A stretch of DNA of 64,000 nucleotides from Lepas anatifera (Eukaryota > Arthropoda > Thecostraca > Lepadidae). The stretch lies in the NCBI GenBank assembly GCA_034440635.1, contig JAOTON010001526.1:4597001-4661000 (forward strand). The letters run 5' to 3'. The position numbers and the translations under genes were made by a program. The notes below the pieces were generated by a model that ran no database searches, had not been told where the DNA came from, and saw only the letters and a program-made list of their open reading frames with translations. Shown here one piece after another: positions 1 through 64,000 of the stretch (position 1 is its first letter; each line of letters begins with the position of its first letter).

Positions 1-1076
1 AAAACGTGTCGTCCAGGCTATTCCAGCTGCAAACATTTTAACATTTCGATTCATTCAAACATTTTTGTTGGAATGTCATGCTGTCTCTCCTCCTACCCGC
101 TGGCGGACGCAGCAGCGCCGTTTAGGGGAGGGGGAGGGGCAGTTCGGGAAACATCGTACAAACGTAGTCTTTTTAGGAAAATCGGCCAAAATTTTCTGTT
201 CTTTTGGGGTGGAGGGGACCATGGCCTCTTGGCCTCCTGCTCTGGCTAGGCTAGTGCTCCTCCCATGGCCCTTATGGGAGCCGTTCAATCAGGGCTCGCT
301 TGTCACAACAAAGCCAGTTGGCATAACAAATGAGCTTGCAGTTAATCTTATAACTAATAATTATTGGTATATATTTAAATAGGGAACTATTTTTTCATAA
401 TTTTCAGCCCAGTCACACCCTCCCAAGCCAAACCATCAGCTTGTTTGCCCTTTTTCCCGCTACTTTGAATGATCGTTGAAAATATGGAACTTCATAGACA
501 GGTTAAAAATAGGCATCTTCCAAATTATTCCGGCACAACTTTTCCAATGTCAAGATGTCACTCCTCCTTCCAAAGGCTATCTTGGGACCGCAGCACTTAT
601 TTTGCGTTCAACCAGGTTTCAATCGGCACGAACACTTATTGGTAATTGTATGGGCAAAATCAGTGGTTAAAACAAATGAATTTCGGACTCTAATGTTTTA
701 ACTTGCAAATAGTAACAAATATCACAGGCTCCACTGGTTTCTCTGATGTTAACTTCTTCCATGATTTGGCTGACTTATCCTTGAATTCGTCCAAAACAGT
801 TGTGTTTGGGCTACTTTCAGTATATTTTTGTGATACTTTGTTCTTTTTCAGGTTTTAGTTGAGTTTTCCTTCTCTGCCAAAGCTTGATTTGCATTTCTCT
901 CCGACCAAAGGTGGCCAAAAGTTGATGTAAGCTAAGATATTGTAAGTTTTTTAGGCTACGTTAAAAAGTGTTTCCCTCAAAGGAGGTGTGCTCCCCTTCT
1001 TCTGGCTACGCCCCTGCCCGTCATGACCTCAATATTGACCTGAGCCCAAAAGTGACAAATGTAGTTTATTCATGAA
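1..1076. other. Gene-free left edge
   Basis: No reading frame here shows a domain, splice signal or similarity that I can support. From about 1000 to 1080 the sequence resembles 44060-44135 (both carry a 'gtagttt.ttcatg' stretch), so the right edge is the left part of a TTAA-type element that continues at 5147 after the LTR retrotransposon. Confidence 0.5.
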
Positions 1077-1080
1077 TTTG

Positions 1081-1816
1081 TGTAGTCGCCTCCACTGGTT
1101 CGACGATATGTACCACGGATGTCTCCGTGAAAAGACATGGTTGCCGCTTCAAAATTTATATTACATTTTCACCTTAACTTCAGCTTCCATCTGCTTACTT
1201 CTGCTAATTTCTCCTTACTTCTGCCCTGAAACACATTACAAATATTCAAGACAAGACATTGCACACCGTCCTATGAACATAAGTTAAGGATGCCGGCCAA
1301 ATTGGCATACTAGCCCAAATGCCATCGAAATGGTATCAGTAAGCAAAACAAACATCTATGCAAATCAGTTTCAACAATAATCCAAGACACTAACTAAAAA
1401 CACACGTCCATGGCCCACGCAGTAGATACTGTAGCACTAAGCACAGCACCAACACCGATGTCAGCCAGACCGGAAATGACCCAGGTCACAGGCGCGACCG
1501 ACAGCCGCCTGGCGGTGCTGTGCCGAAACCACTAGTAGGCCTAAATTAAACTTTTGCCAGTCAGTAAAAGTACCAGAGTAATTGTTTTCCACCAAATAAA
1601 GTCTTTACCTAATATTAGTTAACCTAACTCCTCAAATACACAACCTAACAATAATTTCTACAGTATGACCGGAACTAGGTCAACATCTACCGCAACCGGT
1701 TTTGACACGATCAACCCAAAGCGGTAGCGCGCTAGTGCTGTCGCCTTTACATACGAATCACTAAGAAGCGTTGCTCTCGTGACAACCAGCAAATCAGCCG
1801 TAGACACCAGTCTACA
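1081..1816 (-). repeat. 3' LTR of the gypsy-like element
   Basis: This is the downstream LTR in the minus direction, paired with 4416-5146. Its outer border follows the target duplication TTTG at 1077-1080. Confidence 0.8.
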
Positions 1817-2410
1817 CCTCACCCGATCTCAAAAACACGATCCACCGATCGGAAAAGAATACCAAGGCGGAAACAACAATACAAAGTCAGCCAACAGCTC
1901 GAGAAGTCAAGTGCTGTAAAACAAAATAAATGAGGACAACACGTTTTCCAATTTCAAAGGCTAAAACCGGAGGAGAATATGTGCAAACTTTAAATATGGA
2001 AAGCTATTGAGGCATTAAATACAAGACCAAGCATACTAATTTAACGAATCAACAATAACTTATTCCGGCCAAACTATCCCGTGGACAGTAAGCAATTGCC
2101 AGATTTCATAAGAAATCATCAAAGTCTCGAGAGAAAGTAACCTAGGTTCAACCTTGCGCGACAATTATTCACCATTTCGGGCATTACAATATTCCGTTTA
2201 ATCAGCACAAACTATCCCGAAGCTCATGACAAATAACGATGCCACGAAATATTAGACTGGGAAATTGTAAGTCTGCATTTAAACCTCGGAATTCACAAAA
2301 CCCCAAAACCAAATGAATAACAAAGCAAATCAGATATCTTGATTATAATTGATTTATGAGACTGCAAGCATAGCAATGCATAACACATAGGAAGCTGGTA
2401 GTATGTGAAC

Positions 2411-2745
2411 CATTGTCGGACGCAGGGGGAGGGTGACCATTCCGGCCATGGCCCTCCCAAAGCGCTGGAGGGGGGAGCAAACTATATATTTGCCCCCCAA
2501 ACGCCGGAATTTTTGAAAAAGGTGTTAACACTAGGCCTGTAGAGCAAAAATATTCGCCCCTTCCCCCCCCGAGAGCGATCATGTACATGGAGAGGTAGCT
2601 TATACTAGGTCAGTCGAGCACTGGAAAAAGTGTTTAAACTAGGTCTGTAGAGCAAAAAAATATTCGCTCCCACCCCCCCTCAAGAGGAGAGGCAGACATG
2701 GGTTTGCCCCCCCCAAATAAAACCTCGGGTCTGCGTCCGTCCCTG
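2411..2745. mobile_element. hAT-type MITE (CGGACGCAG ends)
   Basis: The ends are inverted (left CATTGTCGGACGCAG; right reads CAGGGACGGACGCAG on the opposite strand) and are flanked by a perfect 8-bp duplication ATGTGAAC at 2403-2410 and 2746-2753. The interior is rich in C/G runs and holds two copies of an 'aggt/cctgtagagcaaaaa' motif. A truncated relative lies at about 60325-60600. It is non-coding and nested inside the LTR element. Confidence 0.85.
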
Positions 2746-3535
2746 ATGTGAACGCTACGACGCATGTCCATTCTGCAGGTATCATTCGTTGAAATGATAA
2801 CCAACTACTACCGCAGAAGTCTAGCAAAGTGCTGTACAGCAAAAGTGTGGCTTAAACGTAAAACTGTAAACCAGATGAGTAGCACTGAGTGTAAAAGTGA
2901 CTTATTGAGGTAAATGGCCGCCTGGAAAGATCATTACCACGACAACCCAGCTACACAAACCAATCATCCAATGAGCTCACAACTTACTAGTTTTAGAAAG
3001 GTCAACTCCCTCATGGTCCAGGCCGGCATGTGCATTTGAAAACAGCATTAGGAAAGATTATACAAATTCCAGCTATCATCTCTGCAATCTGGAAAATAAT
3101 CCTTGAAATTGTACAAACTCTAACGGCTTCGGCAAACATCTGCTACACGAGGTCAAGTACTCTTCCTAACTAAAACCCAGTGAAGTCTTGCTGAAAACAT
3201 TGACGTATTCTGCTGAACATTATCCCTATCCCGTTATGATAAAAAACGCGAATGTTGAGTGTTCTAATAAGTATTGACAAAGGAATTACGTAGGTATCTA
3301 GAAAAATATCCACAACTATCATGCTCCGTGAAAGGTAAGGTAATTTTATTACCCGAAAACATAAAACGCGAAGCGGCAAAATATTTTCTACCTGTCAGAC
3401 TTATCCACGATTTCTACGATTCCTCCCTTGCGAAAGATAACCACCATGAACACGACTACACCACTACTCCCGTAAACGGCAGAAGAAAACTTACAGTCTG
3501 GCCAACTTTTCTGGGTCATATCAATATTCAAGCTA

Positions 3536-3808
3536 CTACCAAATCAGGAGACTGTTTTGGCTCGTATGATAAGCCATCGTGAGCGTCTCGGGGCAAAGTG
3601 GCAAAATATCAGTCTGCTTTGCCTGATCCCAGCCGTAAATTCTGGAAAAGATAGTGAAATCCTCAAGAAACCTAGCAAACGATCGCAGTCCATTATACTT
3701 GGGAATGATCAGGCCTGAAACAACAGAATCCATTTTCGGTGCACTAGACGTGGGAAAATCCTCACTTTTGGCAGTTTTAAGCTCCGATTTTAATTCACTT
3801 TTTCTCAA
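3536..3808 (-). pseudogene. gag-like remnant of the LTR element
   Basis: A 90-codon minus-strand frame contains a pattern typical of gypsy-type Gag capsid: a P-K-Y-N-G start, a 'FLEDF' helix, 'GWD', then an 'LPLC' hydrophobic segment and 'AYH' (roughly residues 35-80). Only this fragment is readable; no zinc knuckle follows. It lies inside the two LTRs in the expected order after the minus-strand 5' LTR. Family-level assignment is inference from this spacing pattern. Confidence 0.5.
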
Positions 3809-4415
3809 TTCTATGAATCAAATTTAGGACAGCACATTCCGCTGTCAATGTCATGTCAGACAACCGTCCAAGCATCAGAAATATCCAAACAACAGCAGAG
3901 CATTAACAGCAGATAGTTTTATTTTATTGCGCTTCTCTGCCATGAATTAACTGCTGACGCCGGCCTGAAATACAGGTCGAAAACTCCTTTAACTTGTGTA
4001 AATTCGAGTGGAGAAAGTCCTAAAAACGAACGAATAATTAACAGAATAGTCAAAGTATGGAATTGACTTCGGAGAAAATCACTGAAAAACCCTCACGTTG
4101 TCCACCACTGATACACCAGTTCAAGAGCTAAAAGCTGAGCTGCACCTACCCACCATCACAATAAGCAAAGAACTGTCCTTGTGGTGCATCACGCGTCGGC
4201 AGACACAAATCGCTCAGGAGTGCCGGGAGCAGTCGCGTGACCCAGCGGCAGGACAGTTCCGCGCGCAGAGGCGAGCCGAGCCGTGCGCGTCACGGGCCTG
4301 AGTCCAAGCCTTAGTCGGTCACCGGCAGTCGAAAGGAAGACAATTCCAGGACTAGCCTGTACCACCACAGCACGGACAGTACCATGATGGCAGGCTCGTT
4401 TTCGCTGTCACCAAA

Positions 4416-5146
4416 TGCAGTCGCCTCCACTTGTTGGACGGCATGTACCACGGATGTCTCCGTGAAAGGCATGGCTAACGCTTCAAATTTATATTACATT
4501 TTCGTCATAACTTCAGCTTACATCTGCTTACTTCTGCTAATTTCTCTTTACTTCTGCTCTGAAACACATTACAATTATTCAAGACAAGACATTGCACACC
4601 GTCCTATGAACATAAGTTAAGGATGCCGGCCAATTGGCATACCAGCCCAAATGCCATTAAAATGGTATCAGTAAGCAAAACAAACATCCATGCAAATCAG
4701 TTTCAACAATAATCCAAGACACTAACTAAAAACACTTACGTCCACGCGGTAGATACTGTAGCACTAAGCACAACACCAGTACCGATGTCAGCCAGACCGG
4801 AAATGACCCAGGTCACACGCGCGGCCAGCAGCCGCCTGGCGGTGCTGTGCCGAAACCACTAGTAGGCCTAAATTAAACTTTTGCGTGCCAATAACAGTAC
4901 CAGAGTAATTATTTTCCACCACGTCAAGTCTTTACCTAATATTAGTTAACCTAACTCTTCAAATACACAACCTAATAATAATAATTTCTACAGTATGACC
5001 GGAACTAGGTCAACATCTACCGCAACCGGTTTTGACACGATCAACCCAAAGCGGTACCGCGCTAGTGCTGTCGCCTTTACATACGAATCACTAAGAAGCG
5101 TTGCTCTCGTGACAACCAGAACATCAGCCGTAGACACCAGTCTACA
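4416..5146 (-). repeat. 5' LTR of the gypsy-like element
   Basis: This is the upstream LTR in the element's own (minus) direction. It aligns along its length with 1081-1816 with scattered substitutions and small indels, so the insertion is not brand new. It contains the shared blocks around GATGTCTCCGTG, GCACACCGTCC and CAGCCGCCTGGCGG. Confidence 0.8.
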
Positions 5147-5278
5147 TTTGTATGAGCTACCCTTTAGCTTTCGCGTTTTTTCGCTATCCCGCATAGGAGC
5201 CGAGATCGTTGGGGGGTGTTCAAACACCCCCCCCCACAGGACGAAGGTGGCTCGGAGGACAACCGGGGCGTGGTTTAA
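5147..5278. mobile_element. Right part of a TTAA-type element split by the LTR element
   Basis: It contains the stem-loop GGGGGGTGTTCAAACACCCC and the tract ACGAAGGTGGCTCGGAGG seen at the ends of several TTAA elements in this window (39290-39394, 43388-43470, 44160-44260). It ends at TTAA (5275-5278). The left part of the same element precedes the LTR insertion at 1081. Confidence 0.6.
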
Positions 5279-7444
5279 TTACAATCATAAAGTTGGTACT
5301 TTGATTATAACCCATCGGTTAACACAACTTCCAGCTTATTTCCGTACTTGGTGGGCCCCTGACCCGGTGGGTCCCCTCCATTGCAAGCCCCTTCAGTTCC
5401 AGCACAGAAGGAAAAAATCACGCCCCTGGAGATGTAAATTATTATTCTGAGACTGTTTGGGTCGTTTTATTAAGCACGTTTCGGGTCGTTTTGTTAAGGA
5501 ATGCCCCAGTGCACAGTGATGCAGGAGGCCTGAAAAACGGGACGAAATTCATAGCTCAATAAATGGTAAGGATAGAACAATGATTTTGGGTTCAATTTGA
5601 AGCTCTCCTTCAGGCGGCTCAAACAAGCACACCAAATTTTGTTTTTACTCTTAACCCTCATTTTGCCAGATGGTCGATTCTAACCCCCTCTGAATTTTTT
5701 TCGCGATGGGAGAAAAACTACTCGGTTTAGCGCAATGCCGCGTGGCAAGTGCGAACCAACATCAATTTCATATATCTTGACGAAATTTCAATACAAGGTC
5801 AGGTCAGGTCACCGAGTTATAATGTCATTTCTAAGCCAATATAAAGCAATGCTGGTACTCAAAACAAGGTTGACAAAAGCCGGGAATAACTTAGCTTCTA
5901 GAGGAGTTAGATCGAGTTTCTATACACCATTCAAAAGCTCTTGTAGATGAAAATCTAGAGCGGACATCCATTTTGAGGTCAGGCCCATAACGAAAGCATC
6001 AGAGCACCCCTTGGCACCCATTGGGTGCACTACTTTATGCAGAGGCTATCCAGGGTTTTTAACGGTTCTGACAATCGCTGTAGCTTTATGAAATAATAAC
6101 ATAGTCGCAAAACTGACCATGCCATAAGCTGAATAAAGGTAATAGTAAGGGGCACAATTAATATTATTAATAATTTGATTTAATGATTGGATTTCCCCAG
6201 TTGTTAGCCGGAAAATATTGGAAGTAAAAATGCATTCTCACCTCGTATTTGTTAGCATTGGGAACACTTTTAGGGGAGTGTTGGGTAATAAAACATCATC
6301 AGAAGATAACCACTGTTAAGCTCTAACAGCCGGCAAACGCTACAAAATGTGCGACAAGCGACTTTCTTCAAAATCCAAGAAAGGTAGTATGTACAGCCGG
6401 TTCGATACTGATTGGTAGGTACTAGGCTGCGGTCGTTTTTGCGAAATATCTTTCAAGTGATGGTCCTTCCCGATAACATTGGTGCCTCACCTGCTGCGTT
6501 TTAACAGGATGCATGAACTGACGTGCGAAATGCTTCATAATGTCCAAAAATTGGAAGTAATTGAGAAAAGACACCGAAAATCGTCGGGATCGGTGAAAAC
6601 AGTCCATGATTTTTTTGTCCATAATTTTCCAAATTTACGTCTCATCCAGTTTGCAGGGTCCCAAATTTACAGAGCTCGTCAAAATTTCTTGCCAGAGACG
6701 AGACGTTTATGAGAAGAGTAATCGTTTTTAAGATATTTCTTAAACGAACTGACACTAATACCTACCAATCACTGGGGAACCGGGTGTATACATGACAGTC
6801 AGTTTAAACAGGGGACGGAGGCCAAAGATTAACAGAAAATCGGTTAAAATAACATTTTACAAACGGGAAGAATGCGAGCCAAAGTTAAAATCTGAATTTC
6901 CTTATTCAGGGCCTGATCTCGCTATGCCCTAATAAGTATTGAACTGACCCTAATACCTACTGAATTGAGACCAATACCTACATTCGTTGTCTCAATTCAC
7001 CCTCCTGCTTCTCAACTTTATTGCCTCCTTCAATTAGAGGCCGTCCATCAATAACGTTGCGCATATTTTGTGATTTTTTACCCCCTTCCCTCATTTGAAT
7101 GTGTCATTTGATGGGAGAAAGGAAATAATACACGGCGATTTGTGGATGCCGCGCGCGTCATTGCCACCAGCACCCGCCGACTACGGGTAGAACATGCGCT
7201 CACTAAAACTGTCATAACTTTTGTCAGCCGTCAGTTGCCGGCCTACGGATTCCACCAATGTAAAGAAGACACTTTCCACAATACATGGCATGATTTTCTA
7301 GCTGATCTTGCCTGTGCCTTTTTTCGCCAGTCTAAGGAAATATGATGTATGTTATAAATTTTAGTTCCGAACAGTGACGGATCCAAGGCGGGGCCCAGGG
7401 GGCCCGGCCCCCCCCTTAGCTCCGAAGCGCCTCAGCATAGCTTA

Positions 7445-7479
7445 GCTCATATCGGGCGCCGAAGGCGCCCGATATGAGC
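7445..7479. repeat. Perfect 16-bp-arm hairpin near the left end of element B
   Basis: Arms 7445-7460 and 7464-7479 (GCTCATATCGGGCGCC and its exact complement) are separated by GAA. It lies about 75 bp inside the left end of element B and contains GGCGCC, the motif that dominates the adjacent satellite. Confidence 0.8.
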
Positions 7480-7559
7480 GGCGCCCCTGTACCCATTTCG
7501 TGCGCCAAGGTGGTAGATACCACTTATTCCACTTGAATTAACACATAGTCCTTAAAACC

Positions 7560-10500
7560 ATGGCAAAGCGCCCCTGCCCGAACACTAGACGCCTTTACTG
7601 GTCTTTTGCGCCCCAGTAAAATGTTTAAGATGAAATTTAGAAAGCTAACAAAAGCGCCCCGGCAAAGAAAAGGCGTCACTAGATAGCAGAATTGCACCAT
7701 GGGGAACTAATGCACCCCTGAGTAGCCTAGGCGCCCCCTGGATGAAGCGCCCTGGGTAGCCTAGGCGCCCCCTGGATGAAGCGCCCTACGGATATCATAT
7801 GCGCCCTTGGCTAGGAAAGGCGCCCCTGGGCAGCAAAGGCAAATCTTCGTAACATAGGTGCCCTGGTCAGCATAAGCGCCCCTTAGATAGAAATAGGCGC
7901 TTTAGGAAAATAAAATGCTCACCTTGGGTAGAAAAGGCGCCCATTGATAGCCTAGGCGCCCACTGGAAAAAGCGCTCTACGGATGTCATATGCACCCATG
8001 GATAGCAAAGGCGCCCCTGGACAGCAAAGACAACCCTGGATAACACAAGTGCTGTGGACAGCAAAGGCGCCCCCGGGTACCAAAGGCGCCCCTAGGAAGG
8101 CACCCCTTCGATAGAAAAGCCACCTTTGGATAGCCTAGGCGCCCCCTGGATGAAGCGCCCTACGGATATCATATGCGCCCTTGGCTAGGAAAGGCGCCCC
8201 TGGGCAGCAAAGGCAAATCTTCGTAACATAGGTGCCCAGGACAGCATAAGCGCCCCTTAGATAGAAATATGCGCTTTAGGAAAATGAAATGCTCACCTTG
8301 AGTAGAAAAAGGCGCCCTTTGATAGCCTAGGCGCCCACTGGAAAAAGCGCCCTACGGATGTCATATGCACCCTTGGATAGCAAAGGCGCCCCTGGACAGC
8401 AAAGACAACCCTGGATAACACAAGTGCTGTGGACGGAAAAGGCGCCCCTGGGTAGCAAAGGCGCCCCTAGGAAGGCAAACCTTCAATAGAAAAGCCGCCT
8501 TTGGATAGCCTAGGCGCACCCTGGATGAAGTGCCCTACGGACACAATATGCGCCCTTGGCTAGGAAAGGCGCCCCTGGGCAGCAAAGGCAAATCTTCGTA
8601 ACATAGGTGCCCAGGACAGCATAAGCGCCCCTTAGATAGAAATATGCGCTTTAGGAAAATGAAATGCTCACCTTGAGTAGAAAAAGGCGCCCTTTGATAG
8701 CCTAGGCGCCCACTGGAAAAAGCGCCCTACGGATGTCATATGCACCCTTGGATAGCAAAGGCGCCCCTGGACAGCAAAGACAACCCTGGATAACACAAGT
8801 GCTGTGGAAAGCAAAGGCGCCCCTGGGTAGCAAAGGCGCCCCTGGGTAGCAAAGGCGCCCCTAGGAAGGCACCCCTTCGATAGAAAAGCCGCCTTTGGAT
8901 AGCCTAGGCGCCCCCTGGATGAAGCGCCCTACGGATATCATATGCGCCCTTGGCTAGGAAAGGCGCCCCTGGGCAGCAAAGGCAAATCTTGGCAACATAG
9001 GTGCCCTGGACAGCATAAGCGCCCCTTAAATAGAAATAGGCGCTTTAGGAAAATAAAATGCTCACCTTGGGTAGAAAAAGGCGCCCTTTGATAGCCTAGG
9101 CGCCCACTGGAAAAAGCGCTCTACGGATGTCATATGCACCCATGGATAGCAAAGGCGCCCCTGGACAGCAAAGACAACCCTGGATAACACAAGTGCTGTG
9201 GACAGAAAAGGCGCCCCTGGGTAGCAAAGGCGCCCCTAGGAAGGCAAACCTTCAATAGAAAAGCCACCTTTGGATAGCCTAGGCGCACCCTGGATGAAGT
9301 GTCCTACGGACACAATATGCGCCCTTGGCTAGGAAAGGCGCCCCTGGGCAGCAAAGGCAAATCTTCGTAACATAGGTGCCCAGGACAGCATAAGCGCCCC
9401 TTAGATAGAAATATGCGCTTTAGGAAAATGAAATGCTCACCTTGAGTAGAAAAAGGCGCCCTTTGATAGCCTAGGCGCCCACTGGAAAAAGCGCCCTACG
9501 GATGTCATATGCACCCTTGGATAGCAAAGGCGCCCCTGGACAGCAAAGACAACCCTGGATAACACAAGTGCTGTGGACGGAAAAGGCGCCCCTGGGTAGC
9601 AAAGGCGCCCCTAGGAAGGCAAACCTTCAATAGAAAAGCCGCCTTTGGATAGCCTAGGCGCACCCTGGATGAAGTGCCCTACGGACACAATATGCGCCCT
9701 TGGCTAGGAAAGGCGCCCCTGGGCAGCAAAGGCAAATCTTCGTAACATAGGTGCCCAGGACAGCATAAGCGCCCCTTAGATAGAAATATGCGCTTTAGGA
9801 AAATGAAATGCTCACCTTGAGTAGAAAAAGGCGCCCTTTGATAGCCTAGGCGCCCACTGGAAAAAGCGCCCTACGGATGTCATATGCACCCTTGGATAGC
9901 AAAGGCGCCCCTGGACAGCAAAGACAACCCTGGATAACACAAGTGCTGTGGAAAGCAAAGGCGCCCCTGGGTAGCAAAGGCGCCCCTGGGTAGCAAAGGC
10001 GCCCCTAGGAAGGCACCCCTTCGATAGAAAAGCCGCCTTTGGATAGCCTAGGCGCCCCCTGGATGAAGCACCCTACGGATATCATATGCGCCCTTGGCTA
10101 GGAAAGACGCCCCTGGGCAGCAAAGGCAAATCTTGGTAACATAGGTGCCCTGGACAGCATAAGCGCCCCTTAGATAGAAATAGGCGCTTTAGGAAAATAA
10201 AATGCTCACCTTGGGTAGAAAAAGGCGCCCTTTGATAGCCTAGGCGCCCACTGGAAAAAGCGCCCTACGGATGTCATATGCACCCTTGGATAGCAAAGGC
10301 GCCCCTGGACAGCAAAGACAACCCTGTATAACACAAGTGCTGTGGAGAGCTAAGGCGCCCCTGGGTAGCACAGGCGCCCCTAGGAAGGCACCCCTTCGAT
10401 TGAAAAGCCGCCTTTGGATAGCTTAGGCGCCCCCTGGATGAAGCGCCCTACGGTTATCATATGCGCCCTTGGCTAGGAAAGGCGCCCCTGGGCAGCAAAG

Positions 10501-11530
10501 GCAAATTTTGGTAACATAGGTGCCCTGGACAGCATAAGCGCCCCTTAGATAGAAGTAGGCGCTTTAGGAAAATAAAATGCTCACCTTGGGTAGAAAAAGG
10601 CGCCCTTTGATAGCCGAGGCGCCCACTGGAAAAAGCGCCCTACGGATGTCATATGCACCCTTGGATAGCAAAGGCGCCCCTGGACAGCAAAGACAACCCT
10701 GGATAACACAAGTGCTGTGGACAGCAAAGGCGCCCCTGGGTAGCAAAGGCGCCCCTAGGAAGGCAAACCTTGATAGAAAAGCCGCCTTTGGATAGCCTAG
10801 GCGCCCCCTGGATGAAGTGCCCTACGAATACAATATGCGCCCTTGGCTAGGAAAGGCGCCCCTGGGCAGCAAAGGCAAATTTTGGTAACATAGGTGCCCT
10901 GTACAGCATGAGCGCCCCTTAGATAGAAATATGCGCTTTAGGAAAATAAAATGCTCACCTTGGGTAGAAAAAGGCGCCCTTTGATAGCCTAGGCGCCCAC
11001 TGGAAAAAGCGCCCTACGGATGTCATATGCACCCTTGGATAGCAAAGGCGCCCCTGGACAGCAAAAACAACCCTGGATAACACAAGTGCTGTGGACAGCA
11101 AAGGCGCCCCTGGGTAGCAAAGGCGCCCCTAGGAAGGCACGCTTTCGATAAAAAAGCCACATTTGGATAGCCTAGGCGCCCCCTGGATGAAGCGCCCTAC
11201 GGATATCATATGCGCCCTTGGCTAGGAAAGGCGCCCCTGGGCAGCGAAGGCAAATCTTTGTAACATAGGTGCCCTGGTCAGCATAAGCGCCCCTTAGATA
11301 GAAATAGGCGCTTTAGGAAAATAAAATGCTCACCTTGGGTAAAAAAAGGCGCCCTTTGATAGCCTAGGCGCCCACTGGAAAAAGCGCCCTACGGATGTAA
11401 TATGCACCCTTGGATAGCAAAGGCACCCCTGGACAGCAAAGACAACCCTGGATAACACAAGTGCTGTGGACAGCAAAGGAGCCCCCTGGGTAGCAAAGGC
11501 GCCCCTAGGAAGGCACCCCTTCGGTAGTAA
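7560..11530. repeat. 375-bp satellite array with GGCGCC sub-repeats
   Basis: The junction motif GCGCCCCTAGGAAGG recurs at 8086, 8461, 8855, 9230, 9605, 9999, 10374, 10749, 11123 and 11499, giving spacings of 375, 394, 375, 375, 394, 375, 375, 374 and 376. The 394-bp spacing reflects one extra 19-bp unit (GGTAGCAAAGGCGCCCCTG). Each monomer is itself built from degenerate 19-35 bp units around GGCGCCC. Positions 8461-8895 and 9605-10039 look identical, which gives a three-monomer higher-order repeat of 1144 bp. Confidence 0.9.
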
Positions 11531-13500
11531 AGGCGCCTTTGGATAGCGTATGCGCCTCCTAGATAAAATAGGTGCCTGAAAAGGAAAATGAGCGCCCCAT
11601 TGGAATGTACAGGCTCCCCCTGTATAACATAGATGTCCCTTATCCATCTTCAGCTACCCTGGATTGGAGCAGCGCCCCTCAAGAGCAAAGGTGCCGCTGG
11701 ACAAAAAGGCGTCTCCGTATATCAAGGGCACTCCTAGATAATATATGCACCTCTCACACAGAAATAGGCACTTCAGGGAAAGTGAAAGGCGGCCTTTGGT
11801 TAGGGCGGCGCCCTTGGACAGCCTAGGCGCCCTTTGCATAAAGCGCCCTACAGATAGCATATGCGCCCTTGGATAGCAAAGGCGCCCCTGGACAGCAAAG
11901 TTAAACCTTCTTGAAATAGATTATCTGGACAGCATAGGCGGCCATGGATAAACTAGGCGTCTGAGAAAGAAAACAAGCGCTTCACCTGAGAGTACAGGCG
12001 CCCCCAGGATATCATAGGTGTCCCTTTCCATCTTCAGCTGCCCTACTGTCTATGGTTTGGCACACCTGTCCGACAGTCGCGCGCTCTGTTACAGGGCTCG
12101 AGCGCTCAATTTGAGCATGAACTGCCTTTAACCACATTTCATTAACCTATAACTGAAGGCTTAGTGCTCCATCGCTGCAACCGGGTGCCTTTTTCAGTAT
12201 GTGCGCCTCACTTCCGAGAACGTTGCCCTCACCAACCAGCAGTCCTCCCCGTTCAGCAGATGAGCGCCTCTTTTTGATAATTAGGCACTTTATTTCAGTG
12301 TTCGAGCGCCTTATTTCAGAATTTTTATTCTCCATCTATTTTGGGCTCCTCCTGGATTGCAGAGGCGCCCGCTCAAGTGCAAAGGCGCTCCTGGATAGAA
12401 AAGTGCGCCCTATGTTTGCAAAGGCGCTCCAAGATAGCATATGCGCCACTTAGATGGAAATAGGTAATCCAGGAAAGTAAAATGCTCCCTTTGGGTAGCA
12501 AGGGTGCCCCTTAACAGCGAAGGCAGCCCTAGATAACAAAGTTTCTCTGGACAGCATAGGTGCCCTTGGATAAACTGGTGCCCGGAAGAGGCAAATAGCG
12601 CCTTGCCGGAGACAAAAAGCACCCCAGGATAACGTAGGGGCATGTATTTCAATCATGTCTGTGATTGAAAAATACACCTAGAGAGCATATGCACCCCTGG
12701 ATAGAAAGACACCCCTGGGCAGTAACGGCGCCCCTGGAAAGCAATAGTGCGCCCCTGTGGAGAAAAAAGCCGCCTCCTGAATAACCTAGGCACCGCCCCC
12801 GAAATATCAGATGCCCGTGGATAGAACAGACTGCCTTGAATAAAACAGAGGCCCTGGAAAGCAAAGGCGCCCTTTGAGAGCATAAGCGTTCCTTAGCAAC
12901 AATATGGGCGCTACATGAGCTCAAGGTTCACGTGCACCTAAGCCCAATAATAGAGCAATCAATCGATGCCAAAGCACTCCTTAAAGCATAGGCGCCAAAC
13001 TTCCTAAGAAGTAAAGGCGCCTCTGGGTAGCAAAGGCGACCCTCGACAGTGGCGTAGGTATTCCTGAATAACAGCAGCGTCCCTTGATAAGAATAGCCCC
13101 AAGATGGCACAGGTACTCTGCTGATAGAAAAGCGCCCCTGAATATCAGAGGCACCCTCTGAATGAGGTGCCCATGGAGAGCATAAGGGCGCCCTATGTAT
13201 AGCAAATTGCCGCCCCCTAGATAGCCTAAGCGCCCTTTGCATAGGGTAGGCGCCACTTGGTAGTATAGGTTACCTTGAATAAAAATACGCCCCTCAATAC
13301 CAAGGTGAACCTGGATAAGAAAAAGCTCCCCTTGGGCACTGCGTATTAAAGGCACCCCCAGAACAGCAAAGATGCCCCTGGATAGCTAGGTCGCGTCCAT
13401 TGGGGAGCGAAGGCGCCCCTGGGTGGCACAGGTGCCTCATCGAAGCAAAGGCCCCTCCAGAGAGCATAGGTGTCCCTGATGAGCACAGTTACTCCTGGAC
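11531..13500. repeat. Decayed flank of the satellite array
   Basis: The same sub-repeat vocabulary (GATAGCAAAGGCGCCCCTGG, CATATGCGCC, GATAACATAGGTG) continues, but the 375-bp register is lost and units diverge progressively to about 13500. The interval 12060-12360 is the least repeat-like. This gradient of homogeneity from centre to edge is typical of arrays kept uniform only in their core. Confidence 0.75.
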
Positions 13501-13814
13501 AGCCCCTAAATGACGTTGCATAATGTTACGACACCTATTATAACGTATGCTATTACATCAAAGTTAAGGTTATTCAGTGTTTAGATCAAGGTCACGGGCC
13601 AAATTTAAAGGTCACTGGCCTGGATGATCAAGGCTTGATCAAAGTTCATTGGTAAGCTTGGGCGCAGCGTTAGTTATAGCGTAAATTAGACATAATATGT
13701 TGGGTTGTGCCGTAATAGGTCAATGACCTTGAAGGACCTTGACCCCACAATTTCAGACATTGTTTAGAGCCTTCCCTTTTGGCCTCAGCCCTGTTCTAGA
13801 GTATTCGCGCCCCG

Positions 13815-14615
13815 TTCCGGCCCGTTGGGGTGTGCTTGAACACCCCCTCGAGGTCTCCCAGTGGCAAGAAAAAGCGTCGGCGCGAAGCGACTCAGTACTT
13901 GTTAAACCTTATCATTGATCACTTCCGCAACTTTCCCTCAAAATTTAAGGTTGTGTCATCTCAGGTCAGGTCACCAGTACAGGTCAAGTGACCTCACCCC
14001 AAAAAATGTTTAAGTTGGCGTAAGTAAGAAAAGGGTGAATCTATCGAATTCAAACTTGTACCATATAATGGGCCCAAAAAGTACTAATAAATTTATTCCG
14101 GGATTTTTTCCATCGATGGCCTAGGGACAGGTACGAATCATGACCACTCCATTGAAAATGCATGGGGTAAAACGGAAATTTGCCGAACAATTGCTCTATG
14201 TCTGCAGACGCCGCTTGAAATACCTTCGGATTCCCCAAATTATAGTACCCTAGGCCTCTATATCGGTTCATGTTGCAAGTTTAGACATGTTACCTCTGAG
14301 AGTTCATCTGGGGCTTCCTGAGCAGGTTTTAAGACTTGGGTCAATGGCTTTGCAGGAAATGTTGATAAAACCCGTATTTTGATACCATTTTTTATTGTTA
14401 TTGTGAGTTGATTGATATGCATATTGACTATGCTAGGCTAGATGGTGGCCTTGACCTAACCTTAGGTCAGGTCATTTTTATGTTTTAACCTAGTATAGTC
14501 ACATTATACATTATTTAATGATTCGCCGTAACGAGAGGAAGCGAATTGTGCCTAAAATGATTCTAGCTCAACTCTGGCAGACGCTAGAGTATAGAGACAG
14601 AGACATGTTGTAAGC
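13815..14615. mobile_element. Remnant of a TTAA-type AGGTCA-rich element
   Basis: The sequence shares blocks with 18700-19260, 38270-38900 and 43960-44045: GTTGGGGTGTGCTTGAACAC-type stem, ACAGGTCAAGTGACC, CCATTGAAAATGCATGG and ATTCGCCGTAACGAGAGGAA. Neither end shows a clear TTAA, so it is a fragment. From 13500 to 13815 there are scattered GGTCA motifs but no definable element. Confidence 0.55.
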
Positions 14616-14619
14616 TTTG

Positions 14620-15370
14620 TCTCGGGGGAGGGACCCCAGCGCTGATCACGGGAAAAATCCCCGATGGTCCCCAGGGTCCCTCAGGGAGTCAGGAAATCTG
14701 GCGTGGGTGGAATCCGGTAGGAGGGATTTTGGGTCTCCAAAATCAGCTGAGGGGCCCGTGCTAGTTAAGGGGGCCCAGATAAGGGCCCCCAACGAGCTCA
14801 TTTGACCTCAGTGCCAACACAGGATTCTCAAGACCAGCGTGGGGTGCCTACCTCTTTAAACGGTTTCTAAATAAGCTCAGGGACTCAAAATTGACCCAGG
14901 GGTCCAATTTTCTATTCATGGGGCCCAGACACTCTGAGGGGACCCTGCAGAAGCTCAGAAGGCCCATAAAACTAATAGGGCCAGACTAGCTGGGTGCCTC
15001 GACGAACTATTGCCCAGATACGCACAACGGGCCCCAAACAAGCTGAAGGGATCTATATCAGTTAAACGAAAACGGTACCAACCCAGGGGACCCTGACCAG
15101 CTTAAGGGACACTAATCCAGCTTGGGGCTCAGAGCTCAGAGCTCCAACTTTTAGCTCAGTGGGCCCAGGACCTGTTGAGAGGGCCCTATATCAATAAAAG
15201 GGTCCCGAAAAGCTTAATAGGCTTCAGCGGCGACACATAGGTTTCAAGTTCAGTGTGAGGGCCTGGTTAACTAAAGCGGTCCCAGATTAGCTGAGGGGAC
15301 TCGATATAAACTCAGAGAAGTCACCAAAAACTCAGGGGCCCAGGCCCGCAGAGGTTCTGCGGCCTATGAG
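14620..15370. repeat. Degenerate minisatellite around AGCTCAGGGGCCC
   Basis: Units of about 25-35 bp carry variants of 'AGCTGAGGGGACTC' and 'AGCTCAGGGGCCC'. They are too divergent for a clean period. The same motif family recurs at 21250-21680. No coding potential is supported. Confidence 0.6.
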
Positions 15371-15696
15371 GCTCAGGTTAGCGTCAATCGGGTATTTCAG
15401 TATGGAGCCGTTAGCCAGGACAGCTGTGATAAGTGGAGGTGGTGGATACGACGCCTCAGTTTTCGCCATGACCGAAGATGACTGTATTATTTGCTCATCG
15501 TGCTTCAGATAGTGTCAGTGGGTGCTTTCAGCATTTTCTACCAAGGTACCAGTCGTTAGCTGGCCTGAAATATGCTTGATGGTAAACGTGAGCATGTCCT
15601 CACTAAGAGGAAGCTTTCATGAAAATAGGCATTTACAAATCCTTTTTTAAACCCGTTTTTCATTGACACTGACCGCCTTTTAGGTGGTAAATTGGC

Positions 15697-16210
15697 CAGT
15701 GGCGGAGCCAGGGGGGAGGGGGCAAAAAATGCATTCCCCAAACGGAAAAGCTCTGGACAAAACTATGTCTTCGCCCACCAAAGCGATCGACCTCCTTTTT
15801 CCCCTATTCCTTTTTAGTTTATGAGCAAGATTTTGGTGTTTCAACTCTCAATTTCAAACAGAACATAAGTTGATAAGATGTTCCCTGGCCTGTCCCCTCG
15901 AATCCCGAAATGTAAAAAAACACTGAAGATTATATATTCGGGCACAGCCCTTCATCAGAATCATGGAGTAAATATCAATAATTCTCACTTATAATATAGC
16001 CAGTCATAGTATAGCCAGCCTTGGATAGGGAGAAGTATCTCGAGCCCATAGTTTGTTCACCCCGTGACGTTTTTTTTAGCTTTTCGCCTCAAACCCAAAA
16101 TTCTACCGGCAAGTGATATTGGTAGCGCAGCTTTTTACTGCGTGACGTTTTTTTTTTGCTTTTCGACTTTGGTCTGCCCCTCCCAAACCGACCGGCTGGA
16201 TCCGCCACTG
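15697..16210. mobile_element. hAT-type element C nested in element B
   Basis: The ends CAGTGGCGGAGCCAGG and CTGGATCCGCCACTG are inverted, and a perfect 8-bp duplication AAATTGGC flanks them (15689-15696 and 16211-16218). The element is 514 bp and non-coding. It is the innermost member of a three-level nest. Confidence 0.9.
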
Positions 16211-16676
16211 AAATTGGCGCCCCTCAGGTTCGGCGCCCCCCAGGTTCGGCGCCCTCCGAGCCTGGGCCCCCTTAACGAAATCCTAGATCCGTCACTGGTT
16301 CCGAAACATATGTTTCTTAAAACAAACTCACTGCATTCTCTGGAGCAGTTAGAACCGTATTTTTGTAACCAGAAGGTAGCAAACATCCCAAGCTTCACGT
16401 TAGTATACGTTGTTTATAGATGGCGAGGTGTGAGCACCTGTTATTAACGTTTCAGATCACGCTATTATTTCCGGCCAGATACCCGTATTTAGCGAGGCAG
16501 AAAAAGTTTCAAGTTTCAGCTCTTGTGAAACCAATGTGGTACGCTAGAGGAAGAAAATAATGATGGTTTGCCGGGTTCCAAACAATGCTCAAACGCATCG
16601 CATGCATTTGATACCAATTCTAGAAAGTCATTTTTGGCATTTTCGTCCCGTTTTTTAGGCCCGCCGCATCACTGTG

Positions 16677-17462
16677 CAGCGGTCGTTTCCACGAGAGGCA
16701 GTGTTTCGGCCTCAGCTACAGTATAAACGCGATAATAAAACATGAAATGTCTTCACGCAGGCTTTTAAAACTGCATACCATCAAGCCGAAAATCCTTAGA
16801 AAGAAACACAGGAACATTTAAAGGATATGTTATCATGGCTTATATGCTTGATTTCGGGTGCGTGGTCGCCCCCAAATAGCTATAAATTCACACCACCCCT
16901 GAATTTAAATGGATTCAGGTAAAAATCAAGCTATCAAGTACTTTCTTTTTTGTGATTCTTTTTCATCTCGCTGCCTAGTTTTCTCATAGCCATTGACTGA
17001 CCAATTTTTTTCTTCGTTTTATGAGTTTCTTATTTAACCCTGAAACACTTTAATCCACTAATACCAACTTTAGAGTACCCAAGTTTCTCTCGAATGTTAC
17101 TAGTTCTACTATTCTTTTCGGGAGAGACTTGGGGAAATACTCAGTAAACAACTTTTGTTATCATTTGTAAAGCAAAGTATAAATGGAGCGGGGAGTGGTG
17201 CGACCTTCAAGTAAGATATTAACATACATGTCCCAAATTTACAACTGGAAAATTTGTAGTTTGGTCGCATGGGTACGGAAGGGCACTCCTGCCTACCTTT
17301 TAAATGGGTAGTGGGTTAAAAAAGGGTCAGAAACAGAAACATCCAAAAGCAGTATCGACAGCACTGAATATCACAATTATGTTTCAAGCTGCCTAGGCTG
17401 GAGCAGCCAAAATATCATCGTCTGAAATATGTTTAACTCGCGTTTTATCTGCTGAATGGCAG
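16677..17462 (+). other. Intron upstream of SMYD4-like exon 1
   Basis: This is A/T-rich sequence with no supported gene or repeat. It ends in the acceptor gaatggcag at 17454-17462. The acceptor implies at least one further upstream exon of the gene, not recognised in 1-17400. Confidence 0.5.
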
Positions 17463-17602
17463 ATATGACCCCGAGGATTACGCCACGGTGAACAGACTGG
17501 TCAGCCACGCCTCCAGCAAGTCTGAACTGGCCGTCTTCCCGGCCGCCCTGATGGCCATCTTCATGCTGCGCTGCCTGGAGTTTCAGGGCTACTTCGGTGC
17601 TG
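17463..17602 (+). CDS. SMYD4: SMYD4-like methyltransferase, first recognised exon
   Basis: This exon encodes about 46 residues from YDPEDYATVNRLVSH to LEFQGYFGAG. The pattern D-x-x-x-Y-x-T-V-x-x-L-V followed by an 'LMAIFMLRCLE' helix is the part of SMYD4-type proteins that lies inside the split SET domain, upstream of the catalytic segment. The exon is bounded by cag at 17460-17462 and a strong donor gtgagt at 17603. It ends in phase 1, and the last base G plus the first two bases AG of the next exon make one codon, so the join with 37585 is consistent. The region is GC-rich compared with the surrounding intron. The MYND zinc-finger exon expected upstream was not found and is probably before the window. 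Confidence 0.8.
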
Positions 17603-18676
17603 GTGAGTTGCTGAGTGCCGAACAGCCGCTTGACATACATTTTACTGGCGACGAAATTGGGGGGGCACTCTGCCCCCTTAAATCAGAAATACTAACACTA
17701 ATCTAATGGCGTTGGCTGGAAAGAAATGGGTTGAAATGTCCATGGTGCCGCTCCCCCTTAAATTCGGACGTTTCACCGTTACTGCCCTCAATACATGGAC
17801 ATTTCTCCTAGTCGTAGTTATCCAAGGCTATTTAGCCGGAACTATGGATTGTATTCAACGAAATTTTTACTGATGGTTAAGAAAACCACGGCGTGTGTGT
17901 ACAGTACACCCTGTTGGGTGTCCATTCCTGCCATCAGATATCAGAGGCATATTTTTTGGATAACCTGGTGACGGGCGTGAGCCAAAAATTTCAGGATCTG
18001 AAGCGACAATTTCTTAATCTAGGAAGTAGGTGGGGCATTCCACGGAATTTCAGCACACCGGATGGTCGATTTTACACCCTCATGTCTAGTGTTTTCTTCA
18101 GGATTTGTCAATGGGGTTAATGGCAGCCCAGAACCCTTTGTCAAATTTTTAGGTCGCCAGGTGCAACAGTTCATGAGTTATACCCTCTGTAAATTTTACA
18201 CTTTTTCGACCCAGCACTGTCTTGTATGGCTATTGTATTCCATTAAAAAATGATAAATGTGCAACACTATGTATCAAAATGCTTGGAATGTGTCAATAAA
18301 AGAAACGGTGACAGTTTTGAAAAGCAATTACCGGAAAAGGTTGCAATTATTTAAAAAATGCTGTTTTAAAAATATTTTTTGCGACGTGGATTTGAAAACA
18401 GACATCCGCACGTTAAAGAGCTTGTTTCAAAGTATTGAGATCAATATAAGAAATCGTTGGCATTTGCTTCTAAACACAAAACAAACAGAATATATGGCGA
18501 GTGCGCCCCGTTGGCGCACCTTGCGCGGTGCGCACGGCACGTTTCCTTCTCCTTATACCTCTCACGCCATGACCTTGACCTGAATATAATCGCCGATGGA
18601 GCAAGGATGTTGACAGAAGACCTTTTTCAATTATGTCGTCTTTTTACTGCTTGCTGAAACGCCAGGAATTGCTGTT
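17603..18676 (+). other. Start of intron 1, no gene seen
   Basis: The first kilobase of a roughly 20-kb intron. I see no repeat with definable ends and no coding potential. Confidence 0.5.
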
Positions 18677-18680
18677 TTAA

Positions 18681-19527
18681 CACGCGCATTGACGGGAGGC
18701 GGGTACTGGGGGCGGGTACCCACCCCCCTCGGGTTTTTCGGAGATGGCAGAAAAGCGGCGGCGCGTAGCGCCGCTGTACTTGGCATACCTTTTTCCCTCA
18801 TCATTTTTACACCTTTTGTGAAAATTTTGAGGCTAGGTCATCTCAGGTCAGGTCACCAGTACAGGTCAAGTGACCCGACCTAAAAAAAGTTTAGGATAGC
18901 ATAAGTCGGAGCAGGGTGAACTTATCCGATTGAAACTCATATCACATAATGGCCCCACCGAGTTCTCTAAAATATGTTCCGGTATTTTTGATATCGATGA
19001 CCTAAGGTCAGGTACGAGGCATGACCTCTCCTTTGGAAATACATGGGAAAAATGGTCTTTACTGAATAACTCAGTAACGGATGGTGATAGGGCGTTTATT
19101 TTAGTTGAATTAGACTTGCCTTGGCTTTGCGGTTCTAATGATAAGCATTTTGTATAATTTGACCCTGACCTGACCTCAGGTCAGGTCAAATACTTGATTT
19201 GACCTAGCATGGTCAAATTATATATCATTCGATTCGGGTTGCTGCGAGGATTCATAAGTTTAAGTAGTTTTGCTCTATCTTTACTTGTTCAGATGTAATG
19301 CCCGAAAAACTTAATTTACATGTTATCCCTACGAAGGCATGTTTTGACCTCTCGTGACCTCAAATGTGACCTGTAAAAAATGGTTCAAATATTTTCGATG
19401 GAGAAGTGGATGGGCTACCCAACGTCGTTTATCGTTTTTCGCTACCTACCGTGATTCCCGAGATCTTAGGGGGGCTGGTACCCCCTCGTCAAAGCGAAGG
19501 TGGCTCAGACCCCCGTCAATGCGCGCG
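18681..19527. mobile_element. TTAA-type MITE rich in AGGTCA (copy 1)
   Basis: TTAA at 18677-18680 and 19528-19531 flank inverted ends CACGCGCATTGACGGG and CGCGCGCATTGACGGG. Just inside lie GC-rich stem-forming tracts, and the interior has clustered AGGTCA/TGACCT motifs (18835-18880, 19000-19040, 19160-19205). TTAA target use fits piggyBac or Kolobok elements. No transposase is encoded. Confidence 0.85.
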
Positions 19528-19531
19528 TTAA

Positions 19532-20768
19532 AACTCGAAATATGAAGATGAGTTCAATCAATAATTTAGTAAAACGTGTGTCTTTGGCGTTTTTTTTTTA
19601 ACTGACAGGGGGTGTGAAAGAAAATACCTCAGAGAAATCAGATCAAAAAATAAAAACCGTGGTTATTTACTTCTAAGCATTAAAACCAACGACATATACC
19701 ATGGGTAAGCCCTGTTTGCTCACCCACGGTTAGTAGAGACACTAGGTTGCGCCACTTCAGAACTGAATGTTAAATTTCATTTGAATATCCTCCTCAGATT
19801 AGTTTTTGGACTTAAAATAGAGTTTTGAAAGTCAAAATATTACTTTTATGGGAAAACGCTGTATTAATATAGGTTCCTTTTGGAAATGAAATGGGTGATG
19901 GGAATTAATATCATCCAAATCCAGCAAAGAATTATATCCTCAACCTCTGTAAAACTATTTTTTCCCAATTATGAATTTCAATAATAGCGTATATTAACTA
20001 AACTGTTGTATTGATACAGGTTCCCTTTAAATAGTTATTTTCTAAACTTTTTAAAGCCATTATTTTGCTCTTTGTTTACCTTCGGAGCGCGGGAAGCTTC
20101 CGCATGTTAATTCGCCGCGTCTCAGCGCGCACAGTGGTCGGAATTTTTTTGTTATTGAGAGAACGTGAAGCATTTATTTGGACTGCTGCATTTTGAAAGA
20201 AGAGCAAGTACGGTCGCCCCAGATGGCGAAACATTAAACCCCCTCTCCCCCGCCGCCCGAGGCCCCCGACCAGCACCGGCAGCAGGCACCCAAGGTCCAG
20301 GCACGGGAGATGCCAACCATATCACCATCCACGCTCCAGCGCCATCCAGCCAACACGTTAAACTAATTCAAGCTAAACAAACGTATGCCTGCATGTAGTG
20401 CCAGGGTCACAACCACCGCGATGCAGCCTCCAACGTCAGCGCTGAATGAAAACGTTATGAAAACATAATAGTATGCCTGTCCCCATCCCCACGCCGGCTC
20501 CCAAGTTGAGTTCATTAAAAAAGTCGGTCCCGCCACGGCAGTCGGCGGGGCCAGGGATGCCCGGCAGGGGGCAGAGCTGAGAAGTGTCGACCCATCCCAG
20601 CGATGCCCCCAGCCAACGCAGCCCCGACACCCTCCAACAATATTTCAATAATAGGGTTCGGCCGACACCCACATCCAAAGAAGGTTCCAGTTCACGGGAC
20701 AGCTTCAAAACGCCGGGAAGGCTGCCACATCACAGCCAATCACTTATCACCCCGCCTAACGGCGTGTT
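19532..20768. other. Intron 1 sequence without recognised features
   Basis: 19550-20090 is A/T-rich. 20220-20700 is C-rich and Pro/Ala-coding in some frames, but without splice signals, conservation cues or a domain. I do not call a gene here. Confidence 0.5.
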
Positions 20769-20907
20769 CCAGCGCCTCCTCTAACTTCCTCCAACCTCCT
20801 CCCAGAAGAGTAGAATACCCTGGTCTAGTTTTCTATTGGACGGTAGAGTTCAGTAGAGACTTCTACCTCTTCTGGGTCAGTTTGAAGGAAGTTAGAGGAG
20901 GTGCTGG
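20769..20907. repeat. Small inverted-repeat (foldback) element
   Basis: The arms 20769-20816 and about 20862-20907 are imperfect reverse complements (outer block CCAGCGCCTCCTCTAACTTCC; inner block CCCAGAAGAG). No target duplication is obvious. A MITE origin is inferred. Confidence 0.7.
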
Positions 20908-21249
20908 ACCAAGCCCCAAGCCTTCACCCCTGGCGGCCAAAGACGGAAACAATTGGCCACTCACTCCATAGTAAGATCAGCTCACTCCAGCGGCGGCACC
21001 CGAAATCAGCGCGCCCCCGTCGCGGCGACCGAGGCCAACACATCACAGCTGTCCGTACAGCAGTATGAATGAATACATCTTTACAATCGAACCGTATCAA
21101 TCCCTAACGGGAATGCTTAGTCATCTTTAATCACATGGGGCACGCCCCCGGTCCCCCCGGGCGCAGAAGATAGGGCAGGCTATACTGCCACCCCACAATC
21201 GATCACTCATTAGCCAGCCTAACATCTCACCCCTGGCGGCCCCTTTCAG

Positions 21250-21680
21250 AACAGTCCAGGGTTTCAATTAAAGCTTATAACCCAATTTCAAAGCAGGGGC
21301 CCTATTCCTGTGCAGGGGCCTCAGATAAGTTTAGGGTCTTCAGTGCATCACAGGGGATCCAGATTAGCTCAAGGAACAATATTAACTTTACGGTCCCAGC
21401 TCAGCTCAGGGGCCCCCAGGTCAGTGGATATAGGTTCTGGCCAACTCACGGGGCCCGTTCAAGGTCACGGCTCCTAGCTCAGTTTAGGCATCCTAGAACA
21501 GTTCATGCTGCTCAAACCATCTCAGGGGCGCTCAGTTCAGCTCAAAGAGCCCAAATTAGCTAGTATGGTATCAGAGGCCAGTTCAGGGGCCCCGAGAAGC
21601 TCAGGGGACCTTAAAATCAACTCATAGGACCTCAACTTAGTTTAGGGGCACAGGTAAGTTTAACGGGGTTCCGGGGGTTC
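21250..21680. repeat. Degenerate AGCTCAGGGGCCC minisatellite (second locus)
   Basis: Units of about 25-35 bp with GCTCAGGGG.CCC cores resemble those at 14620-15370. The intervening 20908-21249 shows nothing definable. Confidence 0.55.
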
Positions 21681-21863
21681 CTATCGGACCAGTTTGAGTT
21701 TCTCGCTTGATATTACAGTTGTTGATATTCTTACCTCCGTTGCGGGGGGCCCATCACAGAAAAGTGGGGGCAGTGGCCCCCTGTCCCCCCCGGTTCCTAC
21801 GCCTATGCTCAGAACCATAGGTGAGGGAGCCTCCGAGGCCCCCTCCTCAAGTGCGCGTGTTAA

Positions 21864-22769
21864 CACCCGCACTGGAGAGGGGTCTGGCACTAACGCGCAC
21901 TGGAGGGGGCCTGGTAGGCCCCCTAAGATCTCGGAAACTAAGAAGTGTAGAGAAACCCCATTTGGCAGGTGGGTGGGGGCCATAGTGATCTACATCATGA
22001 CCAATTCTTATTGACCTAGGTAAATGTGTTCAAGGTCGAACGAGGTCATAAAGGTCAAATCTTGGCCATGCTGGGGACCAATTGGTAAATGCCGTGATTA
22101 TGCGGAAAAATGGCGGGAATAAGCTAAAAACGGACCAGGTTCATATAGAGAAGGTGCCAAAGAGCCTTCCCTACAATTTTGGGTCAAGGTCATTCAAGGT
22201 CATTGACTTTTAAGGTCACAATATGGTACACTAATTATAATGTACACTTTGACTAACACTATAGCCACTGTTTGGCAGGAAATATGGATTGACCTTTCCC
22301 AATGACCTTTGACCTTGATCTTTGACCTTGAAATTTGTAATGGGGTACCTTATCGATGACGTCATAACATAATATACGTCCGACCGGGTAACGCCATTTG
22401 ATCGGAAGCACTGTGGTCAGTGACCTTGAAAGTGCATATATGACCTTGACCTGTGACCTTTTACATTGACCTTGACCTTCATGTGAGGTGACCTTGACAT
22501 ATAATATGGCGTTATGACTTCACGACTCGGTCTCCAATGCAAGCTAACTCTGGTCCGACCGCACGACTACGGCGATCTGAAAATGCAGGTCTGACTTTGA
22601 AAGCATATAAGTCCAAAAATTTCGACTGATTTACAAAAATCTTCACCAATCAACGTGCTATTGAATGCTTTTAAACGTGGCAAAGTATCGTGTTTCGGCT
22701 ACGAGCGGTTCTCTGGCCACCTCGGAAAAATAGGTGGGGGGGCCTCCGAGGCCCCCTCCAGTGTGCGTG
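21864..22769. mobile_element. TTAA-type MITE rich in AGGTCA (copy 2)
   Basis: TTAA at 21860-21863 and 22770-22773 flank inverted ends CACCCGCACTGGAGAGGGG and CACGCACACTGGAGGGGGC. I count 18 AGGTCA/TGACCT-type hexamers between about 22012 and 22500, many in runs such as TGACCTTTGACCTTGA. A partial, similarly organised tract (21690-21859) abuts its left end and shares the sequence GTGCGCGTGTTAA, as if two related copies were joined. Confidence 0.85.
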
Positions 22770-22773
22770 TTAA

Positions 22774-23224
22774 GCAAATGAATTGACCTAACCCCTAACG
22801 ACCTGGTCAGGTGTGCTGGCTCCGCATGCAGAAGGACATACCCAGCCTCTTCTCAGACTAATCGTCTAATCGGGCTAAAAAAATACATATTGCCATTCGG
22901 AGCGCCTGAGTGAAATGAGTTTGTGAGCTGCTTACCATTTGCTACCCTCGTTAAAATTGGTGTCCCCAGAAGTCACAAAAGGTCACGTTGAATATTCGCA
23001 TGATAATATGAGTTTCTTTCATGTATTCAGACGGCAGAAAGATCAAGACAGTAGTTTTTATTAGTGTGACCCTCTCATCATAGCATGTCGAATCATGTGC
23101 AATATGAGCATGGTTTATGCATAGATGACCTTGACCAAGGGTGATTCTGAGTAAGGTTAAGAAAACCTATGAGCTTACAATGAAGATAATGTGCATAAAG
23201 GCGAGCAATACGACATGAGAAGTG
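22774..23224. other. Intron 1 sequence without recognised features
   Basis: Unremarkable A/T-rich sequence with a few GGTCA motifs at 22980-23135. Confidence 0.5.
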
Positions 23225-23378
23225 TAGTACATTAGGGTTGCCCATGTTGGGTACCCTGACACCGCCTCTGTCAGTGACATTGCCTGAGGCTACCGAGCGA
23301 GTCCGCCCGGTAGCCTCAGGCAATGTCACTGAAAGAGGCGGTGTCAGGGTACCCAACATGGGCAACCCTAATGTACTA
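23225..23378. repeat. Near-perfect hairpin with 70-nt arms
   Basis: The arms 23225-23294 and 23309-23378 are reverse complements with a single mismatch that I can see (G at about 23271 opposite A). They are separated by a 14-nt loop, GAGCGAGTCCGCCC. The outermost paired sequence is TAGTACATTAG. A short direct AGAAG lies on each side (23216-23220 and 23382-23386). It could be a foldback MITE or a transcribed small-RNA hairpin; the sequence alone cannot decide. Confidence 0.9.
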
Positions 23379-23404
23379 TAAGAAGCACCTGATAAGCGTC
23401 CCCT

Positions 23405-23495
23405 GCACCTTGCGGGCGGCCGGCGGACCGTGGCGAGCCGCGGAGCCGCCGGGTGGCGGGCGGGCGGACGTCTCCGGGCGGCGGGCGGCCCGGTA
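23405..23495. other. Short GC-rich, CpG-dense tract
   Basis: About 90 bp of almost pure G/C (CGGGCGGCCGGCGG, GGTGGCGGGCGGGCGG) in an A/T-rich setting, starting 27 bp after the hairpin. No frame or motif is supported. It may be part of the same mobile unit or an exapted promoter-like island. Confidence 0.4.
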
Positions 23496-24136
23496 CAATT
23501 TACACTGTGGGCAACTTTGCGCACTTAGCTCTCTTCAATCAATGACAGAGAATGACTTGACCTATGTTTCCACAAAAAGCTAATTGGCAGAAACGTAACA
23601 TTTTTTGTTTGTCTTTTCAAAAGTAGTAAATAATTGTTTAAGGTGGGTTTATGAAAGGGTTAATTAAAAAGGCAGATTATATACATTTATAAAAATTCAA
23701 ATATACACATAACGCTAATCATCTCAAGGCCAACATTATGAGGAACATTTTGATACTAATTATTTTTAGCCTGACTCAGTTTTGACGTTAATTATTCAAA
23801 GCTAAAAACTCGGATCTAGCAGACACATCTAGTGCGTCACTTCTGGATTTCATCATCACCTTATTTGATGAGTAATAAGTGCATCTTTCAACTGGATTAA
23901 AGTCGTCATTCAGAACACTCTGAACAATTTTCTTCACATTTGCAGCCATAAAACGCCTAAATTCCAAAATCCGAAAAATGGTCCCGTGGCCACCCACGAC
24001 AGCGTTTCCGACCACAGTGCAGCGTCGCAAATGCCGTGCGATGCGATTCCGTGGATGCATTTACTCCATTGATTTGGATGCATAGTGCCTTCATCTGTGT
24101 TGTTCTATGATATATTATTGTGGTGTTGCACAATTT
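23496..24136. other. No recognised feature
   Basis: A/T-rich intronic sequence; frames on both strands look random. Confidence 0.5.
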
Positions 24137-25167
24137 TGGTACCCCCTCCTCTAAGATCTCGAGAATCACGCTAGATAGCAAAAAAAAACGGTAAACGGCG
24201 TTGGGTAGCCCATCCAATTCTCTATGGAAAATATTAGAGCAAAACAATTTATCCTATTGCAAATATCGTGGCAAGCCAAATGAAATCCGCCGCCCCGGTA
24301 GCTCAGTTGGTAGAGCGTTGGGCTCCGACCCGCTGCTCAGAAGCATGCAGTGGCAGGGCATGCCCAGGCTTGGGATCGGTTCCCCTGAGACGCTCCGGCG
24401 CTCAATAGTTTACCCGACGTACAGGTCGGCTGGCAACTGAGTGGTGAGAGGGTGACCTGAGCGGGGCGGCCGTACCTGTGCTTTGTGGGACGTTAAACTT
24501 TGGCTTCTAAATTAACCCTCCATTGAGGGAGTTGCTCGTTCGGGTGGTGGGGTCGGGGTCTCCGTGACAAGTCCCTTGATGACTTTAGTGAGACTCCGAC
24601 TCCACCAGTCGTACTAGGAACAACTTGAACAAAATTTATAAAAAATATACATAATATGACCTTGCTAGGTCATATTAGGTCAAATCAAGAATTTGATCTG
24701 ATCTGATGTCAGGTCGAAGTCAACTTAGGTCAAAATGCATATCATTAGAACCGCAAAGACAAGTCTAATGCTTTTAAAATAAATGCTCTATCACCATCTA
24801 TTACTAAGTTATTAGTTAAAACCATTTTCCCATGTAATTCCAATGGAGAGGTCATGGCTCGTAACTGAGCTTCGGTCATCGATATAAAAAATGCCGGAGC
24901 ATATTTTAGAGCACTCAGTGGGCCCGTTATCCGAATGAGTTTAGTTTATCCTGTTCTGACTTATGCTATTTTAAACCTTTTTGAGGTGGTCACTTGACCT
25001 GTACTGGTAACTTGACATGAGATGACCTAACCTAAAAATGTTAACAAAGGTTGTGAAAACGATCAGGGAAAAGGAATGCCAAGTACGGCGGCGCTACGCG
25101 CCGCCGTTTTTATGCTGTCTTAAAAAATCCGAGGGGTGTACCCGCCCCTTCCCAGTCAATGCGCGTG
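24137..25167 (-). mobile_element. Truncated TTAA-type AGGTCA element, inverted, split by a SINE
   Basis: In reverse orientation it matches copy 1 (18681-19527): GATCTCGAGAATCACG near the left, a TGACCTGTACTGG tract at about 24995, and the end AGTCAATGCGCGTG followed by TTAA (25168-25171). The left end is truncated at about 24137 without its inverted terminus. The block 24288-24620 is a SINE insertion. Confidence 0.7.
24288..24620 (+). mobile_element. tRNA-derived SINE
   Basis: It starts with a tRNA-like head CCCCGGTAGCTCAGTTGG (polymerase III A box TAGCTCAGTTGGTAGAGC). A B-box-like GGGATCGGTTCCC follows about 80 bp downstream at 24373. A non-tRNA body then runs to about 24620. The A/B distance is too large and the cloverleaf is incomplete for a functional tRNA. 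The insertion interrupts the TTAA element. The right border is approximate. Confidence 0.7.
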
Positions 25168-25171
25168 TTAA

Positions 25172-26500
25172 GTTTAATGTCACTTGATCTCTGGTGGTCA
25201 TGTCGTGTGGTAACCTGTCAGAGAAATTATAATTCGGATCAAGTCGCGTTTTTTTTAAGTTTGGTGTCTGTGCTGTTGTTTTGTGTCTTACCAATGACGT
25301 AATGCACGTTTTACATTGCAGTCTGGAAAGTATTGTAGGATATTTTACCAAAGCCTGAACTGCTGCCGATTTTTCTCATGTCTGAGCCAACACCCATTGT
25401 TTTAAATCTCTTAGACATGGGCACAGAATGTCCATTGCAGACGATGCGCACTAAAATTCCGGGAGTGTGATTCGCACTAAAATTCCGGGAATGTGATGTA
25501 TATGTGAAGCTTAGTCTACTCGATCTTCGCGAGCAATGCATCCAACTCGGGTGGATTCAAATGAAGCGTGTACCTGAGTTGTTCAGTGCAATATCCTGCA
25601 AGTAATTTTTTGTGGTGACATATTCATAGTATCGGTGACTTGTAAACAATGCAGATCTGCATGAATTATATAAATGATACAGCTGTTGCGTGTTCAATAA
25701 ACGTGTATGACGCTTGTGTTACTGTGCTGATTGTCGTATAGATAAGTTTTAATACAGTCTAAAGAAGCATTCTAATCATAGCTGAATTTTATTTTCCAGC
25801 GTGTCTGGGCCCTTTCAGTGTGTATAATTCGCCTATAGCCACTGGGATGCTGACTGGTATTTAAATGTGTTTTTACTAATACTAATATTAATTTTAAGCT
25901 ATCAACGATTTGGTGGTTTTCAAATTACACTTCCGATAAATCGTGGACTGAGAGTCTCTCCTAACTACACTACCACAGACAGAGTGACGGCTCACGGACA
26001 ATCTTAGGGCTGCCCATTCTGTATTCTGTATTCTGTATTGGTAAAAAACATCAACAGGCATTGCCCAATTACTGATGCAGTCATGTGATTTAAAACCGTA
26101 AAGTCAGATAATAAATACATTCAGCAATGGAAGCATTCCATGAACATGCATAACGCTCAACTTTTTCACAAATGTCTATCCTGAGAAAGTTCCTAAGGTT
26201 GCCGTGAATTTGATAACATTAGTTTTAAATGTGTAGCCCGAGTCTGCGAAGAAATCAACATTACGAAATGCGTTGAAGAAACTGTTACATGTGACGGCCA
26301 CGCGGAGGAAGAGGCTGCGCTGCACAGTACCTTCACGCGCAAACCGAACCGCCCACAATGTGTGTGTTGGTGCTTTAGGGCGCTTCGGCTGCCAGGGCCA
26401 TATAGCTCGCCTATCAGGTCAGTTTAGTCTAGTCTTGGATTACGCTTTGTTGTTGGTATCAAGCTTCCTACGGGCAGCTAGAAATGGCCCAGACTCGGGC
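25172..26500. other. Intron 1 sequence, includes 3' flank of a LINE
   Basis: No host gene is visible. A short triplicated ATTCTGT tract lies at 26018-26036. The part next to 26500 is probably the 3' untranslated end of the minus-strand I-like LINE, but its terminus was not located. Confidence 0.45.
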
Positions 26501-26512
26501 TCTGTCACCCAC

Positions 26513-29280
26513 TCAAGCCCTGTATGGGCTGTAAATAATATGGAAACCTATCTCAGTCAGGTACGATAAAACGCGGTTAAAGTCTGTTGTTGGGTGTTTA
26601 CCAAGAATCTCAGCCATCGTTTGCCTAGAGAGGAAGCGGTTACGCACTTCGCGTAGCCCTGCACAGGCATCAGTGTCTGAGAGAACGTGCTCGACGCTCA
26701 GTCTTGCGCCACAGCGGGTGCAAGTGTTTGGTGCGGCGCCACAAAGGTAGTGTCCATGTGTTATGAATGTGTGGCCGATGCGGAGTCTAGCCAAACACAC
26801 CTCCTCTCTCCTACTTCGCCGGGCGCTCGAATCCCAGTGACCTATTGTTGTCCTGAGACGTTTCAGAGCACAGTCCGGTTCAACATCCCATCTCGTCTGC
26901 CACTTTGAGGAGAAGAAATTATTGATATCAGCCTTCAGGTCACCCGCTGGTACCCGGAACCTTCGCTGGGGGCTCAACCACGACGCAGATTTGGCGGCTT
27001 CATCCGCCAGTTCATTCCCGGGTATACCAACATGACTTGGGACCCATAAGAACTTAATTTCGATACCGTGAGATGCAGCAGTGGTCAACAGTTTTAAAAT
27101 CGCGGGTACGAGCCATGATGAATGTGATAGACTAGAGCGGGAGAGCTGCCAGCGAGCTGGCTGAGTCGGTGATTATCAGGTGATGTTTCTCGGGGAGCTG
27201 ACGGATATACCGTATGACCTGTAAAATAGCATATAGTTCGGTGGTAAAAACCGACACAGTTCTCGGGAGACCAAAACATCGACCGATTCCTTCGCCTGTG
27301 AAGGCACACCCGGCACCAGCAGCTCCCTTGGATCCGTCAGTGTAGAACTTAAAGTAGTCTGGGTATGAACCTATCTTTTCTAAGGCTAGTTGTGCGAGTT
27401 CTGATGGGGCTGTTCTCGTTTTCCCGTGCTGCATCAGCTCAAAATCGCATTCAACAGTAGTTCGGCGCCATGGTTCCAGCCTCTCAGGTCGTTTCTTTGC
27501 TATGGTCCCAAAGTTAATACCCGATTCTTGTAGCCAGTGCGTAACCCGGGTGCATAGAGCTGAGGATGAGCTTTGTCTACCGCCTGTGAAAAGTTCTGTC
27601 AATGAGTTATCAAAGATCCACTTGTATGTAGGATGGGCTGGGTATTGGCGGATTCTACATGCATATGTGAGAGCGAGTCGACTTCGTCTCAATTCAAGCG
27701 GGGGCTCGTTGGCCTCCACTAAAAGGCTCGCTCTTCGTGATGTCCGGAAGGCGCCTGTTGCGATACCAACACATGCGTGGTGGACAGCGTCTAGGGGTTG
27801 TTTCGTGCTCATCAATGCACCATCGTACACCACTGAAGCGTAATCCAGCACAGATCTTATCAATGCATGGTATAGTCGGAGAATGGAGGTTCGGTCTCCA
27901 CCGTAGGATGTACGAGAGATCATCTTAATGATATTCATGCGGTCAGTACATTTGTCTTTAAGAGATGAAATGTGTGGAGAGTAGGTAAGACGTTTGTCAA
28001 AGGTCACACCGAGGAATTTAACCCTATCGGTGGTCGGAACACGTCTTCCGTACAGTCGCAGTGATGCCTCTGGACAATATCGCGTCCAGTGGCAGAAATG
28101 GATACACGTAGTTTTCTCCGTTGAAAACTTAAACCCATTAAGCAGGCTCCAATCGGTCAGGCGATCAATACATATCTGCAGTTGTCGCTGCGCTGATATC
28201 GTAGTGGACGTGGTTACCCACACAGCGAAATCGTCAACAAAGAGCGATCGGTTCACGGACGAGGGTATTGCGTCACATATGTCGTTGATTAAAACACCGA
28301 AGAATGTCACGCTTAAAACACTGCCCTGTGGCACCCCACTCAGCTGTTCAAACCTCTCCGACAGGGAGTTGCCGATTCTAACTCGGAAGTATCTGTTTCT
28401 TACGAAGTTTTCTAGGAAATAACCCATACGACCTTTGACCCCTGCCCGTCGTAGCTTTTGAAGTATCGCGTGGCGCCACGCTGTATCGTACGCCTTTTCC
28501 ATGTCAAAGAAGAGTGCTACGGTGTGCTGCTTTGCTGCAAAGGAACGGCGTACAGCTGTATCGAGCGATACAAGGTGATCAGTGGTGCTTCTCCCTGCTC
28601 TAAAACCACACTGAGCGTTGGAAAGAAATCCGGTGCTTTCCAAAAACCACATGAGTCTTTTGTTGACCATCCTTTCAAAAAAGTTTGCAAATACAAGACG
28701 TAAGAGCGATAGGTCTGTAATGGAGAGGGTATGTTCCATCTTTATCCGGCTTGAGTATAGGAATGATTGTCGCTTCACTCCAATCATCTGGGAAATCGTG
28801 TGTGATCCATATATGGTTATAGAAAGAAAGAATGTCATTATGTGAATGTTCATCCAGTCGTCTCAGCATGTCGTAGTTAATATTGTCTGGACCTGCAGCA
28901 GTATTTTTTGTGTTTGAGAGCGCTCCTTTCAATTCATGTATTGAGAATGTATCATTATAAGGGAGAGCTTCAAGAGAGCTGAAGTCAACTCTTACCCTTT
29001 CAGTATGTGTTTTATGTCGAACAAAACGAGGGTCAGTTGTACCAAGGCGCCAACGCTGAGACCAGGTTTCACCAATAGCGTTGGCCACTTGCAACGGATC
29101 TGTTATTGTTATTGTTTGTGATCGTGTTAGTACTGGTAATGGTACAGGAGAGCTTCTGCAGAAATGCATTTTATACGTCTCCATATTGTACTTAGAGGAG
29201 TGAGTCTATTAATTGTATTTACATATGTAATCCATGACATTCTTTTCGCTTCCTTCACGATACGTTTAGCAACGGCTCGC
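26513..29280 (-). mobile_element. Decayed I-clade-like LINE (reverse transcriptase and RNase H)
   Basis: Read on the minus strand, three frames succeed one another. 29184-28675 carries the RT fingers (AAGPDNINYDML, YRPIALTS). The next frame, ending at 27132, carries RT motif A (FFDMEKAYD), motif B (GVPQGSVLS), motif C (FVDDF), then RNase H (FYTDGS, TTELYA, ITDSASS). 27088-26513 carries the last RNase H motif (VPSHVGIPGNELADEA) and a CCHH-type zinc motif (CTRCGARLSVEHVL). At least two frameshifts make it a pseudogene. The endonuclease is missing; recognisable coding begins near 29270 and abuts the next LINE, so it is 5' truncated. RNase H after RT places it near the I/Nimb group, which is family-level knowledge rather than a search result. 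Confidence 0.85.
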
Positions 29281-32200
29281 GGGCGGCGGGAACTGTATCA
29301 GGTTACCCGTTGTTGGTCGCCTTTTAAAAATCCGAAAGCAGCGTCGGCGTTCCCTGAACCGCCCACAAAGAGGAAGAACGCGACGTTCGACGGGGCACAG
29401 ACAAACCGAACTCGGAAACCAGATCGGAGCAATCCAACTTTCCGCGATGAAGATTAAGCAAAAACAAGAGGCCATGCTGAGCAAAACGAGCCTTAATACT
29501 ACGCACTTTGTAGTGAGTCAAAAGAGATGGATAGCCAAGCCTGGCTGACGGACGGTCCGAGAATGAGGCCAACCAGATGAGAAGTTTATGCTGCACCCTT
29601 TCTAGGCGCTTCAAGTGGGATGCAGCAGACCCTGCCATACAGCGCAACCATACTCCAGGATGGATCTTACATGGGCATAATAAGCACAAAGAATAGAAGT
29701 GTGCTTGAGTCTGACTCGGCAGCACTGGCACGAGGTCTGAAAACTTCGTATGAGGAGGCCAAGCATTCTATTGGCCTTGGCCACGGTGTGGTCTATGTGT
29801 GGAGCGAAAGTCAGCTTACCGTCGAGTATAACACCGAGATCCCTAGTCTCTGTATGGCGCTCCAGCGGCGTACCATCCAGTACATAGGTGGTAAGGATCA
29901 GAGATTTTCGAAGAGAAAATGGTATGACGCTACATTTATCTGGATTCAATTCTAAACGCCAAACTTTAGACCATTCTACTAAATTGTTGATGTCAGCCTG
30001 AAGGGCATCACTGTCTGTTTTTTCGAAATTCGGTAGTACAACTTAAGATCGTCGGCGAAGCTTATACAGTTGGTTCGAATGGTGAGGGGGATGTCTGCTG
30101 TGTAGCAGATAAACAAGAGCGGGCCACACACGCTGCCCTCAGGCACCCCGGACCTTGCTGCGCACCATTCGGAAGATTGGCCCTCTAGTATCAGGGTAGT
30201 TGAATAACGGGTACTTCAAAGTTTTGTACCCAAAGTGATCAGAATCATAGTTTAGTACCAGTTTTAGTATAATGTACTAGGAATATGCCAAAAATAATGC
30301 TAGTTTAGTACATTGATATAAGGTAAACACAAACGGCTGCAGCTGGTGACTGTGGTATTTGTTTGTACCCAAAACAGGATGGAGAATCAGTGCAGGACAT
30401 ATGCATTTCGAATTATTTTTCGTGTAGTTTTGTCATGCCGGTATTGAGCAGAGGTGCGATGTCGGCCAGTAGCGTACGCGACCGGTAAATTAATACGACT
30501 ACGTAGCGGGCATAAGCGGATCCAGGTCGCAGATCGGATGGGCACCTTACGGGGGTGCCATTCGGATTAAGGGGGCGCCACTTTTGGCCGACAAAACCTA
30601 TCATGTGGTTGTCAAATTCTATAGCGGCGCGCCGATTTTTGCATCGGGGGGGGTGAGGTGACATTTCAGGGGGCACCATCGACCCTACAGAGCACCGCCA
30701 TGAACATTTGAGAGGACGCCGAGGGTTGATTCATTGTCCCTTTTTATTAGGACAGGGGCGGATCTAGGCCATACGTTTGGGGAAGGTAATCTCAGGAAAC
30801 ATTGCGAACATGGTGTCGTTTCGATGACAATCGGCTGAAAGTGGGTACAATTCAGCCACTTTGGGGACCATTGCAGGGGCGGCTGCAGAATTTTCTCAAA
30901 AAGAGGCTCGGGTTTCAATCGTAGGAGCCCCTGCTCGTGGTTTTCATATTTCAATAAATTGAGCGTTAAAAGTGAATAAATCATCTGGGTGGTGTGTATT
31001 TAAACGTACTTATTAAATAAAGTTTTATACTTTTGGGGACTCCAGGCTAGCTATTGGGACCCCCGAGACCAGTATCCGTGGCATTTGGGCTCCTTGAGTT
31101 TACCTAAGAAACGCCCACTGAACATAAAGGGCTTCATAGACGAATCCAGAATTGCCAATCGGGGGGGGAGGGGCCATCCGGTCCGGGGGGCGCCACTTTT
31201 GAACTGTAAAATCTATCAGGTGGTTGCAAATTCGCACATTCGGACTCTATGAAAAGGTTGGCCACTTCTAGGATTCGAACCCACGCCTGAAAATGAAACC
31301 AAAACATGGGACCGGTTTTCGCCATCTAGCTCGCTGGTTAATGTCACGGCTGGCGGTTTTGACCCCGGAAATGAAAATAAAAATGTCCTGGCGTCCATTT
31401 GAACTGCTTTTCGTGAACCTGCGCGTGGTTTAAGATACTCTCCCGAGGCTCTAGATTGCAAGCTTTTTAACATGTGTTCCCTATGGACTAGTCGAAAATG
31501 CCAGCCGTTTAGTAGGAACAACTTTGAGCCCCCGCCCTAGTATAACTCGTTGGCGACGACCAGTCAGGTAGGATTCAATCCAGGAGTGCGCGCGACCAGT
31601 AATTTTGAAAGATTTTAGTTTGTGAAGAAGAAGCGTGTGGTTTACACTCGTAAAAGCCGAAGAATAATCAGTGTAGACAGAGTCAGTCTGCACGCCCTCC
31701 TGGATCGAATCCCAGCTGTGTTTTAGAAAGTTGGCAAGATTTGAGACGCATGAACGATTTGGGAGAAATCCATGTTGACTGCTGGGAATAGATGGTAGAC
31801 AATGGGCCAAAAGAGAGTCACAGACTACCTTTTCTAAAATTTTCGAACAAAGAGGAAGAAGCGAAATACCGTGGTAGTTGCCTGGGTTCGTTTTGTCTCC
31901 TTTTTATGAATGGGAATGACATTTGCATCCTTCCAAATATGTGGGAAAACACCTTGAGCGACTGACAATTTGCAAATGATTTCGAGAGGCACTGCCAATT
32001 CGGCAGCACACTCATGCAAAATTATGGCGCTCAGATTGTCGGGCCCGCACGCTTTGTGCTTTCCCATGCTAGATAGCAGGGCCTGAACTTTACCTGGGGG
32101 ATTTGTAAACTCTTGAAGAATGGAACAGTGAAAGTCCGGGCCGTTTGGCAGCGTGTCAACGTTGGGATCCGAAAATTTGGAGGCGAAGGTTTGGTTGAAA

Positions 32201-32290
32201 ATATTTGCGCATTTGGTGGGATCTGAAAATTGTTGACTGTTTGCGACAAGAACGCGTGGATGTTGATGACATTTAATGGCACCCCCAGGT
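29281..32290 (-). mobile_element. CR1/jockey-like LINE fragment split by an insertion
   Basis: Two minus-strand pieces form one RT. The upstream piece (32290-31544) has GPDNLSAIIL, WKDANVIPIHKK, HGFLPNRS and motif A as TDYSSAF, and ends at GRRQRVIL. The downstream piece (30184-29281) continues with EGQSSEW, GVPEGSVCGPLLF, motif C FADD, and a C-terminal half (RLERVQHK, FAQHGLLFLLN). Removing 30192-31543 rejoins the frame exactly at this point. Several frameshifts are present (for example near 31850 and 30040), and the endonuclease is missing. CR1 versus jockey cannot be settled without a tree. Confidence 0.85.
30192..31535. mobile_element. hAT-like insertion inside the CR1/jockey-like LINE
   Basis: An 8-bp duplication with one mismatch flanks it (TCTAGTAT at 30184-30191, CCTAGTAT at 31536-31543). 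Its first 30 bp (CAGGGTAG, ACTTCAAAG) weakly mirror its last 30 bp (CTTTGAGCCCCC). A related stretch occurs at 45610-45760. The interior contains pieces of the GGATCC-type MITE family (30510-30770 and 31140-31215, both with GGGGGCGCCACTTTTG). No transposase is seen. Confidence 0.75.
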
Positions 32291-32421
32291 TTGCAAAATA
32301 GTCCACCAGATTCCCATTATTTGGATAAAATGCTACTCAGAACTGGTTTTGGTTTCCTCGAGACTAAAAAACTGACCATGCGCAGCGGGGTTGAACATAG
32401 CCCCTACAACATATCAATACA

Positions 32422-34147
32422 CAGTAATGCAGGAGACCAGAAGAACTCGGGATGGAGCCTCTAGCTAAAAAATTATTTACGATGGAACGATAATTTTTGC
32501 TTCAAATGAAGGCTTTTATTGGGTGGTTCAAGCAGGCACGCGCAATGATGATTTTCGATATTGGGCTTTCGACCAATGACCATTTAGTGATGTCAGTAAA
32601 ATATCATAATTGTATACTGGTGATAACCACTTTTAGTTAAGAACTCATGACGATGAATGATGATTTTTACTTTAATTGAAAGCTGGTGCTGAAATGGCTT
32701 GGATAAAAACAAAATATCACATTCTGATTCTAGATTTCGACAAATTATAATATAGTGATGCCATAAAAATATCACTACACGTTGGTAATGCCATAGGCGG
32801 ATCTAGGGGCAGGTGCCACCCATAGCCATAGGCGGATCCAGGGACAGGCAAAGAGGGCTCCCTGACCGACCCTCGGTGCCCCCTAAAATGGTCACGGCGC
32901 TCCAGTAAAGGGTCGATGGCGCCCCCTTGAAATATGTCGCTTCCCACCCCCCCCATGCGAAAATCGGCGCCCTGCGATAGGATTTCGCGCCCATCTGATA
33001 AGATTTTCCGGCCACAAGTGGTACCCCTTGGTCTGTATGGCAGCCCCACACCAGCAATGTGCCCCCCATCCCGGATCGGCGATCCTGGATCCGCCTATGG
33101 GTAACAGTTTTTTAATCAAGGACTTATAATGATAGAACATGAATGTTTAATTAACTAGAAAGCTTCGTTGAGTGTTTCAAACAAACATAAAACATACTTG
33201 TGTTTTGAATTCAGGTTTTGGCCGAATCATCCTTTGGTCACGCATAAAAACACCACAATTGTTATTTGCTGACGTTCATTTTCATTTCCACCACAGAGAC
33301 TATTGAGGGTATTTGATGGCTCTTATACTCAGTACAAGTGATTCAGATGACTACAAAGCCGGCAAATCTGACCAAAAGCAGTAAGCTGAGTAAAATTTGC
33401 GATGTATACGGAAACGTGTTTGATTTGGAGCATATCGACAACTGGAGCTAATGCCATGTTCCGTGCCATTACCTACACACATATGTAAAACCGCCAGTTT
33501 TTTCCTCCATAGTATTTAAATGGCGATAGCATCAGGCTGGCATGCAACGGCCCAAACCAAATTCACGATTTTAGTCATCCGCTAATTATCAGTAGGACTA
33601 AAAACGTCATAACTTGTTTTCGGTCGCCGGATGCCAACCTGACAATTCCACTATTTTAAGACTATAGAGGACCCTTCCTCAATTATTCGCAATAATTTTA
33701 AACTGATCTTGATAGTAAGTTTTTTGCTGGCTTTAGAAATCGTGCTTTGTGCGGGATTTTTATTTTCAAAACATACCGCTATTAAAATGTTCTCACTATG
33801 TTGCTGGGACAAGTTAGAACGGTATGTCTGTGACCAGAAGATCACAGAAATCTGAACGGTAACAACAGTATACTTTTACTATCGATGACTAGGTGTTAGT
33901 ATTTGCGATTCTTGTTTGTAACCATGTCATTGTTTTTTTTAGTAAGATTGCGGTATGTAGTGACATGGAAGAATTGTCATGTTTCAGCAGCCGTGAAATT
34001 GACTTAGCAGTTAGTACGGTAAATGAAGGAAGTAAGCACGGTTTGCCGTGTTCCAATGAACTCTTAAACGTATTATATGCATTTGATATCACTTCTAAAG
34101 TCACTTTCAAGGGTTTTATCCTGTTGTTAAGGCCCGCTGCATCACTA
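32422..34147. mobile_element. hAT-like element A (second copy) in the foldback's left arm
   Basis: The inverted ends CAGTAATGCAGGAGACC and (inverted) TAGTGATGCAGCGGGCC match those of the element at 5512-16676. The flanks share CAATAC in a degenerate 8-bp duplication (32414-32421 and 34148-34155). It aligns with the outer parts of 5512-16676 and gives the empty site for element B. A MITE lies inside at 32792-33099. No transposase frame is evident. Confidence 0.8.
32792..33099. mobile_element. GGATCC-type MITE
   Basis: The ends CATAGGCGGATCTAGG and CCTGGATCCGCCTATG are inverted, and the flanks begin with the same GGTAA (32784-32791 and 33100-33107, 5 of 8 matching). An internal second start CATAGGCGGATCCAGG at 32826 suggests a nested or duplicated end. 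It is the same family as 56901-57145, sharing a GGGGCGCC-rich interior. Confidence 0.75.
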
Positions 34148-34505
34148 TGCAATACTCCAAACTATACAATGAAACCTATAAACTATCAAATATGTTTAGC
34201 AAAAACTATCGATGTTATAGCCACACCCATTTATTGCGCTTCATAGAGCAAGAATGAAGCTTCACGTGTAAAACAGTACCAATTCACAGTCAATCGCAAG
34301 AAGCATTAATGATTCTCCCTTCATAACACCTCTAAGCCGCCGACGCCACCGGCACCGCCGGCCTATATTCCCAGTTTATATCTCAAGTGTTTAATACGGT
34401 GCAAACCTTTGAACCTCAACTATCAGTAGTTTCTGTTGCTCAGTGTCTTTTTGGTTAGGTTTTGATGCACCTTCTGGAACTTCTACATGCCCTGGCAGTT
34501 TTTTT

Positions 34506-34763
34506 TTATAAGCTGGTCTTCCCTAGAATCTTGATGCACTTTGTGATGGTGCCGCAGCACCTCTCGGTCAGGTCGTTGGCCACTCTGACTTTCCACACAA
34601 ACTCCTCCGTTCCCTTGTACTGCTGGTCCTCGCCCCACAGTCTGGAATCCCTCACCAGCCACTTGTGATCGATTTTGAAGATCGTGAAGAGCATGAATGA
34701 GTTGGAGCCGCACAGGTCGGTCAGTTCGGTCTTGGAGGTGAGCTTCTCGAGGGAGTACTGCAA
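34506..34763 (-). pseudogene. Unidentified transposon-associated protein fragment, left arm
   Basis: An 85-codon minus-strand frame contains LEKLTSKTELTDLCG and KVRVANDLTERCCG. The second segment resembles the 'V.N D.AERG' block of an uncharacterised arthropod transposon-associated protein, but I cannot name the family with confidence. The same fragment is present in the right arm on the plus strand. No start or full domain is visible. Confidence 0.45.
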
Positions 34764-34860
34764 AGGGGGTTATGGGCGAGGTTGCTAGCTGGCTCGGCGG
34801 TGTACAAGCCGTGCCTACCCAACACTTTCCCTGAGCACTACTCTCTCGAGAAGCCCAGGT

Positions 34861-35223
34861 TCAGAGTTCACATCCAAAACCGAACTGGCCGACCTGTGCG
34901 ACCCCAAATCCTTCATGCTTTTCGCCATCCTTGAGAGTCGACCACAAGTAACCAGCGAGGGATTCCAAACTGTGGGGCGAGGACCACCAGTACAAGGAAA
35001 CTGATGAGTTTGTGCGGAATGTCAAAGTGACCAATGACCTGACCGAGAGGTGCTGCTGCACCACCACAAAATACAGCAAGATTCTTACTTGGAAAGACAG
35101 GCTCAGAAGAAAAAAACTGCTGCAGGGTATGGTGATGTTCTGGAAGGTGCATGCCAACTTCACCAAGAAGACACCAAGAAGACAAACAAAAACTACTGGT
35201 AGTTGAAGTCTAAGGGTTTGCAC
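34861..35223 (+). pseudogene. Unidentified protein fragment, right arm copy
   Basis: The plus-strand counterpart of 34763-34506. The same words appear in shifted frames (FTSKTELADLCDP, then NVKVTNDLTERCC at about 35016-35055), with frameshifts between. It is more degraded than the left copy and is clearly a pseudogene. Confidence 0.45.
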
Positions 35224-35589
35224 CGTATTAAAACACTTGAGGTCTAAACTGAGAACCTAGACCGGTGGTGCCGGTGGCGTCGGCGGCTGGGAGGTATTGT
35301 GAAGGGAGAATCAACAATGTTTCTTGTGAATGACTGTGACTTGGTACTGTGTTACACGTAAAACTTCTTGTCACATTCGTACTCAATGATGAGGTGTGTG
35401 AATACAACCAGTAATCTTTTTGCTTGACATATTTGATAATTTATGTTTCATGGTATAGATTGGGGTATTAGTGCGATATAAAGGGATATGTTCAACCTCG
35501 CTGCGCATGGTCAGTTTTTGAGTCTCAAAAAAAAAAAACAAAACGAGTTCTACGTAGCATTTAGGCCAAATAATGGGAATCTGGAATCA

Positions 35590-36465
35590 AAATCAGCGAT
35601 TAAGAAGTTATAAATTGCTGATGTGTGCATTTTGTTGCTGATTTATCCGTGTTGGTATTTTTGACAAAATCACTGTTCATGGCTGCATAAATTCAAGTTA
35701 GCCTAAGTTGATGAAATAAACGCACACACTCTCAACACATTCCTTGAAGTGTTTTGTTTTTTTCACTAGGTTCGCCTAAAATACGCCGCTCGCCGTTGAG
35801 ATCAAGTTTATTGTTACATGGGTGAAGGAAGTTGCTTTTGATTTATACTAGATTGCTGCCAAATATGACCAAACTTGCATGTTCCAGCTGATCCTCTCAA
35901 AAACTTGGTAGACTCTCCTAGAACTAGGAAGGAAAGGGTGGTGACGTCATCAGGGGAGGACTAGATTTAGAAGAAAATTTGGTTGTACCCGTATTTAAAG
36001 TACCCTGGTTTGGATTGATTTCGGCACTCTTTCCGGTGACTCCCAGGCAAGGTGCGGTAGAAATTTCGGCGGGAGGTGTATCCCCATAGGCCTTGTATTA
36101 CGACCCTGTAATGGGACTGTAGCAAATGCAGCGGTTTAACCGCGTTTGCCCCCTCCCCTCCCCATTTTTCTTCATTTATTTCTTTTACTTTTTACTCATT
36201 ACCGCGAGCCTGCAGGTACGCGTGCTGATGTTCATCTTTCGCTTTCCGAGCGCGCTAGTGTTCGCCGCGGCTCAGGCTTTTCCCAACGCGGCTGCTTGCG
36301 TTTAGTGTCTCATACCTGTTATGCATCTGGAGCTTTACTTGTCTCTACGCTCACCACACAGCCTAGGTTTCCTCGAGCCGCGCTGCCGGCCTGCAAATGT
36401 TTAGTTCTGCAATACTTTTTTGTTGTGTGATATGGTTGTACGTACGAGTCCGGTTCTAACGGGAA
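35590..36465. other. No recognised feature
   Basis: A/T-rich sequence, then pyrimidine-rich from about 36150. No supported frame, repeat end or splice site. Confidence 0.5.
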
Positions 36466-36745
36466 CCGCCGGCGTCAGGCCAACCTAGCCGCGCCCGGCC
36501 GCGGACCCACCGGCGTCAGGCCAACCTAGCCGCGCCCGGCCGCGGACCCGCCGGCGTCAGGCCAACTTAGCCGCGCCCGGCCGCGGACCCGCCGGCGTCA
36601 GGCCAACCTAGCCGCGCCCGGCCGCGGACCCACCGGCGTCAGGCCAACCTAGCCGCGCCCGGCCGCGGACCCGCCGGCGTCAGGCCAACTTAGCCGCGCC
36701 CGGCCGCGGACCCGCCGGCGTCAGGCCAACCTAGCCGCGCCCGGC
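36466..36745. repeat. 41-bp GC-rich tandem array with a 123-bp higher-order unit
   Basis: GGCGTCAGGCCAAC starts at 36471, 36512, 36553, 36594, 36635, 36676 and 36717, a strict 41-bp period. Two diagnostic sites (aacCtag/aacTtag and cccAcc/cccGcc) repeat every third unit, so copies 1-3 equal copies 4-6, giving a 123-bp higher-order unit. Units look otherwise identical. Confidence 0.9.
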
Positions 36746-36784
36746 CGGTGTTTGTGCTGCGTGTGCAGACGGCCCGGGGCGGTG

Positions 36785-36835
36785 CCTGTGCTGGTATATA
36801 TACCAGGCCCCCGAGACCTCAGCAGGCAGAAACAG
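36785..36835 (+). promoter_or_regulatory. TATA-box-like promoter candidate
   Basis: GGTATATATACC at 36791-36802 lies in otherwise GC-rich sequence, about 45 bp after the 41-bp array ends. An initiator-like CTCAGCA lies about 25 bp downstream. This could be a retroelement LTR promoter, since 36107 (TGTAATG) to about 37015 (CGTTACA) looks vaguely LTR-shaped. There is no target duplication, so the LTR reading is only a guess. Confidence 0.3.
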
Positions 36836-37584
36836 CTATCGATCGCCAGTCTGTACTTCATAACGCGAGGTCCGCTCATACAGTAATACACCTCTAAAGT
36901 TAACTGAAAGACTTCTGTCTCAGTGACCACCGCGAATAATACCTAGACTATCACGTCATCTAACGCGACCTCGTACTTCTCTTCACCACCGAAGTCGGAT
37001 CGTTACACAAAGAGCAATGTCGCACAAAAATTCCTTAGAATCGCACGGATACGACACGGCAAGATCCTTGGAAAATTGCAGGCAAATTGGGATAGTAAGG
37101 TTCTGCTTGAGTAGGCACACATTTGCTCCAGACGATAGACCTCCAACGTCGTGTGTATTGTGCACGATTTGAAAATAGACGTTGTTCGAATAATCGTTTT
37201 GGTTCGTTAGAAGAAAGCGTAGAGAGGAGGTGAACTGTGGCGAAGACCAGTTAGCGAGTTCTGGATACAGTGCTGGGTATTTTTTAAATGAATTCGCGCC
37301 GTGCTTGTATATATGTTTTAAATGACTGGCATTATTCCAAAATACCTAATGCATAATATTACCTGCCGGCTGGCAATGTAAAAATCAAGCCAAATGGGCT
37401 TCCGCGTATGATGTAGTGATCCAAAATGCTAGTAGTGCAGAAGCTCTCGGTGAGACAAGAAAATCGCGCTCAGATTTTCGTGGGCGACAGATTCTGACAT
37501 TGATAGATCTCTGACAGATAGCTGCAGTGAACTATTGGACAGCAGAGCGCGGCTCTGTCACACGTATCGCTGCCATGCCGCCAG
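36836..37584 (+). other. End of intron 1
   Basis: Nothing definable up to the exon 2 acceptor ccgccag (37578-37584). The polypyrimidine tract before it is weak; an alternative acceptor, ggacag at 37538-37543, would add codons in a different phase and fits less well. Confidence 0.5.
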
Positions 37585-37798
37585 AGATAGACACCTCGGA
37601 GCTGGACGAGCAGCGGCGTTTCGTGGGATCCCTGCTGCTGCACCACATTCACCAGGTGCCCTACAACGCACACGAGGTGGCCGAGCTCAGGGTGCAAGCC
37701 TTCAACAGCATCGACAACTCCGAGAGCTTGTTCGTGGGCGCGGCCGTCTATCCGACGCTGGCGCTGTTTAACCACTCCTGCGACCCTGGCATAGTGCG
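37585..37798 (+). CDS. SMYD4: SMYD4-like exon 2, SET catalytic segment
   Basis: 214 bp encode EIDTSELDEQRRFVGSLLLH, then PYNAHEVAELRV, and end with YPTLALFNHSCDPGIVR. NHSCDP is the conserved SET-domain motif of SMYD methyltransferases that lines the S-adenosylmethionine site, and 'NAHEV' is typical of SMYD4. Entry phase 1 and exit phase 2 match the neighbours: the final CG joins the first G of exon 3 to make Arg, giving IVR-YFSGN without a gap. The donor is cg|gtccgt at 37799, a non-consensus site. It is followed at once by a tandem array that repeats the last part of this exon with its donor. Confidence 0.9.
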
Positions 37799-39664
37799 GT
37801 CCGTGCTACAACACTGATGCAGCACTCGATTTCGCTGTTTAACCCCTCCTGCGATCCTGGCATAGTTGCGGTCCGTGCTACAACACTGATGCATGATTTG
37901 ATTTCGCTGCTTAACCACTCCTGCGACCCTGGCAGAGTGCGGTCCGTGCTACAACACTGATGCAGCACTCGATTTTGCTGTTTAACCCCTCCTGCGACCC
38001 TGGCATAGTTGCGTTCCGTGCTACAACACTGATGCATGATTTGATTTCGCTGCTTAACCACTCCTGTGACCCTGGTATAGTGCGGTCCGTGCTACAACAC
38101 TGATGCACGACTTGATTTCACTGTTTAACCACTCCTGCGACCCTGGCATAGTGCGGCCCGTGCTACAACACTGATGCATGACTTGATTTCGCTGTTTAAC
38201 CTTCGCCCGGGTGGGGGTCTTTTTAGACCCCCTCGGGTTTTTCCGAAGTGACCAAAAAACGGCGGCGCGCAGCGCCGCTAAACTTGGTCTAGCTGTTCCT
38301 TCATCATTTTTACATCTTTCCTGAAAATTTTGGCTCAAGGTCATATCAGGTCAGGTCACCAGGTCAGGTGAAGTGACCTCACCCTCAAAAAATACTTAGG
38401 ACGGCATAACTAAAAGAAGGGTTAATCGATCAAGTTGAAACTCATACCACATCTTGGGTCCACCAGGAGCTACAATATTTGTTCCGGGATTTTTGATATT
38501 GGTGACCTAAGGTCATGTGCAGAGCATGACCTCCCCATTGACAATACATGGGGAAAATCACGAAATGAACTTTTCTCAGTAAGTATGGATGGAATCAACT
38601 TCAAACATCGGTTGCGACTTGTTCTTAGCCCATTTCTGAAGCTGATACCAAAATTTTTGACTTGTGACCTTTAAAAGGTCACCTTAGGTCAAATAAGCAT
38701 TTTTTGGTGTTTTTCCCTATAAATTTTGAATAAACTAAGATAGAGCTTTTATTTTGTCACCAAAGTGTTTGTATAGTCACTGGAAGTCAAATGATATACA
38801 TCATGACTATACCAGGTCAAGTTGGGTCAGACCGTTGACCTGGGTCAGGTCAAATTCTTAAATTTGACCTGGCATAGCAATATCATATATCATTCGATTC
38901 GTATTGACGAGAGGATTGCAATGGTGCATAAACTATGGCTGCATCTTGTTTGGTTTGGAAGATATTAGCGAAAAAGTAAACGCCCTTATGCATGGGTCGC
39001 TATGGACATTCCCAAGAATATGCCCAATATGTAGTGACCTGTAGCTCCCTAGGCTTTGACCTGACACGAAAATGAATGCCACTGTAATGAAAGTGCATCT
39101 CAAGAGCTTTCCAATGGTGTTAGAAAAATGTTTCTAGCTATCATAGTTTCTGAGATATAGGAGGTTTTCTTAGTACACCTCATATTAGCGATTTTGACCT
39201 ATTTTGACCTCTGGTGACCTTGATATTGACCTGACAAGAAAAATGACCGAAGTATTTTCGATATCATTTTCGAAGAGCTTTCGATTCCCGTTTTGTGCTT
39301 TTTTCTAGCTCTCTTAGTTTTTGAGATCGTGGGGGGTCTTTTTAGCCCCCCCCACCAGGGCGAAGGTGGCTCGTACCCGCCACCGGGGCAAGGGTTAACC
39401 ACTCCTGCGATCCTGGCATAGTGCGGTCCGTGCTACAACACTGATGCAGCACTCGATTTCGCTGTTTAACCACTCCTGCGACCCTGGCATAGTGCGGTCC
39501 GTGCTACAACACTGATGCATGACTTGATTTCGCTGTTTAACCACTCCTGCGACCCTGGCATAGTGCGATCCGTGCTACAACACTGATGCATGACTTGATT
39601 TCGCTGTTTAACCACTCCTGCGACCCTGGCATAGTGCGGTCCGTGCTACAACACTGATGCATGG
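37799..39664 (+). repeat. 71-bp tandem array copied from the exon 2 end and its splice donor
   Basis: Each unit holds TTTAACCACTCCTGCGACCC (coding for FNHSCDP in the exon) through CATAGTGCG|GTCCGTG and then the same 35 bp of intron. Donor-equivalent positions are 37799 (true), 37871, 37942, 38012 (GT lost), 38085, 38154 (GC), 39426, 39497, 39568 (AT) and 39639. The period is 71 bp on the right side and 69-73 bp on the left. A TTAA-type element (38200-39394) splits the array. Units do not keep one reading frame and are not expected to be coding. Confidence 0.9.
38200..39394. mobile_element. TTAA-type AGGTCA-rich element (copy 3), inside the exon 2 array
   Basis: It inserted in the unit sequence gtTTAAcc, leaving TTAA at 38196-38199 and 39395-39398. 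The ends CCTTCGCCCGGGTGGGGGT and CCCTTGCCCCGGTGGCGGG are imperfect inverted repeats. The interior has AGGTCA clusters (38335-38385, 38505-38530, 38665-38690, 38820-38870) and shares GGGATTTTTGATAT and ACATGGGGAAAA with copy 1. The neighbouring intact units give a clean empty site. Confidence 0.9.
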
Positions 39665-40616
39665 CAGTCAGTAAGTCAGTCAGTGTGAAATCTTAATAGG
39701 CGTTCTGAGTTTAGCTCCTCTGTCCGCCTCTAAAGCATCGTGGGAGAATTTAAATTCAGGAAAAGTTAAAGGGAAAAATGCAATTTGGAGCCCGGTCGCA
39801 TTAATCTCAGGGAGCAAGTGAGCCTAGTTGTTAAGCAAGTTAATTTCCATTCTAGTACTGGGAGTAGGAGGGCATAACACTCCGGTGCAGGTTTTAGGTT
39901 GTTACAACTAGGCAGGGCTTAGCACTCCATGGTGGGTAATTTAGTGACAGTGATCGACGAGGGCATACAAATCCTCTGAGGCCTAGAAGGCCAAAGTGAT
40001 GCACAGGGTGGAGGCAAGGCCCTAGAATCCCAGGCTGGCTCAAGTTTTCTACTAGTAAAATCTTGGTTGTTTTGGTTGTTTTTTGGTATCCACTTGAAAC
40101 GGAAGCAGCTTCTTAATTTGAGGGCTAAAAGTTAGCTTTTTTAATGAATTAAGTTTAAATATTAAAGCAAAGAGCCATGGATCATATTATTCCCACTGTA
40201 ATGTCTGTGAAGTGAAATATGTTTTCAAGTCCAGTAGCTTTGGTATGTTATACTAAAAATATACTAGGGTGCTAATCCTACTTCGGTTTTTACTGAACCG
40301 CAACACCGTAAAAGAGAAACATGACGGGACCGGGCGACAATAAAAACCAAAGAGACGACATAGGGGTGAAGGGAGTGGGTTTCATAAAATGCAGAAAAAG
40401 CAACGACAGTGGGAAAGATCGGACCTCAGGGCCAGATCATCGCCCCTGATCAAAGCCTAAATGCAGCACGTGCCGATTGCTCTAACAGCCCCGTCATGGG
40501 CGTCGAAAGCAGCACAGGCGGAGAATGCGCCTCCCCAATGGCCTTCGGAGGACCAAGTGACCCCCTTGTCTCCTGTATCCGTCAAAGGGGTAGCACCGCT
40601 CCATGGAGTAGTACCA
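39665..40616. other. Intron 2 sequence without recognised features
   Basis: Short CAGTCAGTAAGTCAGTCAGTG repeat at 39665-39686, then no supported gene or repeat. The sequence next to 40617 and 43101 is contiguous once the hAT element is removed. Confidence 0.5.
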
Positions 40617-40624
40617 GTGTTCTC

Positions 40625-43093
40625 TAGAGGTGGGAGTTTCGGGAAATTTTGCAGGCCCGGGCCCGGTCTGTTGCTGATTATAGAAGCCCGTCACAAGCCC
40701 GGTTTGTGGAAGAAATGGATTATCAAGCCCGGGAAGGCCCGGTATCATCGAAAAACCATAAACGACTATATACAACATTTATTTACTTTAAAGCTGTTTC
40801 AAATATAAGTTTTAAGCCAATTTATCCTGTAAAAAGTTTTGGTTTCACCCAAAACCATATTAAAAAGGTGCATTTAGCATCAGTAGCCTCAGCTATCTCA
40901 ATAATTCAGCAGGAAATGATACTGAAAAACACACAGCATGAAACATGGCTTGCTTATGATGCAAGCTTACTTCAGGTAATGACCAGCATCAACTTATAAA
41001 AACAATGGGCATTCTAGATAGAGGTATGCACATGGCAGCTATAAGAATCGGGATGAAATAAGCCCACTCATGTCAGACATTTCCTCCATCTTTGCACTTT
41101 TATAAATCATTATATTCTGGCACGAGCCTCACAATTGAGTTACAATAATGTTTATGAATAGCGGAGAGAGCAGTGACAAGTCTTCAGCTAAAAATTTTCA
41201 GAATATCATGGCAGAATGGCTGTGAATGAACCAAAAATCCTTCATATTGTCCCTCAATTGATACATGTGAACATTTTCTTTTAGTTTAGTCACTAAACAG
41301 CTTGGAAGATAGTCAAAAGATCGTTCTGCTTGGGTCAGCCCGGTCTGCAAAGTAGGTAAGCCAACAGGCCAACATGAACAAGGCCCATCAGCCATATACA
41401 ATTATCAAACCATCAGCCATAAAGAACTATCTTGATAAAGAACCACTAGTTTTCCACAGGTTCGCACCAAACATGGAATAAAAATATTGCACCAATCTCC
41501 ACCAAAAGTAAATCTGACACAAAAAAACTCAATCCCATCCACATCACCATTCGGGCTTGAACACTATTTCTGTTTGTTTTGTTGTATTTTACGGGCTTGC
41601 GCTTAGTAGGTATCTGAAGCGCCGTGCTTGTCTACATTAGAGCAATCATTTATGAAAACATTTTTCACCAAAATGTACCAGAATAGTAGGTTTATGTCAG
41701 CGAAAATTTTTTAAGACTTTTGAAAATATCTTTTAAAATCTCACAGATTTAAGAAATAAGCACAAAGTGTGTGGTGCGTTTCTCTTGTTCCTGAGAATAG
41801 GCCACTTTTTGCGCACTTGTTTCATATATGACGCTTTTCTGGTTTTGCAAGGCTTTACCAAGATACGAGGCTTTACAAGCTGCTCAAGGCCGCGGAATTT
41901 GCCATAATTTGGATATTCTGTTTTTGTGTTCTGTATTTCTACGTTTCTGTACATTTTTAGTGTAGTGGGAGGGAAGTGTAAAGTAAAGGTATCTTGGGAG
42001 GGAAGTGCTGTTACGTTCAAAGCTTATAATAGAAGTTGTATTTCATAGAGGCCAGGGAAGTATCTCCACAAGGAAAATGCAACACATAATGTCAAGTATA
42101 TTCATGTTTTGGTGCAATTTCAAAGGTTCCCTCTAAGGCTGTCTGCTCTCCCCAGTATCTCCCCACAACTGACTAATTTATATTTTGAAGTACTTCGATC
42201 AAAAACATGTTTTCTTTGTGCCTATTTCCTTGCTTATACTAGCCCTTTCTGAGTAGATTCTGCATCTTTTGGGCAATGAAAGAGCAAGATGAAGCTGTGG
42301 AAGGGTCAAACTTATCAACATTTGTTCTTGCAGCTAGAGTTAGCACGCCAATTTGACAATTATGGGCTCCCCACTAGATAGGTGGTACCTGACATATTCA
42401 CTTCACCATTTTTCGTAGAGGACGTGGGAATGGCTCCATAGATAACATTTTCTTTTTACCTGGAGCAGAACGCTTCTGGAAATAATTTTCTAGCTAGAGC
42501 TAGGTGTTAATATCAATATGTTAGCAGCAAATTGGTTAAATGACTTCATTTAAAATGGTATACTGACAATATGGAAGTAACAAATAGGCTATCACAATGT
42601 ATATTTTGTTCACCCATATATGACTTTAAGATTTTGAAGTAATCAGGATATTCATAAGATGACAGTATGGCATGGATGTATGCAACTGTAGGCATTATTC
42701 AATATTTTATTTTAAATATTGATTCAGGTTTAAGTAACTTGCTTTTGACCATGGCATGAGTAACAGATAGAAAGCTAGAGTTTCATGCTTTTACATTCCT
42801 GATGTATGCCTAAAAGTCTCAAAATTAATTGTAAATGCATTTTCAAAAGCTGCTGGTGCATTAATAAGATTATTTTTCAGTGGAAAAAACTAGGTCTGTA
42901 CTGAAAAAGCCTTATTTAACTTACAGAAAATTGACTTTGAAGTCCCAGTTCAGTTGAAGCCCGGAATGAGCCTGGGTGAAGCCCGTTATCAGCCCGGCAT
43001 TGACCTAAATCAGGCCTCCAGGCCCGGTCCAAGCCCGCAGGCCTGGGCCGGGCTTTTGCCCCGGCCCCCCGGTCCTAGAAAGCCCCACCTCTA
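40625..43093. mobile_element. Non-autonomous hAT element (TAGAGGTGGG ends)
   Basis: A perfect 8-bp duplication GTGTTCTC (40617-40624 and 43094-43101) flanks the inverted ends TAGAGGTGGG and CCCACCTCTA, a typical hAT terminus. Both subterminal regions carry repeated AAGCCCGG/GGCCCGG motifs (40650-40745 and 42958-43060). The 2.5-kb A/T-rich interior has no transposase frame. Confidence 0.9.
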
Positions 43094-43387
43094 GTGTTCT
43101 CCCTAATTTAAAAGGCTAACCTTTTTGTAGGAGGGCGTCCGGTTTTAAAACATTACCTCGCTCCATGGAGCGAGACAGCAATGCCCAAGGCTGTAAGTCC
43201 AGGAACACCAATTTAAAATAGTCATCCTCAAAGGCCACCAATCGGTTGGGGAGAGTGTTAGGGGAACTTCCTCTCTACGCATTGGCAGGATCCACCACGG
43301 CCTGAGAACATGTATCGAGATGCTCTTGACAACAGATTGTTCACGAAGTTCACGAGTCCAAGTAGTTGTGGCTGGAATTTCGGTTAA

Positions 43388-44260
43388 CCCTTGCCCCGGT
43401 GGCGGGTACGAGCCACCTTCGCCCTGGTGGAGGGGGGCTAAAAGAGACCTCCACGATCTAAAAAACTAAGAGAACTAGAAAAAAGCGCAAAACGGCAATC
43501 GAAAGCTATTCAAAAATTATATCGAAAATACTTAGGTCATTTTTCTCGTCAAGTCAATGGGGCATTCCAGGACAGGTATTTCCAGGTCACCTTGTAGACT
43601 CATCTTGGATGCTTCATAACTAAAAACGCATGGCCTGATTAACAAGTTTTGTATATCATTGAACTCGTCTTGAACCATACATTATTTTGAAGAAAAAAAT
43701 TTAAAATTGAAAAAAATTACTGAATTATTTTGACCTCTTTTTTTGTGACCTAGTTTGACCTGTTGGCAGTTGAAATTGACCTTTTGACACCTCAAAAATT
43801 TTGCTTCATAAATAATCGTTCGATAAAAAATTAAAAATGCGTTCTTACTATAAATTCCAAATTTTTACCACCTAAGGTACGTATGCAGACGGTTTTTGAT
43901 CACTGCAGTAGCACAGCTTTATGTTTAACACTGCAAACAAAGCGATTATAGTCATATTACACATCCTTCGATTCGCCGTAACGAGAGGAAGCGAATGGTG
44001 CCTAAAATTGATTCTAACTCAACTCTGTCAGATGCTAGAGCCCGGCAACTTTTCCAACATGACACCTTCTTTGACCTGTCATGTTCTCAATACTGACATA
44101 AGCCAAAAAGTGGCCGATGTAGTTTCTTCATGCATTTTTATAAGTTATTCAGCAGCTTTCACGTTTTTTCGCTATCCCGCAGAGGAGCCGAGATTGAAGA
44201 GGATGTTTAAACACCCTCTGCCAGGGCATGGGTGGCTCGGAGACCCACAGGGGGTGGGAG
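43388..44260. mobile_element. TTAA-type element (copy 4)
   Basis: TTAA at 43384-43387 and 44261-44264 flank imperfect inverted ends (CCCTTGCCCCGGTGGCGGG; opposite end CTCCCACCCCCTGTGGG), each followed by GAGCCACC. The interior has GGTCA motifs at 43580-43780 and 44070-44110. Its right part is the uninterrupted relative of the element split by the LTR retrotransposon at 1081-5146. Confidence 0.75.
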
Positions 44261-44264
44261 TTAA

Positions 44265-45102
44265 AGGGAGATGCGCGATAAAATTATTATTGTGGTTTCT
44301 TGCTATTTGAAAAATCCTGATTACGAAACTTTCAATTATTTTGTATCCTCGGCAAAATTTTGGGAGGCCACTCACTTATTATCAAAATAGGTTAACAGTT
44401 CCGATAAAATGCTGAATTCTTCACCCATCACTTACTTTTCGAAAACTATTTAAAGTTGAAAAGTAATGTTTTTTTGTAATAAAAATGTCTGTCTCCTGTA
44501 TTCGTATTTGAATTATTTCTACAAATCCTTTAAAAATACATAATAAATTATTTTGCCCTAGAAACCGAAAAAACAATCACTCAAGTCTTCAGCCGTTTCG
44601 TACCTCGGCTCTTGAGTCGTTTTCTGCTTCAGCCCCAGGATGACTAAACTTTTGTGTCAGAAAGGTCACGTGGCCCCCTACGAGGTGACTGTACGTTCTG
44701 ATTGGTCAATTGTGATTCCTTAAAAGTCCTATATTTTTGTTTCAATACAATATTATTTTTGGCTGTAGCTTTTTAAAATAACTTTTTCGTTATTTTTAAC
44801 TTTCAAGTCACTGCTTAGAAAAAAATGGAACCGGTTTTTTTTAGAGAATTTGATAGCCTTAGCCGGGGGTGCATCATTTGCATCGATAAGAGGTGTACCG
44901 GTAAAGTCGTCTAGAAATGTTGACTTTGAGAGCAATCTTAAGGCACTTGCAGGCCGAATTCGCAAAAATGAGAATAGGACTTCTGAAACAACTTTTGTGA
45001 CCTTTTGATGTATCCAATAATTTTTTTCGCGTATCTCCCTTTAATATGTTGTATCTAAAAGCCCTGAATTGAGGAATATGACAGTGCCGTATGTCTCGAC
45101 AG
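44265..45102 (+). other. End of intron 2
   Basis: A/T-rich sequence, no supported feature. It ends in the acceptor gtctcgacag (45093-45102). Confidence 0.5.
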
Positions 45103-45220
45103 GTACTTCAGCGGCAACACGGTGATTGTACGAGCCATCAAGAATATCGCACAGGACGAGATGATTGCTGAAAACTACGGACCCATTTTCACCGAGAGGT
45201 CTCTCAGGGAGAGACTCCAG
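45103..45220 (+). CDS. SMYD4: SMYD4-like exon 3, end of the SET domain
   Basis: 118 bp encode YFSGNTVIVRAIKNIAQDEM, then IAENYGP and a Lys/Arg-containing tail SLRERLQ. 'GNTVIVRAIKNI' is the last SET strand pair, and 'E(N/H)YGP' contains the conserved catalytic-site tyrosine. The first G completes the Arg codon of exon 2, and the exon ends in phase 0 before gttagc (45221). Exon 4 begins in phase 0. The expected family order SET, then YGP, then Cys-rich post-SET is respected. Confidence 0.9.
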
Positions 45221-45357
45221 GTTAGCAGCGCTTACTGAATTTCCGTGCAACGTTTCTGGTGTAGTATCTGCACCCTGGCCAGGTGTAATGCATTTGACAG
45301 TGGCGAGTCGTCGCAGTTCTGATATTGAGGAGCTGCTCTTAACCACCGAAGAGGTCA

Positions 45358-45484
45358 GGAGGTCGACCGAAGAGGGAAGGAGGTCGACCGAAGAGGGCAG
45401 GAGGTCGACCAAGAGGGCAGGAGGTCGACCGAAGAGGGCAGGAGGTCGACCGAAGAGGGCAGGAGGTCGACCGAGAGGGCAGGA
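45358..45484. repeat. 21-bp minisatellite in intron 3
   Basis: Six units of AGGAGGTCGACCGAAGAGGGC with 20- or 21-bp periods, starting 137 bp after exon 3. The 1-bp length changes break any frame, so the Arg-rich translation is not a protein. Weak similarity to exon 3's ACCGAGAGGTC is not enough to claim descent. Confidence 0.85.
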
Positions 45485-46174
45485 AGTCTGACATTTTCTG
45501 ACTTTTTCTGACGATGGGGGTCTGGCTTTTTCGGACGTTTTCTGACGGGAAAGGATTCATGGCCTTTTATTTTTAATTGAGCGAGAACTTCGTAAGCCCG
45601 GGGCAATTGAAGAGCGAGTGCTTCAAAGTTTCGTAACGAAATGTACTACAATTAAAGTATGATACCAGTTTTGGCTTAATATGCTAACAGTATTAGTATT
45701 CTAAATGTGGTGCAAGCCACGTAATTTCATACAATGTTAAACCACCAACGGCTGAAGCTGACGACTGTGCTTTTTCATCAAACAAAAATAAAGAGCTGTA
45801 CGCTATTGTTGCGAATTCTTCATGTTTTTTTCTTCTTTTCAAGAGTCGGGTGGCCTAGTGGCTTCATTGCCTGTTTTCAGATCTGGCAGGATGGATCAAC
45901 GTGGGTTCAATGCCCGCGGTGGGAGGCCACCCTCTATGTCTGATCTGACCCCGTGGAGAGGATCATTAACCATGCCAATGCTCCCTGTAATTAAGCAAGT
46001 GTGCCTGGTGGGATGGGCCCTAACGAAATAAAATAGACCCAGGGACGTTTGCACTATGTTGAAGTTGGGGGGGGCAGGGCAAATCCCACTGCTTGGTTGG
46101 GGTCCCACATCGGCGAGCAAAAAAAACTGAGGGGGATGCGACAGCCGGCAGGATCTAACAAATTTTTCAGTTTC

Positions 46175-46177
<3 letters not shown>
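45485..46177. other. Intron 3 sequence with a fragment of the 30192-type element
   Basis: 45610-45800 shares GTGCTTCAAAGTTTCGTA and later words with 30210-30380, so it is probably a decayed relative of that insertion. Nothing else is supported. Confidence 0.45.
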
Positions 46178-46241
<64 letters not shown>

Positions 46242-46361
46242 AGGGAGGGAGGGAGGGAGGGAGGGAGGGAGGGAGGGAGGGAGGGAGGGAGAGAGAGAGG
46301 GGGGGAGGGAGAGAAGAGAGAAGAGAGAGAGAGAGAGAGAGTGGGAGAGGGAGAGAGAGAG
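46178..46361. repeat. (GA)n/(GGGA)n microsatellite
   Basis: Pure GA to about 46235, then GGGA repeats to about 46290, then mixed GA/GGGA. The Arg/Glu/Gly reading frame through it is a simple-repeat artefact. Confidence 0.95.
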
Positions 46362-46365
46362 ACTA

Positions 46366-46425
46366 GCTTATCCAGGGGGCGCCTAGGCTATCCAAACGCG
46401 CCTTTACTAGGCGCCTTTGGATTCC
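46366..46425. repeat. Isolated fragment of the 375-bp satellite, inverted
   Basis: TCCAGGGGGCGCCTAGGCTA reads on the opposite strand as TAGCCTAGGCGCCCCCTGGA, the exact unit seen at about 8120-8145 in the satellite. It is joined directly to the GA microsatellite and lies 35-39 kb from the array. Confidence 0.8.
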
Positions 46426-46979
46426 GCACGAAAATTGTCACCCTTCTACCTGCCGCCTGCGCTGACGAGCCCGGTCTGTGTCAGAGGCTGTCGCAGGCCC
46501 CAGCGGGCCGAGGCACGGGCCGCCACTGCCCGGCGTGAATAAAAAGCGCGAACATCATCTCAATAAGTTTCGCTTTACGCAAAAAATTGAAAAGGTATCT
46601 ACTTTGTTTGTCGGGAATGATGCAGAATTGACACAGGAACAGCTACCCCGAGCATTATCATCGGGACGGTTAGTTGGACGTAGATATTCGCATTGAAACG
46701 GCGAGAGGAGAAAAAAACAGCACCGCCGGCAGGGCGCGGGTTAAGAACCAGCCTTGTGCTCGGAAAGCCATAAAAGATTTGTTTCTCTTCGGGAGAAACT
46801 TTTTCAAAGGAGAGTAGATTTTTGAATGCACACAGAGCAGCATAATTGTGCGTAGAAAAATTGTTGATCAGTGTTGATTATGCACCTCCAGTGGCAGCCC
46901 ATCGCGCAAAGCGCACGCTCACGTCACTTTTCCCCTTAGCGACCTCAACCTCAGTTGGACGGCGTCGTTTGTAACAGTC
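46426..46979. other. Intron 3 sequence without recognised features
   Basis: No supported gene or repeat. A cluster of GC-rich words at 46440-46540 is unexplained. Confidence 0.45.
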
Positions 46980-47772
46980 ACTTGGGGGTTGTACCAGTTC
47001 GGTGACGGCGTCGTTTGTTACAGTTCATTGGTGAGTTGTACCAGTTCGGTGAGTTTTACCAGTTCGGTGATGTCGTCGTTTGGACAGTTCATTGGTGAGT
47101 TGTACCAGTTCGGTGCCGGCGTCGTTTGTTACAGTAACTTGGTGAATTGTACCAGTTCGGTGATGTCGTCGTTTGGACAGTCCATTGGTGAGTTGTACCA
47201 GTTTGGTGCCGGCGTCGTTTGTTTCAGTACCTTGGTGAGTTGTACCAGTTCGGTGATGCCGTCGTTTGAACAGTCCATTGGTGATTTGTACCTGTTCGGT
47301 GACGACGTCGTTTGGTACAGTACCTCGGTGAGTTCTGCCGGTTCTGTCCCGTTGTCGTTTGTTACAGTACCTCGGCGAGTTGTACCGGTTCGGCGATGTC
47401 GTCCTTTGTTACAGTACCTTGGTGAGTGTGCTAGTTCGGTGAGTTGTACCAGTTCGGTGCCGGCGTCGTTTGTTACAGTACCTTGGTGAATTTTACCAGT
47501 TCGGTGATGTCGTTTGGACAGTTCATCGGTGAGTTGTACCAGTTTGGTGCCGGCGTCGTTTGTTACAGTAACTTGGTGAATTGTCAGTCGTGGCTTGAAC
47601 GCCGAAGCGGTCGGTTGTGCCGCCTCCAGCAAGGTCAGCGGCCGGTGGTGTGACCTGGCGTTCGGTCGCAGTATGTGGTGAGCCAAGGCCGCGTGAGCGA
47701 TACGGCGGGCTGGGCCCGGGTGTGTAAGATTACTGTGACTTGATGTACTACTTTTAGTTGAATTCGGTGATA

Positions 47773-48909
47773 ATGGCATCTGAAACAGACATAGGAGAGG
47801 ACTCAGTGTATACTGATGCCGTTACGTCTGGTGATGAAGTGATCAGTGGTGGTGTCAGTGGCCGGAAAAAACAGCTCTCCGTTCCTGATTTGATGCGCCG
47901 TATGGATGCAAGAAGAGCAAAGCGGTCTGCCCCAGGTGAGCAAGCTCAGCTACTTCAGTCCCCTCCGGACACGGCAGCACCGATTGCCAAACGCCGTTCA
48001 ACAAGGGCCTCACCTGGTGCTTCTGTGGTTCCTAGCGCGGAGCTATTAGAATCAATCCAACAAATGATTGACACTGCAACTGGAAAAGTGATTACGGCTT
48101 TCAATTCTAAATTTGAGGCACTTGAGCACCGCTTAGGGTTACTGGAAGCTGACGGCTTCAAAAAGGATCAAGAGATCCAAGTCCTTAAGGAGACGGTGAC
48201 ATCCCAAGAAAGAAGACTAGCTGAACTTGAAGAGCAAGTGGAAAGCGTTGATGCCAACGGAAGACTCTCATGTCTTATTGTATCTTGCAAAGACTTTGAA
48301 AGGAAGGTGAAAGATGAAAACGTTGAGAAGCGTGTGGTCGAGGCACTAAACAAACGCCTCCCAAACTTGAATCTAGTCAACACAGATTTAAGCACGGCTC
48401 ACCGTCTTTCATCTGACAACAAAATCATCATGAAATTTGTTAGAAGATCAGTCAGAGACAGAGTGTATGAGAGCCGTTTCGACCTCATGACCTCCGGAAC
48501 AGCTGGAGGCTCACGAGATAGTCAGGGTGTCGGTACCGTACGTCACATGGCGCCTCTCTATATCGGCGAGTGTCTAACTGCTGCGAACAATGGCATCTAC
48601 CAGGAGCTCCTCCAAGCCAAGAAGCGAGAGAACGGTGCTCTGATCTCATCTGTCTTTACAAGGCGAGGGGTGGTATGGTGCAAGACTGAGCGTGGTGGAA
48701 CCAACATTCGTGTCCCTGATCAGCGTCACCTGCGACGGGTGCTTGGGGGCGCGCGTTTCCCCCTCCATCATCGCGTCCCGGCGGCCGCTCTCGTGTTGGT
48801 CTCAACGTCGCGGCTGGCGACGGCGTCGTGGGATCTCGTCTGCGGCCGCGTGAGGTCTCCCGCCCGGGTGCTCCTATCCCCTCGGCGGACTTCTCTCGCC
48901 GGCCGGTGA
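47773..48909 (+). CDS. LINE ORF1 protein (coiled coil plus RRM-like)
   Basis: The frame is open from 47758, but the first ATG is at 47773. An acidic/basic N-terminus is followed by a coiled coil at about residues 95-170 (LEHRLGLLEADG, LKETVTSQERRLAELEEQVE) and a domain resembling the L1/Tx1 ORF1 RNA-binding region (LSCLIVSCKDF, STAHRLSSDNKIIMKF, LYIGECLTAANNGIYQELLQ). This protein packages the LINE RNA. The last 60 residues turn Arg/Ala/Pro-rich without similarity to the rest, so the true C-terminus may have been lost by a frameshift near 48740. Confidence 0.8.
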   Translation: MASETDIGEDSVYTDAVTSGDEVISGGVSGRKKQLSVPDLMRRMDARRAKRSAPGEQAQLLQSPPDTAAPIAKRRSTRASPGASVVPSAELLESIQQMIDTATGKVITAFNSKFEALEHRLGLLEADGFKKDQEIQVLKETVTSQERRLAELEEQVESVDANGRLSCLIVSCKDFERKVKDENVEKRVVEALNKRLPNLNLVNTDLSTAHRLSSDNKIIMKFVRRSVRDRVYESRFDLMTSGTAGGSRDSQGVGTVRHMAPLYIGECLTAANNGIYQELLQAKKRENGALISSVFTRRGVVWCKTERGGTNIRVPDQRHLRRVLGGARFPLHHRVPAAALVLVSTSRLATASWDLVCGRVRSPARVLLSPRRTSLAGR

Positions 48910-50520
48910 CGTCTGCATCGGGTTCAACCGGAGCACGCCCAAAGTCTCCTGGTCTCTCCACACACGGCGGCGCTCCCCACGCCCCTGCTCGTGATGGATC
49001 TGCGGTGGATAGTGCGGCGGCACGGATGGTAACGTAGGACCGATAACCGTAGCCTTTCTCCTGCCGTACACGGTTATTCCTGACGAGTGAAGGCCTATAT
49101 CAAAGTCCAGAATGGAAATGCGGAACGACCCATGTATTTGTGTTGGGTCCAATGCAAATAGTATGTATTCTGTGCCAAACGTAAATGAATGCGGGTCATT
49201 AATTCTGCATTTATCTATACATTCCTGCCCGCAAACTTGTTCACTCAGCTGTAGGTATTGCCAAGAACCGGGTCATTTAACAAGATTTCGAAATGCCCAT
49301 TTTTGGCATTGCCTTTCCCGCATTTGAGAAGTGACTTCGCTTACCCTTACAGCTAAGTGCTCACATAACAGATAAGCTGTCTAAGGAGCTGTGATAACTT
49401 GGTGTACTCTTTTCAAACATACGCGGGTGCCACGCGGGCGGCCGGGGCTGCCCTTGTCGCGGCCACTTCAACGAGCTGCCACCCTCCCTGAGCCTGCTGG
49501 TGCTGTTTGTGCCGTTGACGACATCAGCGGCGGCCGGCCGCGGCGGGGCGGCCTCGGTCGCAGCTCCGACGGTGACGAAAGGTTTGAACTGAATATGTAT
49601 CGTGTTAATGTATGTTTCAAGTGTAGCTATTTTTCTAGTATCTAGAACTATTGGTCCAACACCACACGGGTCAATCCATCCATATGCGGCGAGGAACGTG
49701 TAATGTTAAACAATGTCTCACAGCACCGCGGATCCAAAAATGGTATGTTATAAGGAATGCGTCCATGAGGGTTGTGGATACTTATGAATATTTGTCTGGC
49801 TGAGCGCAAGGTTGTCACCAGTTTCACCAGGTGCGGCTCGCCACCATCAGCATGCTGTGTTGGTATCTGCCTTCACTGCGGGCGGCCCTCACCACGGCCG
49901 AGCCGGTCGATGGCGCCTTCTGTACAGCTTCAGCTCATATCTGATCGGACCAAATCTTCAGACCGGCGGCGGTGGGGGTGGGCCGCCGTGGAAACCCCAT
50001 GGTTTGTTGTATGTATTAGTTATGATTATTCATGTTGATCGTATAGTCAGCAATTGTTGACTTGAAACCGTACTGCTCGTATATCTTATCTTTGGTGTAT
50101 ATTCAACAGTATTTCAGGATACACAGTGCCGGGCCAGTACACCCGGGCCCCGGCAGCACGCCTGCTGTGTCGACCACTAGCGCCATCTAAACGCTCATGT
50201 GTTCACGGCGTAAAGCGAGATGTCCGACAAATGTCAGTACTATCAATACTTCCGTGGACACTAGATGTCGCTTGCAGTTGAGTGTCAGCATTCATATTAC
50301 GTTTTGTATTATATTTCACAGGTGCATCCCTCACCTCACTTATCGCGTTTCAGTTCCGAGATCTCTTCCAGACTTACGGTATCGCTCACAACACGATGCA
50401 CACCATGTACAGTTGGAACAGAACCAACAACCAAGCTGGTTAAGAGTGGCTAGTAAGGCCTCTATTACTTTGCTTAAGATTCTTTCGTAAATTCCGCAAT
50501 CACGAATATTCCCTAATTAA
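48910..50520 (+). other. Inter-ORF region of the LINE
   Basis: 1.6 kb between ORF1 and ORF2, unusually long for this group. At about 49245-49310 a short frame contains CRYCQEPGHL, a zinc-knuckle-like CxxCxxxxH. This suggests that ORF1 or the N-terminal part of ORF2 once extended here, or that a foreign fragment was inserted. Two G/C-rich islands lie at 49430-49580 and 49850-50000. Confidence 0.5.
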
Positions 50521-53500
50521 ATGGTTGAATTAACAATTGCATCCGTGAAATGCCGAGGTTTGGGCCAAGTAAAAAAACGTAGAGATGTGATGAATTTCCT
50601 TAGAAATACAAATATTGATATTATATTTCTTCAGGACACTCATTTAACTGGTGATACTACGCAGTATTTCGATAGTCTGTGGCGTGGAAAGTGCTATCAT
50701 GCGACATTTTCTAACAGGAGTCGAGGCACAAGCATTCTTGTAAGAAACAAAATTCAACACGAAACAATGATGGAAAAACATTCTCAAAGTGGAAATTACG
50801 TTTTCATTGTAAGCAGAATTGGTACGTTAACTTTTACATTTGTAAGCATTTATGGCCCCAACAGTGATGAACCAGAATTTTACGAAGGGCTGATCAGAGA
50901 GTTAGACCCTATTCATTCAGACCACATAATCATAGGAGGAGACTTTAACTTTGTTGTTGATTCAGTTAAGGATTCTCATAACTACTCTCGTGAATATAAC
51001 ACATACGCAAAACAAAGATTCTTAGAATTTGTAAATGAAAACAGATTGTTCGACGTTTGGCGAAGCAAAAACCCAGATAAAAACTGCTACACCTGGAGAA
51101 GGCATAACCCGTTTAAAGGGGCAAGGCTAGATATGTTCTTTATTGATGACGATTTGATGCCCAGTGTTCAAGACGTTTTGATAAAGCCAGGGTATAGAAC
51201 AGATCACGATATGCTTGTTTTGCGAATTCAAAATGTAGTTAAAGAACGCGGTCCCGGTATGTGGAAGTTTAACCAATCTGTCTTGGGAGAAGAACAATAC
51301 GTAGACCTCGTAAAAGATTGTATAAGAAAGGTTGTTCTAGAGTATGCTGTTCCGGTTTATAATGAAGACTTCGTCGCCAACATAGAAAACTTCCCTGTCA
51401 TTCAATTTAAGATAAGTGATACCCTATTCTACGAAACACTAATCATGTTAATACGGGGAGAAACCGTTCAGTATTGCAAAAGGAAAGCGCAAAAAAGGCG
51501 AATGTTGGAAAAAGAACTGATAAAGAATGTAACTGCTGCTCATGAAAAAATAATGACAATGAACTCCCCAGAAAGCTTTGAAGCCTTAAAGACAGCTGAA
51601 TTGGCCCTTGAAAGTCATAGAAAAGCATACATAGAAGGACTCATTGTACGTTCCCGAGCCCAGTGGCACGAGGAGGGTGAAAAGAACTCGAAGTACTTCC
51701 TTTCTCTCGAAAAACGAAACATAATGCGGAAGACTGTTGAATATATCCAGGACGGAGATAGGAAAATAAGCAAAACGAGCGAAGTTTTGTCTGCTTTCAC
51801 ACAAGGACTAAAGAATAAATATGTTGAGCAAAATGAGAATGTCACAGACATGGATTTCATAAATGAAAATATTAAAGCAAAACTAAGCGAAACTGAGAAA
51901 GAATACTTCGAGACACCAATAAGCTTAGAAGAGTTGACACTAGCATTAACATCGATGAAAAAAGGAAAAACTCCGGGAAGCAATGGCTTCCCAGTTGAGT
52001 TTTTTAGAGCCTTTGGACAGAAATCGGCGTATTCTTGTATCGAGCTTTCAAACACAGTCTTTCGAATGAAACTAACCTCATGACGCATAGAGAAGGTTTG
52101 ATAACAATGATTCCGAAGGGCGGAAAATCTCAAAATTCCCTTAAAGGCTGGCGCCCAATCTCCTTGCTCAACGTTGACTTCAAAATTATTTCAACAGCAA
52201 TCGCAAATCGATTAAAAAAAGTACTTAACAAATTAGTAACAGCATCTCAGTCAGCGTATATGAGTAACAGGTTTATAGGAGAAAATAGCCGTCTGCTATA
52301 TGATGTTATAGAGCAAGTAAATAGGCAAAATATACCTGGCATACTGATGGCTGCAGATTTTGAGGCAGCGTTTGAAACTGTCTCCTGGCCCTTTTTAGCA
52401 TGTGTATTAAAAAAATTGAATTTTGGCGACAATTTCCTAAGACTCATTCTTACACAATACTTGAACTCTTCTAACTATGCCCGCATCCAAATGAATGGCT
52501 TCCTTGGGGAAAAAATATTTTTGCACCGAGGAATCCGACAAGGAGATCCCGCCTCTGGATATCTGTTTGTTTTGTCGGTTCTGGTACTCGGAAACCAAAT
52601 CAATCAATCAAAAAACTTACGTGGTGTCAAACTTACACCAGACTTAGAAATACGTATCAGTCAGTATGCAGATGACACAATTATTTTCTTGGAAGGCTCG
52701 GATAGGTCAATCAAAGGTGCCATTAGTGAACTTACTGAGTTCTCAAAACACTCAGGGCTAAAACTGAACTGGGAAAAAACATATTGCATGCTAATTGGTT
52801 CCATGAAGGAAAACGAAATAACCCAGCAATACAATTTCAAATGGGTACAAGATATAAAAATCCTCGGTATAACATACAATCGCACCAACCATAATGTTAT
52901 TGAACTTAACCTAGATAAAAAATTGCCAGCACTTGAACAGGAAATTAACCAATGGAAGCGGCGGCACATAACACCTATTGGTAAAATCATCGTGATAAAA
53001 TCATTGCTAATTTCGAAACTTGTTCATCTCCTGACGGCGCTACCGAACCCATCGGCTAAATATGTAAAACAAATAGAACAACTTTTGTTTAGGTTTCTTT
53101 GGGGGGGTAAACCCGACCAGGTTAAACGTTCAAAAATCATTCAGGGGTATGAGGCCGACGGTCTTCAGATGTTGGATATAAATGCGTTCATTCACAGCCT
53201 TAAACTATCATGGCTACGAAGAGCGATTGAGTCATCCGCGGATTGGGTAAAAGTTGCAAGAATTGAACTACCAGAACCCTCGTGTTTGCTAACTTTCGGA
53301 AATGCAAAATTGAGAAGAGTAAAAAACCAGCTTCAAAATCCATTTTGGATCGATGTAGTGCAGTCGCTTATTCACTTCAATGATACCTATCACGCGCTGC
53401 CACAAGAGATACTGACTGAAACTATCTGGTTTTCGGACTTTACTAAATACAAAACATCTTGTATTAAGGAATGGGATGCAAAAGGTCTAAGATTTATAGG

Positions 53501-54299
53501 GGATTTATTTAATTCTGAAAATAGAAATGTACTGTCACGAGAAGAAATTAGGCGTAATTACCGCATTTCAATGAACTTTTTGTGTTATGAGGCGTTAATT
53601 AGAAGTTTGCCTGACGAAGTGCGTAGCTCTGGCATGCAAACTCGCTTCGAGAGACCAAATATCCCTTACAGGCTCAATGTTTTCAAAAGCAAGCATCACA
53701 AGTTAAACCGGTATTGCTATAAGCAGTTTGTAATCTCGAAAGTTAGAAGCAATAACAATAATTCATTAGAGAAAAAATGGGAAAGAGATATAGGATTTTT
53801 TCAAACTGGAACTATGTTAGAACTAAAACAGGCTACGAAGGCTACGTCTCTGCTTTATCTCCACTATCGTATAACTAACAGAATAATCACTACAAACAGA
53901 TTTTTACATACAATAGGAATATCAAATACATATGTTTGCACTCTGTGTACTAACAATATAGAAACGATAACTCACCTGTTTTGGCATTGCAGAATCGTAC
54001 AAAAATTTATCCATGATATAAAAAACAATTTGGAACGCAGGTATGGTATACCGCTTCCAAGGACCGCACAGTCCTGGTTCTTTTTACATGAGTTAAGTCC
54101 GATCCAGAAATTAATCGTCACTTTAGCAAAATCGGTCATCAACAAAGCTCGTAATAACACTGTGAAACCCGAAGTAACTTACTTTATGAACATTCTAAAA
54201 ACAGAGGCCGAAAAAGAGCAAACTGCAAGCAGACTAAAAGGTAACTCGGAATTTTTCGAGAAAAAATGGGGAGGCCTCATTCAGATATTGAAAAAATAG
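50521..54299 (+). pseudogene. LINE ORF2: endonuclease and reverse transcriptase, one frame break
   Basis: Frame 1 (50521-52083) carries an apurinic-type endonuclease: SVKCRGLG (residues 8-15), QDTH (38-41), YGPN (111-114), GGDFN (139-143), RLDMFFID and TDHDML near residue 230, followed by the start of the RT (KKGKTPGSNGFPVEFF). The reading then moves to another frame at about 52020. Frame 3, open to 54299, has IPKG, WRPISLLN, motif A (ADFEAAFE), RGIRQGDP, motif C (YADD at 52664-52675) and a C-terminal CTLC...HLFWHC zinc motif near 53940-53990. The one-base frame change splits the RT. The usual catalytic Asn near residue 10 is Lys. Motif order and words place it in the Tx1/L1 group; it copies itself by target-primed reverse transcription. 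Confidence 0.85.
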
Positions 54300-55180
54300 T
54301 AGTTATCTTAACCAGCTTCTTCATCACAACAATACACGCGGGTGAATCCAATTAAACAATCGGTCTGAAGGTGCGTGTGTGTGTATGTGTTCATATGTCC
54401 TGATCGCGTTTATATCGGTGTTTTGTGTCTAGGTGTGAAACTGCGCCATCGATACCCGTATTTGAATTTTGTCGCGGATTTTGTATTGTTCGTGATTCCT
54501 GATTGCGTTGTTAGGTGATCCTCGACTGCCAAGTGACGGTTAAATATAGGGCCCTCGGGCCGTCAATGTCGGAAAAAAACTTGGTGAATTGTATCAGTTC
54601 GGTGATGTCGTTTGTACAGTTAATTGGTGAGTTGTACCAGTTCGGTGAGTTGTACCAGTTTGGTGCCGGCGTCGTTTGTTTCAGTACCTTGGTGAGTTGT
54701 ACCAGTTCGGTGATGCCGTCGTTTGGACAGTCCATTGGTAAGTTGTACCTGTTCGGTGACGAAGTCGTTTGGTGAGTTCTGCCGGTTCTGTCCCGTTGTC
54801 GTTTGTTACAGTGCCTCGGCGAGTTGTACCGGTTCGGCGATGTCGTCCTTTGTTACAGTACCTTGGCGAGTTGTACCTGTTCGGTGATTTATTTATTTAT
54901 TTATTTATTCAGCAGAATCGCCAACAGATAAATCCAGTTACAGGCGAAGTCCAAGCATTAAAAGCGTATTTACAGTGGAACACATCAAACAGTATACAGT
55001 AAACAGTAGTTGTCGTTTGTTACAGTACCTCGGTGAGTTTGCTAGTTCGGTGAGTTGTACGAGTTCGGTGATGTCGTTGTTTGTTACAGTACCTCGGCGA
55101 GTTGTACCAGTTCAGGGATGTCGTTTGTTGCAGTGCCTCGGCGAGTTGTAAAGGTTCGGTGATGTCGTCGTTTGTTACAG

Positions 55181-55294
55181 TATCTGCGTGAGCGGTACGA
55201 GTTCGAGTGCAAGTGCAAGCCATGCATTGAGGTGTGGCCAACATTCGCCGAGATGGACAACACCGTCTGGAAGTTCAAATGCCAGACTTGCAAG
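55181..55294 (+). CDS. SMYD4: SMYD4-like exon 4, post-SET cysteine cluster
   Basis: 114 bp, exactly 38 codons, phase 0 at both ends: YLRERYEFECKCKPCIEVWP, then FAEMDNTVWKFKCQTCK. The CxCxxC (ECKCKPC) is the post-SET zinc ligand cluster that closes the active site in SMYD proteins, and 'FKCQTC' starts the second Cys pair seen in SMYD4. The acceptor tttgttacag (55171-55180) is shared with the upstream minisatellite units. The donor aag|gtgggt is at 55295. Nothing is broken in this copy. Confidence 0.9.
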
Positions 55295-55524
55295 GTGGGT
55301 GGCACATAAACTCCTCTCACTAAACTGTCAACTTACACCAGAGTCATTGCTGCGAGATACAACTAACCAAGAATCTTTGGTTGACCAAAGGTCTGTACTA
55401 TCCAATTTCTGCTATCGCAAAGCATAAACAGAATTTCCCCTTACATAAACAAGAAGCTAATAGAAAAAGCAGGAGTATTTGCAGGATGGGGCTGAATACT
55501 CGCTATGGGCCGCCGCTTCGCCAG

Positions 55525-55648
55525 AGCCCGCTGCTGGTCTCCACGGAGACGCTGACGCCCCTGTTTCTGTGTGGAGCATGCGGCCACGAGACCAACATCA
55601 TGAAGGCGCTGAAGACGCTGCAGGACACTGAGAACAGCTACCGAGCCG
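55525..55648 (+). CDS. SMYD4: SMYD4-like exon 5, second zinc-ligand segment
   Basis: Encodes SPLLVSTETLTPLFLCGACG, then HETNIMKALKTLQDTENSYR. LCGACGH completes the Cys pairs begun in exon 4 (FKCQTC), followed by the start of a C-terminal helix expected to lead into the TPR-like region. The acceptor is cgccag at 55519-55524, giving phase 0 with exon 4 across a short 230-bp intron. An upstream acceptor ttgcag|GATGG at about 55485 puts the exon out of phase. The donor gtaagc is at 55649 (phase 1). A second in-frame donor, CCAG|gtatga at 55675, would add about nine codons (KPITLWPP). Later exons of the gene were not found. Confidence 0.85.
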
Positions 55649-56280
55649 GTAAGCCCATCACGCTCTGGCCGCCAGGTATGAAAAGATATCTGCACTAGAA
55701 CAGAGGTCAAGAACCTCGCCAACTCGCCTACGCTCGTGGGTAGCCAAATGAGGTTTAAGGGAAAAGAACTTAGGTAGCCAATCACGGAGACTTGACAAAG
55801 ATCAAGATTTGCACTTACCAGCACAAAACAAGTATTTCCACGATCTTACCGCCACGTAAAAAGAACGATCCATAACATGGCAATGCTACCCTGACCTATT
55901 TTAGGTTCCATTCTAACTATTAGTGACAGGCGATACAAATTAGTGACAAATAATTTATCCTTACTCAATCGCGTTATTTCACAGCTAATTTAGAGATGGG
56001 TAGACAACCACATCGGCAACGAAATTGACCCATATAAAGCCATGAGGAAAAGGTACTCTAAGTTGCGATGGCATGAGAACGGTGATATTCATTCTTTTAT
56101 ATGAATTTGACCATTTATTTTGAACAAAAAGAGAAAACTTTTAAGTCTATATTAGGATTTACAATGAAACTCCGCCTAAGATAGTAACTCCACTGCTTAC
56201 TTTGTTCTTGAGGACTCGTTTCACGGAATTAGAGATGGTCTGGTAGCCATGCCGATAACGTAAATTACGATTAGGGACCA
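55649..56280 (+). other. Start of intron 5
   Basis: CAGAGGTCAAGAACCTCGC at 55701-55719 has an inverted partner at 59721-59739 (one mismatch). A 17-bp direct repeat, CCATCACGCTCTGGCCG, lies at 55655-55671 and 59753-59769. No gene is supported here. Confidence 0.5.
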
Positions 56281-57848
56281 CCAGGGCCCCGTTTCATAAA
56301 AGTTGTAGAAATGCGGCGTGTTTTACACCACATTCACCTGCAAAGTTACGCCGTACTCAGAATCACGTTTCACAAAGAGAGGTGACATTCACGCGAAAGC
56401 GGCGTAGATGTCAAATGCAGCGTGAATTACGCCCAATTCCAGAATGGAATTACCCCTTTCAAATATGGCGTATAACTGCTTTATTAACATTAAAAATAGC
56501 ATACATATTTTTCAATAAATTATTTGAATGAAAATTATTGTACTTCTTTGCTCTTATTCAATTTGTAAGTTTTTAATGAACTTTTACAAGTCCTGCGGCG
56601 GAAGATTCACTATCAGCTGACGCAATAAAAATACGACGTTTTTTTGTTGTACCCCATTTTTAGGTAAATACTGTCAAGAAGGCCCTAAAAAGGTTATTGT
56701 AATGTTGTGCGAGTGTAGTTCAGTGGAATTTGAGTTGAATTGTGTTTACTAATCATGAGTGAACTGTGAAAGGTCTGTAAACCTTATAATTTCGTGGAAC
56801 TGGGAAAGGAATAGTGAGTAAACATCTTTGAAGAATAACTAGATCAAGATGCCGGTACTTAGGTACCTAGGTATATCATCATTTTCGCCAGAGGACTCAG
56901 CATAGGCGGATCCAGGATTGCCGATCGGGGGGCAACTTCCCGGGGGGCGCCATACGGACCAGGGGGCGCCACTTATGACCGGCAAAACCTATCAGGTGGG
57001 CGCCAAATCCTGTCGGTGGGCGCCGACTTCCGTATCCTGGGGGGGTGGGAAGCGACATTTCAGGGGGCGCCATCGACCTTTCAGGGGGCGCCGAGGGTCG
57101 ATCAGGGGGGCACGTGCCCCCCTTGCCCCCCTGGATCCGCCTATGGGACTTAGGAGAGATACTTGGATTTTGTTGGTGACAGACACCTTAAATTGAATTT
57201 TTAACCTCCATAGACTCCATATAACACTTTGTCAGTGTCAGCCTATCTAGGGTTCTGTCCTCACTAGACTGTTAAATAACAGTAACGGCAGAAAGTCAAA
57301 GTAAAAATCAATGTCCGCTTTCCTGTGTATTTGCATCAATAGCTATCATTATTTTTGGCATGCCAAATGGCCATAGAACTCTACATATCAGCTTAATTTG
57401 GCATGTGCAACTTGCACTTCATACCTATGGAAGGAAGAACTTGCACACCTTTTTTATTTAAGTTTATTTTATATTCATGACTCTTTTTGTTCCTCACTAC
57501 CCTACCTAATTTTGCCTCAGATTCAGAATTTCATAAAAAATTATATATTTTTCATGTTTTGCTTCATTGTCTGATAACTGTTACGCTGCTATATCTTGGA
57601 TAGCTTTTTAAGAGTGTTTTACATATTCAACGTATGTACATGTTGTCTGCTATATGAAACAATATTGGCAATATTCTACGCTGAATTCCAGTACAGCGTA
57701 GTTTAGAGCAGCGTAACTTTGCAAGTAGTTGTATTTTACGCTGCATTTTTGTGAAACAAGATTGTGGTGTATTATTCACTTTCTACGCTGCATTATGCTA
57801 CTTCTACGCTATAAGCATAAGTTACGCATTTTATGAAATGGGGCCCAG
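56281..57848. mobile_element. MITE-like element with GGGCCCCGTTTCATAAA ends
   Basis: The left end CCAGGGCCCCGTTTCATAAA and the right end (CCTGGGCCCCATTTCATAAA on the opposite strand) are inverted. Beyond them the subterminal regions also pair in places (GTAGAAATGCGGCGT with the 57780-57820 region, TTACGC motifs). A GGATCC-type MITE has inserted at 56901-57145. No target duplication is clear. No coding. Confidence 0.75.
56901..57145. mobile_element. GGATCC-type MITE with 16-bp perfect inverted ends
   Basis: The ends CATAGGCGGATCCAGG and CCTGGATCCGCCTATG are exact inverted repeats, flanked by an 8-bp duplication with one mismatch (GGACTCAG at 56893-56900, GGACTTAG at 57146-57153). The interior is rich in GGGGGCGCC. 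It is hAT-like by duplication length. Confidence 0.9.
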
Positions 57849-59776
57849 GTCGCCACTTGGGTAACCACAAAGTTTTGCGTTTCTGGCGCGCGGGTAGCGA
57901 GAAGAAAGCGGTCAGAAATAAGTGAATACGTGTTGAAGCTGCTGTGTGGGTGTGGGCTTGGTGCGGGAACTCAGAGATGATGTCGAGGTGGTTGGTATGA
58001 TATGAGGCTGTAGATTTTGACCTAAATCAAAACAGGAGGTTTTGTTGCCAGTGGTAAACCCACTACCAATTGTTATACATTATGCCACAGCCAGAGAAAC
58101 GTAGGACAAAGTGAAGTCTGCCAGATCTCAAAAGCCCAGGAGAGTTGTGTGGTTTTGAGGGTGTGCCGAACAAAATCTTAGTTTGTAAATATTTAGTCTT
58201 CTGGAACGTTTTCTTATAACAAAAGTGCTTGGTTTCATTTTCTGCCTGCAGCTGCCCCCGCCCTGCTGTGCCGGTCCACTGTGAGGCTCTCGGGAGCACA
58301 TCTGGGCGGCATATGTGCGGACGGTATGGGTATGGAACCGCCATTTCTTTAGTCTAAAACCTTGTCTGTTACTTTATATTTTTGGGTAGTGTTTCTACGA
58401 ATCGTCGTTATTTGTTTATGGATTTATGTTCCCAATTGTTTACATTATTCTCATGAATTGCGGTTTACGTGTTTGCTCTCTGTGAGCTTCCTTTTTGGGT
58501 CTCGGAGCATGATCTACGCACCATGTGGTGATGGTAGTCCTGCGTCGTCCACGCCTCATGACGGAGGCAAGGACAGTGGTCGGTGGACAGTGGGCGCGTG
58601 CGGATCGCGGGCTCACGTCGTCCCAGCATCTGAGTTCTGATCACTCCTGGGGATCTGGCATTGTGGCCAATCCCATCGTTAGCCTCGGTGGCTAACTCTG
58701 CTGTGCTGCTCCTAACTGTTTTTGCTCTTAACTAAAAAATAGATCTCAAACACTGAGTGAAATTTTTCAATGGCCCTCCGGTTGGTTTTGAACTTTGGCA
58801 TACATTTCGAGGCTTTAAACTGGAACAGAGGGTGTTAATTAGAGCACACATTTCAATCAAGTGCATGCGAGATATCCAAACTGTAGACCTGCGGAGATGA
58901 GGGTTGCAAGTTCTGGCTTTGCACCTCGAAAAATGTATGCTGTTTGGTGCCCATGAAGTCAGGTAAACTGCAGGTAGCTTTCTTTGGTGCCTACCTAAGT
59001 CAATTTTATCAAATCGAGTTTTTGCAAAATTGTAATGATTCCACTAAATTTTCCATTGAGCAGGTGAATGTGGTGATGCTCATTGATCTGCTTCAATCTT
59101 TCTAGGATTTTCTGGATGATGGTTGTGGTATTAGGAGGTACTTTTCATCTGGTGGAGTACCTATATTTGGTTGCTGGCATTGGAGGTATTTTTGAATCAT
59201 ATGTATTCTTTAAAAAATGTAAATTAAATTTATCCTTCAAGTAGCTTAAGTCTCAGCATGGTGACTGGGACTGCTGTAGTCAAAGGGTGGTTGTCTGCTA
59301 TCTTAGCAATGATGATCTAAACCATGATTGATCATAATAAGCAGTTGCAGTAAGGGAACTAGACTCTGACAGCACTTATTATTTTTCATGTCTTTTTGTA
59401 TTAGGCATTTTATAACATTTGTGACTGATTAATATGAGCAGCTAATGGACACATGCTTGTATTACAGCACACACAACTCGTAATCACTGCACATATACTT
59501 AACATTTCGCTGTTTGGTACTAAGAGTGTGCTGTATGTAATTCATCGGTCTCTAAATCACGGTAAATTTAATTCATTTTATACTTTCACTTATTGAGAGT
59601 AAATTTTTACTCACTAAGACATATTTACTGGGAGCAATTTAAAGTCTCAGTTCACGCAAAAGTTTATTTCACTTCAGGTAGCCATGTTGGTTGCATCAAG
59701 GATATGTGGGTAGCCAACCAGCGATGTTCTTGACCTCTGCACCAGAACCGTGCCATCACGCTCTGGCCGATTTACG
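57849..59776. other. Intergenic or intronic sequence, no gene recognised
   Basis: A possible acceptor ctgcag at 58249-58254 precedes a Pro/Cys-rich stretch, but I see no domain. Otherwise A/T-rich with no definable repeat. Confidence 0.4.
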
Positions 59777-60324
59777 GACCAAAGTTCGTATGGCTAAAGT
59801 ACGTATAGATAAACTTCGTACGCAAAAGTTCGTAAGCAAATGTACGTAGGGTATAAAACTCGTATGACAAAAGTACGTACGCAAAAGTTAGTAAGCAAAT
59901 GTATATGTAGTATATGTAGCAAATGTATGTTAGTAAGGGTATAAAACTCGTATGCCAAAAGTACGTACGCAAAAATACGTACGCAAAAGTTCGTAAGCGA
60001 ATGTACGTAGGGTATAAAACTTGTTTGCCAAAAGTACGTACGCAAAAGTTCGTAAGCAAATTTACGTAGGGTATAAAACTCGTATGCCAAAAGTACGTAT
60101 GCAAAAATATGTAAGCAAATGTACGTAGGGTATAAAACCCGTATGCCAAAATAACATAAGCTAAACTACGTACGCAAAAATACGTAAGCAGATGTACGTA
60201 GGGTATGAAACTCGTATGGCAAAAGTGCGTAAGCAAATGTATGTACGCAGGGTACAAAGTTTGTATTTCAAAAGTACGTATCTCAATTTTGAAGGAGTTG
60301 TCACTTTTGCTCAACCACATTGGC

Positions 60325-60600
60325 GGACGAAGAGGGGCATTCCGGTCATGCCCCCCTCAAGCGCTGGAGGGGGCAAACTATTTCGGCCCCCCCCAAAGGC
60401 TGGATATATTTTTGAAAAAGGCGTTTACACTAGGTCTGTCGAGCAAAAATCTTCGCCCCCCCCCCCCCCAGGAGAGCGATCATTTACTTGGAGGGGTAGC
60501 TTCTACTAGGTCTGTCGAGCACCCAAATCGCCCGTCCCACCCCCCCCCCACCCCCTCCCCAGGAGGAGAGGCAGACATGGGTTTGCCCCCCCTGAAAGGA
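60325..60600. mobile_element. Truncated relative of the 2411-2745 MITE
   Basis: It starts CATTGGCGGACGAAG and follows the same order of words (GGCATTCCGGTCATG, AAGCGCTGGAGGGGGC, ACACTAGGTCTGTCGAGCAA, GGAGAGGCAGACATGGG). The right end is missing. It is nested in the TACG foldback element. Confidence 0.7.
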
Positions 60601-60639
60601 GGAAAAGGATGTGTCCTGTCGTCCCGTCTCGTGGGTTAG

Positions 60640-63009
60640 GTGCATAATGTTACCTATAGGAAGTGGAGGTATTGTGGGTCCTGCAAAATCAGGGTTGCCA
60701 GTTTATAGACTTTTCATCAAATCTGAGGATTTTTAGTGCAATGTCGATACGTTTGGAAACTTTGGAGTTTATGAAATGCTTCCGAACGTTTTCAGGGTCT
60801 GTCTTATTTTTGGAATTACTATCTAATATTTTTAACGAAAACATGTAAGATGGTTCCATTGTTTTCTGAACGCGATATCAAATATAATTTTCGGGGTTTT
60901 GAAAACTTGACAAAATATTAGCGTGACTTCACTGTTAAACTAGCAGAGCCTTTTCTTTTCCCCTCGATGGATTGTGTGTAGTCGATAGAGAGGATATGGA
61001 ACAGTGGCAAATTGAGGACTTCATTGGGTGTAGGGGTTAGGGGTCTCTAGCCTCTCCCGCCATTGCCTCGGAACAGCACTCAGTTATGCATTTACAATAG
61101 GCACACTGGCATTTCGGTGGGAGGGGGGGCTTGAGCCTTCCTAGCCCCCTTGCTCCACCACTGATTGAAGGCCAATGACCAGCTAACAAAATGAGTTTAG
61201 AATTATCGCGGCCGCCGCGCTGGTTTGTTGTGACAAGATGGTGCAGTGTAAAACGTCTGGTGCACTTTAAAAGGGGCGAAAGCATGGGAAGTTCTAGAAC
61301 TTCTGTCTAAAACGTAATTAGCACTGTTGCAGCTTGGTTCTAGTCAAGTGAAACTACCATGAGTGACCATCCCGGGGGTTAAGAGGAGGGGTCAAGACCC
61401 GCCTGGATTTTTGGTTTCCCACAGACTTTGTCTAGGGCTTGGATTGTATTGCCAGTGTTAAACCATCCAGAACCCCTCCTGGATCGAGAATAAATATCCA
61501 GCCTTGGAGACATACATATATCGAAAGCATAGTTGTTAGCAATGGCACAGATCAAATGTTTTGCAGAAAAAGAAGCAAAATAAGTTCTTTTAAAGCGGAT
61601 CAGGTGCATATCATGAGTACGCCATCACAAAATATATTAGTCATGAGGATGGGAAAGATGATGCGCTGACCGGCCTTACAATGACCAGCGGCGTGCCTAG
61701 AAATGTGAAGGTTCACATTGATGCAACTCTGGAGCACGCTGCTTGCTCCAAAGAAAAGTTGGAAAGATCGAAATGGACCCGTTTGGAGATTTGGAGATTA
61801 ATCAGGCTAATTTACACCGCATAGGGGGAGATAACGGATTGAGTTTTCAAAACTTTTCATCTGTATGCTGAATATTACGATTATTCGTTGAAAGCTCAGC
61901 GAACGTCAGTCACCAATTCTGGGAGACGGAGGAAGAAGGGGGTAGAGACAAAAGAAACGGTTTCCCAAAACCTTTGATATTCACCTTATATTCTTAATAT
62001 TCTATGCTATAGTATACCACAACATTCTTAAAATGCTATGATTTTCACAATTTTAGTTTATCCCCTGCAAATCATCAGTCTAGGTTAACCACCGTTGTAT
62101 ACTATTTGCAAATATGCGATTGGTGTTGTCTATGATTAAACATAGAGAGCATAAAACTGTCTTAACATTTTACTATGGCCAATATACAAGAGGAAATAAA
62201 ACACTTCACAAAACTGCAGTAAAAGCGATGTGCATCGGGCCGCTGAGTGCGGTGACTGCGCCGCCCGGGGGCCGGCCGCGTCGTGCCAGCCGATGTCCCA
62301 AACGCCCAGCGGGTCATTTTTGTCCGGTGTCATATCTCAGAACCTAAAAGTGGTATCGGTTTAAAACTTTCGGAACATCTTATTTGGCCTATTCTAAACA
62401 TAGGAAAACATTTGGTTGCCAATCTGACAGCTGGAAGTAGGTGCGGGCGTTAATGGGTTAAAGATGTCAAAGCTAAGTCGTCATGGAGTTTCATCACCAG
62501 CCCCAAGCCCTCAAATCCGTGCGACGCCCGGACTTTTATTACGCCCGCGCTGGTTTCCGCGGAAATCGGTGCGTAAGCAGCGGCGGATCCAAAGGGCTAA
62601 GAGGCTCAAACTCCCCCACCCCCCCCGATAGGCCCTGGGCCACATAATAAATGCATAGGCTGGGATATGTTCAAGGCAGGTAATTGTGGGGGGGGGCTCA
62701 AGCCCTCTAGGCCCCCTGAAATGTGTTCATAGACAGGGTGTCGCCACAGATTTTCGGGTGGGAGGGCCAGAGGACCGGCGCTAGGGGAGGCTGGGGCTCG
62801 TGATGAAGCCCTATTTCCACTCAAACGTGGCATTTTCAATAGTATTTCCATCCAAAAGCTCCAAAAGCTGGCCCCGCCCCGCCACTTTCCGAGAGCGGGA
62901 GGGCCCGGTCCCCCAGGACCCCCGGTGGCGACGCCCCTGGTCAGTGGTCATAGATATCCGCCACTGCGCGCAAGCTATTTGAAAGTCCGGCGAGATGCGG
63001 GCAGGTGAT
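60640..63009. other. Interior of the TACG foldback element, no coding seen
   Basis: Mostly unremarkable, with two C/G-run MITE-like patches (about 61006-61145 and 62580-62945) that carry degenerate GGCGGATCC/CAGTGG-type ends. No target duplications confirmed their borders, and no transposase frame is supported. Confidence 0.4.
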
Positions 63010-63404
63010 TAATTGCCTCTGTACTTGATGCCGTGTAATTTTCCATACGATTTTTTCATGACGAATATTTTACCTCTAGGATGTTTACTAATACGAATTT
63101 GTGTCATTACGAGACATTTTATCCCTACGAACATTTTGCTTCTACGTACTTCATCCCGTACGAACTTTTTACATTACGAACATGTTACCCCTACGTACTT
63201 TAACCCGTACGAACTTTTCTATACGAACTTTTTACATTACGAACATTTTACCCCTACGTACTTTAACCCGTACGAACTTTTTCCATACGAACTTTTTCCA
63301 TTACGATCATTATACACGTACGTACTTTATCTATACGTACTTTAGCCATACGTACTTTTGCGTACGTACTTTAGGCATACGATCTTCTTCCTTACGTACT
63401 TTGG

Positions 63405-63758
63405 TCTGCAACCCGGGATAGTTGGCTGTTGCGAATATGATTAATTGCCGATGGGTACCCGTTGTTGGCAAACATGAACTTGAACTAGTTTGAATGAGTT
63501 CTCAGCGATCCGCCTGGAACAAAGGCTTTACTAAAGCTACAAAATACTCTGAATCCCGTTTTTTCCACTCGCTTTTTTGGGGGAAGGGGGGTTCCCTACT
63601 TGTTGAATGTAGCGAAAAGTTGTCAGTTTTTAGAAGTACCTGGAAAACCTCCGATGGTATTTTTCGTCGTGTATGCTTGTATGCTGTTTGCTGTATACCG
63701 GTCTAAAATGTGCTTGAGCCTCTTCAGTTTGTCAGAGGTGCCCTGGGGCTGTCAACAG
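63405..63758. other. Sequence before the last exon
   Basis: No supported feature until the acceptor gtcaacag (63751-63758). Confidence 0.4.
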
Positions 63759-64000
63759 GCGTGATCCTGACCGTGTGGAGCCAGCCGTCCGCGTCAAAGA
63801 GGAGCCCGTCTCCGACGACGAGCGAGAGCGGCGCCGGCGGCGGCCGCGCGGCGAGGAGCGCCGCCGACGCGACGCCTCGCCTCGCCACCGGCGCGCTGCC
63901 AGCGCAGAGCCCAAGCAGGAGCCCCGCGGCAGCCGCGACAGGCGAGAGCCCCGCGACGGTACCGACAGTGGCCAGCGGTGGGGCCTGCACGAGCCGGAGC
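63759..64000 (+). CDS. Partial exon of a charged, Arg-rich protein (right edge)
   Basis: After the acceptor gtcaacag, a + strand frame is open to the window end: RDPDRVEPAVRVKEEPVSDD, then alternating Arg/Glu runs, AEPKQEPRG and GQRWGLHEPE. VKEEP and PKQEP fit sumoylation consensus sites, and the composition fits a nuclear RNA-processing or signalling protein. The N-terminal region of SNIP1-type proteins is one resemblance, but I cannot confirm it. High GC and codon-position regularity support coding. Its relation to the SMYD4-like gene is unknown; it is probably a separate gene. Confidence 0.5.

Follow-up and report, generated by a model that had tools for sequence, protein, structure and literature searches.

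A large hAT-like transposon family of Lepas anatifera that very probably carries a satellite array from site to site

Introduction

It has long been asked how satellite DNA arrives at new chromosomal sites and at what pace its arrays expand and contract, and both processes are difficult to date. The closest described systems are transposons that contain tandem repeats. In Drosophila virilis, the foldback transposon Tetris has internal repeats that vary in number and feed satellite arrays (PMC4079207). In Xenopus, tandem repeats lie inside MITEs, namely Xmix, which carries the Xstir repeat, and miDNA4 (PMC9659126, PMC12628747).

Here we analyse a 64-kb window of the Lepas anatifera genome (64,000 nucleotides of contig JAOTON010001526.1) in which an 8.9-kb element surrounds a satellite with a 375-bp monomer. 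We conclude, with high confidence, that the stretch at 7372-16297 is one copy of a large, non-autonomous, hAT-type cut-and-paste family whose interior is mostly tandem array, and that this array is carried by transposition.

Organization of the window element

The coordinates of the element and its parts are collected in Table 1. Short terminal inverted repeats, CAGTGACGGATC, are found at both ends of the element, with the right end reading GATCCGTCACTG on the forward strand. The 8-bp duplication that brackets them, GTTCCGAA, occurs only twice in the window, at 7364 and 16298. Inverted ends and duplication are exact, and the borders claimed in an earlier sequence-only reading of the window are correct to the base. 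When the element is removed and its flanks are joined with one duplication kept, the joined sequence aligns across the junction to a second place in the window with 66% identity (E 8e-27). The sequence-only reading had named an uninterrupted paralogue at 32422-34147, with a putative border at 32422, as the empty site; a diverged, elementless paralogue is indeed present, but the paralogue of that reading is itself interrupted by a small element at 32792-33099. This 308-bp element, inside the flank paralogue, has the same CATAGGCGGATC ends and a similar GGCGCC-type interior.

Table 1 Features of the window element and its empty site. L021-L040 are 20 other copies from the same assembly (see text).
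Feature	Position	Strand	Remarks
Whole transposon copy	7372..16297	+	8926 bp; inverted termini bracketed by an exact 8-bp duplication
Target-site duplication GTTCCGAA, left copy	7364..7371	+	Exact match to 16298-16305
Target-site duplication GTTCCGAA, right copy	16298..16305	+	
Left end, TIR CAGTGACGGATCCAAGG and subterminal region	7372..7714	+	Present in 17/20 copies L021-L040, 90-99% identity
Hairpin	7445..7479	+	GAA loop between two perfect 16-base arms
375-bp satellite array, about 10 monomers	7753..11564	+	375 bp x 10.1, 93% matches
Degenerate ladder, 19-20 bp period, old array edge	11565..13500	+	GGCGCC-type motif as in array; autocorrelation
Middle part without recognised gene	13501..15696	+	Includes old dispersed repeat at about 13826-14589
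Nested 514-bp element, TIR CAGTGGCGGAGCCAGG, exact duplication AAATTGGC	15697..16210	+	Second hAT-like element, in right end; new relative to the sequence-only reading
Right end, short GGCGCCCC-CAGGTTC repeats and TIR	16211..16297	+	Tandem repeat 16216-16254, period 16
Diverged paralogue of the flanks without the element (empty site)	33597..34151	+	Alignment of joined flanks

The array has internal periods of 192 and 19 bp and contains a duplicated block of about 1144 bp. Self-identity of the array core peaks at lags of 375, 394, 19 and 192, that of a single monomer at 192 and that of the adjoining ladder at 19, where the autocorrelation reaches 0.37 compared with a mean shuffle maximum of 0.284. 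Within 7372-13500, GCGCC motifs are most often spaced 19 bases apart (33 times) and next most often 56 bases (19 times), and 86 of the 107 GGCGCC sites in the window fall in the element. The period is weaker in the left edge (7500-7752) and in a small element at 56901-57145, the best lags of both being near or slightly above the mean shuffle maximum. Because the periods are nested (19, 192, 375), we infer that the array grew in nested steps from the 19-bp unit; it would have started from the element's own GGCGCC-containing, subterminal-type repeats of about 19 bp and passed through 192-bp and then 375-bp units. The roughly 6 kb of satellite claimed for the element holds only if the ladder and the left edge are included, but the 375-bp core alone is confined to the array interval of Table 1.

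The hairpin near the left end had been put forward as a possible seed of the array, a proposal that finds no support here. A hairpin with at least 15 paired bases is present in 17 of 24 aligned left ends, is deleted in one copy that keeps its monomers (L045), and has little in common with the monomer beyond GGCGCC.

The dispersed repeat in the middle part has matches of 72-87% identity in unrelated flanks. Seven open reading frames of at least 90 amino acids overlap the element, and they yielded 0 Pfam families at E<=0.1, with no transposase recognised among them; an Rfam scan of the whole window returned 0 matches.

Several other repeats lie in the window. A 245-bp element at 56901-57145, with ends CATAGGCGGATCCAGG and CCTGGATCCGCCTATG, a duplication matching at 7/8 positions and internal CAGGGGGCGCC repeats of about 20 bp, is possibly a small cousin of the large element, and a possible 389-bp element at 62578-62966 has an end of the CAGCGGCGGATCC type and flanking octamers that match at 6/8 positions. 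The same tandem repeat of about 47 bp is found at 46958-47584 and 54626-55205, flanking a LINE-like element with open reading frames at 47758-54299. Arrays with units of about 14-16 bp at 59777-60249 and 63091-63402 are apparent reverse complements of each other (AAAGTTCGTAAGCA, TACGAACTTTTTCC) and are perhaps foldback-like arms. One 71-bp unit forms separate arrays at 37762-38201, which also has a 143-bp period, and at 39395-39663. A GC-rich tandem repeat of 41 bp occupies 36462-36747 (7 copies, 96% matches).

Superfamily and source of transposase

The ends of the element begin CAGTG, which we take to fit the CAGNG-like hAT consensus. Together with the 8-bp duplications, these ends make hAT-type the best reading of the element; the assignment, already made by the sequence-only reading, fits both features, although no transposase is recognised inside. 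The assembly itself is rich in hAT dimerisation domains: 150 were scored of 1241 candidates, and all 150 lie above the Pfam cut-off. One of them belongs to an 845-aa open reading frame (L053, contig C1676) with CCTGGCCCCGCCACTG downstream, the complement of which, CAGTGGCGGGGCCAGG, matches the end of the nested element at 15/16 bases and the ends of the 7372-16297 element at 12/16. Positions 1-410 of L053 form the end of a hAT transposase element, with a terminal motif that closely resembles the nested element's. Two other hAT transposase neighbourhoods contain no similar end within 871 bases (1/3 neighbourhoods positive), and no autonomous partner with the same ends was found. From these comparisons of sequence a hAT source is likely, and the ends of the family would be acted on by a hAT transposase supplied from another locus.

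It is improbable that the element instead belongs to another superfamily that makes 8-bp target duplications. Duplications of about 8 bp are also made by P, Merlin and Zisupton elements, and such an origin would agree with the want of a transposase inside the element and with the 18 target duplications seen in the family, which share no strong consensus, where hAT subgroups typically have a base preference at the target site. It sits poorly with the CAGTG ends, given the hAT consensus, and with a hAT-domain open reading frame in the same genome whose CAGTGGCGGGGCCAGG end resembles both the nested element and, less closely, the large one.

Copies of the family in the assembly

We searched the window's own assembly (1.04 Gb, 2126 contigs) for landmarks of the element. 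Genome-wide exact matches numbered 980 for the family's 20-base left end, 779 for an inner left marker (22 bases, at 7555), 817 for a right-of-array marker (22 bases, at 12412) and 2958 for a monomer marker, with 0 matches for the reversed control of each. These 980 do not include the window copy, whose own left end diverges beyond base 17. At about 7 kb for each of the 980, the family would make up, as a rough estimate, some 0.7% of the assembly. Among the first 100 listed left ends, 55 are accompanied by an exact inner marker and 45 are not. Other families sharing the left end were considered as an origin of the latter, but six of the 45 (L041-L046) all proved to be the same family (6/6).

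A 598-base right-end query scored 40 places of 5653 candidates at 93-100% identity, the window included. The set examined closely, L021-L040, comprises 10 kb around each of the 20 best of the other 39 matches, and is biased towards close relatives and young copies because its members were chosen as best right-end matches. Both ends are seen in 17 of these 20 stretches, the left end not being seen in L027, L030 and L035. The left end is in two pieces in L028 and starts at base 39 in L031; it is also present in L041-L050. Copies with both ends measure 5905 to 9082 bp, and all 18 of them (the 17 and the window) are bracketed by exact 8-bp duplications, all different. Their flanks are unrelated, with 0 of 153 copy pairs alike on either side. 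The position of the nested element falls within the stretches read of L021-L040 and L046; it is present in all 20 copies L021-L040, its first ~21 bases unmatched in some.

Further copies extend this picture. L047-L050, older copies drawn from the left-marker list, carry arrays of irregular monomers. The short copy L046 measures only 564 bp: its diverged left end is followed by about 105 bp from a single monomer, then by the final bases of the middle part and by the right end. Its site lacks the nested element and its flanking octamers match at 6/8 positions. L046 may have arisen by an old internal deletion, or may stand near an ancestral short form.

A left end could be paired with 88 of the 99 listed right-of-array markers, and 11/99 lack an exact left-end landmark. 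The median distance from left end to marker is 3279 bp, compared with 5040 in the window, and exceeds the window's in 8 of the 88. We do not take these lengths as monomer counts because some include inserted DNA or mispairings; in at least one of the 8 (C34:84482, L048), the monomers end at about 2.0 kb.

The monomer was followed through the first 100 listed of its 2958 marker matches. These lie on contigs C3 to C70 and fall into 36 clusters; of the 97 monomers compared below, 84 contain the marker. Both element landmarks accompany 24 clusters, the left alone 10, the right alone 1, and neither 1. This last cluster and the unpaired right-of-array markers may reflect broken copies or landmarks altered by mutation. 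The trait of a classical satellite, long arrays that lie apart from mobile elements, was not seen among the 36 sampled clusters, in an assembly in which collapsed or unassembled arrays, as in heterochromatin, are invisible. The sequence-only reading had seen in the element, on condition that the array moved with it, a route for seeding satellite DNA at new sites; with 35 of 36 sampled clusters adjoining an element landmark, seeding of free satellite arrays is not supported. In the window, a lone monomer-like piece of about 44 bp lies on the minus strand at 46366-46409, beside an AG microsatellite and far from element ends.

Movement of the array with the element

All 17 fetched copies with both ends have an array between them, as does the window, and the number of monomers between the same two junctions ranges from 3 (L021, L022 and L031) to 10 (window). 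A monomer or a piece of one is present in 29 of the 31 copies read in part or whole; the remaining two, L027 and L035, show the family's right part, and the stretch read contains neither an array nor a left end. The sequence-only reading had pointed to other copies in the genome as the place to look and had held that unrelated interiors behind the same ends would speak against it. The genome search returned arrays of 3 to 10 monomers and, in the short copy L046, a piece, and no unrelated interiors were seen.

We then compared 97 monomers of at least 340 bases, one of which is an out-of-phase piece from the window; 13 shorter matches were dropped, of which 12 were out of phase and the other was a genuine partial monomer from L024. 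The nearest monomer lies in another copy for 88 of the 97 and in the same copy for 7, with 2 ties. Nearest neighbours share their rank from an end of the array in 70 of the 97 cases, compared with a permutation mean of 25.6 and a maximum of 45 in 1000 permutations. When clustered at 1.6-2.5%, the monomer types succeed one another consistently within the arrays, for example H I J K L J M E F G in the window, H I H I M E F G in L025 and B F G in L021. Monomers are closer across copies than within them and their order is conserved; the array therefore arrived at each site inside the element. Homologous ends and independent insertions, together with these 88 monomers, bear out the earlier suggestion that the array moved with the element. 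The array is an integral part of the element, delivered to each new site by transposition.

A very improbable alternative is that the element inserted with one monomer or with no array and each copy then built up its own array, so that the copies resemble each other only as their seeds did. Several observations speak for it. Copies less than 1.2% apart range from 3 to 10 monomers: the window, L021-L026, L028 and L029, whose unique right parts are 0.5-1.1% apart, have 10, 3, 3, 6, 5, 8, 5, 7 and 5. Identical neighbouring blocks show local growth in two copies: one pair of identical monomers occupies adjacent blocks in L025, and another pair lies about 1144 bases apart in the window. The short copy L046 with its monomer piece, and other copies with arrays of a 192-bp unit, can also be read in favour of separate growth. 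However, separate growth predicts that the nearest monomers lie in the same copy, which is untrue for 88 of 97, and the order of the array is conserved. It is contradicted for the copies examined and could hold for other, older lineages.

Satellites often attract insertions, but the notion of an ordinary satellite locus hit on both sides by transposon halves, or of a segmental duplication of transposon plus satellite, retains next to no probability and is already refuted for the copies in hand by the matched ends and exact, different duplications of 18/18 copies, the absence of any alike pair of flanks (0/153) and the 35/36 sampled monomer clusters that adjoin element landmarks.

Turnover of array size

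In some lineages the array changes rapidly in size and unit, and in others it is stable: L033, L034, L039 and L040, which are 0.4-0.8% apart, have 5 monomers each, and in some other copies the monomer spacing is 192 or about 345-356 bases rather than 375. The sequence-only reading had set movement with the element against growth after insertion, and both apply; the array came with each insertion, and its size changed afterwards or during transposition. Between and after jumps, the number of monomers rises and falls by whole monomers or blocks. The machinery may be unequal exchange, slippage during replication or faulty repair of the gap left by excision.

Implications

Each array of the family is framed by unique element sequence and derives from a single insertion at a known point, so the relatedness of copies serves as a clock and the array as the outcome. 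One assembly contains hundreds of copies, which makes it possible to measure how fast monomers are gained and lost, and the family offers a natural experiment on satellite turnover. It also shows that a satellite can be maintained in dispersed form by a transposon with no escape of that satellite being seen.

More speculatively, and on balance doubtfully, the array may be a working part of the element and not cargo. The GGCGCC repeats of about 19 bp might offer the transposase additional subterminal sites to bind, such that elements with arrays of suitable length transpose better and transposition itself drives the growth of the satellite. If true, this would explain the monomers or monomer pieces in 29/31 copies, the confinement of the sampled satellite to elements, and the CAGGGGGCGCC repeats of about 20 bp that are also found in small elements of the window whose ends are similar.

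Comparison with known systems

Like the window element, Tetris is a non-autonomous DNA transposon that has no recognised transposase and in which amplification takes place inside the element (PMC4079207). The likeness extends to internal tandem repeats of variable number (TIR-220, about 220 bp) and to duplications of 8-10 bp (PMC4079207). Tetris differs in being foldback-like, with its repeats within the terminal inverted repeats, whereas the window element has one central array between hAT-like ends (PMC4079207). Three structurally complete copies of Tetris are reported, for which its authors suggest Mutator, compared with hundreds of copies of the window family (PMC4079207). Tetris repeats also form long satellite arrays in beta-heterochromatin, whereas no free array of the window family is seen in the assembly (PMC4079207).

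In Xmix with Xstir and in miDNA4, repeats likewise ride a non-autonomous DNA transposon and change in number within it, but these are miniature elements, with miDNA4 listed as Tc1-mariner (PMC9659126, PMC12628747). By comparison, both-ended copies of the window family are 5.9-9.1 kb long, have a 375-bp monomer with three nested periods, and make 8-bp duplications. Helitrons are not known to have terminal inverted repeats or target duplications of the kind found in the window element. The Helitron or DINE elements of Drosophila and oysters resemble the family in that arrays of varying length occupy the centre of a mobile element, and differ in that their arrays are reported both within and outside the elements (PMC9659126, PMC12628747). 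Helitrons are also thought to move by rolling circle, unlike the cut-and-paste window family (PMC9659126, PMC12628747).

We found no hAT-type element of this build in the open-access literature, which is weak evidence of absence. Of the traits of transposons with internal satellites, repeats between both ends and a variable repeat number are present in the family, and free arrays such as those of Tetris were not encountered among the sampled clusters. The principle of a transposon with internal tandem repeats is thus already known, and the window element is a large, hAT-type variant of it; its interest rests less on a new principle than on arrays that are replicate and datable.
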